From NCBI GenBank assembly GCA_905250025.1, contig CAJNOJ010000105.1:124001-188000 (forward strand): a stretch of DNA of 64,000 nucleotides. Direction: 5' to 3'. The notes beneath the pieces were generated by a model, which saw only the letters and a program-made list of their open reading frames with translations, did no database searches and was not told the DNA's origin. The position numbers and the translations under genes were made by a program. Source of the stretch: Adineta ricciae. Its lineage: Eukaryota; Rotifera; Eurotatoria; Adinetida; Adinetidae. Shown one piece after another: positions 1-64,000 of the stretch (the stretch's first letter is position 1; every line of letters starts with the position of its first letter).

Positions 1-1762
1 GAGCAATAACATTCACATCTTTAATATCACTAATCAATCGAAAGTAATCGATCAATCGTGCATTGGGCACCATAGTTATTTGACCTTGAAATTCCTGTAA
101 GAATAAAAACGACCAATCTTGTTCTTGAACGGCAGGTAACACATCTAACATTCCTAAAACACGTAGATACTTCTTCATATCTTCTTTTAAAAGTAGTTCA
201 AATGTAGCTAGAAGAAATCCTCCACGATATGCGCCCCCGCGTAAACGCCAGCCGGATGGGAGTCCACCTTGCCCACGCGCATTGAAAAAGAATGGAATTA
301 TGTGTGGATTGGTTTGACTAACTAGAAAATAACTACAACCAAATACTTCCGATAGTGTATTCAATGGAATATCATTCTCGAAACTTCCGTCACGGAACTG
401 TAATCGTTCATCATGCAATGGTCGGTAACTTATTTCACCATGTCGATTGACTAGTTTTTCAATTAAATGAACGGGATGAATCAGACCAGGCACAGCTGCT
501 GATGCTAAGACAGCCGATGCTATTGTGACATTCGGCGTTGAGAGATAATTGAGACAGAGAGGCGGCGAATGTTTCCGTGCGCTTGTTGCGGTGATGTTCA
601 ATATCCGACCGGTTTTTTCATATGCTTCCTTGAAAGTCAATCCAACCGTTCCTGGTCCATCGGCACCTGCAAACCACTGCAATTTCTCTAGCCAACGATC
701 TCGATCGAACATCGCGCGATGCTTCACATAATTTTTCAGTCGATCGATCCAAGAAACATCGAAACAATTGAATTGTGATAATAAAATATTCGCTTCTAAT
801 GTTGATCGTAGTTCTTCATCAGATCGGGTGCAAACAACAGCTGCCACAACTGCTCCACTACTTGTACCACTGATAATTTTCGGTAGATATCCAGAGGACA
901 GAAGTGCCTTGACGACTCCCCAATGATAATGACCAATACCAGCGCCACCTGATAAGCATAATGCTGTTGCACCGTAATGAAATTTCATTGCTTTCAACGC
1001 TTGTAAGACAAGTTCAGTCGATGGAAGTTCCTCTGATGTACTGTTCACATTTATCATATCGATTGTTCGCAATTCACTGTAATCGATCGATGATAAATTA
1101 TCTGTTGAATGTGAACTTTTGATTTGAATCGATTGAGCTTGTTCGGTAAGATACTCTAAACTTGTAACAATCTCTTCAATATATTCCTCAATGACGTATT
1201 TCGTGCCAACTAAACTTTTCGAATACAAATGCTCGTTGAGTATACCATTCATGTTTTTATTGATACACATTTGCAATAGTTTCATATTCTTTTCTAAATC
1301 ACCAGATTCACGAGAAGTTTTTAATTCATTAGTCAACTTTCGAATTAGTGTATTGTTGTAATATTTCGATTCCGAACTGGCTTTCCACACTTCTCGTCCG
1401 TGTAGTTTATCGGTTTCGTTAGCATATTCATACCATTCTTCATATGTTTCAGCATTGTTCAACATCGGTGGACGAATAAAGATTGATTCGAGTAGTCGAA
1501 TGAAGTACCGTAGAGATATATAAATAATCAATTCAATGATGATAAACGACATAAAACAAACAAATATCGGCCATTTCAAAACGCGTTTTGTGCCAAGTAG
1601 ATAACAGAAGAATACGACGATGCCGATCGTTACATAGAACGCATGTGTCGATGTTATGTCGTATCCTAGCCATTGAAATAGTGTTTGTGGTATTATGACA
1701 AGTACTCTCTTTTGAGAAATAAAGTAACATATGGTACCAACAATGAATAATCCCATAAACAT
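1..1762 (-). CDS. DUF3336/patatin-like lipase, copy A (partial, C-terminus outside window)
   Basis: A single open frame runs from ATG at 1762 off the window start, covering 587 of the 627 codons seen in copy B (44012-45895). There is no indel between the copies. The product begins with three or four hydrophobic helices (about residues 1-95). A DUF3336-type helical region follows, then a patatin domain with the glycine-rich oxyanion loop, the nucleophile elbow Gly-Thr-Ser-Ser-Gly and the Asp-Gly-Ser of the catalytic dyad. Proteins of this layout (yeast Tgl3/4/5, plant SDP1) hydrolyse triacylglycerol or phospholipid. The membrane anchor suggests ER or lipid-droplet location. The substrate is inferred from the family only. 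Confidence 0.85.
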   Translation of the reverse strand, partial: MFMGLFIVGTICYFISQKRVLVIIPQTLFQWLGYDITSTHAFYVTIGIVVFFCYLLGTKRVLKWPIFVCFMSFIIIELIIYISLRYFIRLLESIFIRPPMLNNAETYEEWYEYANETDKLHGREVWKASSESKYYNNTLIRKLTNELKTSRESGDLEKNMKLLQMCINKNMNGILNEHLYSKSLVGTKYVIEEYIEEIVTSLEYLTEQAQSIQIKSSHSTDNLSSIDYSELRTIDMINVNSTSEELPSTELVLQALKAMKFHYGATALCLSGGAGIGHYHWGVVKALLSSGYLPKIISGTSSGAVVAAVVCTRSDEELRSTLEANILLSQFNCFDVSWIDRLKNYVKHRAMFDRDRWLEKLQWFAGADGPGTVGLTFKEAYEKTGRILNITATSARKHSPPLCLNYLSTPNVTIASAVLASAAVPGLIHPVHLIEKLVNRHGEISYRPLHDERLQFRDGSFENDIPLNTLSEVFGCSYFLVSQTNPHIIPFFFNARGQGGLPSGWRLRGGAYRGGFLLATFELLLKEDMKKYLRVLGMLDVLPAVQEQDWSFLFLQEFQGQITMVPNARLIDYFRLISDIKDVNVIA

Positions 1763-2057
1763 GCTGGTAGAAACAAATGAGTCGAATTTAGCCTGTTATT
1801 GTTAAGATAATCTTGTTCACAGTGGTCTTCAAACTTTTTAAGTGCAAAACGAAATATATTTTCTTTTCTCTGTGCGAGTGATAAACACTCTACTCACCTG
1901 TTATCAGCATAAATGAAATCACGTCGGTTTTTTTACTCCGTTTCTCATCTATTTATTGAATTTACAAAAAAAAAGTAAAAGATAAAAAAGATATGACCCA
2001 GAGAATCTTTTCTATCTCGCCACTCACATCCTCAAGAAACTGAATCAAAGTGTTCCG

Positions 2058-2486
2058 TTATTCGATACGAGATCGAGTGCGATTCTGTATTTGTTCTTGC
2101 CAGTAACAAATTATTGGAAAGAAAACTAATTCAACAATAGTAGCCAGAATCGCACCTGTTTCTAAACCCACCACAAACAAACCCCATAAACGTCCTAAAC
2201 CACCGATAAATACAATGATACAAGCACGATGCAATTCCGTTGCGTTCCGATGAATATTTGGAATACTTCGTAGCAAAAATATTCCCATTACGAAAAGATA
2301 TCCAGATATGTAACGAAAATGACTGTCAACTTCGATCGAATAGTTCTCGGACTTGAATACTAAATTCGGTTTGAGAGTTATACCGCTTGGACCCAAATAC
2401 ATTCCTTTTAGTCCAACGAATATTGGAACAAATGCGCTCAACGTAACTACGATTTTTAATGCTAAAATTTCATTTATCTTCACCAT
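2058..2486 (-). CDS. DUF4345-like small membrane protein, copy A
   Basis: This is a 142-codon intronless frame with four hydrophobic segments. The middle part (FLLRSIPNIHR...GLGRLWGL) has the spacing of the bacterial DUF4345 family: a helix, a polar loop with Arg/His, then a Gly-Leu-Gly-Arg helix. The start MVKINE is preferred because copy B conserves it. An in-frame extension in copy B (30 more residues) is not shared. Function is unknown. The lack of introns and the bacterial-type family suggest, but do not prove, horizontal acquisition. It lies about 300 bp upstream of the lipase gene and in the same orientation. Confidence 0.55.
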   Translation of the reverse strand: MVKINEILALKIVVTLSAFVPIFVGLKGMYLGPSGITLKPNLVFKSENYSIEVDSHFRYISGYLFVMGIFLLRSIPNIHRNATELHRACIIVFIGGLGRLWGLFVVGLETGAILATIVELVFFPIICYWQEQIQNRTRSRIE

Positions 2487-2706
2487 TATCTTCTTCTTGT
2501 CGACTAAGAGTGAAAATTATTCGTATCCTATCTCGATTCTGTATATAAATATTCTTCTTATCACAAACAACAAACATGAATAATGAAAAAGACTATAAAC
2601 ACACACACACGCACACATAGTTGTTCAGCAGCCAAACTAGACAAAATATATGAGAAGAAGTCGATCATTTTATTCATCACTTGAGAAAAGAATATCAATG
2701 TACATC

Positions 2707-2967
2707 TTATATAATATTATCATTTGGTCCCAAATCCATCGTAATACAGTTTCTACAGCACTTAACGCACCTTGTGCAACACAGATCATATTCGGCACAA
2801 CAAAGTACTGGTCGTCGATAACAGATCAACGGTCGAGCATCAACACAAACAGTGGGCGTTGGATTTTCGCATATGATATACTTGTCTGGTTCTTGAGTAA
2901 ATGTTATATGAATTTCACTACCTGGATCGCAACGAAATGAGTACTCATATTCACAACATAATGCCAT
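2707..2967 (-). CDS. Cys-rich 86-residue protein, copy A
   Basis: The frame is open further upstream to 3069. I chose the ATG at 2967 (MALCCEYEYS) because copies A and B differ at only 2 of the 86 residues from there, but at 3 of the 34 residues before it. The product has about 14 cysteines, many in pairs (LCCAEY, LCCTRCVKCC), and no signal peptide or membrane helix. This suggests a metal-binding or disulfide-dense small protein. I do not recognise the family. Conservation between the copies supports a real gene. Confidence 0.5.
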   Translation of the reverse strand: MALCCEYEYSFRCDPGSEIHITFTQEPDKYIICENPTPTVCVDARPLICYRRPVLCCAEYDLCCTRCVKCCRNCITMDLGPNDNII

Positions 2968-3306
2968 TTTCGTCAGTGAAAGTATGTGAGGAAGAATTTG
3001 ATGCATCAAATGTTTATATATGCGTACGACAAGAATAAGGAAATAGTTTGATCGAATCAACAAAAACAACTAATTATTGATCGAAGTATGTCCAAGAAAA
3101 CTATCACTTTCAACAAACGGAACTTAATAGAAGCATGACATTGATGTCTATTTACAAGTTTTGCTTCTCTAATTTATTTATTTGATATCAACCTTGACAA
3201 AAGTAGGTAAGTGTTCAGTAAACAAAATGATGTTCCATCAATTTATACATGATGTGTTGGTTTATTTTAATCTCACAAAATATGCGAATAAAAACAAACG
3301 GAAATT

Positions 3307-4867
3307 CTATTGTTGTGGACAGCGAACACCATGTGCTCGATGATGTAGGTCAGCGTCATCGTCCTCTTGATGATTATGATAAAAATCTTCTCTATTCATA
3401 TAATATTCATTCATTTCGGGTTTTTCATAGCGCCGAGTACTGTTCAATTGAATTCGTTTTTTCGCTGGAAGAATCGATTCTAATTGCTAGAAGAAGAACG
3501 GACGAAATTCGCGTCAATCGATGCTAAGAAAAAGAGAAGCGCGACTTACCAGACGCTGATTGTCAGTTAGATGAAAGTTCGTTTCATCGGGAAATTTCAC
3601 ATCAAATTGAATGATCAAATCGCCGCATGAATGTGTATTTCTATTCGGCATTCCATAGCCTTTGAGACAACGATAACTATTCGGTAGGATAGGCTTTCCT
3701 GCCGGATGATCAATTAGAATTTCGTGATTGTCTAATAATTTAATTACACGTTGAAAACCGCACAGACATTCCGTGAGGTTGATCTCCATGCGCATAAATA
3801 AGTTGTCGTTCTTTCGTTCGAAAAGGTTGTGAGGTTCTTGCTTGAGAATAACAAACACCGTTCCCGGTGTGCCATTCGGCTAAAGCGATCCCAAAGGGAA
3901 AAGTGAGTAAAGGAAAATCGTCGTAAAAACTTACAATCTGATGACCTTCACCGTGAAATTTTACTGTTTCACAATCTGCACTACCTGGTACAATATGTAC
4001 ATCGAGAATTTTTTCCTCTCGATTGACTTTCTTTCCGTAACATGTTCGGCATCGATTCTTTGGATCGACCATATCTCCACTTCCATGGCACATCGAACAC
4101 TCACGACGTGTTTGTTGAATAAATGGACCAGCACGATGAATGGATGTTTCCATTCCTGTTCCATCACAATTTGTACAGCGACGGGTGATACCATCACGAG
4201 AACCAGTACTATTCGAAAATTCATCAACATTTTTTGCTTTGTTTGATAGAAAAATGTTTTCAACTTACCCTTGGCAAGTCTCACAAACAACACTACGATC
4301 GATGACAGCAACTCTTGTACTACCGGAGTATAATTCTTCCAGAGTAACTCTACGAGAAAAACAAGAAAAAGTGAAATCGAGATATTATTTTCGTTATTTT
4401 ACTGAAGGACATGTTTGATATCTTCGCCTTTCGTTGGTCGTGTCGTATGTCGATGAGTTGATCCATGATCGAATAGATTGAAGATGTCGAATACTTTAAA
4501 TAACAGGAAATGTGTGAAACTTAGAGGCAAAGTTGTTTTATATTTACTTACTGTCATTGGGGAAACCGGAAAAATGAAAATCTTGATTTTCCATTCTCGA
4601 TTGCATTCCTTTTAGTCCGTACTGATCATAGGCTCGACGTTTTTCAGGATCACTTAGAATATCTCTTGCTGCATTGACTTGCTGCATCTAAATTATCGCA
4701 AAGAATTATCTATCAAATTTCTAGCTTAATCAATTTACCATTTCATGACTTCCACCACGATCTGGATGATGTTCCAATGCTTTTTTTCGAGCAGCTCTGG
4801 TAATTTCATCTTGTGTTGCAGAAGGTTCAACTCCAAGTACGTTGTATAAAGTCTTGTCAACAACCAT
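3307..4867 (-). CDS. Type-A DnaJ/Hsp40 co-chaperone, copy A
   Basis: Seven exons (4867-4739, 4687-4552, 4493-4403, 4349-4269, 4208-3935, 3879-3550, 3486-3307) join in frame into 406 codons. They have GT/AG introns and consistent phases, and the length is normal for DNAJA1/2 proteins. Order of domains: J domain with the HPD motif (HHPDRGG), a short linker, then the four-repeat zinc finger ([32 protein letters not shown]). The substrate-binding C-terminal domain follows, with an acidic tail ending Cys-Pro-Gln-Gln, a CaaX-type prenylation box as in Ydj1/DNAJA1. The role known from the family is to deliver unfolded clients to Hsp70 and stimulate its ATPase. It is probably cytosolic or membrane-attached through the lipid. 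Confidence 0.93.
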
Positions 4868-5617
4868 CTTTCTTCTTTAGAGGAAAATAAAAACATAAAG
4901 TAGGTAGTAGATTACATTTTTTATATATGCATGTTGGCTTTTTCCATGATGACTCATTGGTATTGTCACAGCAACTTCTATCGTCATTTGTTTCTCGAAG
5001 AATCGAAGAAAAAGAACAGAAAGAAAGAACACGTGGGTAACGTATCGCACTGCGCTAAAGGATTTCTTCCGTAGAATTTCGTGATGTGAATAGTGTTATT
5101 GTCAATAATGTAAGGATAAATCCTTTTGCTTCATTTATCTTTATCCATAGATACTTTGTAGAAAATACAAAAAAAATTCTCAATAAAATAAATGTTTCTT
5201 CCTTCAGAGAAAAAGAATAATGATAAAGTTTAATCCATATCAACAATAGGCAACAGTGCAAGAAATTGTTGCGTTTTTTTATGTTTATCACCAAAAGTTT
5301 TCTTCATGATTCTTTGAGCTTTTGAATAATATTCTTTCGCTTCATCGAGTTTACTCTGTTTTTCAGCAAATTCTTGATTTTGTTGTTGATCCCCTTGTTT
5401 CTCACCTATTTCAGCGGCTATTTTCAAGCAAATATCACCCATAGTCGTATAAACATCACACATCTCAATGTGATCCATACCTAAACTATCTACTAAAATC
5501 TGTAAAGCTTGTTTAACATGTCCATAAGCTGTATGGTAATTATTCATCGCTGCATAGACAAGACCAAGAGAATTAAGAAAAATGCCATATTTATAATGTT
5601 GATCGTTGAATTCTTTT
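4720..5617. other. 898-bp tract identical to copy B (likely gene conversion)
   Basis: Base-by-base comparison with 48796-49693 shows no substitution or indel. The nearest differences are at 4719 (t; c at 48795) and 5618 (c; t at 49694). The tract covers the first DnaJ exon, the whole DnaJ/RING-TPR spacer (normally the fastest-changing kind of DNA) and the last RING-TPR exon. The sequence on both sides differs at about 4%. Confidence 0.85.
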
Positions 5618-7472
5618 CTGATAATGACAAGTGCTCGATCAATATGAACAAGAGCTTGTTTATAGTTGCCTAAATATGAAGAACGAAACGAATTTTACAA
5701 TATGTCTTTGTTTCATTTTGTTTTCTTAACTAACCGGATTGAAGTTGAACTTGTCCAATATTATGAAGAATTTCAGCTGCTTCGGAATGTTCCGGGCCAA
5801 GTGTTTTTTCAATTATTGCGAGAGCCCGTCGATAGATACGTAGTGCATCATCATAATCACATCGTTTTCGTTCAAGATTTGCTAGATTATTGTAATAGAT
5901 GCCCAGTTTGTAATGTTCTTGATTTGGACCGAATGTGTTTTTGATAATTTTTATTGCTCTTTCATAGAATACTTGTGCTTCATTATAATCATCCTTTTTC
6001 TCTAATACGAGACCCATTGAATTGAGTATTTCAGCTACTTCTATATGCTTTGGTCCTAAGGATTCTTCTAATACTGCCAATGCTTCTTTGTATATCACTT
6101 CAGCTGTTTTGTAATCACCTTGCTAAAAACAAAACAACAAATTATTGCAAGGATGAAGTTTTTCTTTACACTGATGAGTCTTAGTACAACAAAATAAGTG
6201 AAATCGATAGATTACCTTTCGATAAATATCACCAATATTTCCTAAATACATTCCGATTGACTCGTGCTTATTACCATAATAATGTTTGGATATTTTTAAT
6301 GCTTGTTTTAAATAATCCAATGCTTCGATATATTTTCCTTCTTTCTTCAAAAGAATTCCTAGATTATTCATCACATCAGCAACTAATGGATGATTATGAC
6401 CATGCACGGATTCAAGTTGTTTCAACGCTTTTAAATAGAGTTCATAAGATTCATTATAATTGCCTTTTTTTCGGAAAATATCTAAAATTTCGATTAAAGA
6501 TCTATTTTGAATTTACGAAAATATAGATTCTGATATTACCAGCTAGATTAGCAACAATTTCTGACCAAAGATTCGAACTTGTATCGACTATTTCAAGCGC
6601 TTGATTATAACTCGAAATAGCTTGATCATACTACAGAGAAAAATCGTTATTAAGAGATCGAATAGTGAATCTGAACATACATGAGAACATTTCTTAGCAA
6701 GAAGTCCAATACTATTGAGAATTTCGGCTTTTTTCTGTGATTGATCATTATGTGGAAGAAGTTTAAATGCTCGCGTAAACTTTTCCTGTGCTTCAGTATA
6801 TTTTGCCTGTTTAAGATAAATATGTCCAGAAGCCAAAAGTAATTCGATACGTTGAGGATTTGTTTTCGCTTTCAAATAAACATCTGTATAAAGTTCCAAT
6901 GCTTTATCATATTGACCATCATCTTGTTCAATCTGTGCACTTAAAATCGTGATATTGAACACGTTTTGCATACCTTTAATCATTTTTAAGCATTGTCGTG
7001 CTTCATCATAGCCGTGTTCTTCATGAAATACTTTGGCTAAATCGTACAATTCATTGTCCTTGTCTCTTGTACGTGCTTTTGCATTACTATACTGTTGTAA
7101 TTGAAGTCGTAATTCAAATAATTTCTGTTCTCGTAGATACTTTAATTTTTCCGGTGCATAGGGACATGCTTGTTTGTGCTGAATCAAATCAGTTCGAGGT
7201 ATTTTAGCTGAACAACCTTGTAATTTATTAGGACAATTGAATTGAATATTTTCAATAAAATTTTGAATGGCAATGTTGGTTATGAGTGTTTGTTCGGTCA
7301 ATGTCGTTGAACGACATCGCGGACAATTTGGAGCAAATTTTCTCAACCATGATTGAATGCAAGTAAGACAAAAGAGTTGATGGCAACAAGGAGTTTCTCG
7401 AACATCAGTTAGATAGTCACAACATATGCCACATTCAATCAAAACTTGAAATTCACTTTGTGTTGCAATCAT
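5230..7472 (-). CDS. RING-finger protein with kinesin-light-chain-type TPR repeats, copy A
   Basis: The multi-exon gene starts at MIATQSEF (7472), the start shared with copy B. An in-frame ATG lies four codons upstream. Exon 1 (7472-6681) encodes a C3HC4 RING (CGICC ... CCHQLFCLTC ... CPRC). A Cys/His TRAF-like segment follows (CPNKLQGC ... HKQACPY), then the first TPRs. Later exons (6630-6540, one starting at about 6490, and others down to the stop at 5230) add TPRs of the kinesin-light-chain pattern. The repeats contain LGP(K/E)H and YNNLAN-like turns. RING domains typically make E3 ubiquitin ligases and TPRs would bind substrate, so a cytosolic E3 ligase is the likely role. The cysteine ligands are complete. 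Confidence 0.82.
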
Positions 7473-8702
7473 TTTTGTTTTCAAAATGGATTAAATGAGG
7501 TTTTACTCGACGAAAACATTCGAATTTTATACGCTCTAAAAGCAAAACAACAATATATGTCGATGTATGTGAATAAGATGGTGAACAAGTATTGCATAAT
7601 TCGTTTTATATCTTGCAAACTAAGTACACATTTGAAAGAGAAGAAATCAACGCACCACGTGCGTGTTTTGCAATTTTTATTTGCAATGACGACATATATG
7701 TGACTGTATTCCGATAGGAGCGATACTATCAAGGTATTACGAAACTGGGTATAATTTGTTGTAGAAAAATATGGATATTAATTCTTGTCTTATCCGTTTA
7801 TTCTGCGTATAATCGAATGTATGAATATTTACTACTAGAAAGGTTATAGGTAGTTAGAATTTTGTGAAATACTTTCTTTGAGGAAAAACAAGGTAGAAAG
7901 TGTTCTCCATATTTATCGTGATGTATGTTATTGAGTCCAATGTGACCTTTTTTTTATTAAATGTACGTAGTAGTTATAATACCAACAAGTGAAAGGTGTG
8001 AAATCTTCGAGCAACGATCATCTGCGCTAGATGTACGTAAAAACGAAGTGGTACGAAACGTAATTTTCCCTGATGGAACACGTGAAAAAGTAATCTAATA
8101 TAAAACCAAGATGAATCTTTTGAGATCGATCGATATCGTGTTATTGGTTTAAACTGGATACTTAGAGGGATATTAATGTTCATGAAACGACAAATCACTT
8201 GGAGTACCGATAATTTCGTAGATCAGAATGATATATTATGAGTATTAACCGGCTACTGAATGAAAACATCCGTCGAAATTTTGAGAAATCAAAGTTTTAT
8301 TCTGTTATGAAGTGCAAAATCCACAATACCGTCCCGTGTCTGAAAAAAATAGGAATACATAAATTTCGACGACAGCAATCAAACTTATCTTCTTTATCGG
8401 GTTGTCAGATATTTGTTCTTCATCATTGTAGCATGAAAGATTTATTACATATGAAAATTCGTCGAAAGTCACTGCATTTCGTTATAGTTTTTCATCAATA
8501 CTTCCATGACAGCTTCATCACGGGTCGTTAGACAAACGCATCGACTATAAGATAATGACTCGCATAGCATTGATTTATGGATACCCAATTCAATCGAAGA
8601 CGTGTAACAAACAAATATATAATTTACGACGCGCTGATTTCGTCTAGGTATCAACAATATATAAGTACGTTTGATCACAAACTATTTTATACTAAGTTTA
8701 AT
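7473..8702. promoter_or_regulatory. Divergent intergenic region between RING-TPR (-) and collar (+) genes, copy A
   Basis: About 1.2 kb lies between two divergently transcribed genes and must hold both promoters. The matching stretch in copy B (51617-52889) is recognisable throughout but has more indels than the coding parts. Short open frames here are not conserved between the copies, so I see no gene. The ~100 bases before the collar ATG are well conserved (a tatataa motif near 8615-8621), consistent with a core promoter or 5' UTR. Confidence 0.45.
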
Positions 8703-9636
8703 ATGATACGATTTCTCTGTTTCTTTGTGCTGTTTACTGTCGTATCAGCAAGAGGGATCCTCGGTGCGTTAATGCAGGGTGATATTGAACATTTCAATGG
8801 TACCATTTCTCTGCCGAATGCCATGGAAGAAAACGAAGAATCATCATCGTCTGATTATTCTCGTCAGCGTAGTTTTGCCGGTGTTACAATCAATACGAAT
8901 ATTTTCACGTTGTTTTATTACAAGAACAGTCAAATATATGTGTATAACACATTGGCCAATGAAAATAAATATCCCAACGATCCGTCTCGATGGATATTCT
9001 ACTATATTCCAATAATGGCTCCATTTCGAACTGTATCGGACACAACCTGGGCATGGTCAATAGAGAACGAAGTTCGTGTCAACCTTATGTTGGGTGATAG
9101 AGAAGTAGAAGAGACGGCACGTGAAGCCATTGCCAAAAAGTTCGACATGAAAACAGGCGAATATGCTAAATATTGGGATATAGCACCGTTGATGATTGAA
9201 TCTTTGACTGCTTTCGTTGTAAAAGGCAGTAGTTCGCCGATAGCAGGTGTACAACCTTATCATGCCGTTCATCCGAATTCGCTGAATATGATTTTTCGAT
9301 TTCCCTGTTCAACAAGTACGAATGCACGCGATGTTGCGAGATTGATTGCCAATGGGGAATATGATATTGAAATCGCGTTCCATTTTGATGGCTTCAAACA
9401 AACGTCAACGTCACTGGTATCAATCACCGCTGAACAATTGAAAAGTATCACCAGTAAGACGACAGCTGATGGCGGTAATTCAGATGCAAAATATATCCAT
9501 CGTAGTCAAACTTCCAAGTTTGTCGGAACGTATATCACAAACGTGAAAAAGTTGATATACTCGGAAAGTTCAAGTGTCGACACACAATCATTATCGAAAG
9601 GATTGGAAGATCAATTTATCTCATTATTACAACAAG
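8703..9636 (+). pseudogene. Collar-domain secreted protein, copy A: exon 1 only, truncated by LINE
   Basis: Exon 1 (934 bases) matches exon 1 of the complete gene at 52890-53823. It starts at MIRFLCFF with a signal peptide and ends at the same GT donor (9637). Exon 2, which encodes the phage-tail-collar half, is absent. The intron runs about 20 bases and then becomes LINE sequence. The exon stays open and even reads in frame into the LINE endonuclease, so a chimeric transcript is possible, but the native protein cannot be made. I call it a truncated pseudogene. Its coding sequence shows little decay, so the loss is recent. Confidence 0.8.
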
Positions 9637-9654
9637 GTAAAGCAATTAAGAAAC

Positions 9655-11440
9655 ACCAAGCATATTACAATTGTGAAGGTTTAAGAACTCATACAGAAGA
9701 TTTGGATATATTACTACATGAATATACTCTACAGATTGTGGTACTTACTGGAGTAGGATCAATGGTCAAATCATTGCCAAATATTCCCGAATATTACTGG
9801 CATGGACAGAAAGGTACAAACAGCTTTGGTGGAGTAGCTATTCTAATACATAACTCGATAAATTCTAAAGTAGTAGCTAAAAGAGACAATTTTCTGGTGG
9901 TTGAACTCGAATTAGGAACAAACGAGATACTACTGGGAGCAGTATATGTTCCACCCGAAAATAAACTACCACTAGATTCATTTGAAATATTCAAAGATAG
10001 AAAATTCTTTTTATTTGGTGATTTTAATGCTAAACATACTTCCTGGGATTGTAAAAAAAATAATGGTTGCGGAATAATATTAAAAGAATGGATAGAGAAA
10101 AATGGATATGAAGGTATCTTTCCATCTGTACCTACATCAAAAAGGTCTGATGCAATAATAGATTTCGGTATAGGTTACTCGTCAATAGGATGGAGTCATG
10201 AAGTAAGTGATATAGGAACATCCGATCACTATCCTGTCTTATTCTCTTCCCCCTTTTCCAATGAAAAACAAATTATTATTAGAAAAACAAAATGGAAAGT
10301 ATTTAATTTCTTTCTATCATGTATTTTTCCATATTGGAACTCATGTGTATACAATATCGAACCACAAGAGTTTTTTGTAATATTCTCGAAATTTTTGAAA
10401 GCATTATGGGATCGTACTAGCTCATATGAGATAGTCAAAAAATATCGACCGCCGTGGCCTGATCATTTAGTTTCATTAGCAAGAGAAGTCAACAACATGC
10501 GGCGTAAATATCGAAGATCATTATGTTTAGATTATTTGTACAGCTATAGAAATATTAGATCACTATTTCGTCTAGCTAAAAGAGAGTTTGAGAAAGAAAG
10601 ACGTGAAACATATATAAAGAATATAAAAGATAAACAAAATATATGGAAAATCGTAAAACCGACATTCAGAGCATATGCCCCACCTTTTCGTGGATTAAAA
10701 GTAAACAACAATGAAATTATAAAACAAGACGAAAAAATAGTTGATCAGCTAGCAAATCATTTTGAAAAGCACTTTTCAAAACCTACACATAATAAAGAAA
10801 ATAAAGATCATAAAGAGTATATCGAAAACTACGAAAAAATATTAAATCAACCAAAAATGGAAATAGAACCTATAGGAATAGAAGAGGTTTATAAACAGTG
10901 GACTAAAATGTCTTCTAAAAAATCTACAGATATTTTCGGAATTTCGGCCTTTTTACTAAAAAATCTTCCATCAGATTATATTAGTGTACTCACTGTTCTC
11001 TTTAACAATTGTATAAAAAAAGGCGAATTTTTCGAAATGGGAAAAGTAGCAAAAGTTATTTGCCTATCCAAAGACGGTTGTTATCCAACCGAAGAACGTT
11101 TAAGACCTATTTCTCTACTTCCTAATCTAAGCAAATTATTAGAGAGATGTATTCATACAAAGATTTTAAAATGGTGTTCGGATCAGGGAATCTACGTCGA
11201 TGAACAGTCTGGTTTCACTCCTAATAGGAGATTACAAACGCGAATACTCACGATTTGTGAAGATATACGTCTAACGATAGCAGCACCAAATAGACCTATG
11301 TTAGGGATATTTGTTGATTTTAAAAGCGCATTCGTTAAGATGTGGCACCCTGTACTTCTAACCAATTTGATAAAATTAGATATGCCATTAAACTTGGTTA
11401 GATATATCTTTGAATGGTTAAGTGAAAGATCCATGCGGGN
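9655..11440 (+). mobile_element. Non-LTR retrotransposon (LINE) fragment, endonuclease plus partial reverse transcriptase
   Basis: The open frame encodes an apurinic-type endonuclease. It starts YYNCEGLRTH, has the GDFNAKHTSWDC block and ends with the GTSDHYPVLF signature. It then enters a reverse transcriptase with RPISLLPNLSKLLER, EQSGFTPNRR and GIFVDFKSAF, where the first catalytic Asp is kept. The usual Glu-Thr of the endonuclease motif (LTET type) reads Thr-Gly-Val, which predicts loss of nuclease activity. The frame breaks at an N (11440), before the YxDD box. No ORF1, 3' tail or target-site duplication is visible. It is a dead or partly assembled element; I do not assign a clade. Confidence 0.88.
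11440..11440. other. Single N in the LINE reverse transcriptase (probable contig join)
   Basis: The RT frame loses its expected continuation here and the YxDD region is missing. A hydrophobic stretch ending FFINDL follows within 90 bases and resembles the RT segment before YxDD, so some RT sequence may have been lost at the join. Confidence 0.6.
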
Positions 11441-11608
11441 AAATGTACGATGCATGTACAAACAAAAGAATGTAAGACATCAAATTACTCGTCTTCTTTT
11501 TTTCTTCATTAACGACCTTCATCATTGAAAAGTGGAGATAAGAATACCACTGAAATATATACTTCGGTTTCGTTGCGTTTTCTTTTCATTGTTCTATCGA
11601 ATCGCAAC

Positions 11609-12391
11609 ATGTTGAAATTGATCCTTGTATTCGTTTTATGTATGTCCGTGTTGGGCAAAAAGGAAGAGCAGAAAAAAGGCGATGATTTCTGTCCGAAACT
11701 TCGTAATGTTCTCTGTGTTCAAAATATTCTTCGCGAGATTTTGTATTCCAATGGAATATTAAGAAATACTGCCAACGAAATCGAACAACTCATCGTAAGT
11801 AGGTGTTGAACTCTTACGATCGGATCTTTGTTTTTATAGATTAGATACGAGCCCAATGAAGAACTTCTCAACAACAACATCAAATCTCGTAAGAGCGCTA
11901 TCGAATCGAAACTTCCGAAAGCGAAATACCATCTTCAATTCGCTAATCAAACTAACATTAACCAAGTATTGGAAGTTCTACGAGACGACTTTTTTTCTAA
12001 GATATATCTTTTTTTTTCTATACACTAGGCTGACCTGATCAATTTGGTACAAGAAGAAGCCAATGCTTATGCTTACTTATACAATTCGATCAAGAATGTT
12101 CTTAAAGTCGGTAACGAGTTCGAAAAATCGACAGAGAGATTATTCAAACAAGCTTTGACAGACATCCAAGAGAATATCATCTGTCGATATCGATCGATTT
12201 TGAATGTTTATTCAGCAAGTTCGACACCAATCAGCGAAGTCGGCGGAATTGAATTCGCCGGAAGCGATAAGAAAGGTTTATGGAAATCATTCTTATACAA
12301 CGTACACTCAGTCATCATCGCTCGGTTATCACGCGAATGGGCGGATCATGCGGAGAATTTCCTCAACAACGTCGAATCGAAATTGTCATGA
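11609..12391 (+). CDS. Secreted small helical protein, family not recognised
   Basis: Three exons (11609-11794, 11840-11965, 12029-12391) join in phase 0 into 224 codons. The start is chosen at MLKLILVFVLCMSVLG because it begins a clear signal peptide; an upstream in-frame ATG would bury it. The mature part has two early cysteines (DFC, VLC) and is predicted to be helical, rich in Asn, Glu and Lys. The second intron donor (CAA|gtattg) is weaker than the others. It lies directly after the LINE fragment and is not part of the duplicated block. It could be an effector or structural secreted protein; no function can be assigned. Confidence 0.65.
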
Positions 12392-12512
12392 AATACTCAC
12401 GAACTTAGCATAAACTCACTTTTTCTTTTGTAGTAGTAGTTGCTTTTATTATATTCAAGAAATTAATAAATTCGAAAGTAATAACAGTGAAAAATTTCAA
12501 AAGATATCGTCT

Positions 12513-13511
12513 CTATAGTTTTGGAAATAGATGGGCAAGATCAACACGATCAGTTTCATTCAGATGAAGACTTAACGCTTCTGTCACAGGTTCCAAATGT
12601 TCGGGTTTACGTGGTCCGACGATAACTCCTGTGATTCGATCGTCACTTAATAACCACGCTAAACTTATACCAGCAAGACTTACATCACCGAATCGTTGTT
12701 TACTGAATTTTTTCATTGAATCTAAACCATCGAATATGCTATCTTGATTTTGAACGAAGATTTCGTATGGATCAGGTCGTAATGACATACGAGAACCGGA
12801 TTCATAATGCAAACCACGTTGATATTTTCCTGTTAACCATCCACCAGCCAACGGACTATAAGGAGTAAAGCCAAGGCCGTGTTTCGAACATATTTGTAAG
12901 ATTTTTTCTGCCTCTTGATAACCCAATAACGACATGGAGTTTTGCACCCATTCATATCGATTTAAATTTCGACTCTCACAAATCAATAAACTTCTCTCTA
13001 ACTCTTCACAACTGATATTTGACGCTCCAAATGCCCGTATTCTTCCATTTCTTTGTAATTCATCGAAACAAGTCAGAGTTTCTTCGAGCGGAGTTTTGTC
13101 GTCCATTTCATGCGACAAATACATATCTAATCGTTCAACTCCAAAACGTTGTAATGTACCATCCACTCTTTCTAATATTCGTCCTCTTGATAATCCACTA
13201 CTATCACCAGTAAACATTGGATTGTACGTTTTCGAACTAAGCACAACTTTAGATCGCAGTTTTTCATCGGCTTTCTTCAACCAAGTACCGATATATGATT
13301 CACTTCGACCGCCACCATACGCATCAGCGGTATCAAATGTGTTTATGCCGAGACGAACAGCAGCATCGAGAATTTCGTGAGCTTGTTCTTCATTTTCAGC
13401 GCGATCGAATAACGAAGGTTCAGAACCAATACCACCAAAACAACCACAGCCGAGAATTACACGGGATATCTCGATGTTTGTTTGTCCTACTCTTCGATAC
13501 TGCATTTTCAT
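12513..13511 (-). CDS. Aldo/keto reductase
   Basis: A single 332-codon exon. It has the AKR TIM-barrel layout with the complete catalytic tetrad Asp60, Tyr65 (FDTADAYGGG), Lys94 (LSSK) and His134 (YLSHEMD). The late GVIVGPRKPEHLEP segment binds the NADP(H) phosphate. The family reduces aldehydes and ketones with NADPH in the cytosol. The intronless structure and resemblance to bacterial YhdN-type AKRs suggest a bacterial origin, but related AKRs exist in fungi and plants too. It is convergent with the secreted-protein gene, with a ~120 bp spacer. Confidence 0.92.
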   Translation of the reverse strand: MKMQYRRVGQTNIEISRVILGCGCFGGIGSEPSLFDRAENEEQAHEILDAAVRLGINTFDTADAYGGGRSESYIGTWLKKADEKLRSKVVLSSKTYNPMFTGDSSGLSRGRILERVDGTLQRFGVERLDMYLSHEMDDKTPLEETLTCFDELQRNGRIRAFGASNISCEELERSLLICESRNLNRYEWVQNSMSLLGYQEAEKILQICSKHGLGFTPYSPLAGGWLTGKYQRGLHYESGSRMSLRPDPYEIFVQNQDSIFDGLDSMKKFSKQRFGDVSLAGISLAWLLSDDRITGVIVGPRKPEHLEPVTEALSLHLNETDRVDLAHLFPKL

Positions 13512-13890
13512 CTAGAAAGAATTCGTTGTACGTCATTAAAAAAAGACCACGTCAGCATGTGATGTTATCGTTTTTCATCCTTATCTTAAAACAAGAATAA
13601 ATTTGCACCTATAGAGAACATTAATATCGACTCATTGATGGACTTTTTCATCTTCTACATCTTGGATCCTACAAATGTTGATATCGATGTTCATAGTTTA
13701 ACTATTCTTTGTTAATGATTGATTGTGTTTCACTTAATTTCAACTTGATTCAATCATGTTTACAAGATCATTTTAATATTGAAGCGCCAATTTTCGTCCC
13801 TTCACGAATTTTTTGTATTATCATACACAAGTTTAATATTTAAACTTTTTATAATCGCGCGCCTGTTCTGAAATATAATCTCTCGCGTTT

Positions 13891-14247
13891 ATGGTCATAT
13901 CCGGAATTACAAAAAAATGTTCGTTCTTGCTTGACTCTGCCAAGCTCGTTGATCAATTTATTCCTATTCGAATTGATATTAACTTGTTTTAGATTGATAA
14001 TCCGAAAGATGTTGACTTTTCATTCGAAAAACTTTACAGTAGAGAGACATTCTCATTATTTGCATCATTGCGTGATGGAATTGAGAAAAGATATGAACGA
14101 AGGAATTATTGTTGTTACGAGAAAGGAAAAAAGGGAATAGTCGAAATCGATTGCACCGTTCGACAGAAATACTTGTTAACGATTTTGATCAAATCATCGA
14201 ATAATATGTTAGTGCAAAGGATAAATCGAAGACAAATACAAAGATAA
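13891..14247 (+). CDS. Possible two-exon small gene, unknown
   Basis: An open stretch of about 84 codons (stop at 14247) follows an intron-acceptor-like TTGTTTTAG. A short upstream frame starts with ATG at 13891. Joining at a GT after the codons for AKL removes a ~45-base intron and gives about 100 residues, beginning MVISGITKKC and ending RINRRQIQR. The product is basic and has no recognisable domain. It could also be a terminal exon of a larger gene or chance. Support is only the open length and the splice-like border. Confidence 0.28.
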
Positions 14248-14763
14248 CTTCTTTCATTCTGTGAATAAAATCTGAAAATGTTTTTTTTTTATTGGTTCAT
14301 TCAACCTTCAAGTATCAAATGTCACTCATCATAACTAAAGGAAGTGTCACAAGCACGACCCATCGCTTTCTTTCCTATTCTGTCGAACAAAAAAAAAGAG
14401 AATAAAAAATTTCAATCTTTACATCTAACTAAACATCACTTAACATTATAAACGACAAATCATATTCGAACGACATCTGTACAGCAATAAACGTATTGAC
14501 TTTTTTTTCTCGATCATTAGCGCATTTGCAATAGATGTGAAACTAATTGATATGTCATGCGTATGATTCAACATTGTCATCGAATCGATCGTTGTACATA
14601 TACGCGTTGGTTTTTAATAACTTTTAGTAGCACAATTGGTGTATACACTTGATAAATAAGTTGAATAATCCATGTATCATATACCTTTTCTACACAAGAA
14701 AACAGTTGAAGGTTTTGTCTGGTTCAATAGAATATAGGAGAATTATACGTAGTTTAATTTTAG
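14248..14763. other. Intergenic / 5' region before the P4-ATPase
   Basis: About 500 AT-rich bases with a T10 run near 14281. The first P4-ATPase exon (initiator Met) must lie here or further upstream, but I could not place it. No other gene is visible. Confidence 0.4.
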
Positions 14764-17700
14764 TTACGAGTCGGAAGTTCCGAGCAAATGAACGTCGTGA
14801 TGATAGTACACAAGAGTTCGTGGTAAGTACTGCTGATTTGTTAATAAGAGGCAAAAACGAAGAGAATTATGTATGTTTAGAACAATCGAATATCTACATC
14901 AAAGTACAATTTAATAACGTTTTTACCAAAGAATCTCTTTGAACAATTTCGACGCTTAGCCAATAGCTATTTTTTAATACTCGTGTGTTTACAAGTAACG
15001 AGAAAGCAATTGATCCGTCTTTGATGTACTGTATTCTTCTTTAGTTCATACCACAAGTCACTTCCTTAACACCTGGTACAAGTATTGCGCCGCTGTCTGT
15101 TGTATTGTTGATTACTGCGATCAAAGACGCTGTCGATGATATTGTTCGATGATTTGAATATCTTCTTCGCATCATTTGTTTGAGTTTTTTTTCTTCATAG
15201 CGAAGACATCGAAGTGATAAACAGATCAATAATCGGCAGGTGAATATTTTAGCTGGACGTGAATTGATCCGTAAGAAATGGCAAGAAGTTCAAGTTGGTG
15301 ATATTATACAAGTGGAAAACAACGAGTTTATTCCTGTAAGACATTAGGAGAAGCAAACGAACGAGAAAATATGCGTTTTTCAGGCTGATATGGTTCTACT
15401 ATCGACTAGTAAACCGAATGGTCTTTGCTTTATTGAAACAGCGGAGTTGGATGGAGAGATCAATCTTAAACAGCGTCGAGCGTTGCATGAAACTTGTTCT
15501 CTTGAAGATTACATTGATCGCTTAGTCAGTTTTAATGGTAAAATTTCTAAGATTATTCCTTCTAGAAGTGTGTTTGACTTTGTTTGTAGGTGAAATTGAA
15601 TGCGAAGCACCGAATAATAGACTTGAGCGTTTTCAAGGAAATCTAATCTGGAATGAGAAGGTCTTAGCATTGACGAATGAGAATATTCTTTTACGCGGAG
15701 CGAAACTGAAAAATACTCAATGGGTGTTCGGCAGTATGAACTTGACTTCGTTGATATTTTTATAAGTGTCATATTTTAAGTCGTCTGCTATGCTGGTTCA
15801 GATACAAAGATCATGAAAAACAGTGGAATAGCCATATTTAAACGAACTAAAATCGATCATCTACTCAACCGATTTATCATAAGTGTATAACTACCGATTC
15901 TTTTCCTTTCTTTCAAACATGAATTCTTCCATTCAGATCTTTCTGTTGTTACTCATCATGTGTACCATAATGACAATATCCAATGGTCTTTGGGAGTCTT
16001 CCATCGGTTATCATTTTCGTATTTATGTGCCATGGGAAACGTATATCTCTACAGAGCGCCGGCTTGGCGCACTCGAAAGAAGTTTATTAACATTCTTTTC
16101 ATATGCTATTATATTGCACACTGTAATTCCGATCTCGCTTTATGTTAGCATAGAAATTATCCGTTTGATCCTTTCAAAATGGATCGATTGGGATAATAGA
16201 ATGTATTACGAACCAAATAATGTTCAAGCACAAGCTCGTACAACGACGTTAAATGAAGAATTAGGCCAAATTCAGTATATATTCTCGGATAAAACAGGAA
16301 CATTAACACAAGTGAGTTTACAATTCAACTGAATTTATAATATATACATATTCTTTTTTATAGAATATGATGACTTTCAAAAAGTGTTCAATTCGAGGGC
16401 AACTTTATGGGTATGCGGATGATGAAATCGAAGGTAGTGATATAAGATCTGTAGATTTTCAAGAGAAATATGGGACTTTCCAATGGTACGACAAGAAATT
16501 ATTGGATGCTATTGAGCGGAATGATCGTAATGTGCATCGATTTTTTACGTTACTATCTGTTTGCCATACAGTAATGTCAGAAGAAAAAGATGGAGAGATT
16601 ATCTATCAAGCGCAATCGCCGGATGATGATGCACTTGTTTCTGCCTCACGTGCATTTGGATTTATGTTTCTCGTAAGAGATTTCGTGTGTTGACAGGAAG
16701 AATCGCCTGATTTACTTTACAGGATCGTACACAAAATAGCATTACAGTTCGTTTTGGAGATAGAGAAGAAACGTATGATCTGCTGCACATACTTGATTTC
16801 GACAATGATCGAAAACGGATATCCGTGATTGTTAAACAACATGGAAGAATCTTTTTATATTGTAAAGGCGCTGATTCGAAAATCGAGGAACGATTAGATC
16901 CATCGGAAAGAGGCTTAATGGCAATAACCAATGATCATTTACACGTAAATGATGCTTTATCTATTTCCACTCTACCCTCATTTTCTTCTAGCAATTTGCA
17001 ACGAACGGTTTGCGAACTCTTTGTTTAGCATATAAAGAATTGCACGAAAGTGATTATGAAATATGGGCGAAAAAATTACATGCGGCAACGTAAGAGAGTT
17101 CCGTAGAACGAAGAATTTAGCTCTGGTTTACTTTCTAGAACAAGTATGGATAGACGAGATGAAAAAGTAAGCAAAGCTTATGAAGAAATCGAAAAGAATC
17201 TCAAGTTGCTTGGTGCGACGGCCATCGAAGATAAACTACAAGACGGCGTACCTGAATGTATCGAGCGTTTAACATCCGCCGGTATTAAAATTTGGGTGTT
17301 AACTGGTGATAAACTAGGTAAATAAGAGTTCTGCAAGCGTATTATGTCTTTGATTAGAACAATATTTAAGAAACGGCTCGTAATATTGGTTTATCATGTC
17401 GATTATTAACGGATGCAATGGTTCTGTATAATATTGAAGAAGACACTGAAGACGCAGTTAAAGAAAAGTTACGACGAATTCGTAATGATATGATTCGTAA
17501 AATCGAGCAGTTATTCAACGTTCAGATCGAAGATAAAACTAAAAGACTCAATTGGAAGGACTGGGGTATCGATGTGATGAATTTCGATCAACACCGAAAA
17601 TCGACACAACAAACTGAACGGGATGAGGAAGCATTTCAAGGTTTCGGGTTGCTTATCACCGGCTCAGCGCTATTATTCGCTTTGAATGAAGGCCTCAAGA

Positions 17701-19100
17701 TGAAATTTCTCGAAATCAGTACTATGTGTCAAGCGGTTATCTGCTGCCGCGTAACACCGTTGCAAAAAGCTCAGGTTGTTGATTTAGTTATGAAGAATGA
17801 GGACAAAATTACCTTAGCAATCGGCGATGGAGCGAACGATGTGTCCATGATACAAAGTAATTTCATAGTTCTTCGCTCTCGCAAGCAAAAATTCCGCTTT
17901 CCTCCCCGTAGAAGCACATATTGGCGTCGGTATCAGCGGACAAGAAGGTCGTCAGGCTGTTCTAGCAAGTGATTATAGTCTAGGTCAATTTCGTTTCCTT
18001 GAAAGATTGCTACTTGTTCACGGGCGTTGGTCGTACATGCGAATTTCGAAATTTTTACGGTATTTTTTCTATAAGAATGTTGCCTTTGCACTGTGCCATT
18101 TTTGGTTTGGAATTTTCTCGGGCTTTACAGCACAAGTTAGTATGGAAAATACCACACAAACACTGAATTCTTGACTTTTTAGACATTGTTCGATCCATTT
18201 TTTATAGCAACCTATAATATTTTCTTCACTTCACTACCTGTCTTAGTTCTCGGCATTTTCGATCAGGTACACACATTCATCTTGCGCGAAAATGAACTCT
18301 TTCTTTTGCTTAGGACATTAGCGCCGAGCATTCATTGAGTAAACCTCACCTGTAAGTGAGAACCTATCTTTTGGAAAGACCTTCACATTCATTGTCAATT
18401 TCAGATATAAATTTGGTCAAAACGATGAACTTTTCAATAAGAGAATCTTCGCTGAAAGCATTTTGCATGGAATAATATCTTCATGCGTCATATTCTTTGT
18501 TCCATACTTATCTGTGATGAATACGGCACGAGCAAATGGCATAACCTTCAATGATGTACAATCATTTGGTTTTACCGTTGCAACGATCTTAATTATCGTT
18601 GTTAACATCGAAAATGCCTTGGAAGTTTACTCTTGGACGAGTTTTTATCACTTTGTTTTCTGGGGTACAATCGTCGCGCATTTTCTGTTCCACTTCGTGT
18701 TATATTCAACGATAATCCAGAAAATCTATCCGAAAGCGAGGTATCCATACGTTGGCGTTGCTCAAGTGGTTCTATCGACAGGTCATTTTTGGTTTGCGCT
18801 AATCCTTACCTGTGTTATTTTGCTGTTGCCGATATTCTTCCGAGAGTAGGAATCGCATTTTTCTTTCATACGGGAATAGTCGTTTGATTTCTATGTTACA
18901 GATTCTTTCGCATACGTTTTATGCCCACTGAAATCGATCGTGCGAGATTGAATCAAAAGTTTCGTGTGGATGAAAAGATCACGTTTTTTACAGATATCAA
19001 AAAGCATCTTCGGCAAGTTAGACGAGCACCGCGATCAACGTATGCTTTCTCACAAGAAGCCGGCTGGGGTGAACTCATTACTTCGGGAGTAATGCAATAG
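14764..19100 (+). CDS. P4-type ATPase (phospholipid flippase), first exon not placed
   Basis: Many short exons read as a P4-ATPase in order. The N-terminal [16 protein letters not shown] block is at ~14880-15000 and the RHRSD-INNRQ segment at ~15207. The actuator motif Asp-Gly-Glu-Ile is at 15450-15461, phosphorylation site DKTGT at 16288, and ATP-binding CKGAD near 16860. VLTGDK is near 17300 and the hinge [11 protein letters not shown] near 17825. The C-terminal membrane helices end in the stop at 19100. Introns are 45-70 bp and phases agree wherever checked (for example [13 protein letters not shown] across 17855-17921). Flippases move aminophospholipids to the cytosolic leaflet, usually with a CDC50 subunit. 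The actuator normally reads DGET; the Ile is unusual. Confidence 0.9.
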
Positions 19101-20122
19101 GAACTGAAATCATATAACGAAGAAACTCTTTTAATCAAAATTTTTGCAATAAAGATTTGACAGGTGTATAACATAAAACTTCTATGATTACTTTTGAATT
19201 AAGTTAGGCAGAAATCTAAGTGAATCGAAATAGATTTAATTTCTTAGTTTTATCCATTGATCACGGTACTGATCAACTAGGAACTTTTTTTGGAACGATT
19301 TGAAATGTTTGGCCGAACACTTCAAAATATCCCAACTCAATCTCGGCCGTGATCTCTGTCTCCATAAATACTCGAGAGAAGAAAATTGTGTGTATCCGAA
19401 AAGTCGTAACGAACATCTGATCAGATATTTTTCGATTTTGTAATTCATCCAGGAACACTCCGGTATCAATATCATGCGAATGAAATGTACTATGGATCAA
19501 TAGTGCATCAACGCTGTACTAAACGTCACAAACCAAGGCAAAGATAGATTATCAAACGTCTGACCAAACGCGAAGTAAATTTATCATCGACTGATTCCGG
19601 CTAATGTTCGTTGGTGAATAGTATTTGTAAAATATAGCAGGAACATTCCGAGCATGAACAATAATAAACAACCAAGAATTACAGTTTTGTGCATTATATT
19701 AGTTTCTTTCGGATTCGAACACACGTCTTGTAATACAGACACGAAATCACAAAATTGTTCTTAATTAACCTGGTTTGCTGCCCAACAGAACAGCGAATTG
19801 TATTTGTGATGAAATCATATAGAAAAAAGTTTTTATTTCTCTCCAGCAGTTATGCAAAGCGGTTCATCAAGAGAAGAAAAGATCCGTATATGAAAGCAAT
19901 AACAAGCACTACATTCGATATTTTCTTTTCCACGCGTTCTCTATATTCTTGTCAACTACGTCATATACATTTATTTTGAAATGTAGGATTAGAAAACGAA
20001 CCGAAAGTATGACGTGGATACAAAAACAGCAAGACAAGTTGTAGACTTTATTCAACATAATAAGTAAAACAAAACGCACGACAATGTACAATAGCGAATG
20101 ACAAAGCTCTGATGATTTACAT
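19101..20122. other. Intergenic region with an unassigned minus-strand frame
   Basis: About 1 kb between the convergent P4-ATPase and 7TM receptor genes. A 75-codon minus-strand frame (19273-19500, starting MIHSTFHSHD) is preceded by a possible acceptor but has no recognisable domain and no clear partner exon. I treat it as unassigned. Confidence 0.35.
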
Positions 20123-21262
20123 CTACCAGTGTGCTGATGTTGACCATGCTACGGTCAATTGCGTTCGTGTTCGATTGAACATGTATAAGACTTGTTGTCT
20201 CAATATTGATCGAAATAATTGACTGCTCATGGTGTTCAGATAGAATGTTTTACAGTAATTCATGTAATAGAACCATGTTGCAATGTACGAGAGAACTGCA
20301 CTGAACGGTGTTGCTGGTGTAGACCTGAAGAGGTTGTTTAGATAGATGACAACATAAGGTAGATTGAGGAAAATAGTAAGAGATACTTGAAATAACAGCA
20401 TGATAATGAGACTATGGTTGGCTCGGCTGATGACTCGCGCTGGATTTCCATTGGTTGTTCGTGTAGCAGATAGACTGCCCAGATCGACAGTTTGTCGAGC
20501 TACGGCAGGAGCTACAACAGCTCTTTTTTGCGATTGGCGAACATGAAGAATGATAAGTGTTCCGAACACAGCCAAAAAGAATGGAACAATCGCCCCGTTC
20601 AAAAGTGCGAAAAAGAATCCATCGATGATCACAAAAAATGTGTACACACTTCTATCTGGTGTGCATGAGATCGTTGTTGAATTTGGATTAAATTGTCTTA
20701 AATCATACGCAATTACTGTATGCAATGAGAAGATAGCCCAAACGACGAAGATCGCTGGTATAACAATTCGGCAAACTTTAATCGAACTCAATTTTCGCCA
20801 TGCTGCTCGTCGTGACGATGAACAAAACCGATCGATTGATGCACATGTAATATACAGCGATGAGAGACAAGGAAACGTGAATATTGAAAAGTTTCCAAAT
20901 TTACACCAAAATAATGTACGCGCGAACTGTCCGTAACTTTGAGGATTGTAAAGTGAGAGAATTTTCGTAAGAATGAAAATATTGCAGATCAGCAGGTCAC
21001 ATAGTGAACCAACCAGAAAGTACCATGAACATGAGTTGGTTCGCAGTTGTTTTTGTAAGAAAGTGAAGATGTTCAAAAATGCACCACAGACACCACTGAC
21101 GTAAAGAATAACTTCGATGTAACGATCAGCAACATTTAGGATTTGTTTGGTCAGTACGAGATCAGTAACACCAGCAACGGTGTTGGTTGATGAGTTCGAA
21201 GGATCCGACATACGTGGAACAGAAGAGGAAGTCAACTGAGCTGTAGCCATTGAAGGTGGCAT
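20123..21262 (-). CDS. Rhodopsin-like 7TM receptor
   Basis: A single 379-codon exon with seven hydrophobic helices. Family A marks are visible: the TM1 Asn (GAFLNIFTF), the TM3 end reading Asp-Arg-Phe in place of DRY (CASIDRFCSS), a Cys in the second extracellular loop (TISCTPD) and a TM6 Pro (FLNLPYVV). TM7 has YYMNYCKTFYLNTMSS in place of NPxxY. The N-terminus is rich in Ser/Thr and has an N-glycosylation site. The pattern matches the expanded peptide-receptor-like families of bdelloids. The ligand is unknown; a plasma-membrane chemosensory or peptide receptor is inferred. Confidence 0.85.
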   Translation of the reverse strand: MPPSMATAQLTSSSVPRMSDPSNSSTNTVAGVTDLVLTKQILNVADRYIEVILYVSGVCGAFLNIFTFLQKQLRTNSCSWYFLVGSLCDLLICNIFILTKILSLYNPQSYGQFARTLFWCKFGNFSIFTFPCLSSLYITCASIDRFCSSSRRAAWRKLSSIKVCRIVIPAIFVVWAIFSLHTVIAYDLRQFNPNSTTISCTPDRSVYTFFVIIDGFFFALLNGAIVPFFLAVFGTLIILHVRQSQKRAVVAPAVARQTVDLGSLSATRTTNGNPARVISRANHSLIIMLLFQVSLTIFLNLPYVVIYLNNLFRSTPATPFSAVLSYIATWFYYMNYCKTFYLNTMSSQLFRSILRQQVLYMFNRTRTQLTVAWSTSAHW

Positions 21263-21495
21263 GTAATTAAAGTAATGCGATGCGCGATATTCGTGTTTCT
21301 TTCAAAAATAAACTTTGTTTATCCGATTAGAAACAGTAGTAGATTGCATAATTAATTTTCAAGGAATTTTTGCACTTTATTCTCATTAAAATATTCAGAA
21401 TAGGTTTTTATTAAGCAGACAAGACTCAGCGTACATTTATACTCAATGTAAAGAGGAAAATAGTTTCTGTCTCGAAAAGGTTAATGATGAGGATG

Positions 21496-24287
21496 TTAAT
21501 GATGACTATTGTTATGAAATGTCATTTCATGGCCCGGATCGATTTTGTTTTCAGATTGACCAACACATCGAGCAAGAAGCCGATGCCAAATTGGTTCGAG
21601 CAGTAGTTTGCAGATAACGAATATCGTTGCACAAATTTCCAGACATAGGAATGTAAATAAAAGGGTACGAAACATAATTTCTGCTTGTTTCGCAATGGGT
21701 GATTGAGTGTTTTTTATATAATATGATGTTTCACTGATATCAATTGTTAATGTTGTCGACGAACGATTAGCCGATGTGACATAATACTGGTTGGTGATGA
21801 ACATTTCGTCGAGACTGTAGGTGAATGTTGGATACCATAAGCCTTCGAACTCGGAATCTCCATTAGCTAACGGTTCAGTTTGATTGACAGCCTTTGTCAG
21901 GGCGACTTTCAGAGTTGCAACTTGAGCAAATGTTTCCTTTGATTGACTGTAAAATGATCGGAGAAAGCCTAGTTGTTTTAATGTACTTGTGCCGTTCTGT
22001 TTCGAAGGACCTGAAATTCCCACGCGAAAGCCGCCAATCAATTGAATATCACTCAGCACTACTCGAAGCGTTATTTCATGCAGAGGTAATGACAATGTTG
22101 CATAGAGTGTACCATTTTGATTTGAACATGACGATATTGGTAATATTGTTGTTGATAATTCGGTCACTTCGTAAATTAATAACACTTGACAACTAGTTGC
22201 TGTGTTGACAAAATCTAGTTGAAGTGTGAAGTTTTGTTCGTTCAATAAGTCGAAGATCACTTGTTCCTCGTCAGAAACAGGAACGGCTAGAGCTTCTAAT
22301 TTCGAGTCGAATTGAGCATTTCGGAGAGTTTTGTCGCATGAAAATCGTGAACCATTGGTTTTCTCTGCTGGATATTCATTCAAATATGAAACTGAAAATG
22401 CATAGGCCATAACTGAGATTAGAACTACTGCAAGGGACGCTAATCCACCAAGCCACAGTTCACCTTCGCCCTAGACGAAAAAGTTTCTTAGTAGAGCACA
22501 ATATTCTTTTGTATAGTACTTACAACAAGATCTGTCCTTTGAAAAACATTTTTAATCGTCGTTCGATATCGATCACGCTTTGGCCGCGAAACACATAAAT
22601 TCAAGGATGCCATGAGTATAAGTAAAACACCAATGATACCCAGAAGAACCAAACACCAAAATACGGGTGAAATATGTAAACATTCCCATGTTGATCCGAG
22701 AGTAAACATCTGTTGTAAAAGAATATCTTCATACGAAGTCATGTCTGGTGAACGCGGGTAAGCATATGCTTGTGAAATTGAAGTAAGCAATGTTGCATTA
22801 ATTTCATAAGCAGCACCCAATGGACAAAAGCTACTTGACTGACAAGTCGTACATGATGTACCACTATTAGGGCCTCCTGAATTTTGCGTTCCACTCAGAC
22901 ATAATTGGCAAGGATGAACACCACTGTCTACTTTGAAAGTACCAGCAATGCATGGAGTCGAATGACTGATCACAGGCATCGCTGCTGCAACAGGAGAATT
23001 AGTAGTGTCCGTTGATGCATAGAAGCCAGGTTGTTCGTTTAAGATGAGAATAACTCCGCCGGCAGTATCGAGTACAGCCAGAGTTGATGGAGTGGAAATC
23101 ACTCGGATTAATTTCGAGTTGATCGTTGATGGTATTGGTTGTTGAGCATTCGGGAAACTTGCAGATGGTATTGTTGGGATAGTTGTATCATTAAATGCTG
23201 TATAAATGAATATGTTAGTTGAATACCACGTGAGATAACTCAACGAATAGTGTGTCATGAGAATTGCTGCTTGTGTTTGCGATAGCCAAGTAACGCCTTT
23301 GCCAAAACCAACTGATTGACCATTGTCAAGTGAACTAGTCAATGTTAATTGGGTGTTATTAATAACAACAAACAGGAAAACTGTATTCAGGAAAGGCATA
23401 CCAACTAACACTCGAGTTGAATCTTGAGGATTAATTTTCACTGACATAATGTATTGATTGCTCCAAGATTCAACATTAGAATAAGTTAAACGCGACTGCC
23501 ACGAATTGTTTGTTGCACTGTAAGACCATGTTGATAGAACAGTCAGATTGGAATTCCACAATAGGTAAACCGCTGGTGTCGCACGTACTCGAGATCGAGC
23601 TGAGCCGGCAACAAAACCTGCAACGATGGTGAAGGTAGTGCTAGCATCGGCTGCATATGGTCTGAAGGTGGAATTATTGGGCCAAACTTGTGTGCTCGCC
23701 TTTGTCATAATAGAACTCATAGGATACGGTTGATACTTAAAAACAAAATCAGTTGCTAACCCGATGGCATATTGTCCATAGGGTTCAACTGCAATAGTGA
23801 AGAATTCTTGATGTCCATATGAATTTAAATATTGTAATTGTTCAGTTTCAAAATTATCGCAGGATAATGGCTGATGCGTTGTTGAGTACATTTGAATATT
23901 CTGAGGATCTCGATCGATCCATACGCCAATATACGTACCGTTATGACCGGATCTATCCGTAGCTATTGGACCTGATGTTACAACTTCTCCGGCATAGTAA
24001 AAATATGGATTTGTTGTTGAATTTTGCTTTTGTCCTACACCGACTGAATAGACATAGTGTGTGGAATCATCGAAATCAAATGAACATTGAAGAGAATCGA
24101 ATGTGTAATTGTACGGAGCAAATTGAACAAGAAACGTTTGACCGGAATTATCAACTTGCGCGAAGAGAACGTCGTTCGCAGCTATTTTGATACCATACGC
24201 ATCGTAATCACTCATATCAGGAGAAAATGAATCGCTGGAAACGAATTGTCCTTGATGGGCAATGAGATAAAGTAGAACGAACCACAT
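21496..24287 (-). CDS. Large secreted/TM protein with GCC2/GCC3-type Cys motif
   Basis: Two exons (24287-22524, 22470-21496) join in phase 0 into 912 codons. The start is at a signal peptide (MWFVLLYLIAHQG). The ectodomain (~25-440) has repeated blocks suggestive of a beta-propeller and many Asn-X-Ser/Thr sites. A Cys-rich segment (CIAGTF ... CQLCLSGT ... CTTCQSSSFCPLGA) matches the ephrin-receptor-like GCC2/GCC3 pattern. A transmembrane helix at ~550-575, a second one right after the intron (LASLAVVLISVMAYAF) and a third near the C-terminus enclose a second extracellular-looking domain. It is a surface protein of unknown role. The divergent neighbour at 24921 is also secreted or surface-bound. 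Confidence 0.8.
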
Positions 24288-24920
24288 AATAACTCTTTGA
24301 TTATAATTTGAAAGAAATGATGATTTATTCTCTTAAAGTATTCTGATTTTATATGCCTTACTCCATTTCAGTTGATGGCAAGTAATTGCAATGTACTATT
24401 CTTTTTCGGAAGTGTCTTTGTTGACAAGTTAGTCGATCGGAAATGAACAGGAAATGTGAAACTAACTTTCCGAGCTTTGTTTGATTAGGGAGAGCACTTT
24501 TCTTATTGAAATCATTTTAAAATAATACCATTAGATCGATGGAACGATGTTTGTTCATCAGTATTGATTTTGACAGATTCTTATAGCGCAGAAAAAAATA
24601 ATTAAAAAGTACTTTTGTCAACTTCATCGGTTACTATGTGGAAAAAAAAGTCAATCGCCCACTTATTTCTTGTTGTCAACAAAAGAATGTGCATGTATTT
24701 GACTCTACCGTTCTCGTATATAGAACTAAAAGACGTCAAATACAAAATAAATGACTCAGGACGATCAAAGCGTAATGTGTCAAGTTCTTATCTAACAAGA
24801 GATTAAGGTATTTGCATGAAGAGAATAGCTGAAAAAGAAGATAAATATTTGAGTTCGAAATATAATATATCTTCGGCAACATACGCATTTTAATGTAAAA
24901 AAAAGTATAACTGCGCGCGA
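24288..24920. promoter_or_regulatory. Divergent promoter region
   Basis: About 630 AT-rich bases between two divergent surface-protein genes. It must contain both transcription starts. I see no coding signal beyond chance short frames and no distinct repeat. Confidence 0.4.
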
Positions 24921-27020
24921 ATGTATCACCATCATTCATTGACGTTTATTTTATACTCGTGCTGGTTTGCATCATGTGCTACAATATTGGCCACGGAGTT
25001 TTCCTGTCAGACATCTAGCACATCCAAAGTGCTTCTGTCGAATGGCCCACCTATTTCATTCAATTCTCCCTATGCTCAAACGCTCTCTGTGAATTTTCTT
25101 TTTCAATCGCCATTTCAACTTGCTTCTGCTATACAAGTCAGCGCAATTAATATTTTCCCCCGTCAAAACAATGTTTCCCTTACCATTCGAGCTGCTCTGT
25201 ACGATGCTGCATCGATGCTTATTGCACAGACACCTATCATCACTACATCCACAGCTGAATTTTCGAACACACAATCTAACCCATGGTCTCTACCACTGGA
25301 ACGATCCGTCAATCTCGCAGTTGGAATCAATTACCATGTCGCTTATTGGTTTGCTAACTCCAGTAATAATGGTACTGGCGTTGTTGCACTGTATGCAACG
25401 AGTCCAGCCAATGCCACCTGGTTGAAACCAACGGCTGACTTCGTTGCAGTGAATGGATCATTTCCTGCTCTTTTATCGGCACCTCACACGTTCGGTTCTG
25501 GTCGAGCTGCTCCATTCATTGAGTTGATTGGAAAACCATGTCTGAACAAAATTTCTGCTGCTACCATACATCTCGACAATACGGTTCTTTCCATACTACA
25601 AACTATTCGAACAAAATATGGTGGAATACCAGCTCTAGGCGCTTCAATCATACAAATGCCCACATCTGATTCTTTCAAAGGTGTTCAACCGATAAAAGAT
25701 ACTGTTTGTCCTTTCATTCCGGTATCAACAGTAGTATCAGGCGTACGACGTGCTGATGCCAAAATCCCAGAGCCGGTCACAGTGAATGATAAATGGCATC
25801 TGGGATCGAATACGAAAGCAATGACAGCAATGCTTGTTCAAATATTAATACAAAAAGGTAGATTAAGTCTTAACACTACCGTAGGAGATATTTTTCCATA
25901 CTTACCCTTTTCTTCAATGACAACAACGCCATCATCATCCGACTCTTGCGTTTGCGGCAATCTTCAACATACAAATGGCTATTTTAGTAAATCTCCCTAT
26001 TCATGCAATTTGAAAATTCATACATCATGGAAATACATTACTATCGCGCATTTATTAACTCATACTTCGGGTTTAGATTCTTTGGATGCGTTGTTTACCG
26101 AACAATACTTCATCGATTCTGTAGCACTCGATACAAATGGCTTTAACGAATCGTGTACTAACTATCCTATACCTTCACGTCGTTATCATTTGAGTGTCAT
26201 GTTACCAGTGACGATTCCTAACTCACCGCCATCTATCGATGTTCCAGTGAAGTCTGCATATTCAAACAATAATTTCATCCTACTGGGATTAATCTTAGAA
26301 GAATTATTGTCTTTGCCATGGGAGATAATCATTCAACAGCAATTATTCGATCCATTGGGAATGAGCACAGCTGGATTTCTATCACCTATTACTAATGTAT
26401 CATTGGATGCTTATGCTATCCAACCGTTAGGTCATTACAAAGATCATAATAATATAATTCGAAGCGTCGACAGTGATCTTCCAAAATCGTGGGCGCCGAC
26501 TGGTTTAGTTCACGCTAGCCTCGGTGACTGGAGCAAATTCATTGCTTGTCAATTGCAAGAAGGGCGTGATCTAGCAGCACTAGGCTTTTCTCCTGCGAAT
26601 ACCAATTTTCTAAACATAACAAATTCACTATACATCTTCTCGCCATCTGTGTGGCAAAGTATCCATGACAGATACACTTTCCCATCAGCAAATTCATCTG
26701 TTTCTTCGCACTCATTATCAGAATTGATAAATGAAAATGATCAGATTGGACTCTCTCTTATGCACACGGGTAGCAACACCGTTTGGTATGCTTACATTGC
26801 CGCTTATCCTCGACTATCTCAGCCCATGGCAGTTTTAGTGACAGCTAATATCGGTATTGACGATGTGGTTTGGGAAGCCAAAGCTGCTATCATTAATCTG
26901 TACCTTGCTTGGCAAGAACAAGGCCAACCAGCTTCGACCATTACATCCACAGCTCCATTGTCAGTCACATTGAACAACTATTTCGTTTTTATCTTCACTT
27001 TTTTTACTTTTTTTCATTAA
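24921..27020 (+). CDS. Secreted class-C beta-lactamase-like serine hydrolase
   Basis: A single 699-codon exon. It has a signal peptide (residues 1-~25), then an N-terminal beta-rich domain (~30-210) resembling choice-of-anchor/DUF4082-like modules, then a serine beta-lactamase-like domain. The catalytic motifs are Ser296-Asn-Thr-Lys299 (SxxK), Tyr447-Ser-Asn449 (YxN) and His615-Thr-Gly617, the HTG form seen in esterase/LACTB-type members instead of KTG. The C-terminal ~20 residues are hydrophobic, which fits a GPI signal or membrane tail. The family includes D-aminopeptidases, esterases and LACTB; the substrate is unknown. One exon and an otherwise bacterial-type catalytic domain make horizontal origin plausible. 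Confidence 0.87.
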   Translation: MYHHHSLTFILYSCWFASCATILATEFSCQTSSTSKVLLSNGPPISFNSPYAQTLSVNFLFQSPFQLASAIQVSAINIFPRQNNVSLTIRAALYDAASMLIAQTPIITTSTAEFSNTQSNPWSLPLERSVNLAVGINYHVAYWFANSSNNGTGVVALYATSPANATWLKPTADFVAVNGSFPALLSAPHTFGSGRAAPFIELIGKPCLNKISAATIHLDNTVLSILQTIRTKYGGIPALGASIIQMPTSDSFKGVQPIKDTVCPFIPVSTVVSGVRRADAKIPEPVTVNDKWHLGSNTKAMTAMLVQILIQKGRLSLNTTVGDIFPYLPFSSMTTTPSSSDSCVCGNLQHTNGYFSKSPYSCNLKIHTSWKYITIAHLLTHTSGLDSLDALFTEQYFIDSVALDTNGFNESCTNYPIPSRRYHLSVMLPVTIPNSPPSIDVPVKSAYSNNNFILLGLILEELLSLPWEIIIQQQLFDPLGMSTAGFLSPITNVSLDAYAIQPLGHYKDHNNIIRSVDSDLPKSWAPTGLVHASLGDWSKFIACQLQEGRDLAALGFSPANTNFLNITNSLYIFSPSVWQSIHDRYTFPSANSSVSSHSLSELINENDQIGLSLMHTGSNTVWYAYIAAYPRLSQPMAVLVTANIGIDDVVWEAKAAIINLYLAWQEQGQPASTITSTAPLSVTLNNYFVFIFTFFTFFH

Positions 27021-27273
27021 TTTAACTCTCGGTTATACATAGCATATTTTACGTATCACGATTTTATTCAAAACTATTCGAAAAAAAATATATAGAACGA
27101 TTGAAAGTATGTTGACCTTATAGCTTAACACAAACAATCAGTACCTGACGTATTCTCACTCAAGTACTACTTAACGAAAAATAAGACATGCTTGAATAAT
27201 TTGTCGTATATAATCGAGAAAATTGTGTTGTGTCACGTTTATTTTCTATTTCTTCGTTTTCATCCTACATATC

Positions 27274-27483
27274 ATGGCTAATTCTTCCAATACAAACACA
27301 GAGTTGCAAACGGCTGAAGTTGTTTCCACAGAACCAACATCGAACAACGATAAAGTATTGTCCAATACTGAAAACGAAAAGGAACACCCGAAAAAGTCGT
27401 CATCGGATAACACCGATACTTGTTTATGCTGTTGTGATTTTTGTGTCTCAGTTATAGACTTAGTCATGATTTGTATTCGTTAA
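27274..27483 (+). CDS. Small Ser/Thr/Asn-rich protein with Cys-rich tail
   Basis: 69 codons from MANSSNTNTE; the frame is open to 27223 but this Met begins the polar part. A hydrophilic region is followed by CLCCCDFCVSVIDLVMICIR at the very end: five clustered cysteines plus a short hydrophobic helix. That tail looks like a palmitoylated membrane anchor (CYSTM-like). The alternative frame over the same bases lacks this pattern. No homologue is recognised by eye. Confidence 0.45.
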   Translation: MANSSNTNTELQTAEVVSTEPTSNNDKVLSNTENEKEHPKKSSSDNTDTCLCCCDFCVSVIDLVMICIR

Positions 27484-27741
27484 CGTGTTGAAAAATAAAT
27501 CGCACACTTGAATTGAATATTTCTATTTCCACCTGCTCCTACACTCGAACTCGATTTCTATTTGTTCATCGAGACTCCAAATGTCTGAACATCTGCATAT
27601 TTCTTCCTTTTGACATCGACCTTGATGCGTGTCTACAAAAATATGTAGCCTCTTTCTTGCATTGTCACGACATATCATATCATAAATAGGATAATTAAGG
27701 AGAAATACTCACGATTCATTTGCGCATTCTCAAGTGCATCG

Positions 27742-28698
27742 ATGTCTTCTTCAGCTAATGAAACCCTTGCTCTATTTACTTATCTAACTTTACGTGTAAA
27801 TGCCGTTCTCGCTCCGCCGATTTTCGTTCTTGGTGTAATTGGTAATGCGATTAATATTTGGATCTTTACAAGGAAATCGCTGCAGAAAAATCCCTGTTCA
27901 ATATACTTTTGTTCGGCATCTATCGTCAGTTTACTGGCCCTCTGTTCGGGACTGATGAGTCGTCTTCTCGGTGGTTATTCAGCTGATCTAACAACCTGGA
28001 ATAATGTTTTATGCAAATTACGTTTCTATTCCTATTATTTAGGTATCGTTCTTCTCTCATGGTTTTTAGTTTTTGCGTCACTCGATCGTTTTCTGTCGAC
28101 GTCACAATTCGTAAATTATCGAAAATTGAGTTGTACTCGAATCGCCTACCAACTTGTGTCGTGTTCGACAGTTTTTAGTATCTTAATCTATCTTCAAGTC
28201 TTTTACTGTTTCATCGCAGATCCAAATCAATATCCAGTTCAATGCTATGCGTACGGAGACATCTGTCGGACTTTTAATGATTTACAATTTCTCATTATTT
28301 ACTCACTGCTGCCGGCGATTCTCATGGGTATCTTTGGATGTCTAACAATTCGAAATATTCAACAAATGGAGAGACGAATCGATTCGACAACAAATATTCC
28401 CAATTACCGACAAAAGAGAATTCAACTTGTTCCAATGCTTCTCGTCCAAATCGCTTTCTTTCTTATCTTTACAATTCCACTGGCTGTAACAAAATTTTAC
28501 AATACGCTAATCGTTCTTTTACATCTGCCACTAACACCACAACGTCAGGCCTTCGAAACATTTGTTTTCAACATTACAGTGCTGGTATCATATCTGAATT
28601 GTTCGATCAGTTTCTACGTTTACACTTTGGCTGGCAATCTATTTCGACAAGAACTAAAGAAAACTGCACAGCAAATCGTGGCGAAGATCAGATGCTGA
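27742..28698 (+). CDS. Rhodopsin-like 7TM receptor
   Basis: A single 318-codon exon. Seven helices: TM1 GVIGNAINIWIF with the family-A Asn, TM3 ending SLDRFLSTS (DRF type) and TM5 FLIIYSLLPAILMGIFGCL. TM6 is PMLLVQIAFFLIFTIPLAV and TM7 VLVSYLNCSISFYVYTLAGN. The extracellular Cys pair (CKL before TM3; CYAYGD in loop 2) is present. It belongs to the same broad family as the receptors at 20123 and 28830. The ligand is unknown. Confidence 0.85.
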   Translation: MSSSANETLALFTYLTLRVNAVLAPPIFVLGVIGNAINIWIFTRKSLQKNPCSIYFCSASIVSLLALCSGLMSRLLGGYSADLTTWNNVLCKLRFYSYYLGIVLLSWFLVFASLDRFLSTSQFVNYRKLSCTRIAYQLVSCSTVFSILIYLQVFYCFIADPNQYPVQCYAYGDICRTFNDLQFLIIYSLLPAILMGIFGCLTIRNIQQMERRIDSTTNIPNYRQKRIQLVPMLLVQIAFFLIFTIPLAVTKFYNTLIVLLHLPLTPQRQAFETFVFNITVLVSYLNCSISFYVYTLAGNLFRQELKKTAQQIVAKIRC

Positions 28699-28829
28699 GC
28701 AAAAACTACTACAAAAATTGATGAACACGCAAATGAATTCTTTTTCTATCGAACGAATCGACCATTTCTTTTATTATGTACGAAAGGATCACAACGGAAA
28801 TATAATGTCATAACAGTCTGATTATGTAT

Positions 28830-29870
28830 TCATTTCGGGAGTGAAACAGCACTGACATTAGGTAGTTCCAACTGTTCGTTATTTATGTGTCGCGCCTCTA
28901 CAGCTTTCAGACTCACTATTTTCCAAAATGAACGCTTCAATTCTTGACGAAAGGACCTGGAAGTAATAACATAGATATAAAAATCGGTACAATTTGCTAT
29001 CAAATGCACGAATATGCCAAGGTTGGATATAAAATCATTGCGATTCTGTTCCCAAGCTGTCAATACTTCAAATCTAGTTGACGCTTTATAGATGGTATAC
29101 GTCATGATGAGACTGTCGCCGATGACATGAATAACGTTCATTGCAAATAAACAGCGAAGCATTTGGAAATCCTTCTTGTGCATCTTTCGAACAACGTGCC
29201 GTTGTTCAGGTGGAGCTAATTTCATTTGACAGACATTTTTCCACGAGTATATCGACAGCACGACCATAAGTAAAAATAGCACAACATTGATTATCAACTG
29301 AGAATAATGTAAGAAATCTGGATAGGGTCCTGTTAGTTCAAATATACATAGAAAGATCACGGGATTCATTTGATAGGTATCGAATTTGACAGGAACATGA
29401 ATATAGTAAATACACCAGACGACAAGGGTTATACTAAGAGAAAAGTATGCCAGACGACTTGAACTGTACAAACGAATATCGACATTGGCCGATGAAATCA
29501 ATAAACGGTCGATCGAAGCGAGGACAAGAATACTCGGTGACATTATATCAAAAACAAACACTACATAGTTGAATAGTTTGCATAAGAAGACACTATCATT
29601 CAAGAATTGACTGTCAAATCCATAGACAAGGATGTTACATAACAAGATGTTGTTGATATTGATGAATTCGGTTACGAGAAGAATAAGAAAATAAAAGACG
29701 CAGACGTTCTTACGCCACGCTCTTTGAAGAAATATCCAGAGGCTTAATAAAACCCCAATATTCCCACAAATGTACAATGGAATACCAATGAATCGATAGA
29801 GGTAACCGATGAGATCTGCGAAAGCATCCATGGAAAGGTGAACTGTAGCATTAAAATGAGATTCCAGCAT
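28830..29870 (-). CDS. Rhodopsin-like 7TM receptor
   Basis: A single 346-codon exon, convergent with the receptor at 27742 (ends ~130 bp apart). TM1 CGNIGVLLSLWIF, TM3 ending ASIDRLLISS (DRL in place of DRY), and an intracellular loop 3 rich in Lys/Arg/His before TM6 (MLRCLFAMNVIH). TM7 reads LIANCTDFYIYVITS. The order and loop lengths are typical of family A. Sequence similarity to the neighbouring receptors is low apart from the helix signatures, so this is an old paralogue rather than a recent tandem copy. Confidence 0.83.
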   Translation of the reverse strand: MLESHFNATVHLSMDAFADLIGYLYRFIGIPLYICGNIGVLLSLWIFLQRAWRKNVCVFYFLILLVTEFININNILLCNILVYGFDSQFLNDSVFLCKLFNYVVFVFDIMSPSILVLASIDRLLISSANVDIRLYSSSRLAYFSLSITLVVWCIYYIHVPVKFDTYQMNPVIFLCIFELTGPYPDFLHYSQLIINVVLFLLMVVLSIYSWKNVCQMKLAPPEQRHVVRKMHKKDFQMLRCLFAMNVIHVIGDSLIMTYTIYKASTRFEVLTAWEQNRNDFISNLGIFVHLIANCTDFYIYVITSRSFRQELKRSFWKIVSLKAVEARHINNEQLELPNVSAVSLPK

Positions 29871-30163
29871 CAGGACAGCTACTTCTATTTATTCTGTGCA
29901 AAGCTTCATTTCTTTGAAAATCCTCCTAGAAGATTCGACTAATTCTATTTCATCAAAAGTCAGCAGATTTCTCAGACAAGCATAATTATGGACGATGTCA
30001 ATTAGTGTAATCCTACTTATGAGAAGAGGCCTTTCATAAGACTAAAATAGTTTCTGCGCGAACAACGTCGACAGAGCGCGTAGAAAATAATTTTCAGACT
30101 ACAAAACCTTTCAGCAAGTATTTAAACAAACGTAGAACATGTTTTTTTTTTATTTTGCATCTT

Positions 30164-31340
30164 TTATTGATAATATATTAAATACTGTCCGTATGCTTGC
30201 GTATCATGATAAGTGACATAGATGTGATCACCATCGGTAGTTGTATGATAGTTCGACGGGCAGACTTTCATGTTAGTATTCCCTAATGTTGAGTTACCAA
30301 TCAGAACCCGTGCATAAAACATGCATCGTTCTCCGTGATTGTTCGGTATGCTATACACATGACTATAACTTGCATTGGATGAAAAATAAACTCCGCAACC
30401 GTATTGTGTTCCTTCCAAAGAAAACAGAACGAAGCAGAAATGCAAAACCAATAAGATGCGGAATCATCAGTATTCCATACCGTTTTCTCCACTTAGACTT
30501 CGATTGAAATAGTCTTTGATGATACTATCTGCAGCCATAGCCGAACAACCATGGTAGAGAAATTTCTCCTCTCCTCTCTTCTGTATANAGTAATCGTGAT
30601 GTTCAACGGATATGATTCGGTTTTGATATGATTTATCATTGCGCGAGCAATAAAATCCGCGTCGAAACCGTATTGCCCACAACCAATAGCAGGAAATGCC
30701 ACGCTTGTGTAGTTTTCATCGAGTACATATTTCACCGCTTTGGATAGAAAAGTTTTTATCGTTTGTTCGGTGAAAATGAGCTTTTCATCGGGTGTCCATG
30801 GTAAAAATAGAATCCGTTGGCATGGTAAATTTGAACATTCCAAAGCAATCATTTCATCATGGGATTTCGTTCGTTTAGCTTGTGCATATGCTCTTTGAAT
30901 ATGCGGACCAGCTGCTCGAAGGACAGATTCTCTTAATCCATCCGACGATGAACATACTACGATTACATCGACCTAACAAATACGAAAAAAGCATTGGAAA
31001 TATTGTTGAAATCGTTTGGCTTACTCGTTGATTAGTCAAATATCCCTTGTTTACTTTCAAATTTAAAGTGAGTGAAGAGCATATGTCATAAATGCTTAAC
31101 ACGCATAGACCTAATGGCATAAATTCGTGATCTGGAGATAGTTGACAAATGTATCTAGGACAGTGACATTCACAACTGAAAAAAATAGATAAATCAACGT
31201 GGATAAAAAGAAGCGTTTTACCAAATTTCATCTTCATCATGTTCAGAATCATGATCACTGCCCGTATCAGTATCATTTTCGATGCAAAAACGAGCAATAT
31301 GACCCGGTTTTTTACACTTGAAACAGATTTTTCCACTCAT
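30164..31340 (-). CDS. CCHC zinc knuckle - macro domain - PARP catalytic domain protein (broken at an N)
   Basis: Exons: 31340-31222, 31175-31025, one from 30972 running to the N, then PARP exons ending at 30164. The start MSGKIC opens a zinc knuckle (CFKCKKPGHIARFC, CX2CX4HX4C) followed by an acidic stretch. Then comes a macro domain (LSIYDI ... VDVIVVC ... VAFPAIGCGQYG ... NITIT). After the N (30588) the ADP-ribosyltransferase domain reads FLYHGCSAMA ... an intron ... YGCGVYFSS ... IYVTYHD. The catalytic triad is His-Tyr-Ile, which predicts mono-ADP-ribosylation as in PARP10/14-type enzymes. The linker between macro and PARP is missing, so the gene is probably intact in the organism and damaged in the assembly. 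Confidence 0.82.
30588..30588. other. Single N between macro and PARP domains (probable contig join)
   Basis: The frame changes here and the ~40-residue linker seen in the paralogue (residues before LYHGC) is largely missing. The 23 bases left of the N are the reverse complement of 31542-31564. Confidence 0.65.
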
Positions 31341-32671
31341 AATCTAGAAAAATCACATCAATCAGCAAAGCAGTGGGAGAAATGGTTTTCTGCGTAATTA
31401 TCGTTTCAATCGATGAAAATCGCTTTTCCTTTCCAAGAAATTTTGACCTATCATTGTACCGAACAGTGAAGTGACCTGTACATAATGGCACCAAAAGACA
31501 TACTGGACGAATTTTCGTTATAAGCGATTAATATATATACATATACAGAAGAGAGGAGAGGAGAGGAGAGAGAAACGAAAAGGAAAAAGAGAACGACACA
31601 TACCACTCACATGGCTATAGCATAACTTCTTCGCGTCATAGTTTCGTATTTTCGAAAATATAAGTATTTACTTGGAATAATCCATTTGATCTTCTTTGTT
31701 TTATGCTGTTTCTATCACTGTATGACAACTATCGAAACAAATAATTACGGGATTTTTCCGATCTTTAACAGTCAATATCGTCGTTATTGTTTTTCCTCTA
31801 ATTCGAAAAGATGTTTAGTCCACATAGACGGATTCCTGACGTCATATATGATATGTGCAACTATACGATGACGTATGATGGAAAATTTCATAGATTACGA
31901 AAATATCCATTACGATAAACAATCGGATCATTCGTAACAAAGGAAGTTTCGAGTGACTTCACATGAAAATGAGATCTTTTTCTGCAGTTACCAATAATGA
32001 AGAAGGCAGAAGGCGAGGAAAAGACAATTCGAGACTAATCAAACTGAAATGAACGGCAACGAGTATACATGAAAAGAGCGCGAGAAACAACGAGAGAACG
32101 ACGGCACAGCATGTTTAGTATATATGAAAAACGTCATTTTCTTTGAAATCAGTAATAATATGAAAGAAACATTTCGAAACCATGTGCCTGCTACATACTT
32201 TGCGTTGCTTCACGTTCTAGAAATATTTACACTTGATATCAATTGAAACCTAGACAAGTCTATATATACATATACATGTTGCCATGCATCACTGACCGTT
32301 GCATTTCTGTCTTTGACCGGCCATTATGAACAATGAAAGGTCAATGCTGTCGAGAAATTTCGATAACTATAGGAAATATTCAATTTTGCCGAATACACTG
32401 TTCTATAGTTTGTAATTTGCTTAGATCTGTTATAATTTAAATTCTATCGGTAATGTGTCAACAGTTCAATGTTTGGATAGTTACGGAGAACTTTCGTCAA
32501 ATATAGTTTTTTTTCTCCGCATCGAGGAAAATCTAGATCAATAGTGAAAAATGAGTTTTATTAATCACTCTTTTCGGACGTGAAAGTTTCATTACCGTTT
32601 TTTCTCCTTCACAACGAACTCGTCACTCAAAGTCAAAGTAAAGAATACAGTTTACTGAATATTTTCAAGCT
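31341..32671. promoter_or_regulatory. 1.3-kb divergent intergenic region
   Basis: Lies between the CCHC-macro-PARP gene (-) and the NHL gene (+). Apart from the purine tract, no open frame longer than chance and no domain-like sequence is seen. Both promoters should lie here. Confidence 0.4.
31542..31575. repeat. Purine-rich GAGAG tract; 23 bases repeated inverted at 30565-30587
   Basis: A tatacagaagagaggag-type tract here reappears as its reverse complement immediately next to the N at 30588. The inner copy encodes residues leading into the PARP domain; this one is intergenic. Confidence 0.7.
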
Positions 32672-35600
32672 ATGATGTTGAAAAATGTGTTTGCCGTTGT
32701 ATTGATAAACCTTTTGATTATTGTCAAAGTATCAGGTATCAAAATAGAGATGCATTTGATTGAAGAAACTCTTTATGAATGTTGTTTTAAGACGAACTGC
32801 AGTTATCGTCGGACAGAACTTGGGACCAAAATGGAATCACAGTTGCTGGAAATGCAAATGGAAGCGGTGGATCATCACTGCACTCTCTTAGTCAACCAAC
32901 AGGCATCGTAATTCTTGATGATGATGATGATGATGATGTGCTCTATGTCAGTGATTGTCTCAATGATCGTATTGTCGTTGTTCAACTTGGAGTCACAAAT
33001 GATGTGTTTACCATTGGGTCTGGATATGGTAGCGCTCCTACTGAATTCGCTCGTCCATCTGATGTGTTCATAATCGACGCAGCTTTATACATTAATGATG
33101 CTCAGAATTTACGAGTGAAAAGAACTTCATTGAATGGCTCGAATCCAACCATTGTTCTCAACTATACTGGTGCACTGAATTCACCTACTTTTTTATACGT
33201 TGATAAAAACAATGGCATTTATCTCAGCGAAACAAACGGCCATAGAATAGTCTATTTTCCTGTGAATTCATCGTATAGTTCCGTTGTTGCTGGCACAGGA
33301 ACGCCGGGAGCGAATACCAACCAGCTTTATACACCCTATGGATTTTTTGTTACCGATAATGGAACGCTCTATATTGCAGATAGTTTCAATCATCGAATAC
33401 TAAAATGGTTATCGGGAGCGTCATCAGGCACTGTAGTGGCCGGCAACGGCACAGCCGGGGCAAGTTTATCTCAACTTTCTGTTCCCACAGACGTCATTGT
33501 TGATGATAATGAGCAAATCTACATTTGTGAACATGGAAACTCGAGAATTACGCGATGGAAACCGAATTCACAATTTGGTGAATGTATTGCTGCGTGTACA
33601 GGAACATTCGGAGTTACAGCAACAGAACTATACAATCCAATTTCTTTAGCATTCGATAGATACGGTTCGATTTATGTCAGCGATTATGGAAATAATCGAG
33701 CTCAAAAATTTCAAATCGTTCTCCACAGTAAAATCATTTCGATTCTAATTTCATTCGTTCTTTGCTTTTGCTTTTCACTTAGATATTTCGTTCAACCAAC
33801 CTAAATTCTCCACTTGTACAACATGGAAATCTCATGCAACTACTAGTGTAAATCGAAGCTACGTTGGAACAACACCGTACAGTTTATTTATCGATACGAA
33901 CAATATGATATACGTCAGTGAATATGCTTATAGTCGTGTTCAAGTGTGGCTCGAAAATATCACAACACCGGCAAAAAATATATCTGGTGGCTTGAGTTAT
34001 CCGTATTCCGTATTTGTTACAGATAATGGTGATGTCTATGTTGACAATGGTGTATCTAACGATCGGGTAGACAAATGGACGATAAATAAAACAAGTAGCG
34101 TTCCTGCAATGTATGTTCAGAGCCGCTGTCGTGGTCTGTTTGTTGACATTTATGAGAACATTTACTGCTCTATGGATTTAGAGCATCGTGTTGTAAAACG
34201 ATGGTGTACCGATGGACCAAACGTCACAAAAACGATTGCTGGAAATGGAAGCGCTGGAGCATTGGCACATATGCTGAAAGGCCCAACTGGTATTTTTGTC
34301 GATGTAAATACGAATTTATATGTCGCAGATTGTTACAACAACCGCATTCAATTTTTCCTGTCTGGAAAACTAAATGCTACTACAATCGCGGGTAGTGGCG
34401 CACCAGCCACAATATCGCTGACGTGTCCGACCGATATTAAACTTGACGCGGATGGATATTTGTTTATTGTTGATAGTCAAAACAATCGAATAGTTCGATC
34501 GAGATCTCTTGGATTTGAATGCATTGTTGGATGTTCGAGCGGTGCTGGTTCCACATCGAACAAATTGAATCAACCGACGACTATCAGTTTCGACAGCTTT
34601 GGCAATTTATTCGTCACTGATCTGATAAATAATCGTGTACAAAAATTTCTATTGACCAACGAGAACTGTTGTAAGTCAGCTTGGTGTCTCTTTGTCTTCT
34701 GTAGGTTCTCCTATTCTTTCTTTAGCCGTCTCCTATAATCAACCGAAGTTTTGTCTCAATGCCAGTTGGAATTCGAATGCCACCACGTTTCTAGATTCGA
34801 AAGTAATTGGCTCTGAACCTCAAGATATTTTCATCGATACGAACGATACCGCCTACTTAGTCTCTCGAGTTTCAGGCGATATTTTCATCACATCCAAAGA
34901 CGGCAATAATACATTACTGCTGAATATATCAGTTGGTTCAAAAATACGATACAGTCTTTTCGTCGCAAATAACAAAGATGTTTACGTGGACGATGGTGCT
35001 GTTGATGGTAGTGTTGATAGATGGATATTCAATACGACGAGAGTTGTCACATCTATGAATGTCACAAGTTTGTGCTATGATTTATTCATTGACATAGATG
35101 ATGTCCTTTACTGTTCGAACGACAATCAACATCAGGTTGTGAAAACACTACTCGAGAGTAATTCGTCGACAGTGACCATTGCTGCTGGAAATGGTACACA
35201 AGGATCCGAATCAAATATGTTATTCTTTCCTAGAGGAATCTTTGTTGATATGAATAGGAATCTGTATGTCGCAGATTGCGGTAATAATCGAGTTCAAAAA
35301 TATAGTTCGAATCAGTTGAATGGCATAACAATTGTTGGCACTGGTTCAAATCATTCGACTATTCTTTCGTGTCCAGCCGGTATTGTACTCGATGAGAATG
35401 ATTATCTTTTTATCGTTGATTCAAACAACAATCGCATCATTGGCTCATCGTCAGATGGATTTCGATGTATAGTTGGTTGTTCAGCTGTGGCAGGTTCAGC
35501 AGCAGATGAACTAAACTCTCCACAGCAAATTAGCTTTGATAGTTATGGAAATCTTTTCGTCACTGATTCGGACAACGATCGTGTACAAAAATTTCTCCTC

Positions 35601-36377
35601 GATCCGAATTCTTGTGGTAAGATTAGCATATATTCAATAACCGTTTTAATCTTTCAATTTAGATAACACGGTGCTCTCGACGACTACCAAGCAGACGAGC
35701 TTGTATTCAACTGAACTTCCCACAACGGCATCTGTCTCAACCAGTACTATATGCGACATGCTTCGACCGTGTCAATATAATGGTTCGTGTTATGCTGGGA
35801 ATAATACACAGTATGGTTACATTTGTACATGTCTGTCAGACTTCAATGGTAGTGAATGTCAGTATGATCAACGCCTGTGCAAACCAAACACTTGTTGGAA
35901 CAATGGTTTGAAATAACTTTTTTTTCTTTTAATAAAAAGTTTGAAAGATTTTTCTTAGGCGTTTGTAATGAAACATCGAACAGTACGGTTTTGTGTTCCT
36001 GTCAAATGGGTTGGATGGGCATTTATTGCGAAGAAAAACTTGATTATTGTCAGAATGTCACATGTGAGAACAATGGCGTCTGTCGAAAATTATTGCTTGG
36101 TTATCGATGTGAATGTCTTGGTAACAGTTACTCCGGCCACCATTGCGAATTTACCGATGGAAAAACAGTTTTGTACCAGAGAATTGCCAAATCGTTTGCT
36201 TACATCGCAATAATTGCAATGAGTCTTGTCGCGTTGTTTGTTGTGTTTATGGACATATTGAAATATTGTTTTGGCATTGATCTAGCTGATAGAGATTTAC
36301 CACGAAGAAACAAAGTAAAGAAACGCAGAGCGCCTGTTATTCTCCGATTTGTATATATTGATTCAGTAAGATCATGA
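32672..36377 (+). CDS. NHL-repeat, EGF and transmembrane surface protein
   Basis: Six exons (32672-32735, 32792-33727, 33783-34670, 34726-35616, 35663-35905, 35959-36377) join in frame into 1146 codons. A signal peptide (MMLKNVFAVVLINLLIIVKV) leads into three consecutive ~300-residue NHL beta-propeller modules. Each module is rich in LYVADxxNNRVQKF-type strands and ends near a Cys pair, and each is encoded by one exon. A Thr/Ser stalk, about three EGF-like domains (CQYNGSCYAG ... CTCLSDFNGSEC), one TM helix and a short basic cytosolic tail follow. NHL propellers bind ligands or carry enzyme activity; here an extracellular adhesion or receptor role is inferred. The module-per-exon pattern points to internal duplication. 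Confidence 0.88.
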
Positions 36378-36696
36378 ACAATGGAGAAATTTGCCGAGAG
36401 CGCTTCGGAATAATCGAGTTCGTTGTTTGTTTGTACTCAGAATATAAAGTGACGTTGAATTGACTTTCTTTCTTTTTTGTATACGAAGAGAAGTCAGTTG
36501 AGCACACGTCACACGACTGTTTGCTTTTCATAAATAAACGGATCCGATTAGTCGTGTTAAAAGAAATTCGCTACTTTTTCTCGTATTGAAGAAGATTTGT
36601 TTCAATAGGGGAAAACTTGTCATTTATTACTACAAAAGAAAATCAGAAAACTGTATGAAAATCAAAAGTGCGAAGAAATTGCTATCGTCGAGTAAT

Positions 36697-36951
36697 TCAA
36701 TTTATTTCGTCATAATTCACCAGATATTCCAATCTTTTCCAAATCACGACTCCACCTTTATTATTCACTTCTTTCAAATCTTTGTTCGCAAGTCGAACCA
36801 AAGCTGAATATCCTTTGCCGGTCCATCCAGCTGGAAGAACTATGATATCTTTCGTGAACATTGGATGCGGCGCTATTCCCACATCGGATCGTTCGATATT
36901 ATATCCACCGACGACGAGTGTCACTGAATCACATCCATAAATGCCATCCAT
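36697..36951 (-). CDS. Small unknown protein or terminal exon
   Basis: 84 codons, starting MDGIYGCDSV and ending LEYLVNYDEIN. It has alternating hydrophobic residues typical of beta strands and a Gly-rich loop (PAGWTGKGYSAL). The frame is open about 20 bases upstream to a possible acceptor, so it could be the last exon of a longer gene whose first part I cannot place. I do not recognise the family. Confidence 0.35.
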   Translation of the reverse strand: MDGIYGCDSVTLVVGGYNIERSDVGIAPHPMFTKDIIVLPAGWTGKGYSALVRLANKDLKEVNNKGGVVIWKRLEYLVNYDEIN

Positions 36952-37443
36952 TGCAAATGATTATCTAAAACAAACCGCGACAGAATATTCAAAGTTCATC
37001 GAAATACATCAAGAACAACGATATGACAAAATTCGCCCAGTTTTTATAGTAACGAACACCGTTCGTTTTCTTCTGATGATAATGAAGATAGAACTAATGT
37101 TTACAAGAAAATAATACGCAATTTCTTCATCAAAACACACACAAAAGCCATTGATTTCAAGATCGTATGCGTAATACAACATCGAATATTTCATCTGTAA
37201 TTGACGCAATTGCCTTCAGATCGTAACAGATTATTTATCTGGACGATCTTCACTAGAACGATATCAATGTGAGAGATGGACTTGAACGAGTCGATGATGA
37301 TGATGATGAAATCAAAGAAGCAAGCAACAGTTGTTTTTTTTACATCATAGCGCGCGTTTATTGCTCTACCTTGATGAGAAAAGAAGATGCTGATGTCCTT
37401 CATCTGATGAAAAGTTTAACGAAGAAAAGCAACTGTGAATACA
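36952..37443. other. Intergenic region
   Basis: About 490 bases with a (GAT)n run near 37294-37311 and short chance frames. The LDLa-EGF-7TM gene ends at its right edge. I see nothing else. Confidence 0.4.
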
Positions 37444-40400
37444 TTAGACATGAAAACATCGTAGTAGTTTTTTTCGATATTCAAAAATGACTTTCTTGAA
37501 TTGCTTTTTGTAGAATGTCGATGGTAACACAAAGATGGCGAATGTCAACATCGGTGGAATCAGTGAGATGAAGTATCCAATTAAAAATACCCACGAGTCG
37601 TTGGCTGATTGCATACATTTTGTTATGAAAGAAATGATCACACGGGGTATTGCGAGAATCACTAATAGCAGTGGAGCGGTCAGCAGGTGTTTGTGTTCAC
37701 GAATTTGTTTGATTAGGAGTATGCGAAAACTTCGGTGAGCATGTACTTTCGCTTGTTGATAGGTTTTTTGTGTTATTAAGATAATCGTTGAGATCAGATT
37801 GATGATAAATGGACCGAAGAAATGGAAAATATACATTGCGGAGTTGAACGTTTGCAATGCACGAGGATATTTTGCAATACACCACACTCGTGTGTGCTTC
37901 TCATCTTCGTTTTCTTCTTCAATGAGTTCGCGAAAAAGAGCATCGTGTACCACAGTACCTATATTGATAATCAAAACAATGAAGATCATATGTTTAGCAA
38001 TCTGTCGACTTTTGATCTTGTTAAACGATGGACCTTTTATAGATGTAACAGCTCGTTCGATGGCAACGCATGCGTTGAACCATTGCTCAGCGTTGATGAG
38101 AACACGTAAAAGAAAGTCAGCCGAATGACATTGAACCAATAGAAATAATTTATTAGATAGAATATTCATTTGCGAAAGGATTAATGCCAAGAATTTCAGC
38201 GTAAAGGCAATCATGATAAATAGCGTCATTATAGATGAGGCGAAGAGATAAATTCCACAGCCAACTTCTTGGATAATTTTGCACCTAAATGTGAGGATTG
38301 AAAGTAAGCTATTGATGAAAATAATTGTTGCACATATGAACGATAATGCTAGACTGAATTTGAAAATGATTGATTGATGTGTCAAAGGAGTATTTGGTTG
38401 AATGTGATAACCGAGAATAGCATCAAGTGATAGGCCGAGTCCACTCGTGCCAAATTGGCATAATCCTCCAAAGTAGCATAATTGACAAACACATCGCGAA
38501 CGCATGGGACAATCGGGGTGATCTTGAAAGCAGCGAGCACCGTTTTGACATTCACTGGTTCCCGAACAGTCGTATGTCATGTTGTGTTGGAATTCGAAAC
38601 AATTGGCCAAACGTTTTTGATTGTATTTATAGCATAAACACATGTGAATATCATCGTAAAAACACGAGAGATTCAATGAATGATCTTGACAATGTAAATG
38701 AGAATACTTGATTTGATGAATGTAAGGTAATTGACGTAATGTTTTATTGAACAGTTCGTTGATATGAAAACAGCGATCGGATGGTTTAATTTGTTTTATT
38801 GTAGGTATATGTGATCGGAAAGTTTTGTCTACGGAAACAAGATAATATTGGTTTATATGAAGTTCAATAAACGCAATATGATATGATCTTGACCAGTATA
38901 TCTTCAATGGCGCCTCTTTTACTGGAGTTATGGCATAAGTACTTGCTCTCGCGTGAGTAGCGTAAAAGCCAACAGAGACGAAATGAATAATTACATCTCG
39001 AGATAAAGAAATTCCCTTGTCAAATGAAAGAAGTATCCTTCTATCTTGTTTGCGACATTCATCGCCAGAGTAACCTTTTGAACATATGCATTTGAATGTA
39101 GATGGCAGTTCGCTATAATCATTGCTGGGAATACATGTCCCATTGTTTTCACATGGCGAAGATTGGCAGACAGTACTTGTAAGAAGACATCGCGAACCGA
39201 ATTTTGGTAAAGGACAAACACATATTGACCGATTAGCAGCGCTTATGCCAACGCATTTTGAATCTTGCGCACATGAACAGTTATATTTAATCGCACAATC
39301 CGATCCTGTCCATCCTTCGTCACATTTACAAAAGCCGAAGTTTTCTTCACTGTTCATGTACTTGACACATTGGCCATGACGACATGCGTGTTTCGAGCAG
39401 TAATCAATATTGGCTTCACTTCGAGGAATATCAATAACGACTGGTACGTAATGAACGGGTAAAAACGGGAATTTTATCGGAAATAAGAAACTTCCTCGAT
39501 AAGTTAAAGAGAATCTTTCAAAGATATCCACATGTATTGAATAGCCCCTTGTTTGATTCTTTGGTCGAGTAGAATACAGTAAATAGAGACGATATTTTCT
39601 TTGACAATCTCGCACCGGTAGATAATTGATTTGTTCATACGAATGAACAATCCGTTGATAAGTGTTGTCAATAAGAGAAACCACTATGACAAAGGGCGTC
39701 TGACGAGAGTTTGATGACTCGCGAAATCGAGCAATGAAAATCAAACGTTGATTTTGGTATTGACATGCGTTTCCATAGAAATTCGGCGGACAGAGACACG
39801 CTGGTATCGAATTATTGCCATTCAACCAAACATGTATTTCCAGACCATGATGACAACGACCTTGATATTCACTCAAATAGGGTATTAACTGACTCTGTCG
39901 TCTCGATCTGACAAGCGGTTTTTTATTTTCGACCAGAGAGAAATATGTCAAGCTAAGTTGTCTTCGACTTTGTAAGTACGGGCATAATACTTCGTCTATC
40001 TCATTTCGTTGAGACGAAGACACAATTATATCAGCACAATGATCAGAGGACTCGCCCTCTTCCGAAACGACCACACAAAATTGTTCGTCATCTCCATGCA
40101 AACAATTGATTTTCCCATCACACCATTTTTCACTACTAACACAACTCGCGTTCGTTCCCATACAATAGAAATTATCTGGAAATTCAACTTCATAATCTTT
40201 TCGGCATAAATGTTGTTCATCAGTGCCACCAAAACAATGGACAACACCATCATTCGCTTTTTCGATGGGTAGACACATTGGCTTGTAATCATCCATTGAA
40301 ATGCATAGATGGTGATTTCGTGGGCAATTCATTAATCTTGAACGATTACAATGCAGTTCGTCTGCGCCATTTGGACAATTCCAATAGTCATTACAGTGTG

Positions 40401-42078
40401 TATATATACTGTTGCATTCCCAATATTCACAATCAGTTTCATCGGTATGATTCTTCCCGAAAATGGTAATTGGTAATAATTCGGTGAAACCATTACAAGT
40501 TGTTAGAAATGAAATGTTGTTTTTTAGATAATTTAGTATTTGCATATTTTCCTCGTATTGACTGAACGTTACACTACCAAATGGATCCTCATTACCAGGT
40601 GAAACTAAGACGCCGTTATCTAAGCGAGGACAACAAAGCGTACTCTTGTTAACATTGCAAATGTGAAAATACATACCTTTGATTGGCGGAACACATTGCC
40701 GATTATTTGATTGCTTGCAAAATGTTGAATTATAGAGAAATATTTGATGATATTTTCGAAGATTTTTATATATACTGGATAAATCCATATATACAACAAA
40801 AGTTCTTTTTGGATAGAAAAACCAAAGTTTAGAGAGACGTCTCGAACATGTTAAATTACCAATCATTATCTTTTTCTCACTAAAGTGATAAACGTCATGG
40901 TAAAGAGCGTTGTAACACATAAAAAACGCTAGATCATTCTTTGTGCCAAAGATCTCCGAAAAATTTTTATGATAGACAATATAAATATGGGTGAACAGCA
41001 ATGGAATTGTCGGGAGAAATACCGTTTCAGGGCATTCATTTTTAATAATATCCATACACGTTCTGTGATCACAAACCTGATTGCAAGTCAGGTTGCTATC
41101 TTCATAAATATGAACAAAACATTTGATTGCAGACAAACATTCATTCGAGACCGAACTGTCTTGATTAACAAACATGGCTTGTATTAACAAATATTTTCGT
41201 TTCTCATCACAAGAACTAGTGTACTCATTGTCTTTGCATACCATATCTTCACATTTAAATGACATAGGAATGAAGCCGCATAGATTATTGACATTGGTCG
41301 GTTTTCTTGTATCACTACCGTCACTACATTCGAAATCATGCGTAACTTGATCGGCACGGAATATTTTCGGTATACAGTGCCCATTCTGACATTGAAATTC
41401 ATCTTCATTGCATTTATTTAAATCAAGTTGCCAACAATTTTCTTCGTCAAAGTCACCGTTGAGACAATTCAGTACACCATCACATATTTCAGTCCAATCT
41501 AAGCAAACAGGATACGGTCCACGGTCACAATTCAGATGGACGTAACAAGTTAACGTAGTCGGGATATACTTATTCGCTTCATAAAATGCTTGAGCCAAAC
41601 GAGTAAACGATAGATATCCCGAACTTTCAAATTCCAACTGGTACTGACATTTCGGACCAAACCGTGGCCATGTACAATTATAAAAAACTTCATTCGCTAA
41701 AACTTGATCATTGTCCGCCAAGGATAGCTTATCCGAATATGACTGATATCGTTCGATAATGTCAATCGGAGTTGACCAGATATACAATTGCGAACTTGTG
41801 ACGTTTTGTTGATAAAGTTCGGCAAATGTGAAAGTTGAAGAAACATTAACGTTATCAATCGTCAAATTTGATGGTAATTCACTCAAACAAAATGTTGAGA
41901 GGCTACGAAAGGGGGGATTGTCTGCGTTTTCGATGAAACGTAAACAATTGTTCGAAATTGAATTTTTTTCACTGTCGTAATCCGTATGGTAAAGATTCAG
42001 TTGTGGTGCGCCATCGAGCGAATTTAGGGAAAGAAGAAAGAATAATAACGTTGTAAAACTCATTGTTTTGCAAAGCAA
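37444..42078 (-). CDS. Giant LDLa-EGF ectodomain 7TM receptor
   Basis: A single uninterrupted exon of 1544 codons. After a signal peptide (1-~23), LDL-receptor class A modules occur around residues 180-260 (CQNGHCIP ... CSDGSD) and again around 545-670 (CNDYWNCPNGADELHC, CDGKINCLHGDDEQFC). EGF-like domains follow (CLCPPNFYGNACQ, CKCDEGWTGSDC, CICSKGYSGDEC, CVCQLCYFGGLCQ), with beta-rich regions between. A family-A-like 7TM domain occupies about 1265-1530, with a basic cytosolic tail. This layout is known from expanded bdelloid and lophotrochozoan receptors. Ligand and G-protein coupling are unknown. A gene this long without introns, in a region where other genes have them, suggests retrocopy ancestry or intron loss. 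Confidence 0.88.
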   Translation of the reverse strand: MLCKTMSFTTLLFFLLSLNSLDGAPQLNLYHTDYDSEKNSISNNCLRFIENADNPPFRSLSTFCLSELPSNLTIDNVNVSSTFTFAELYQQNVTSSQLYIWSTPIDIIERYQSYSDKLSLADNDQVLANEVFYNCTWPRFGPKCQYQLEFESSGYLSFTRLAQAFYEANKYIPTTLTCYVHLNCDRGPYPVCLDWTEICDGVLNCLNGDFDEENCWQLDLNKCNEDEFQCQNGHCIPKIFRADQVTHDFECSDGSDTRKPTNVNNLCGFIPMSFKCEDMVCKDNEYTSSCDEKRKYLLIQAMFVNQDSSVSNECLSAIKCFVHIYEDSNLTCNQVCDHRTCMDIIKNECPETVFLPTIPLLFTHIYIVYHKNFSEIFGTKNDLAFFMCYNALYHDVYHFSEKKIMIGNLTCSRRLSKLWFFYPKRTFVVYMDLSSIYKNLRKYHQIFLYNSTFCKQSNNRQCVPPIKGMYFHICNVNKSTLCCPRLDNGVLVSPGNEDPFGSVTFSQYEENMQILNYLKNNISFLTTCNGFTELLPITIFGKNHTDETDCEYWECNSIYTHCNDYWNCPNGADELHCNRSRLMNCPRNHHLCISMDDYKPMCLPIEKANDGVVHCFGGTDEQHLCRKDYEVEFPDNFYCMGTNASCVSSEKWCDGKINCLHGDDEQFCVVVSEEGESSDHCADIIVSSSQRNEIDEVLCPYLQSRRQLSLTYFSLVENKKPLVRSRRQSQLIPYLSEYQGRCHHGLEIHVWLNGNNSIPACLCPPNFYGNACQYQNQRLIFIARFRESSNSRQTPFVIVVSLIDNTYQRIVHSYEQINYLPVRDCQRKYRLYLLYSTRPKNQTRGYSIHVDIFERFSLTYRGSFLFPIKFPFLPVHYVPVVIDIPRSEANIDYCSKHACRHGQCVKYMNSEENFGFCKCDEGWTGSDCAIKYNCSCAQDSKCVGISAANRSICVCPLPKFGSRCLLTSTVCQSSPCENNGTCIPSNDYSELPSTFKCICSKGYSGDECRKQDRRILLSFDKGISLSRDVIIHFVSVGFYATHARASTYAITPVKEAPLKIYWSRSYHIAFIELHINQYYLVSVDKTFRSHIPTIKQIKPSDRCFHINELFNKTLRQLPYIHQIKYSHLHCQDHSLNLSCFYDDIHMCLCYKYNQKRLANCFEFQHNMTYDCSGTSECQNGARCFQDHPDCPMRSRCVCQLCYFGGLCQFGTSGLGLSLDAILGYHIQPNTPLTHQSIIFKFSLALSFICATIIFINSLLSILTFRCKIIQEVGCGIYLFASSIMTLFIMIAFTLKFLALILSQMNILSNKLFLLVQCHSADFLLRVLINAEQWFNACVAIERAVTSIKGPSFNKIKSRQIAKHMIFIVLIINIGTVVHDALFRELIEEENEDEKHTRVWCIAKYPRALQTFNSAMYIFHFFGPFIINLISTIILITQKTYQQAKVHAHRSFRILLIKQIREHKHLLTAPLLLVILAIPRVIISFITKCMQSANDSWVFLIGYFISLIPPMLTFAIFVLPSTFYKKQFKKVIFEYRKKLLRCFHV

Positions 42079-42544
42079 ATGTCATGAAAATAGAAATAGT
42101 GCTGCGCTTTTTGTTTTCTCATTGAGAAGCACGACATATGCGAAAAGTTTGCTGACGGAAGCTACCTTATGCCGGTCATGATTTGCTGCTAACTGGCAAA
42201 CAGTTTAATCTCGTTTTCAAACATTCGTGACTATTCAGCGAGTGCAACAGAAGATTAATATAATTAACAGAATTAAATCGTACTTAATTAAGAAATAGAA
42301 CGCTTTGAATAGAATATTAAAGAGTGCAAAGCATTACCTTGACGATAAATAGAAATAAAATATTTTAACATAAAACCAAAGATTACAAGCGCGACAGAAC
42401 GAAAAGAAAAGGAAAAAACCTGTTGGCAATATAATTAGTAACACATTTATTTCTCGCCATTTCAATTAATTAGTGTAGCTTTTGATTACAAAGGTAAATT
42501 TCATTTAGAATAGTTCGATTTCCTTCACAACATATTTTTACGAT
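42079..42544. promoter_or_regulatory. Divergent intergenic region
   Basis: 466 AT-rich bases between the 7TM receptor (-) and the first small TM protein (+), presumably holding both promoters. No gene or repeat is seen. Confidence 0.4.
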
Positions 42545-43204
42545 ATGTTTTCGTTGTTCACATTGGCATATTCTCTATTCGTATTGTTAAAACTTTCATT
42601 ACCAACTGCTGCAAATAAATCTCATAGTTTTTGTGCAACAGAAGCTTGCGTCATTGGGCAATATGAGCAAAGCATCGTCAACGCCATAATGGTTCTTATC
42701 ATCTGCTCCATTCTCTGGTGCATATTAATGTTTTATATTTGTGTATTTACAAGCCAACAAAAATCTCGAACGAACGCAACATCTGCTAGTGTACATAATA
42801 GCATCGATTCAGCAACACAAAATGAAACACATGCGGATATGATGTTCGAATCGGGACAATGGATCAGTCGATATTTTCAGCGTGGCCAATGGCATAGATC
42901 GTATCTACATAAGATCGCTTTTGATATGAACCAGAATACTTTCGTCGGGTATGGTAATGATGATCTTGGACAATTTCGGACAATAGGATATATATCACTA
43001 ACGTCGTCGACTATAAATATGACGCAGACATACGTTCGTGTTCTTCACGATCAAAAGATTGACTTAAAACATGAACTGACGATTGAACTGCAATGGAATG
43101 GAGAACAACGCGTATTTGTAGGTAAATGGACGAGTGAGTCCGATGGATATGAAGGAAAAGGTTCATACGAACTGACAAAATTGCAGTATCAAATAGCAAA
43201 ATAA
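42545..43204 (+). CDS. Small TM protein with C-terminal beta-domain, tandem member 1
   Basis: 219 codons in one exon. It has a signal peptide, a short extracellular part with two cysteines, one TM helix (IMVLIICSILWCILMFYICVF), then a cytosolic region. The C-terminal ~115-residue domain begins SGQWISRYFQRGQWH and contains GNDDLGQF, a lipocalin-like beta-barrel pattern. The same domain forms the end of the next gene (43347), so the two are tandem paralogues. Function is unknown; binding of a small ligand at the inner membrane face is a guess. Confidence 0.7.
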   Translation: MFSLFTLAYSLFVLLKLSLPTAANKSHSFCATEACVIGQYEQSIVNAIMVLIICSILWCILMFYICVFTSQQKSRTNATSASVHNSIDSATQNETHADMMFESGQWISRYFQRGQWHRSYLHKIAFDMNQNTFVGYGNDDLGQFRTIGYISLTSSTINMTQTYVRVLHDQKIDLKHELTIELQWNGEQRVFVGKWTSESDGYEGKGSYELTKLQYQIAK

Positions 43205-43346
43205 AAATACGTTGTTGTTTTACTTTAGCGGTTTGTTTTTTTTCACACGTTGAAAGCGATACCAAGAATAATCAATGATATGATGCTAATTACCAATTTG
43301 TTTCTCTTTCTTTTTCCAAATGTCGTAGGCTGCTGATGCTTTTTTT

Positions 43347-43961
43347 TTGTATACAATGGTTCGTTATCTAATGCTGTTGGCTGTCTTGATTTTCTTTGCT
43401 GAAGTGACTACGGAAGATCAGAACGAGAGATCGTATGTGGCTAAATGTACAGCAAAACAGTGCGTTACACTAAAATGGATCGCTTACTCTCTGTGGATTG
43501 TTGTATTGGCTGTCTGTATCATTGATACTCTTAGTGTATGTGTTCTATTGCGTTATCGGCATGCCTTTCGACGAACAAATGAATCATCGAATAGATCGGA
43601 ACAGGAGTTGGCTGTTCCGCTAGCCGAGGAAAATATTTTCCAATCAGGACGATGGGTCAGCCGATATCATCAAGATGGGTCATGGTATAGTCCGCATTTT
43701 CAACAGATAAACTTCAGTGTGATACAAGATAGTTTGGAAGGCCATGGTGAAGACGACGTCGGGCGATTCAATATAATTGGTCACATTTCTAACGCTGCGC
43801 TTAAGATGAGCATGATCAAAAGATATCCATCCGAAGCTGACGGTTACGAAGTTAAGATTGATTTAGAATGGAACAGTCGGCAAAACGCATTTGTAGGAAA
43901 ATGGTTTGTTCACACAAACACATATCAAGACTCCGATCGGTTTGAACTAAAAAAAGTTTAG
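43347..43961 (+). CDS. Small TM protein with C-terminal beta-domain, tandem member 2
   Basis: 204 codons; a second in-frame Met at 43356 fits the signal peptide equally well. It has the same layout as 42545-43204: signal peptide, a CxxxxC ectodomain (CTAKQC), a TM helix, a cytosolic linker and a domain starting SGRWVSRYHQDGSW with GEDDVGRF. The C-terminal domains are clearly related but the N-terminal halves have diverged, so the duplication is old. It ends ~50 bp before the lipase gene of copy B (convergent). Confidence 0.7.
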   Translation: MYTMVRYLMLLAVLIFFAEVTTEDQNERSYVAKCTAKQCVTLKWIAYSLWIVVLAVCIIDTLSVCVLLRYRHAFRRTNESSNRSEQELAVPLAEENIFQSGRWVSRYHQDGSWYSPHFQQINFSVIQDSLEGHGEDDVGRFNIIGHISNAALKMSMIKRYPSEADGYEVKIDLEWNSRQNAFVGKWFVHTNTYQDSDRFELKKV

Positions 43962-44011
43962 GCTATGAAAAATGACATTCAATGAGGCGAAGACAATCAT
44001 TCTCTCAAGTG

Positions 44012-45895
44012 TCAATTTCCAATTTTATTTTCTAATTTTTGTATACAATTTTCCAGTGTCAATCGAATTCGTTCTCGATTTTTAATCATACTGAACTTTC
44101 TCCAAGCAGTGAGTTTGCCTTCTTGAAGATAACGAGCGATAACATTCACATCTCTAATATCACTAATCAATCGAAAGTAATCGATCAATCGTGCATTGGG
44201 CACCATAGTTATTTGACCTTGAAATTCCTGTAAGAATAAAAACGACCAATCTTGTTCTTGAACGGCCGGTAATACATCTAACATGCCTAGAACACGCAGA
44301 TACTTCTTCATATCTTCTTTCAAAAGTAGTTCAAATGTAGCTAGAAGAAATCCTCCACGATATGCGCCCCCACGTAAACGCCAGCCCGATGGGAGCCCAC
44401 CTTGCCCACGCGCATTGAAAAAGAATGGAATTATGTGTGGATTGGTTTGACTAACTAGAAAATAACTACAACCAAATACCTCCGATAACGTATTCAATGG
44501 AATATCGTTCTCGAAACTTCCATCACGGAACTGTAATCGTTCATCATGCAATGGACGGTAACTTATTTCACCTTGGCGATTGATTATTTTTTCAATCAAA
44601 TGAACTGGATGAATCAGGCCAGGCACAGCTGCTGATGCTAAGACAGCCGATGCTATTGTGACATTCGGTGTCGATAGATAATTGAGACAGAGAGGCGGCG
44701 AATGTTTTCGTGCGCTTGTTGCGGTGATGTTCAATATCCGACCAGTTTTTTCATATGCTTCTTTGAAAGTCAATCCAACCGTTCCTGGCCCATCGGCACC
44801 TGCAAACCACTGCAGTTTCTCTAGCCAACGATCTCGATCGAACATCGCACGATGCTTCACATAATTTTTCAGTCGATCAATCCAAGAAACATCGAAACAA
44901 TTGAATTGTGATAATAAAATATTCGCTTCTAATGTCGATCGTAGTTCTTCATCAGATCGGGTGCAAACAACAGCTGCCACAACTGCTCCACTACTTGTAC
45001 CACTGATAATTTTCGGCAGATATCCAGAGGACAGAAGTGCCTTAACGACTCCCCAATGATAATGACCAATACCAGCGCCACCTGATAGGCATAATGCTGT
45101 TGCACCGTAATGAAATTTCATTGCTTTCAACGCTTGTAAGACAAGTTCAGTCGATGGAATTTCCTGTGATGTACTGTTCACATTTATCATATCGATTGTT
45201 TGCAATTCAGTGTAATCGATCGATGACAGATTATCTGTTGAATGTGAACTTTTGATCTGAATCGATTGAGCTTGTTCGGTAAGATACTCTAAACTTGTAA
45301 CAATCTCTTCAATATATTCCTCAATGACGTATTTCGTGCCAACTAAACTTTTCGAGTACAGATGCTCGTTGAGTATACCATTCATGTTTTTATTGATACA
45401 CATTTGCAATAGTTTCATACTCTTTTCTAAATCACCAGATTCACGAGAAGTTTTTAATTCATGGGTCAACTTTCGAATTAGTGTATTATTGTAATATTTC
45501 GATTCCGAACTGGCTTTCCACACTTCTCGTCCGTGTAGTTTATCGGTTTCGTTAGCATATTCATACCATTCTTCATACGTTTCAGCATTGTTCAACATCG
45601 GTGGACGAATAAAGAGTGATTCGAGTAGCCGAATGAAGTACCGTAAAGATATATAAATAATCAATTCAATGATGATAAACGACATAAAACAAACAAATAT
45701 CGGCCATTTCAAAACACGTTTTGTGCCAAGTAGATAACAGAAGAATACGACGATGCCGATGGTTACATAGAACGAATGCGTCGATGTTATGTCGTATCCC
45801 AGCCATTGAAATAATGTTTGTGGTATTATGACAAGTATTCTCTTTTGAGAAATAAAGTAATATATGGTACCAACAATGAATAATCCCATAAACAT
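44012..45895 (-). CDS. DUF3336/patatin-like lipase, copy B (complete)
   Basis: 627 codons, one exon. N-terminal hydrophobic helices (~1-95) are followed by the DUF3336 helical region (~100-210: EEWYEYANETDKL, GILNEHLYSKSLVGTKYVIE). The patatin domain (~260-470) has the oxyanion loop SGGAGIGHYHWG, the nucleophile Ser301 in Gly-Thr-Ser-Ser-Gly and the dyad Asp458 in Asp-Gly-Ser. All catalytic residues are present. DUF3336-patatin enzymes are lipid-droplet triacylglycerol lipases in fungi and plants and also occur in bacteria. They are not the usual animal PNPLA type, so foreign origin or unusual retention is possible. Identical in length to copy A where both are visible. Confidence 0.9.
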   Translation of the reverse strand: MFMGLFIVGTIYYFISQKRILVIIPQTLFQWLGYDITSTHSFYVTIGIVVFFCYLLGTKRVLKWPIFVCFMSFIIIELIIYISLRYFIRLLESLFIRPPMLNNAETYEEWYEYANETDKLHGREVWKASSESKYYNNTLIRKLTHELKTSRESGDLEKSMKLLQMCINKNMNGILNEHLYSKSLVGTKYVIEEYIEEIVTSLEYLTEQAQSIQIKSSHSTDNLSSIDYTELQTIDMINVNSTSQEIPSTELVLQALKAMKFHYGATALCLSGGAGIGHYHWGVVKALLSSGYLPKIISGTSSGAVVAAVVCTRSDEELRSTLEANILLSQFNCFDVSWIDRLKNYVKHRAMFDRDRWLEKLQWFAGADGPGTVGLTFKEAYEKTGRILNITATSARKHSPPLCLNYLSTPNVTIASAVLASAAVPGLIHPVHLIEKIINRQGEISYRPLHDERLQFRDGSFENDIPLNTLSEVFGCSYFLVSQTNPHIIPFFFNARGQGGLPSGWRLRGGAYRGGFLLATFELLLKEDMKKYLRVLGMLDVLPAVQEQDWSFLFLQEFQGQITMVPNARLIDYFRLISDIRDVNVIARYLQEGKLTAWRKFSMIKNRERIRLTLENCIQKLENKIGN

Positions 45896-46172
45896 GCTGG
45901 TAGAAACAAATGAATCGAAATTAACCTGTTATTGTTAGATCTTCAAACTTTTTAAGTGCAAAACGAAATATTTTTTCTTTTCTCTGTGCGAGTGATAAAC
46001 ACTCCACTCACCTGTTATCAGCATAAATGAAATCACGTCGGTTTTTTACTCCGTTTCTCATCTATTTATTGAATTTACATTAAAAAAAGTAAAAGATAAA
46101 AAAGATACGAGCCAGGGGAATCTTTTCTATCTCTCCACTCACATCCTCAAGAAACTGAATCAAAGTGTTCCG

Positions 46173-46601
46173 TTATTCAATACGTGATCGAGTGCGATTC
46201 TGTATTTGTTTTTGCCAGTAACAAATCATGGGAAAGAAAACTAATTCAACAATAGTAGCTAGAACCGCACCTGTTTCTAAACCCACCGCAAACAAACCCC
46301 ATAAACGGCCTAAGCCACCGATAAATACAATGATACAAGCACGATGTAATTCCGTTGCGTCCCGATGAATATTTGGAATACTCCGTAGCAAAAATATTCC
46401 CATTGCGAAAAGATATCCAGATATGTAACGAAAATGACTGTCAACTTCGATTGAATAGTTCTCGGACTTGAATACTAAATTCGGTTTGAGAGTTATACCA
46501 CTTGGACCCAAAAACATTCCTTTGAATCCAACGAATATTGGAACAAATGCGCTCAACGTAACTACGATTTTCAATGCTAAACTCTCATTTATCTTCACCA
46601 T
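46173..46601 (-). CDS. DUF4345-like small membrane protein, copy B
   Basis: 142 codons from the MVKINES start shared with copy A; the frame is open 30 codons further upstream here only. The four hydrophobic segments and the GLGRLWGL helix are conserved. Differences from copy A are scattered, mostly conservative changes, consistent with both copies staying under constraint. Confidence 0.55.
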   Translation of the reverse strand: MVKINESLALKIVVTLSAFVPIFVGFKGMFLGPSGITLKPNLVFKSENYSIEVDSHFRYISGYLFAMGIFLLRSIPNIHRDATELHRACIIVFIGGLGRLWGLFAVGLETGAVLATIVELVFFPMICYWQKQIQNRTRSRIE

Positions 46602-46814
46602 TGTCTTCTTCTTGTCGACTAAGAGTGAAAACATTCGTATCCTATCTCGATTCTGTATATAAATATTCTTCTTATCACAGACAACAAACATGAATAATGA
46701 AAAAGACTATACACATGTATACACACATTTGTTCAACAGTCAAACGAAACAAAATATATGAGAAGAAGTCGATCGTTTTATTCATCACTTGAGAAAAGAA
46801 CATGAATGTACATT

Positions 46815-47075
46815 TTATATAATATTATCATTTGGTCCCAAATCCATCATAATACAGTTTCTACAGCACTTAACGCACCTTGTGCAACACAGATCATATT
46901 CGGCACAACAAAGCACTGGTCTTCGATAACAGATCAACGGTCGAGCATCAACACAAACAGTGGGCGTTGGATTTTCACATATGATATACCTGTCTGGTTC
47001 TTGAGTAAATGTTATATGAATTTCACTACCAGGATCGCAACGAAATGAGTACTCATATTCACAACATAACGCCAT
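46815..47075 (-). CDS. Cys-rich 86-residue protein, copy B
   Basis: Same start (MALCCEYEYS) and stop as copy A, with two amino-acid differences (Asp/Lys region EPDKY to EPDRY, and Thr to Met near the end). All cysteines are kept, which supports a functional small protein with structural cysteines. Confidence 0.5.
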   Translation of the reverse strand: MALCCEYEYSFRCDPGSEIHITFTQEPDRYIICENPTPTVCVDARPLICYRRPVLCCAEYDLCCTRCVKCCRNCIMMDLGPNDNII

Positions 47076-47366
47076 TTTTGCCAGGGAAAGTATATGGGGA
47101 AGAATTTGATGCATCAAATGTTTATATATGCGTACGACGAGAATACGGAAATAGCTTGATCGAATCAACAAAAACAACTAATTATTGATCGAAGTATGTC
47201 CAAGAAAACTATCACTTTCAACAAACGGAACTTACTAGAAGCATGACATTGATGTCTATTAACAAGTTTTGTTTCTCTAATTTTTATTTATTTGATATCA
47301 ACCTTGACAAAAGTAGGTAAGTGTTCAGTAAACAAAATGTACGAATAGAAAAAAAAAACGAAAATT

Positions 47367-48943
47367 TTATTGTTGATGACATTGAACACCTTGTCTGTGA
47401 TAGTGAGACTCAGCATCGTCGTCGTCGTCGTCGTTGTCTCCGCGGTGATTACGTTTGAAATCTTCTCTATTCATATAGTATTCATTCATTTCGGGTTTTT
47501 CATAGCGCTGAGTATTGTTCAATTGAATTCGTTTTTTCGCTGGAAGAATTGATTCTAATTGCTAGAAGAAAAACGAACAAAATTCGCGTCAATCGATGTT
47601 AAGAAAAAGAAAAGTGAAACTTACCACACGTTGACTCTCAGTTAGATGAAAGTTCGTTTCATCGGGGAATTTCACATCAAATTGAATGATCAAATCACCG
47701 TATGAATGTGTATTTCTATTCGGCATTCCATAGCCTTTGAGACAACGATAACTATTCGGAAGGATAGGCTTTCCTGGTGGATGATCAATTAGAATTTCGT
47801 GATTGTCTAATGATTTAATTAGACGTTGAAAACCGCATAGGCATTCGGTGAGATTGATCTCCATTCTCATAAATAAGTTATCATTCCTTCGTTCGAAAAG
47901 TCGGTGAGGTTCTTGTTTGAGAATAACAAACGCCGTTCCCGGTGTGCCATTCGGCTAAAACGATTCCAAAGGAAAAAGTGAGTAAAAGAAAATCGTCGTA
48001 AAAACTTACAATCTGATGACCTTCACCGTGAAATTTCACTGTTTCACAATCTGCACCACCTGGTACAATATTTACATCGAGAATTTTTTCTTCTCGATTG
48101 ACTTTCTTTCCATAACATGTTCGGCATCGATTCTTTGGATCGGTCATATCTCCACTTCCATGGCAAACCGAACACTCACGACGTGTTTGGTGAATAAATG
48201 GGCCAGCACGATGAATGGATGTTTCCATTCCTGTTCCATCACAATTTATACAGCGACGGGTGACACCGTCAGAAGAACCAGTACTATTTGAGAATTCATT
48301 AAGATTTTTGCTTCGTTTGACAGGAAAAGGTCTCAACATACCCTCGGCAACTCTCACAAACAACATTACGATCGATGACAGCAACTCTTGTACTACCGGC
48401 GTACAATTCTTCCAGAGTAACTCTACGATAGAAAAACAAGAAAAAGTGAAATCGAGATATTGTTTTTTGTTATTTTACTGAAGGACTTGTTTGATATCTT
48501 CGCCTTTCGTTGATCGTGTCGTATGTCGATGAGTTGATCCATGATCGAATAGATTGAAGATGTCAAATACTTAAAATAACAGGAAATGTGGGAAACTTAG
48601 AGACAAAGTTGTTTTGTATTTACTTACTGTCATTGTGGAAACCTGGAAAATGAAAATCTTGATTTTCCATTCTCGATTGCATTCCTTTTAGTCCATACTG
48701 ATCATAGGCTCGACGTTTTTCAGGATCACTTAGAATATCCCTTGCTGCATTGACTTGCTGCATCTAAATCATCCCGAAAGATTAACTATCAAATCTCTAG
48801 CTTAATCAATTTACCATTTCATGACTTCCACCACGATCTGGATGATGTTCCAATGCTTTTTTTCGAGCAGCTCTGGTAATTTCATCTTGTGTTGCAGAAG
48901 GTTCAACTCCAAGTACGTTGTATAAAGTCTTGTCAACAACCAT
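47367..48943 (-). CDS. Type-A DnaJ/Hsp40 co-chaperone, copy B
   Basis: Same exon layout as copy A, with HPD motif and four zinc-finger repeats (CHGSGDMTD and so on) intact. The last exon (47561-47367) is 15 bases longer: the acidic tail has a five-Asp run from a (GTC/GAC)n expansion, and the CaaX box reads Cys-His-Gln-Gln instead of Cys-Pro-Gln-Gln. The first exon lies in the tract identical to copy A. Predicted length about 411 residues. Confidence 0.92.
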
Positions 48944-49305
48944 CTTTCTTCTTTAGAGGAAAATAAAAACATAAAGTAGGTAGTAGATTACATTTTTTAT
49001 ATATGCATGTTGGCTTTTTCCATGATGACTCATTGGTATTGTCACAGCAACTTCTATCGTCATTTGTTTCTCGAAGAATCGAAGAAAAAGAACAGAAAGA
49101 AAGAACACGTGGGTAACGTATCGCACTGCGCTAAAGGATTTCTTCCGTAGAATTTCGTGATGTGAATAGTGTTATTGTCAATAATGTAAGGATAAATCCT
49201 TTTGCTTCATTTATCTTTATCCATAGATACTTTGTAGAAAATACAAAAAAAATTCTCAATAAAATAAATGTTTCTTCCTTCAGAGAAAAAGAATAATGAT
49301 AAAGT

Positions 49306-51616
49306 TTAATCCATATCAACAATAGGCAACAGTGCAAGAAATTGTTGCGTTTTTTTATGTTTATCACCAAAAGTTTTCTTCATGATTCTTTGAGCTTTTG
49401 AATAATATTCTTTCGCTTCATCGAGTTTACTCTGTTTTTCAGCAAATTCTTGATTTTGTTGTTGATCCCCTTGTTTCTCACCTATTTCAGCGGCTATTTT
49501 CAAGCAAATATCACCCATAGTCGTATAAACATCACACATCTCAATGTGATCCATACCTAAACTATCTACTAAAATCTGTAAAGCTTGTTTAACATGTCCA
49601 TAAGCTGTATGGTAATTATTCATCGCTGCATAGACAAGACCAAGAGAATTAAGAAAAATGCCATATTTATAATGTTGATCGTTGAATTCTTTTTTGATAA
49701 TGACAAGTGCTCGATCAATATGAACAAGCGCTTGTTTGTAATTGCCTAAAAATGAAGAACGAATCGAGTTTTACGATATGTCTTTGTTTCATTTTGTTTT
49801 CCTAACTAACCGGATTGAAATTGAACTTGTCCGATATTATGAAGAATTTCAGCTGCTTCGGAATGTTCCGGACCAAGTGTTTTTTCAATTATTGCGAGAG
49901 CCCGTCGATAGATACGTAGCGCGCCATCGTAATCACTTCTTTTTCGATCAAGGTTCGCTAGATTATTGTAATAGATGCCCAGTTTATAATGTTCTTGATT
50001 TGGACCGAATGTGTTTTTGATAATTTTTATTGCTCTTTCATAGAATGCTTGTGCTTCATTATAATCATCCTTTTTCTCTAATACGAGACCCATTGAATTG
50101 AGTATTTCAGCTACTTCAATATGCTTTGGTCCTAAGGATTCTTCTAATACGGTCAATGCTTCTTTGTATATCACTTCAGCTGTTTTGTAATCACCTTGCT
50201 AAAAACAAAACAACAAATTCTTGCAAGGATGAAGATTTTCTTCACACTGATGAGCCTCTGTGCAACAAAATAAGTGAAATCGATAGATTACCTTTCGATA
50301 AATATCACCAATATTTCCCAAATACATTCCGATTGACTCGTGCTTATCACCATAATAGTGTTTGGATATTTTTAATGCTTGTTTTAAATAATCCAATGCT
50401 TCGGTATATTTGCCTTCTTTCTTCAAAAGAATTCCAAGATTATTCATCACATCAGCAACTAATGGATGGTTATGACCATGCACTGATTCAAGTTGTTTCA
50501 GCGCTTTTAAATAGAGTTCATAAGATTCATTATAATTGCCTTTTTTTCGGAAAATATCTAAATTTCAATTAAAAATTATTTTTGAATTGGCGAAAATATA
50601 GATTCTGATATTACCAGCTAGATTAGCAACAATTTCTGACCAAAGATTCGAACTTGTATCGACTATTTCAAGCGCTTGATTATAACTCGAAATAGCTTGA
50701 TCATACTATAAAGACAAAAATCGTTATAAGAGATCGAATAGTGAGTCTGAACGTACATGAGAACATTTCTTAGCAAGAAGTCCAATACTATTGAGAATTT
50801 CGGCTTTTTTCTGTGATTGATCATTGTGTGGAAGAAGTTTAAATGCTCGCGTAAACTTTTCCTGTGCTTCAGTATATTTTGCCTGTTTAAGATAAATATG
50901 TCCAGAAGCCAAAAGTAATTCGATACGTTGAGGATTTGTTTTCGCTTTCAAATNTTAAGATAAATATGCCCAGAAGCCAAACGTAATTCGATACGTTGAG
51001 GATTTGTTTTCGCTTTCAAATAAACATCTGTATAAAGTTCCAATGCTTTATCATATTGTCCATCATCTTGTTCAATCTGTGCACTTAAAATCGTGATATT
51101 AAACACGTTTTGCATACCTTTAATCATTTTTAAACATTGTCGTGCTTCATCATAGCCGTGTTCTTCATGAAATACTTTGGCTAAATCGTACAATTCATTA
51201 TCCTTGTCTCTTGTACGTGCTTTTGCATTACTATACTGTTGTAATTGAAGTCGTAATTCAAATAATTTCTGTTCTCGTTGATACTTTAATTTTTCCGGTG
51301 TATAGGAACATGTTTGTTTGTGGTGAATCAAATCACTTCGAGGTATTTTAGCTGAACAACCTTGCAATTTATTAGGACAATTGAATTGAATATTTTCAAT
51401 GAATTGTTGAATGGCAATGTTAGTTATGAGCGTTTGTTCGGTCAATGTCGTTGAACGACATCGCGGACAATTTGGAGCAAATGTTCTCAGCCATGATTGA
51501 ATGCAAGTAAGACAAAATAGTTGATGACAACAAGGAGTTTCTCGAACATCAGTTAGATAGTCACAACATATGCCACATTCAATCAAAACTTGAAATTCAC
51601 TTTGTGTTGCAATCAT
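49306..51616 (-). CDS. RING-TPR protein, copy B (frame broken at an N)
   Basis: Orthologous exon by exon to copy A, with the RING and TRAF-like cysteines intact. Exon 1 is interrupted at an N (50954). About 69 bases encoding KAKTNPQRIEL...ASGHIYL are present twice, once on each side, with two base differences between them. The left version matches copy A (LLLASG) and the right version reads LRLASG. This is an unresolved contig overlap rather than a natural frameshift. The last exon lies in the conversion tract and is identical to copy A. Confidence 0.82.
50954..50954. other. Single N with ~69-bp duplicated overlap (contig join)
   Basis: Sequence before the N (~50884-50953) and after it (50955-~51023) is the same stretch repeated, differing at two bases. 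This indicates that two overlapping contigs, possibly from different copies, were joined without merging. Confidence 0.85.
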
Positions 51617-52889
51617 TTTTGTTTTCAAAATCAATAAAATGAATTTTTACTCGACGACAACATTCGAATTTTATATGCTCTAAAAGCAAAACAACAATAT
51701 ATGTCGATGTATGTGAATAAGATGGTGAACAAGTATTGTATAATTCGTTTTATATCTTGCAAACTAAGTACACATTTGAAAGAAAAGAAATCAACGCCAC
51801 GTGTGTGTTGTGCAATTTTTTATTTGCATTGACGACATACATGTGATTGTATTTGGATAGGAGCAATATTATCAAAGTATTACGAAATTGGGTATATTTT
51901 GTTGTAGAAAAATATGCATGTTGATTCTTATCTTATCAGTTTATTTTGCATATAATGGAATGTGTGAATATTCATTACTAGAAAGGTTATATTGTGAAAT
52001 TTTCTCTTTAAGGAAAAACAAGGTAGAAAGTAATTCTTCATATCTATCGTGATATATGTTATTGAGTTCAATGTGACTGTTTTTTTTATTAAACAAACGT
52101 AGTTTAATACCAACAAGTGAGAGGTGTGAAATCTTCGAGCAACGATCGTTTGCGCTAGATGTACGAAAAAATAAAATGGTACGAAACGTAATTTTCCTTG
52201 ATGGAACACGTGAAAAAAGTAATCTAATATAAAAATCAAGATGAATCTTTTGAGATCGATTGATATTCATCTATCGATATTGTGTTATTGGTTTAAACTG
52301 GATACTTAGAGGGATATTAATGTTCATGAAAACGACAAATCACGCAATCACACTGCTCGAGTCGATTGATAGACAAAACAAATCACTCGGAGTACCGATG
52401 GTTTCGTAGATCAGAATGATATATTATGAGAATTAACCCAGCTACTGAGTAAAAACATCCGTCGAAATTTTGAGAAATCAAAGTTTTATTCTATTATGAG
52501 GTGCAAAATCCACAATAACGTCCCGTGCCTGGAAAAAAATAGGAATACATAAATTTCAACGATAACAATCAAACTTATCTTCAGTCGTGTTGTCAGATAT
52601 TTGTTCTTCATCATTATAGCATGAAAGATTTATTACACATGAAAATTCGTCGAAAATCACTGCATTTCTTCAGGTTTTCATCGATACTTCCATGACAGTT
52701 TCACCACAAGGATCGTTCGACAAACACAACAACTATAAGATAATGACTCGCATACCATTGATTTATGGATACCCAATTCAATCGAAGACGTGTAACAAAC
52801 AAATATATAATTTACGATGCGCTGATTTCGCCTAGATATCAACATATATAAGTACGTTTGATCACAAACTTTTTTAGACTAAGTGTAAT
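51617..52889. promoter_or_regulatory. Divergent intergenic region, copy B
   Basis: Counterpart of 7473-8702. It contains a ~43-base segment absent from copy A, bounded by the direct repeat acaaatcac (52335-52343 and 52378-52386). Conservation rises towards the collar start, which suggests the promoter is there. Confidence 0.45.
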
Positions 52890-55047
52890 ATGATACGATT
52901 TCTCTGTTTCTTTGTGCTGTTTACTGTCGTATCAGCAGGAGGGATCCTCAGTACGTTAATGCATGGTGATATTGAGCATTTCAATGGTACCATTTCTCTG
53001 CCGAATGCCATCGAAGAAAACGAAGAATCATCATTGCCTGATTATTCTCACCAACGTAGTTTTGCCGGTGTTACAATCAATACGAATATTTTCACTTTGT
53101 TTTATTATAAGAACAGTCAAATATATGTGTACAACACATTGGCCAATGAAAATAAATATCCCAACGATCCGTCTCGATGGATATTCTACTATATTCCAAT
53201 AATGGCTCCAGTTCGAACTTCATCGGACGCAACCTGGGCATGGTCAATAGAAAACGAAGTTCGTGTCAATCTTATGTTGGGTGACCGAGAAGTAGAAGAG
53301 ACGGCACGTGAAGCCATTGCCAAAAAGTTCGACATGAAAATAGCCGAATATGCTAAATATTGGGATATCGCACCGTTGATGATAGAATCTTTGACTGCTT
53401 TCGTTGTAAAAGGCAGTAGTTCACCGATAGCAGGTGTACAACCTTATCATGCCGTTCATCCGAATTCACTAAATATGATTTTTCGATTTCCCTGTTCAAC
53501 AAGTACGAATGCACGCGATGTTGCAAGATTGATTGCCAATGGAGAATATGATATTGAAATCGCGTTCCATTTTGATGGCTTCAAACAAACGTCAACGTCA
53601 CTGGTATCAATCACCGCTGAACAATTGAAAAGTATCACCAGTAAGACAACAGCTGATGGTGGTAATGCAGATGCAAAATATATTCATCGTAGTCAAACTT
53701 CCAAGTTTGTTGGAACCTATATCACAAACGTGAAAAAGTTGATATACTCGGAAAGTTCAAGCGTCGACACACAATCATTATCGAAAGGATTGGAAGATCA
53801 ATTTATATCATTGTTACAACAAGGTAAAGCAATTAAGAAACACAAACCATACTCATTTTGTTCTTTTAGGAATGGAAAGTGCGCAACAAAACATTGTTAA
53901 AGCTGGTCATTTCAACGAAGTATGGTCATCAGAAGATTTACGTCCGGATCGAATCACGTCAGAGCTCAGTAAATTGTTTACGAAGAATGCTTCAGATACA
54001 GCACATCATACATCATCTGATAAATATCTAAGTGTCGACAAACAACATTTAGAAGAACTAATCGCAAGCAGTTCGAAAGAAGGCGGAGCCGGCGTGTCGT
54101 TTCTCGGTATATCGCTTGGTGGTAAAGGTGGTTCATCCTCCTCATCAAAAAACACATTTTACGATAAGTTGTCACAGATCAATCATGACAAATACTCGCA
54201 GGATGACGTCATCAATTTGCTCAGTGAACACCAGGCCGAATTTGCTTGGGAAGGTGAAAAATTCGTGCCGAAGTCATTCCAAGTTTACAAAACGAGCGAT
54301 TTGACAGATAGTTTACAAATCGCTCTTGTCGCCGAACAAATCACCATTGACAAAAAACAAGGTGCTATCATACGACATGTCAGCACAATGAATACACCAC
54401 AGTGGGTATCAGACGATAAAGGAGCTCTCAGTCCATTCTTAGTAGGTGAGGTAAAACTTTATACTGGTGTTGACACACCATCGCCATCTTGGCTCCGATG
54501 TGACGGCTCTGCTGTTTCCCGTATCCAGTATAAGCGTCTTTTTGCAGTAATAGGTGAACGGTATGGTCCGGGTGATGGTGGTGAGACGTTTAATTTGCCG
54601 GATTTTCGTGGACGAATTCCTGTCGGCGTTGATTCTAACCGAACGCACATAGAGTTAGCAAATGAAATAGGAATATCCGGTGGTAACACAACTTATCAGC
54701 TTACACCCTCTCACATACCAGCGCACACTCACGACCAGGGATCGTTGTATGTAACAAAAAATGGTACTCATAGCCATGATATAACGGATCCCGGACACAA
54801 TCATGGTGGAAGAACAGGATCCTCAAAAATGACTAATGGTGGTTGGGGTTTGACTCCAAAGGGTTATGGTAGTGATCAAGGAAATCATGATCACACAATC
54901 AACACAGATTATACAAGAATTACAATATTATCTGCAGATGACCATTCACATGAAATTTACGGTGAAACGGGATCATTCGGCAATGCTGAACCATTCACCG
55001 TCATGCCACCATATCAAACAATTAATTACATTATTTACGCTAACTAA
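52890..55047 (+). CDS. Secreted chimeric protein with phage tail collar domain and HxH repeats, copy B (complete)
   Basis: Two exons (52890-53823, 53870-55047) join in frame (LLQQ-G-MESAQQ) into 703 codons. There is a signal peptide (MIRFLCFFVLFTVVSAG), then an animal-type secreted region (~20-310) and a linker domain (~311-500; KSFQVYKTSDLTDSLQIAL). The C-terminal phage tail-collar domain (~505-703) has the typical WLRCDGSAVSR, YKRLFAVIGERYG, FNLPDFRGRIPVG and PFTVMPPYQTINYIIYAN. Between these lie repeated His-X-His motifs (AHTHDQG, THSHDIT, GHNHGG, NHDHT, DHSHEI), which bind metal in phage tail fibres and in bacterial microcystin-dependent-like proteins. A secreted, possibly trimeric surface-binding protein is inferred. 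The collar part probably came from a bacterial or phage source. Confidence 0.9.
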
Positions 55048-55227
55048 TGTTTCATGAGATATGATGACTAAAATTCTTCTCAATCTGTTCTAACCTCTAG
55101 AAATGAATTTTCAATAAAGCTATCATTTAGTACTGAATTAATCTCTTCATATAGTTCAACAAGTAGATATTCATAAAACATCATAAAATACAGATCACAT
55201 CGAAAGATTATACGCCGTACACTCAAT

Positions 55228-56763
55228 TCACATATACAATTGAGACATAATATCATCGATATTTAATTTTTCCAGTAATTTTCGATTTTTTGGTAACTTG
55301 ATTGCATTGAAGAAATCTTCTCCATTGAAGTTTTTTCTTCGAAGATCTGATTTCATTTGAATTAATAATTCTACCAATTGATGTCGACAGCCACGAACTT
55401 TCAAACAAATATGCAGTAATGGATCATTGCCATCCTCATCCAATTCATCAATAAGAAACCGTGATACTCTCAATACCTTTTTCAATAATTTTCGTTCTTT
55501 CTTCTGTAATAATATAAATACGAGCTGCTTACTCGTCAACCACGTTTCCACAGGTGTTTCATCAAGAAATCTCCGAAACACCAATCGTTCTTCCTGACTG
55601 CCTGTCATCATATTGACAATAGTTCGACAATATTTCGGCTGATTAAAGAAGCATCGTACATGTGGAATACGACGATATATATAAAGAATGACATCGTCAC
55701 GTTTCTTTTTCATTAACTTTTTCAAAATCGATTGAAATCTATCATTCAAGTCGTCAGACCACGAAGGTACTTGTGCTGAAATATATATATCAACGATAAT
55801 TTTGAATATTTCCAGTTGAATTGTTTCAATCATTACTCCACTTCTATTGACTAGTTCACGTGAAGGTATAAAATGTAACATATCGAAAAGATTTTCTTGA
55901 GCGGATGCTGAAACACTGGAATGTATTCTTTCGTACTCAATCACAAAAAGAAGTAAATCCACTATTGCATGATAACAATGCATATTAACAGGGAGAGTCA
56001 ATTGATCATAGCAATAATATCGCGCTTGAAAAACAGAAAAGATGAGAAAGAAAGAAATGCTACATAAACTGTAGATATAAAAGTCCTCATTGGTTAAGAC
56101 CCGTGGATTGGAAATAATCAAGGCTTTAAACATTTGTATTTCTGTACTAAGCAAGTTTTTATTAGTAGAATTTGGATAACAAAGCTCCGAAAGTAATAAT
56201 CGATTAATTGCCTTGCAAAAATTGAAATCACTCTGTGCAGAACCATCACATTCAAGATATGCACCTCTTTCTAAAACTAACGATTCGATTCGTTTCATAT
56301 CCATCAAATTGACAGGATAGTGTATCAAGTTGCGAAATATTTGCTGTAATTCATAACTATTCGTGATTCGCTCGTCATTAGGAATGGAATTTTGTATTGA
56401 TTTGAACGTTGTTGTATAGACATGAATGTCATCTTCACATCGTTTGTGTTGTTGTTCGATATGGAAGGAGATTAAAGATTGAAAGTATTCACGAAAGTCC
56501 GGATCATTGACGGAACTGTTTACTGCGGCGAACTGTTGAGAAATTCGGTTGAACGCTGCGGAATTGTAATAAATATTGAAGAACATATGATATGGATCGA
56601 TGCATAAATAATCGGTTAATAGATGTAAGCGTTTGTCGATTAGGATTTGGTTCAGTCGGCGATTCAAGCCAAGAAATGTGCGAAATATTGAGTGAACATC
56701 TCCAGAATATTGAAAAATGAGCATTAAAATTTCATCAGGTAAGGTTTCAAAAGTCGGTGACAT
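55228..56763 (-). CDS. F-box protein with long helical C-terminal region
   Basis: A single 511-codon exon. It opens with an F-box (ETLPDEILMLIFQYSGDVHS ... LNRRLNQIL, residues 5-45), the Skp1-binding module of SCF ubiquitin ligases. The remaining ~450 residues are helical without recognised repeats. Near the end, GNDPLLHICLKVRGCRHQLVELLIQ and NGEDFFNAIKLPKNRKLLEKL resemble two degenerate ankyrin repeats. This type belongs to a large bdelloid F-box family. The substrate is unknown. Confidence 0.82.
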   Translation of the reverse strand: MSPTFETLPDEILMLIFQYSGDVHSIFRTFLGLNRRLNQILIDKRLHLLTDYLCIDPYHMFFNIYYNSAAFNRISQQFAAVNSSVNDPDFREYFQSLISFHIEQQHKRCEDDIHVYTTTFKSIQNSIPNDERITNSYELQQIFRNLIHYPVNLMDMKRIESLVLERGAYLECDGSAQSDFNFCKAINRLLLSELCYPNSTNKNLLSTEIQMFKALIISNPRVLTNEDFYIYSLCSISFFLIFSVFQARYYCYDQLTLPVNMHCYHAIVDLLLFVIEYERIHSSVSASAQENLFDMLHFIPSRELVNRSGVMIETIQLEIFKIIVDIYISAQVPSWSDDLNDRFQSILKKLMKKKRDDVILYIYRRIPHVRCFFNQPKYCRTIVNMMTGSQEERLVFRRFLDETPVETWLTSKQLVFILLQKKERKLLKKVLRVSRFLIDELDEDGNDPLLHICLKVRGCRHQLVELLIQMKSDLRRKNFNGEDFFNAIKLPKNRKLLEKLNIDDIMSQLYM

Positions 56764-57685
56764 GATGTTTTAGCATTGTCAACAAAATTTGTTTTCTTTT
56801 GTCCGCGCACGTGTCGTTTCGTTGTTTCGGTAATTTCACAACATTTATTAAAAATTGCAATTCATGTTGATACTTGTCCCGTGTTACTAGACATCTTCGT
56901 ATTCTTTCTCTCTGTTGCGATACAGCTATTCAAATAGAAGGATGACATACCTATGGTGTAATACCTAAAATGGGTATAAAATATCAGCATTTCGCATGTT
57001 TTTTTCACTGCATCTTCAAAAAAAGAAAACACGCTTTCGAGCGTTTATTCTCCGGAGATTGCTTTTCGCTTACTTCGATTATGCAACACGGAGTACATAG
57101 CTTCTCGATAGCGGTGTCACCATACGACTCGATTGTCTTTTAAGACGTATCTTGGATCGTTGGCTGGACACCGCATCTTTATATCATTTTTCTTTCTCTC
57201 TCTCTTTCTCTTCCGGACTGACAGGCTCATTTCAGTTCCTTTCGAGTTTCCAAATATAGCGGCTACACAATCGTCTCTTCCAGAGACGCTCAACACATTT
57301 CGATGTGTTGTTTGTAGTGGAAACGAGATTGCTGACATTGAAGTGATTACCGGCCGGTCCACTGGGGTGATTTGTGCATGATCTAGTGATACATCATTAA
57401 TTTAGACATGACACTCATTTCACTTCATCGGATCCGGTTCGGCATAACGACGACTATTCCCTTAGACTCAGTATAACAAAATACCGCACGAAAAAAGGAT
57501 TGACATGATGATAATAATCACTTCGGGATTTTCTCCTCGTCACGAGTAATAAATGTAAACATTCGCTTGTTTTTGTCATTCAACCATAAAAAATCATTGA
57601 CGTATGTGCACTAACAGGCTGAGCCTACGTCATTGTATTTACCTACAAATGATTCGCATGAGGAACTGTATAGTTGGAAATTAAT
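56764..57685. other. Intergenic region
   Basis: About 920 bases between divergent F-box (-) and MSP-macro-PARP (+) genes. Two overlapping ~81-codon frames on opposite strands (57117-57381) have no domain, no splice context and low complexity (Arg/Lys-rich on one strand from a CTCTTT run). I regard both as chance. Confidence 0.4.
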
Positions 57686-59820
57686 ATGATGCAAGGGAAA
57701 AAAATGATTATTTCTTTTCACGAAATGACACTTGAAATTCGCCCTAAGCATGAATTAATATTTCAAGGTAAAAAATATACGCGAGTCTAAATTTAAATAA
57801 TCTTCTTTAACAAAGGACCTTTCAATATTGATTCGTCAGTAATATTAAATCTAGCAAACCGTGGTGATGCTTATCTGGCTTTTCAGTTCAAAACCAACGC
57901 ATCTCCTAACTTGCGATCAACAGTCAAACGAGGATTTCTAGAGCCTTATGCCGAAGAAAATGTCAAAAGTACGCTCATTGATGCAATAACTATTGTTGAC
58001 AGTCGGATTCCTTTCCTTCACTAGTCATTCTCTTACCCGAAGAAGCTGATCATCCATACAATGAAAGTTCACAATATCAAATGACTGTTCACTGGACGAT
58101 TATATCCGACATATCCATGAATGACATCGATAATTTTGTAAGGTCGCCTTTTTCTTATGACGCAAAATATGGCAATACGTTATCTTTTTGTAGTGGAAGA
58201 GTAATGCGTCCAACAATCAAGATATACACCATATACATTTGAAATGTGTTTTTACAAACGAAAATTCAGTCGAAGTACGTACGTATATGTATATGAGAAT
58301 ACAATCCAATGCGTTCTGTATAGAGTTTTGCGCTCAGAAATAATACAAAACAAATTTCTCAAGGAACACAGACGTCACCGATGATTCCTAAACGTTCCGC
58401 AAGATTCTTTTCCGGATGGACACATAATTTCATACACATTCATCCTCATCGTTCTCAAAGACTAAACAGCGCTGAAAACCCTACTTCAATTGAATCGCCA
58501 TCAATACAAGTAAGAATTCGAAAAGCGCTCTCGGTTCTACGCGTAAATACGCGATAATTTCAGAAGAAAAATCGCTTCCTCTCACGATTCAAAAAGACGA
58601 AACCTATATCAGTCACAATTGGTCACGGAACCATAAGTGTTGAGCAAGGCGATATAACCAAACAGAAGGTATATCATATCAATAACTTTTATGAACAACA
58701 TCGAAAACGTTCTCCTTCTTTCTTGTCAGATTGATGTGATCATTGGAACTTTGATAGGCAATACCATAGATCGAAAAATCTTAAAAGAAGCTGGCAACGA
58801 AGCAAACGATACTTTTGCCAATGAATACGAACGTAATCCGCATTCGCTGATTATTTCAACTCCTCCAGGTCACTTGAATTGTCACCGTATATTCTTCATC
58901 AAATGGGACCCTTATGCCAACGGAATACAACTTTATCAAGCGATCGCTGATTTCGTATGGAATATTGTCCAAAATGTCATCGCACACGATTTCCAATCTG
59001 TTGCAATTCCAATCGGTGGAGATCAAGAATCGACTGATACGCTGAAAATTATCATCGAAGCGATGATCAAATCCATTCAGAAACAAATCATCATAAGGAA
59101 ATTATCGATATTCGTTAAAATTATTGTAGAACCTGATGAACAATTTATCTACAACGCACTTTGTGAAAAGATTTTGATGTTGTCCAACGGTAATAACGAC
59201 CAACTTTATTCTGAAAGATTTTATTTTCTCTACCTGTTTTAGATGACTTATCAGAAGCAGCTTTACAGTCAGTTGCAACATCGGAGCTAATAGAAAATGA
59301 TCAACTATCTTATGTAATTTCTGAACATACCGATGAATATCAAGCAGTTCTGACTCAATTCGATGAACAAATGAGATACCTTTATACTCAGATGATTCAG
59401 ATTGAACGTATTGAAAACAAACGTTGGTACTTGCAATATTTAGCACATAAAGACGAATTTAAAAGACGCTTGGGCGAAGATACCGAACGGATTCTCTATC
59501 ATGGATGCGACGAACAAGCTGCTAATAACATCGTAACAAAAGGCTTCAGTCGAAATTTTGCCGGTCAGCATGGTGCCAGATGGGGATACGGTGTTTATTT
59601 CTCATCGAGAGCAAATTATAGTGCCGCCTTTGCGCTTCCGAATAATCGCGGAGAAAAACGAATGTTTCTAGCAAATATTTTGATTGGAAAAAGAGCACTT
59701 GGCGACCCATCTATGAGGGTACCACCTGTCGGCTTTGACTCAACTACAGATGGAAGCCACATATTTGTTATCTATCATGATGCGCAAGCATATGCTACTT
59801 ATTTGATAGTATATAAATAA
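57686..59820 (+). CDS. MSP domain - macro domain - PARP catalytic domain fusion
   Basis: Eight exons (57686-57767, 57816-57968, 58025-58137, 58194-58274, 58372-58509, 58564-58668, 58730-59189, 59243-59820) join with consistent phases into 569 codons. An alternative start is at 57704. Residues ~10-120 are a major-sperm-protein/VAP-type domain (LEIRPKHELIFQGPFN ... LANRGDAYLAFQFKTN). Then come a basic Ser-rich linker, a macro domain (~210-380; TISVEQGDITKQKIDVIIGT) and a PARP domain (~440-569). The PARP part has LYHGCDEQAA, YGVYFSSRANYS and IFVIYHDAQAY: triad His-Tyr-Ile, so probably mono-ADP-ribosylating. MSP/VAP domains bind FFAT-like peptides or membranes, so a membrane-contact or cytoskeletal ADP-ribosyltransferase is inferred. 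The macro domain lacks the usual Asn-Ala-Ala-Asn loop, so ADP-ribose binding is uncertain. Confidence 0.88.
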
Positions 59821-59925
59821 CGCTTTTCATTAAATCGCGATTAGTTACTCGAAGAAATAAAAAAAAAGTTAGGAAAACAGTTTTGATCAGTCTATTTATA
59901 ATCAGATCTTCTTTTTGGAAACAAT

Positions 59926-60613
59926 CTAACTGAAAAGAATTGTAGGATTGTAGCCAGTGATATGCGGGTTCGTCTCTGACGGATTCGGTTGTGTAGTACT
60001 TTGCCGATCGGCGAATTTGATAGGGTTTGAAGCGCATGACTTTTTACCACATGAGGAACCTATTATGATGCATGTTACACTGAGAATCATCATTACGAAA
60101 AGGAGACCAAAGATTCCAAAGAAGATGCATAGACGTATCAACGGCGTTTTCCAGTCAGGACGATCCCACTTGACAGTTGCTACATTTTCCTGTTGATAAA
60201 AACACGGATAGTGACTACCAATCTGAAAAACCAAGTAATTGTAAAAGTCAAATATGACATTCAGAACATCTTACGGAAACTTGTGAATGTTGTTGTTCAT
60301 TGTCATCTGAAGAGAACGTGTTATTCAAGATAGTTCCATTGGAAATTGAATAAGTCACAAGAAATTGTTCATTGAAGCATGTATATTCTGACGGATACTC
60401 CTCCTTAGTTTGACACGTGTGAGTAAAAAAAGAATAATGTAATAAACGACAGCTAGTATTCGTATACGCCGGACGATTTCTCACATAGTCAGCAGCCGAT
60501 ATGGATCCCAGCACAATACCAGGTATGAAATAAAGGAAGCAGATTATTCCTGTGATAGAGCACATATGAGTGCCTATTGCTCGACATGCCACAAAAAATA
60601 ATGTGCTGTGCAT
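59926..60613 (-). CDS. Two-TM protein with Cys-rich extracellular loop
   Basis: Two exons (60613-60275, 60222-59926) join in phase 0 into 211 codons. A short N-terminus is followed by TM1 (GIICFLYFIPGIVLGSI), an extracellular loop of ~100 residues with about six cysteines and several N-glycosylation sites, then TM2 (LCIFFGIFGLLFVMMILSVTCIII) and a short Pro/Ser/Thr-rich tail. The topology and the loop ending GSHYPCFYQQ recall BK-channel beta subunits (KCNMB), but similarity is topological and I do not claim that identity. Confidence 0.65.
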
Positions 60614-60801
60614 GCCTATGTTTCGATGTACATCAATCGTTTGGCATATAAATATGATACTTCCTATCGATCACCACCAATAATTTCGTCGAAATCGGCA
60701 AGTCACATGTCATTACCCAAGCGTATCAATGAGACATAAAAGGAAGGAACACAACTGATTCATGTATTTATTTCCAACCGACATAATAAAGAAAAATAAC
60801 T

Positions 60802-61044
60802 TCATACATAGAATAAACGATAAGTGATCAGTAAGATTAGAAGAATAACACTTGCGACGTTCATCGTTATTCCAAATGATCGGTAATCTGAATATTCAAG
60901 AGCGAAAGTGAGTCGACCAACAATGAACAAAATTCTGTAAACAGTTAAAATAATCAATTCATTCGGTTCAAGTACCGTACATAGAGCCAATGAAAAAATC
61001 CGTTTAATAAGTGACTGTTCAAGTGTATTTTGTAAAATACGATG
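60802..61044 (-). pseudogene. MAPEG-like membrane protein, C-terminal fragment
   Basis: The frame reads HRILQNTLEQSLIKRIFSLA, then VYRILFIVGRLTF and YRSFGITMNVASVILLILL. This matches the MAPEG family pattern: QNTxEQ helix, then R-x-LF-x-G and R-x-FG, then the last TM helix. A stop codon lies directly before the fragment in the same frame, and no acceptor site lets an upstream exon enter. Hydrophobic pieces upstream (to ~61300) sit in other frames with stops. I therefore call it a decayed gene, although an unrecognised first exon is possible. MAPEG proteins handle eicosanoids and glutathione; a bacterial-type relative is likely. Confidence 0.38.
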
Positions 61045-61943
61045 TCATTATTCGCCTAGAACCTGCCCCTTTGGATCTAGTGAATTGATCGCAATTCATG
61101 AAACGTATCAGTTGATTACTGCGAGAATGACGATAAGTAATGGAAGTGTATTGTTGAATAAGAATCAAACAGTCATATCAAAACGAGTTTCTACTGACAC
61201 ATCGCCTGAACTACTCTTGATTCTTATTTTCTATGGTAGTCAATCGAGAAAAGCGAATATTAATATCAGAATTGTCACAATCATCGAAATGATTCGTCAT
61301 GGGTCATATTTTTGTCATAGATGCGAAGTTCTTCTTTTACTTTACCATTAGTTTCGTGTGTCATTGCAGTTAGAAGAATGTACAACGTAAAAATAATTCA
61401 GATTTTGTATTTATATACATCTTTGATCGAGCTAAGCACACATGAGAACGCTGCAAGTCGGTAATGTATGTCCTTTTTCTGTTATGAGAATGACACATTG
61501 TGTGAAAAGGTCAATGGAAGATTAAAATACGATTTTTATCTAGGAAAAAATTGCTTCACGCATTGTTTGAGAACGAAATATTTTCGTTTTCTTCTTCCGT
61601 AGATCAGCTGCGCCATCTATCATGCGAAAGTCGTTCGTATGATCAACAGAAAACTATCGTCCTATGTTGCGCTTGCTGAGAAACCTCGTCTCATACGTGC
61701 AATAGTATATGCATTCGTTTTTTTTTCATATTCAATGTACATAATCCCATTGGCAGTGGTATCCAGCAATGATTGTTTGTCTATTCTTTGGTTATGTATC
61801 TTGATTTTGGATAAATCACAAGTTTCGATGTACATTTTCGAACTTTTGTATTTCAGATCTGATTGAAAACGAGTTGTACGGTCTTGATTCAGCGAACTTC
61901 TCTCTAAACTTTCATTTAAATCGTTATTTTCGTCGTTATCACC
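61045..61943. other. Intergenic / degenerate sequence
   Basis: Contains possible remnants of the MAPEG-like gene on the minus strand up to ~61300 and short plus-strand frames without domains. Nothing else is supported. Confidence 0.35.
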
Positions 61944-63019
61944 ATGAGCAACCTTCCAGATAAGACACGTTCGATTCTACCGCGTTCATCTTCTATTACT
62001 TCAAAACACGTATTGAAAAGTTGCAGTGCTCTGATCGTCAGTGCTAGTGTTGCCGGACCTGTGCTAGTAAGGGATGGTTACAAATTGCTTCTGGTACTGA
62101 TACCTTTGATGGAAAAGGTTATGTGTCTAACACTGGAATTCTTCGTGGTGAATTGACGAAGGTGCTGTATGAATACACTCGTAAAGACGTTGAGTACATC
62201 TTTGGTGACTATTCTTTGTCAATCAATGACCAGGAAAATCAAGTTCAGGTGACACTTGCCAGTGATAATAGCCGTGAGTTCGACTTAATGATCAGTGCCG
62301 ATGGTTTTCGATAACCAATTACCGATTAGCTATTTGAATCTGTACGCTGCATACTTTACTATATCCTCGTCGTCAATCAGATAATAATTGGTCATATTAG
62401 TACAATCCACCCAGAGGACGAACAATAACACTTCGTCCTGATAATTAAGATGCGATGCGAGCAACATTGTCATTTCGTAGTTCAGAGCGCGGCTACAAAA
62501 ATCACGATGTCGATAAGCACAAGGAACTGTTAAGACAGGGAATTCGCAAACGCAGATTTCGAAACACCGCGACTATTACATGGTTTGATAGATAAAAATG
62601 AATACTATTTTGAAGTTATCGGACAAGTTACGATGGAATGTTGGTCGCAAGGACGAGTTGCTTTAGTAAATGATGCGGGTTATTGTCCTACTCGTGTCAC
62701 TGGTATGGAAACAACTCTAGCTCTTGTTGGTTCTTATATTTTGGCTGGTGAAATCGGACGATGTCAGGATCATGTAGAAGCATTTAAACAATATGAAATG
62801 CTGATGCGTCCAATCGTTACTAAAGCTCGAAAAATATGATCAATAGCTTGATATATTGCTGCACCAGATATACTTGTTGCTATCACTCTCAGAAACGCTA
62901 TATTGAATTTAATGGCCAAGGCTGTCGTTACTCGACCAGTCAGCAAGCTTTTGGAACAAAAAGCGGCCGATACAACGATCCTACCAGGTTATGATTTTTT
63001 ATTGTCTCAAAAAGATTAG
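61944..63019 (+). pseudogene. Decayed FAD-dependent monooxygenase (TetX/UbiH-type)
   Basis: Pieces in order but in different frames match this family. They are a degraded nucleotide-binding start (SASVAGPVL, normally SGASIAGP), RGELTKVLYE ... FDLMISADGFR (62093-62314) and LNLYAAYFTI. Next come YNPPRGRTITLRPDN followed by AMRATLSFRSSERG (62398-62500) and RVALVNDAGYCPTRVTGMETTLALVGSYILAGEI (62640-62757, reading ND for the FAD-binding GD). A C-terminal piece ends at 63019. In-frame TAG and TAA interrupt the ~62400-62450 segment, and a stop follows ADGFR. The family is mainly bacterial and fungal, so this is probably a horizontally acquired gene that has died. Confidence 0.75.
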
Positions 63020-63181
63020 TGGATTTTTTTTGTGACTCTCATCGTTGATAATTTTACCATGATATACTAGCTATTATTTACACACACACTCGGCACGAAA
63101 GTAAAAATCTATTTTTTATTAATCAATAAAGAGTCAGATATATTAAGAGGTTTAGGATAAGAGTTAAGAGAATACATGAAA

Positions 63182-63694
63182 TTATTTGTCAGTTACATCA
63201 ACTGATGGCGGTGCTTGTAAAGGTTTAATGAGAACATGAGCTAATAATCCGAATGGAATACCCATTAATGCTCCTTTAACAGCTGAAAATGGACTCATTT
63301 TTGTTGGTAAGCCAATTATAAGGCCAGCTAATCCACCAACCATAGAAGTCGAGAATGTGAATTTATCAACTCGGTTTTGGTTTTGAGAATGACGAAGACG
63401 ATAGGCTCGATCCCATATTTTATATTCATTGTATTGTTCTTTACTTAATTTTGCATGCATCAAGCCAACACTCAATGCCACGCCGACTGCAGCACCATAG
63501 ATTGACGCTGTTCCAGCACGACTAAGAACTGGTCCAAATGAAGGATTCTTTCTTGATTTATATAATTGATACGGCAGTGCCGTCAAAAATGTTGCTGTCG
63601 ATCCTAACTGAATGCCCTTATAAATACAATGTAAGGTCAATTCGCGTAATGAATGTGGAATTAATGCTCGTTGTTCATCATCCAAATCGGTCAT
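63182..63694 (-). CDS. Small membrane protein, DUF1757-like
   Basis: 170 codons, one exon. It has an acidic N-terminus, then two or three glycine/alanine-rich hydrophobic segments (YGAAVGVALSVGLMHAKL; MVGGLAGLIIGLP; GALMGIPFGLLAHVL) separated by a charged loop with YNEYKIWDRAYRLRHSQ. The Gly-rich helices recall Tim17-like or DUF1757 proteins of eukaryotes. A mitochondrial or endomembrane location is a guess from that resemblance. No catalytic motif is seen. Confidence 0.55.
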   Translation of the reverse strand: MTDLDDEQRALIPHSLRELTLHCIYKGIQLGSTATFLTALPYQLYKSRKNPSFGPVLSRAGTASIYGAAVGVALSVGLMHAKLSKEQYNEYKIWDRAYRLRHSQNQNRVDKFTFSTSMVGGLAGLIIGLPTKMSPFSAVKGALMGIPFGLLAHVLIKPLQAPPSVDVTDK

Positions 63695-63856
63695 TTTTGT
63701 ATTTTACAAAATAAAAAAACACAATGAAAAAAGAACTTATGCATCAACAATGTAACCTAACGCGTTAGTGAGAGAACGAATCATATATTTAACGCATCGA
63801 GTGTCAATATAGCCATATAAACATAGTATGACATCTATTTGGAAAAATTATAAGAG

Positions 63857-64000
63857 CTATGTTTTCACTACAATCTTGTCGCCGATTGATATTTTTCGAC
63901 GTGCGTCTGGTCCAACAACGATGCAGCCTTTTGACGCTGAATAATCGTTCTTTTTGTTATCTCCGTGAATTAAAAAATCGGATCTACCATACATAATGTT
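63857..64000 (-). CDS. DUF2778/Tlde1-like L,D-transpeptidase, C-terminal part (runs off window)
   Basis: A 48-codon open frame enters from the right window edge and stops at 63857. It reads GRSDFLIHGDN, then SASKGCIVVGPDARRKI, then a final beta strand ending VVKT. His-Gly-Asp followed by Ser-X-Gly-Cys-Ile is the active-site pattern of DUF2778 and other L,D-transpeptidase-fold enzymes (catalytic Cys and His). In bacteria these cut or exchange peptidoglycan cross-links; Tlde1 is a type VI secretion effector. In an animal genome it is probably acquired from bacteria and could act on bacterial cell walls. The N-terminus is not visible. Confidence 0.62.
   Translation of the reverse strand, partial: NIMYGRSDFLIHGDNKKNDYSASKGCIVVGPDARRKISIGDKIVVKT

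Follow-up and report, generated by a model that had tools for sequence, protein, structure and literature searches.

A predicted MSP-macro-PARP fusion enzyme with a VAP-type MSP domain in the bdelloid rotifer Adineta ricciae

The window, the whole stretch of 64,000 nucleotides that was analysed, corresponded to positions 124001-188000 of contig C105 (C105:124001-188000) in the 130 Mb genome of Adineta ricciae. At 57686-59820 (+) it contained a gene of eight exons encoding a protein of 585 residues, in which an MSP domain, a linker, a macro domain, and a PARP catalytic domain followed one another (Table 1). The introns were all of the GT-AG type and were 48-61 bp long. An earlier choice of the exon 4/5 junction was discarded because the second copy of the gene, copy B, had no AG there; the correct junction was 58274/58324. 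An earlier note on this DNA had proposed the eight-exon structure and the MSP-macro-PARP order, and both were borne out by an intact frame of 585 residues that was repeated in copy B.

Table 1. Features of the MSP-macro-PARP gene and its surroundings, in window coordinates
Feature	Position	Strand	Remarks
Segmental duplication, window part	53835..64000		second copy about 16.5 kb further along the contig
Exon 1	57686..57767	+	MSP start; M1 at 57686, with M14 (57725) as alternative start
Exon 2	57816..57968	+	MSP; preceding intron also in P0011/P0012, missing from five VAP-type loci
Exon 3	58025..58137	+	MSP; both boundaries at VAP intron positions
Exon 4	58194..58274	+	MSP end
Exon 5	58324..58509	+	linker; constraint between copies not significant
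Exon 6	58564..58668	+	basic KKNRF linker, macro start
Exon 7	58730..59189	+	macro
Exon 8	59243..59820	+	PARP catalytic domain and stop
MSP domain	57722..58256	+	residues 13-137; Pfam E 8e-9; nearest solved relative VAPB
Degenerate macro domain	58600..59247	+	about residues 218-395; GGDQESTD in place of the GCGxxGCS-type loop
PARP catalytic domain	59326..59817	+	residues 422-585; Pfam match, predicted fold
Triad	H480 59500-59502, Y512 59596-59598, I567 59761-59763	+	aligned with PARP10

Copy B was located at C105:198239-200368, with all eight exon lengths matching those of the window gene and no stops. The deposited A. ricciae protein P0001 was copy B read from M14, with identical splice sites. 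Between the two copies the introns differed by 5 gap columns and 25 mismatches of 372, and the coding sequence by 106 of 1755 bases, 55 of them synonymous and 51 not (NG86 dN 0.038, dS 0.165). When these differences were placed at random, no draw out of 5000 changed so few amino acids, and a stop arose in 4923. Analysed by part, the observed value or a lower one was reached in 1 of 5000 draws for the macro domain and in 4 for the PARP domain, the macro being constrained to much the same degree as the PARP domain. The constraint was modest for MSP (183 of 5000 draws) and not significant for the linker (946 of 5000), and both results count against the explanation favoured below. A further direct segmental duplication (window 1-9664 and 44134-53851, 92-95% identical, offset 44.1 kb) adjoined the 16.5-kb-offset one that carried the gene. 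Two neighbouring frames were also seen in the window. A 434-residue open frame at 53743-55044 (+), for which a start was not required, matched a phage tail collar domain (Pfam E 4.3e-18) and was possibly acquired horizontally; a 513-residue open frame at 55228-56769 (-), lying in the segment that was duplicated along with the MSP-PARP gene, began with a weak F-box-like match (E 0.0086, below the cut-off).

Profile searches of each domain found MSP and PARP with Pfam, while the macro domain was missed by Pfam and recognised by its predicted fold. The GCGxxGCS-type loop of the macro domain, which we take to be the phosphate loop, was kept in 26 of the 33 proteins collected. The seven proteins that lacked it were P0001 (copy B), P0018-P0021 (no Pfam macro), and P0014 and P0033 (diverged macros), so its loss was not unique to the window gene and copy B. 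Canonical macros carry an NxxN/GGG loop, which was not seen in the listed macro starts of the relatives either. Both observations count against our preferred explanation. Reading of ADP-ribose by the window-gene macro appears doubtful from its residues, and a reader role is not claimed for it because the GCGxxGCS-type loop was lost. The catalytic domain was as the earlier note had described it, PARP10/14-like with a His-Tyr-Ile triad, H480, Y512, and I567 aligning with PARP10. PARP10 and PARP14 have mono-ADP-ribosylation activity, according to the available part of PMC2964712. Given the intact triad and this known activity, a mono-ADP-ribosyltransferase activity of the PARP10/14 type is predicted for the window protein.

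Relatives were collected as 21 proteins of 5445 candidates and 14 of 7840, giving 33 in all. According to the precomputed Pfam columns, MSP was present in three of them, P0001, P0011, and P0012, all from A. ricciae. P0011 and P0012 were MSP-macro-macro-PARP proteins encoded on contig C517 by nine exons each, and the fusion occupied at least four loci in the genome. This number is a lower bound because PF00635, with 11 matches over the genome, missed split MSP exons such as those of the window gene; PF00644 gave 125 exon-level matches. The search for the same order in other rotifers brought further A. ricciae fusions, and at low sensitivity no MSP from another species was found among the 33. 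When residues 1-215 of P0001 were used as the query, P0001 alone was recovered among 274 candidates; since P0011 and P0012 were missed too, this does not show that the fusion is lacking in other species. Other N-terminal modules were found in the collection. PDZ domains were carried by P0008 (A. vaga), P0009 (A. ricciae), P0018 (Rotaria, without macro), and P0029 (Rotaria, without PARP), and ankyrin repeats by P0017 and, below the Pfam cut-off, P0014. P0027 (R. sordida) had a PTB domain and no PARP. P0032, a 1055-aa protein of Didymodactylos carnosus, had MLKL_N (E 2.5e-13) and FN3 joined to macro-macro-PARP. This necroptosis-type N-terminal domain could tie the macro-PARP family to cell death; no paper on MLKL with PARP or a macrodomain in invertebrates was found in the open-licence literature searched. 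A macro-PARP-like gene at about 30167-30972 (-) of the window lacked its middle compared with the relative at C105:109761-110886 and may be a degraded copy.

When the window-gene MSP was searched against the PDB with phmmer, VAPB matched at E 9.5e-11 and nematode major sperm protein (1msp) at E 0.69, and the latter was rejected as the nearest solved relative. In two VAP loci read in detail, on C69 and C152, one intron lay at Q^V (phase 1) and another at F^W (phase 0), and both introns were also present in the window gene, P0011, and P0012. Because these two positions are shared, the MSP exons derive from VAP, as judged from gene structure. An extra intron, FQ^G in phase 1, was common to the window gene, copy B, P0011, and P0012. 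Five VAP-type loci (L012-L015 and L018) lacked it, their sequence being unbroken there; this distribution favours a single capture of MSP from VAP, which the trees neither show nor reject. The linker motif KKxRF was rejected as a sign of shared ancestry with P0011/P0012, since it was reached in 484, 484, 837, and 966 of 5000 shuffles (not significant). In the structural model of P0001, residues 1-200, MSP included, had pLDDT below 50, and the single-sequence model of P0012 (mean pLDDT 34.8) was unusable.

Two other accounts of how the gene came about were weighed. It is highly improbable that an MSP gene and a neighbouring macro-PARP gene were joined in error. Bdelloids trans-splice leaders, which would count for two neighbouring genes, but copy B keeps the exon lengths and the frame although 6% of the coding bases differ, the deposited P0001 covers both halves, and the deposited P0011 and P0012 link MSP to macro-PARP at another locus pair. 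Two MSP captures, one in the line of the window gene and copy B and one in that of P0011/P0012, seem rather unlikely. The macro-PARP trees keep the two pairs apart, both on long branches, and a genome search with the window-gene MSP and linker (E<=1, 11 candidates scored) matched VAP-type loci and not the C517 genes. However, the distribution of the FQ^G intron speaks against separate captures, a single clade of the four fusions was not rejected (AU p 0.247), and the MSP tree groups the fusions weakly (67/81), with a long-branch warning.

Several readings of the function of the protein were also weighed. The earlier note had the MSP part direct the enzyme to membranes or FFAT-motif proteins, a claim that found no support in the alignment with VAPB. 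The double mutation K87D M89D abolishes FFAT binding of VAPB (PMC4068158, available part), although that mutation differs from the residues seen here: the two positions were Q/T in the window gene, R/T in copy B, and R/V in P0011/P0012, M89 thus being T or V in all four fusions, whereas K and M were kept in both aligned A. ricciae VAP domains. No C-terminal membrane anchor was present in the window protein (maximum 19-residue hydropathy 1.14). With the FFAT-contact residues altered and the anchor absent, canonical FFAT or membrane targeting is predicted to be unlikely. That MSP still binds FFAT motifs as VAP does and carries the enzyme to ER contact sites is a distinctly unlikely alternative, even with an MSP derived from VAP and a residue at the K87 position that is still basic in copy B, P0011, and P0012. 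We also consider it unlikely that the enzyme is an inactive scaffold like PARP9 or PARP13; the missing macro loop and the long branch (1.4 changes per column) point that way, but the H-Y-I triad is intact and the PARP domain is constrained between the copies. A role mainly in the DNA-damage or desiccation response, not in immunity, carries appreciable though lesser weight. In A. vaga, over-expression was reported for 17 PARP genes at 2.5 h after radiation and for 9 following rehydration, and ADP-ribosylation was enriched among the genes over-expressed on desiccation (PMC10809525, available part); the PARP14-like gene FUN_023026 was over-expressed after radiation and under-expressed in flight (PMC12220480, available part). 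These genes, however, are from A. vaga and would at most be putative orthologues of the window gene, the same part of PMC12220480 reports that spaceflight lowered ADP-ribosylation genes, and no DNA-binding domain was found by Pfam in the window protein. Macro-PARP immunity is known in vertebrates, according to partly available sources; the antiviral or immune role raised by the earlier note would be a candidate role for the window gene. The main text of a paper on fungal attack in A. ricciae (PMC11258130) contained neither “ADP-ribos” nor “PARP”, and the available part of PMC6264785 listed PARP1 and no macro-PARP.

We consider the protein probably to be a mono-ADP-ribosyltransferase of the PARP10/14 type, soluble and specific to its lineage, with an MSP adaptor and a macro scaffold. 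MSP would act as a substrate or partner adaptor whose specificity has shifted from the FFAT binding of VAP, and the macro domain would be a poor ADP-ribose reader serving mainly as a scaffold or a surface for interactions. The PARP domain, whose triad is H-Y-I and not H-Y-E, would add single ADP-ribose units to whatever MSP brings close, most likely in stress or defence signalling. The ancestor was probably MSP-macro-macro-PARP, with the first macro lost in the line of the window gene; these steps are insecure because P0011/P0012 were not grouped with the window gene in the macro-PARP trees. A broader and speculative idea, to which we give a low probability, is a combinatorial effector system of bdelloids, in which one macro-PARP core, repeatedly fitted with varied heads (VAP-derived MSP, PDZ, ankyrin, MLKL_N+FN3), would aim mono-ADP-ribosylation at different host or pathogen targets, the MSP ligand having switched from FFAT.

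The earlier note knew of no standard family with this order of domains. No describing paper was found among the matches listed in a non-exhaustive search of open-licence literature, and the word “sperm” was absent from the available parts of PMC4245714 and PMC2964712; with at least four loci, however, the order is not a one-off. Databases already contain the fusion proteins together with their Pfam labels, and PARP14-like proteins with additional domains have been described from a sponge (PMC4245714, available part), so the window gene was placed in the known PARP14-like kind. In bdelloids the N-terminal modules attached to the PARP14-like core vary, and within this known, fast-changing enzyme family the MSP head is an unusual combination. 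The gene offers a clear example of a contact-site domain of VAP that was taken over, introns included, to form the head of an ADP-ribosyltransferase, and the introns of the fusions suggest an order of events. With the copy pair and the longer P0011/P0012 pair, the specificity of the head and the macro's loss of reading can be put to a direct test. The bdelloid PARP expansion, treated mostly as a matter of DNA repair in the available source text, includes multi-domain, adaptor-headed enzymes with no Pfam DNA-binding domain.

Compared with PARP14, PARP15, and PARP10 (clade 3 macro-PARPs, mono-ARTs), the catalytic fold and the H-Y-aliphatic triad are alike, and PARP14/15 have a macro domain ahead of the PARP domain as in the window gene, which differs in its N-terminal VAP-type MSP and its single macro without the binding loop. 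Neither WWE nor RRM was found in the window protein among Pfam matches at E<=1, and the gene was filed as PARP14-like, not PARP14, because WWE is absent. In the bdelloid macro-macro-PARP family (such as P0002 from Rotaria and P0009), the macro is up to 45% identical to that of the window gene, and the macro intron has the same position and phase (0) in the three genes checked (P0010, P0011, P0012), whereas PDZ, ankyrin, MLKL_N+FN3, or nothing recognised stands in place of MSP. P0011/P0012 resemble the window gene in having MSP first, the FQ^G intron, and PARP last, but have two macros, each with the GCG loop and the second 31-32% identical to the window-gene macro, and an intron within the PARP domain. 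VAPA/VAPB have the MSP domain in common with the window gene, which shares two intron positions with A. ricciae VAP genes but has no tail anchor, has altered FFAT residues, and is fused to an enzyme. The sponge PARP14-like proteins also join a PARP14-like core to an unusual added domain, which in one of them is Radial spoke 3 and not MSP (PMC4245714, available part).
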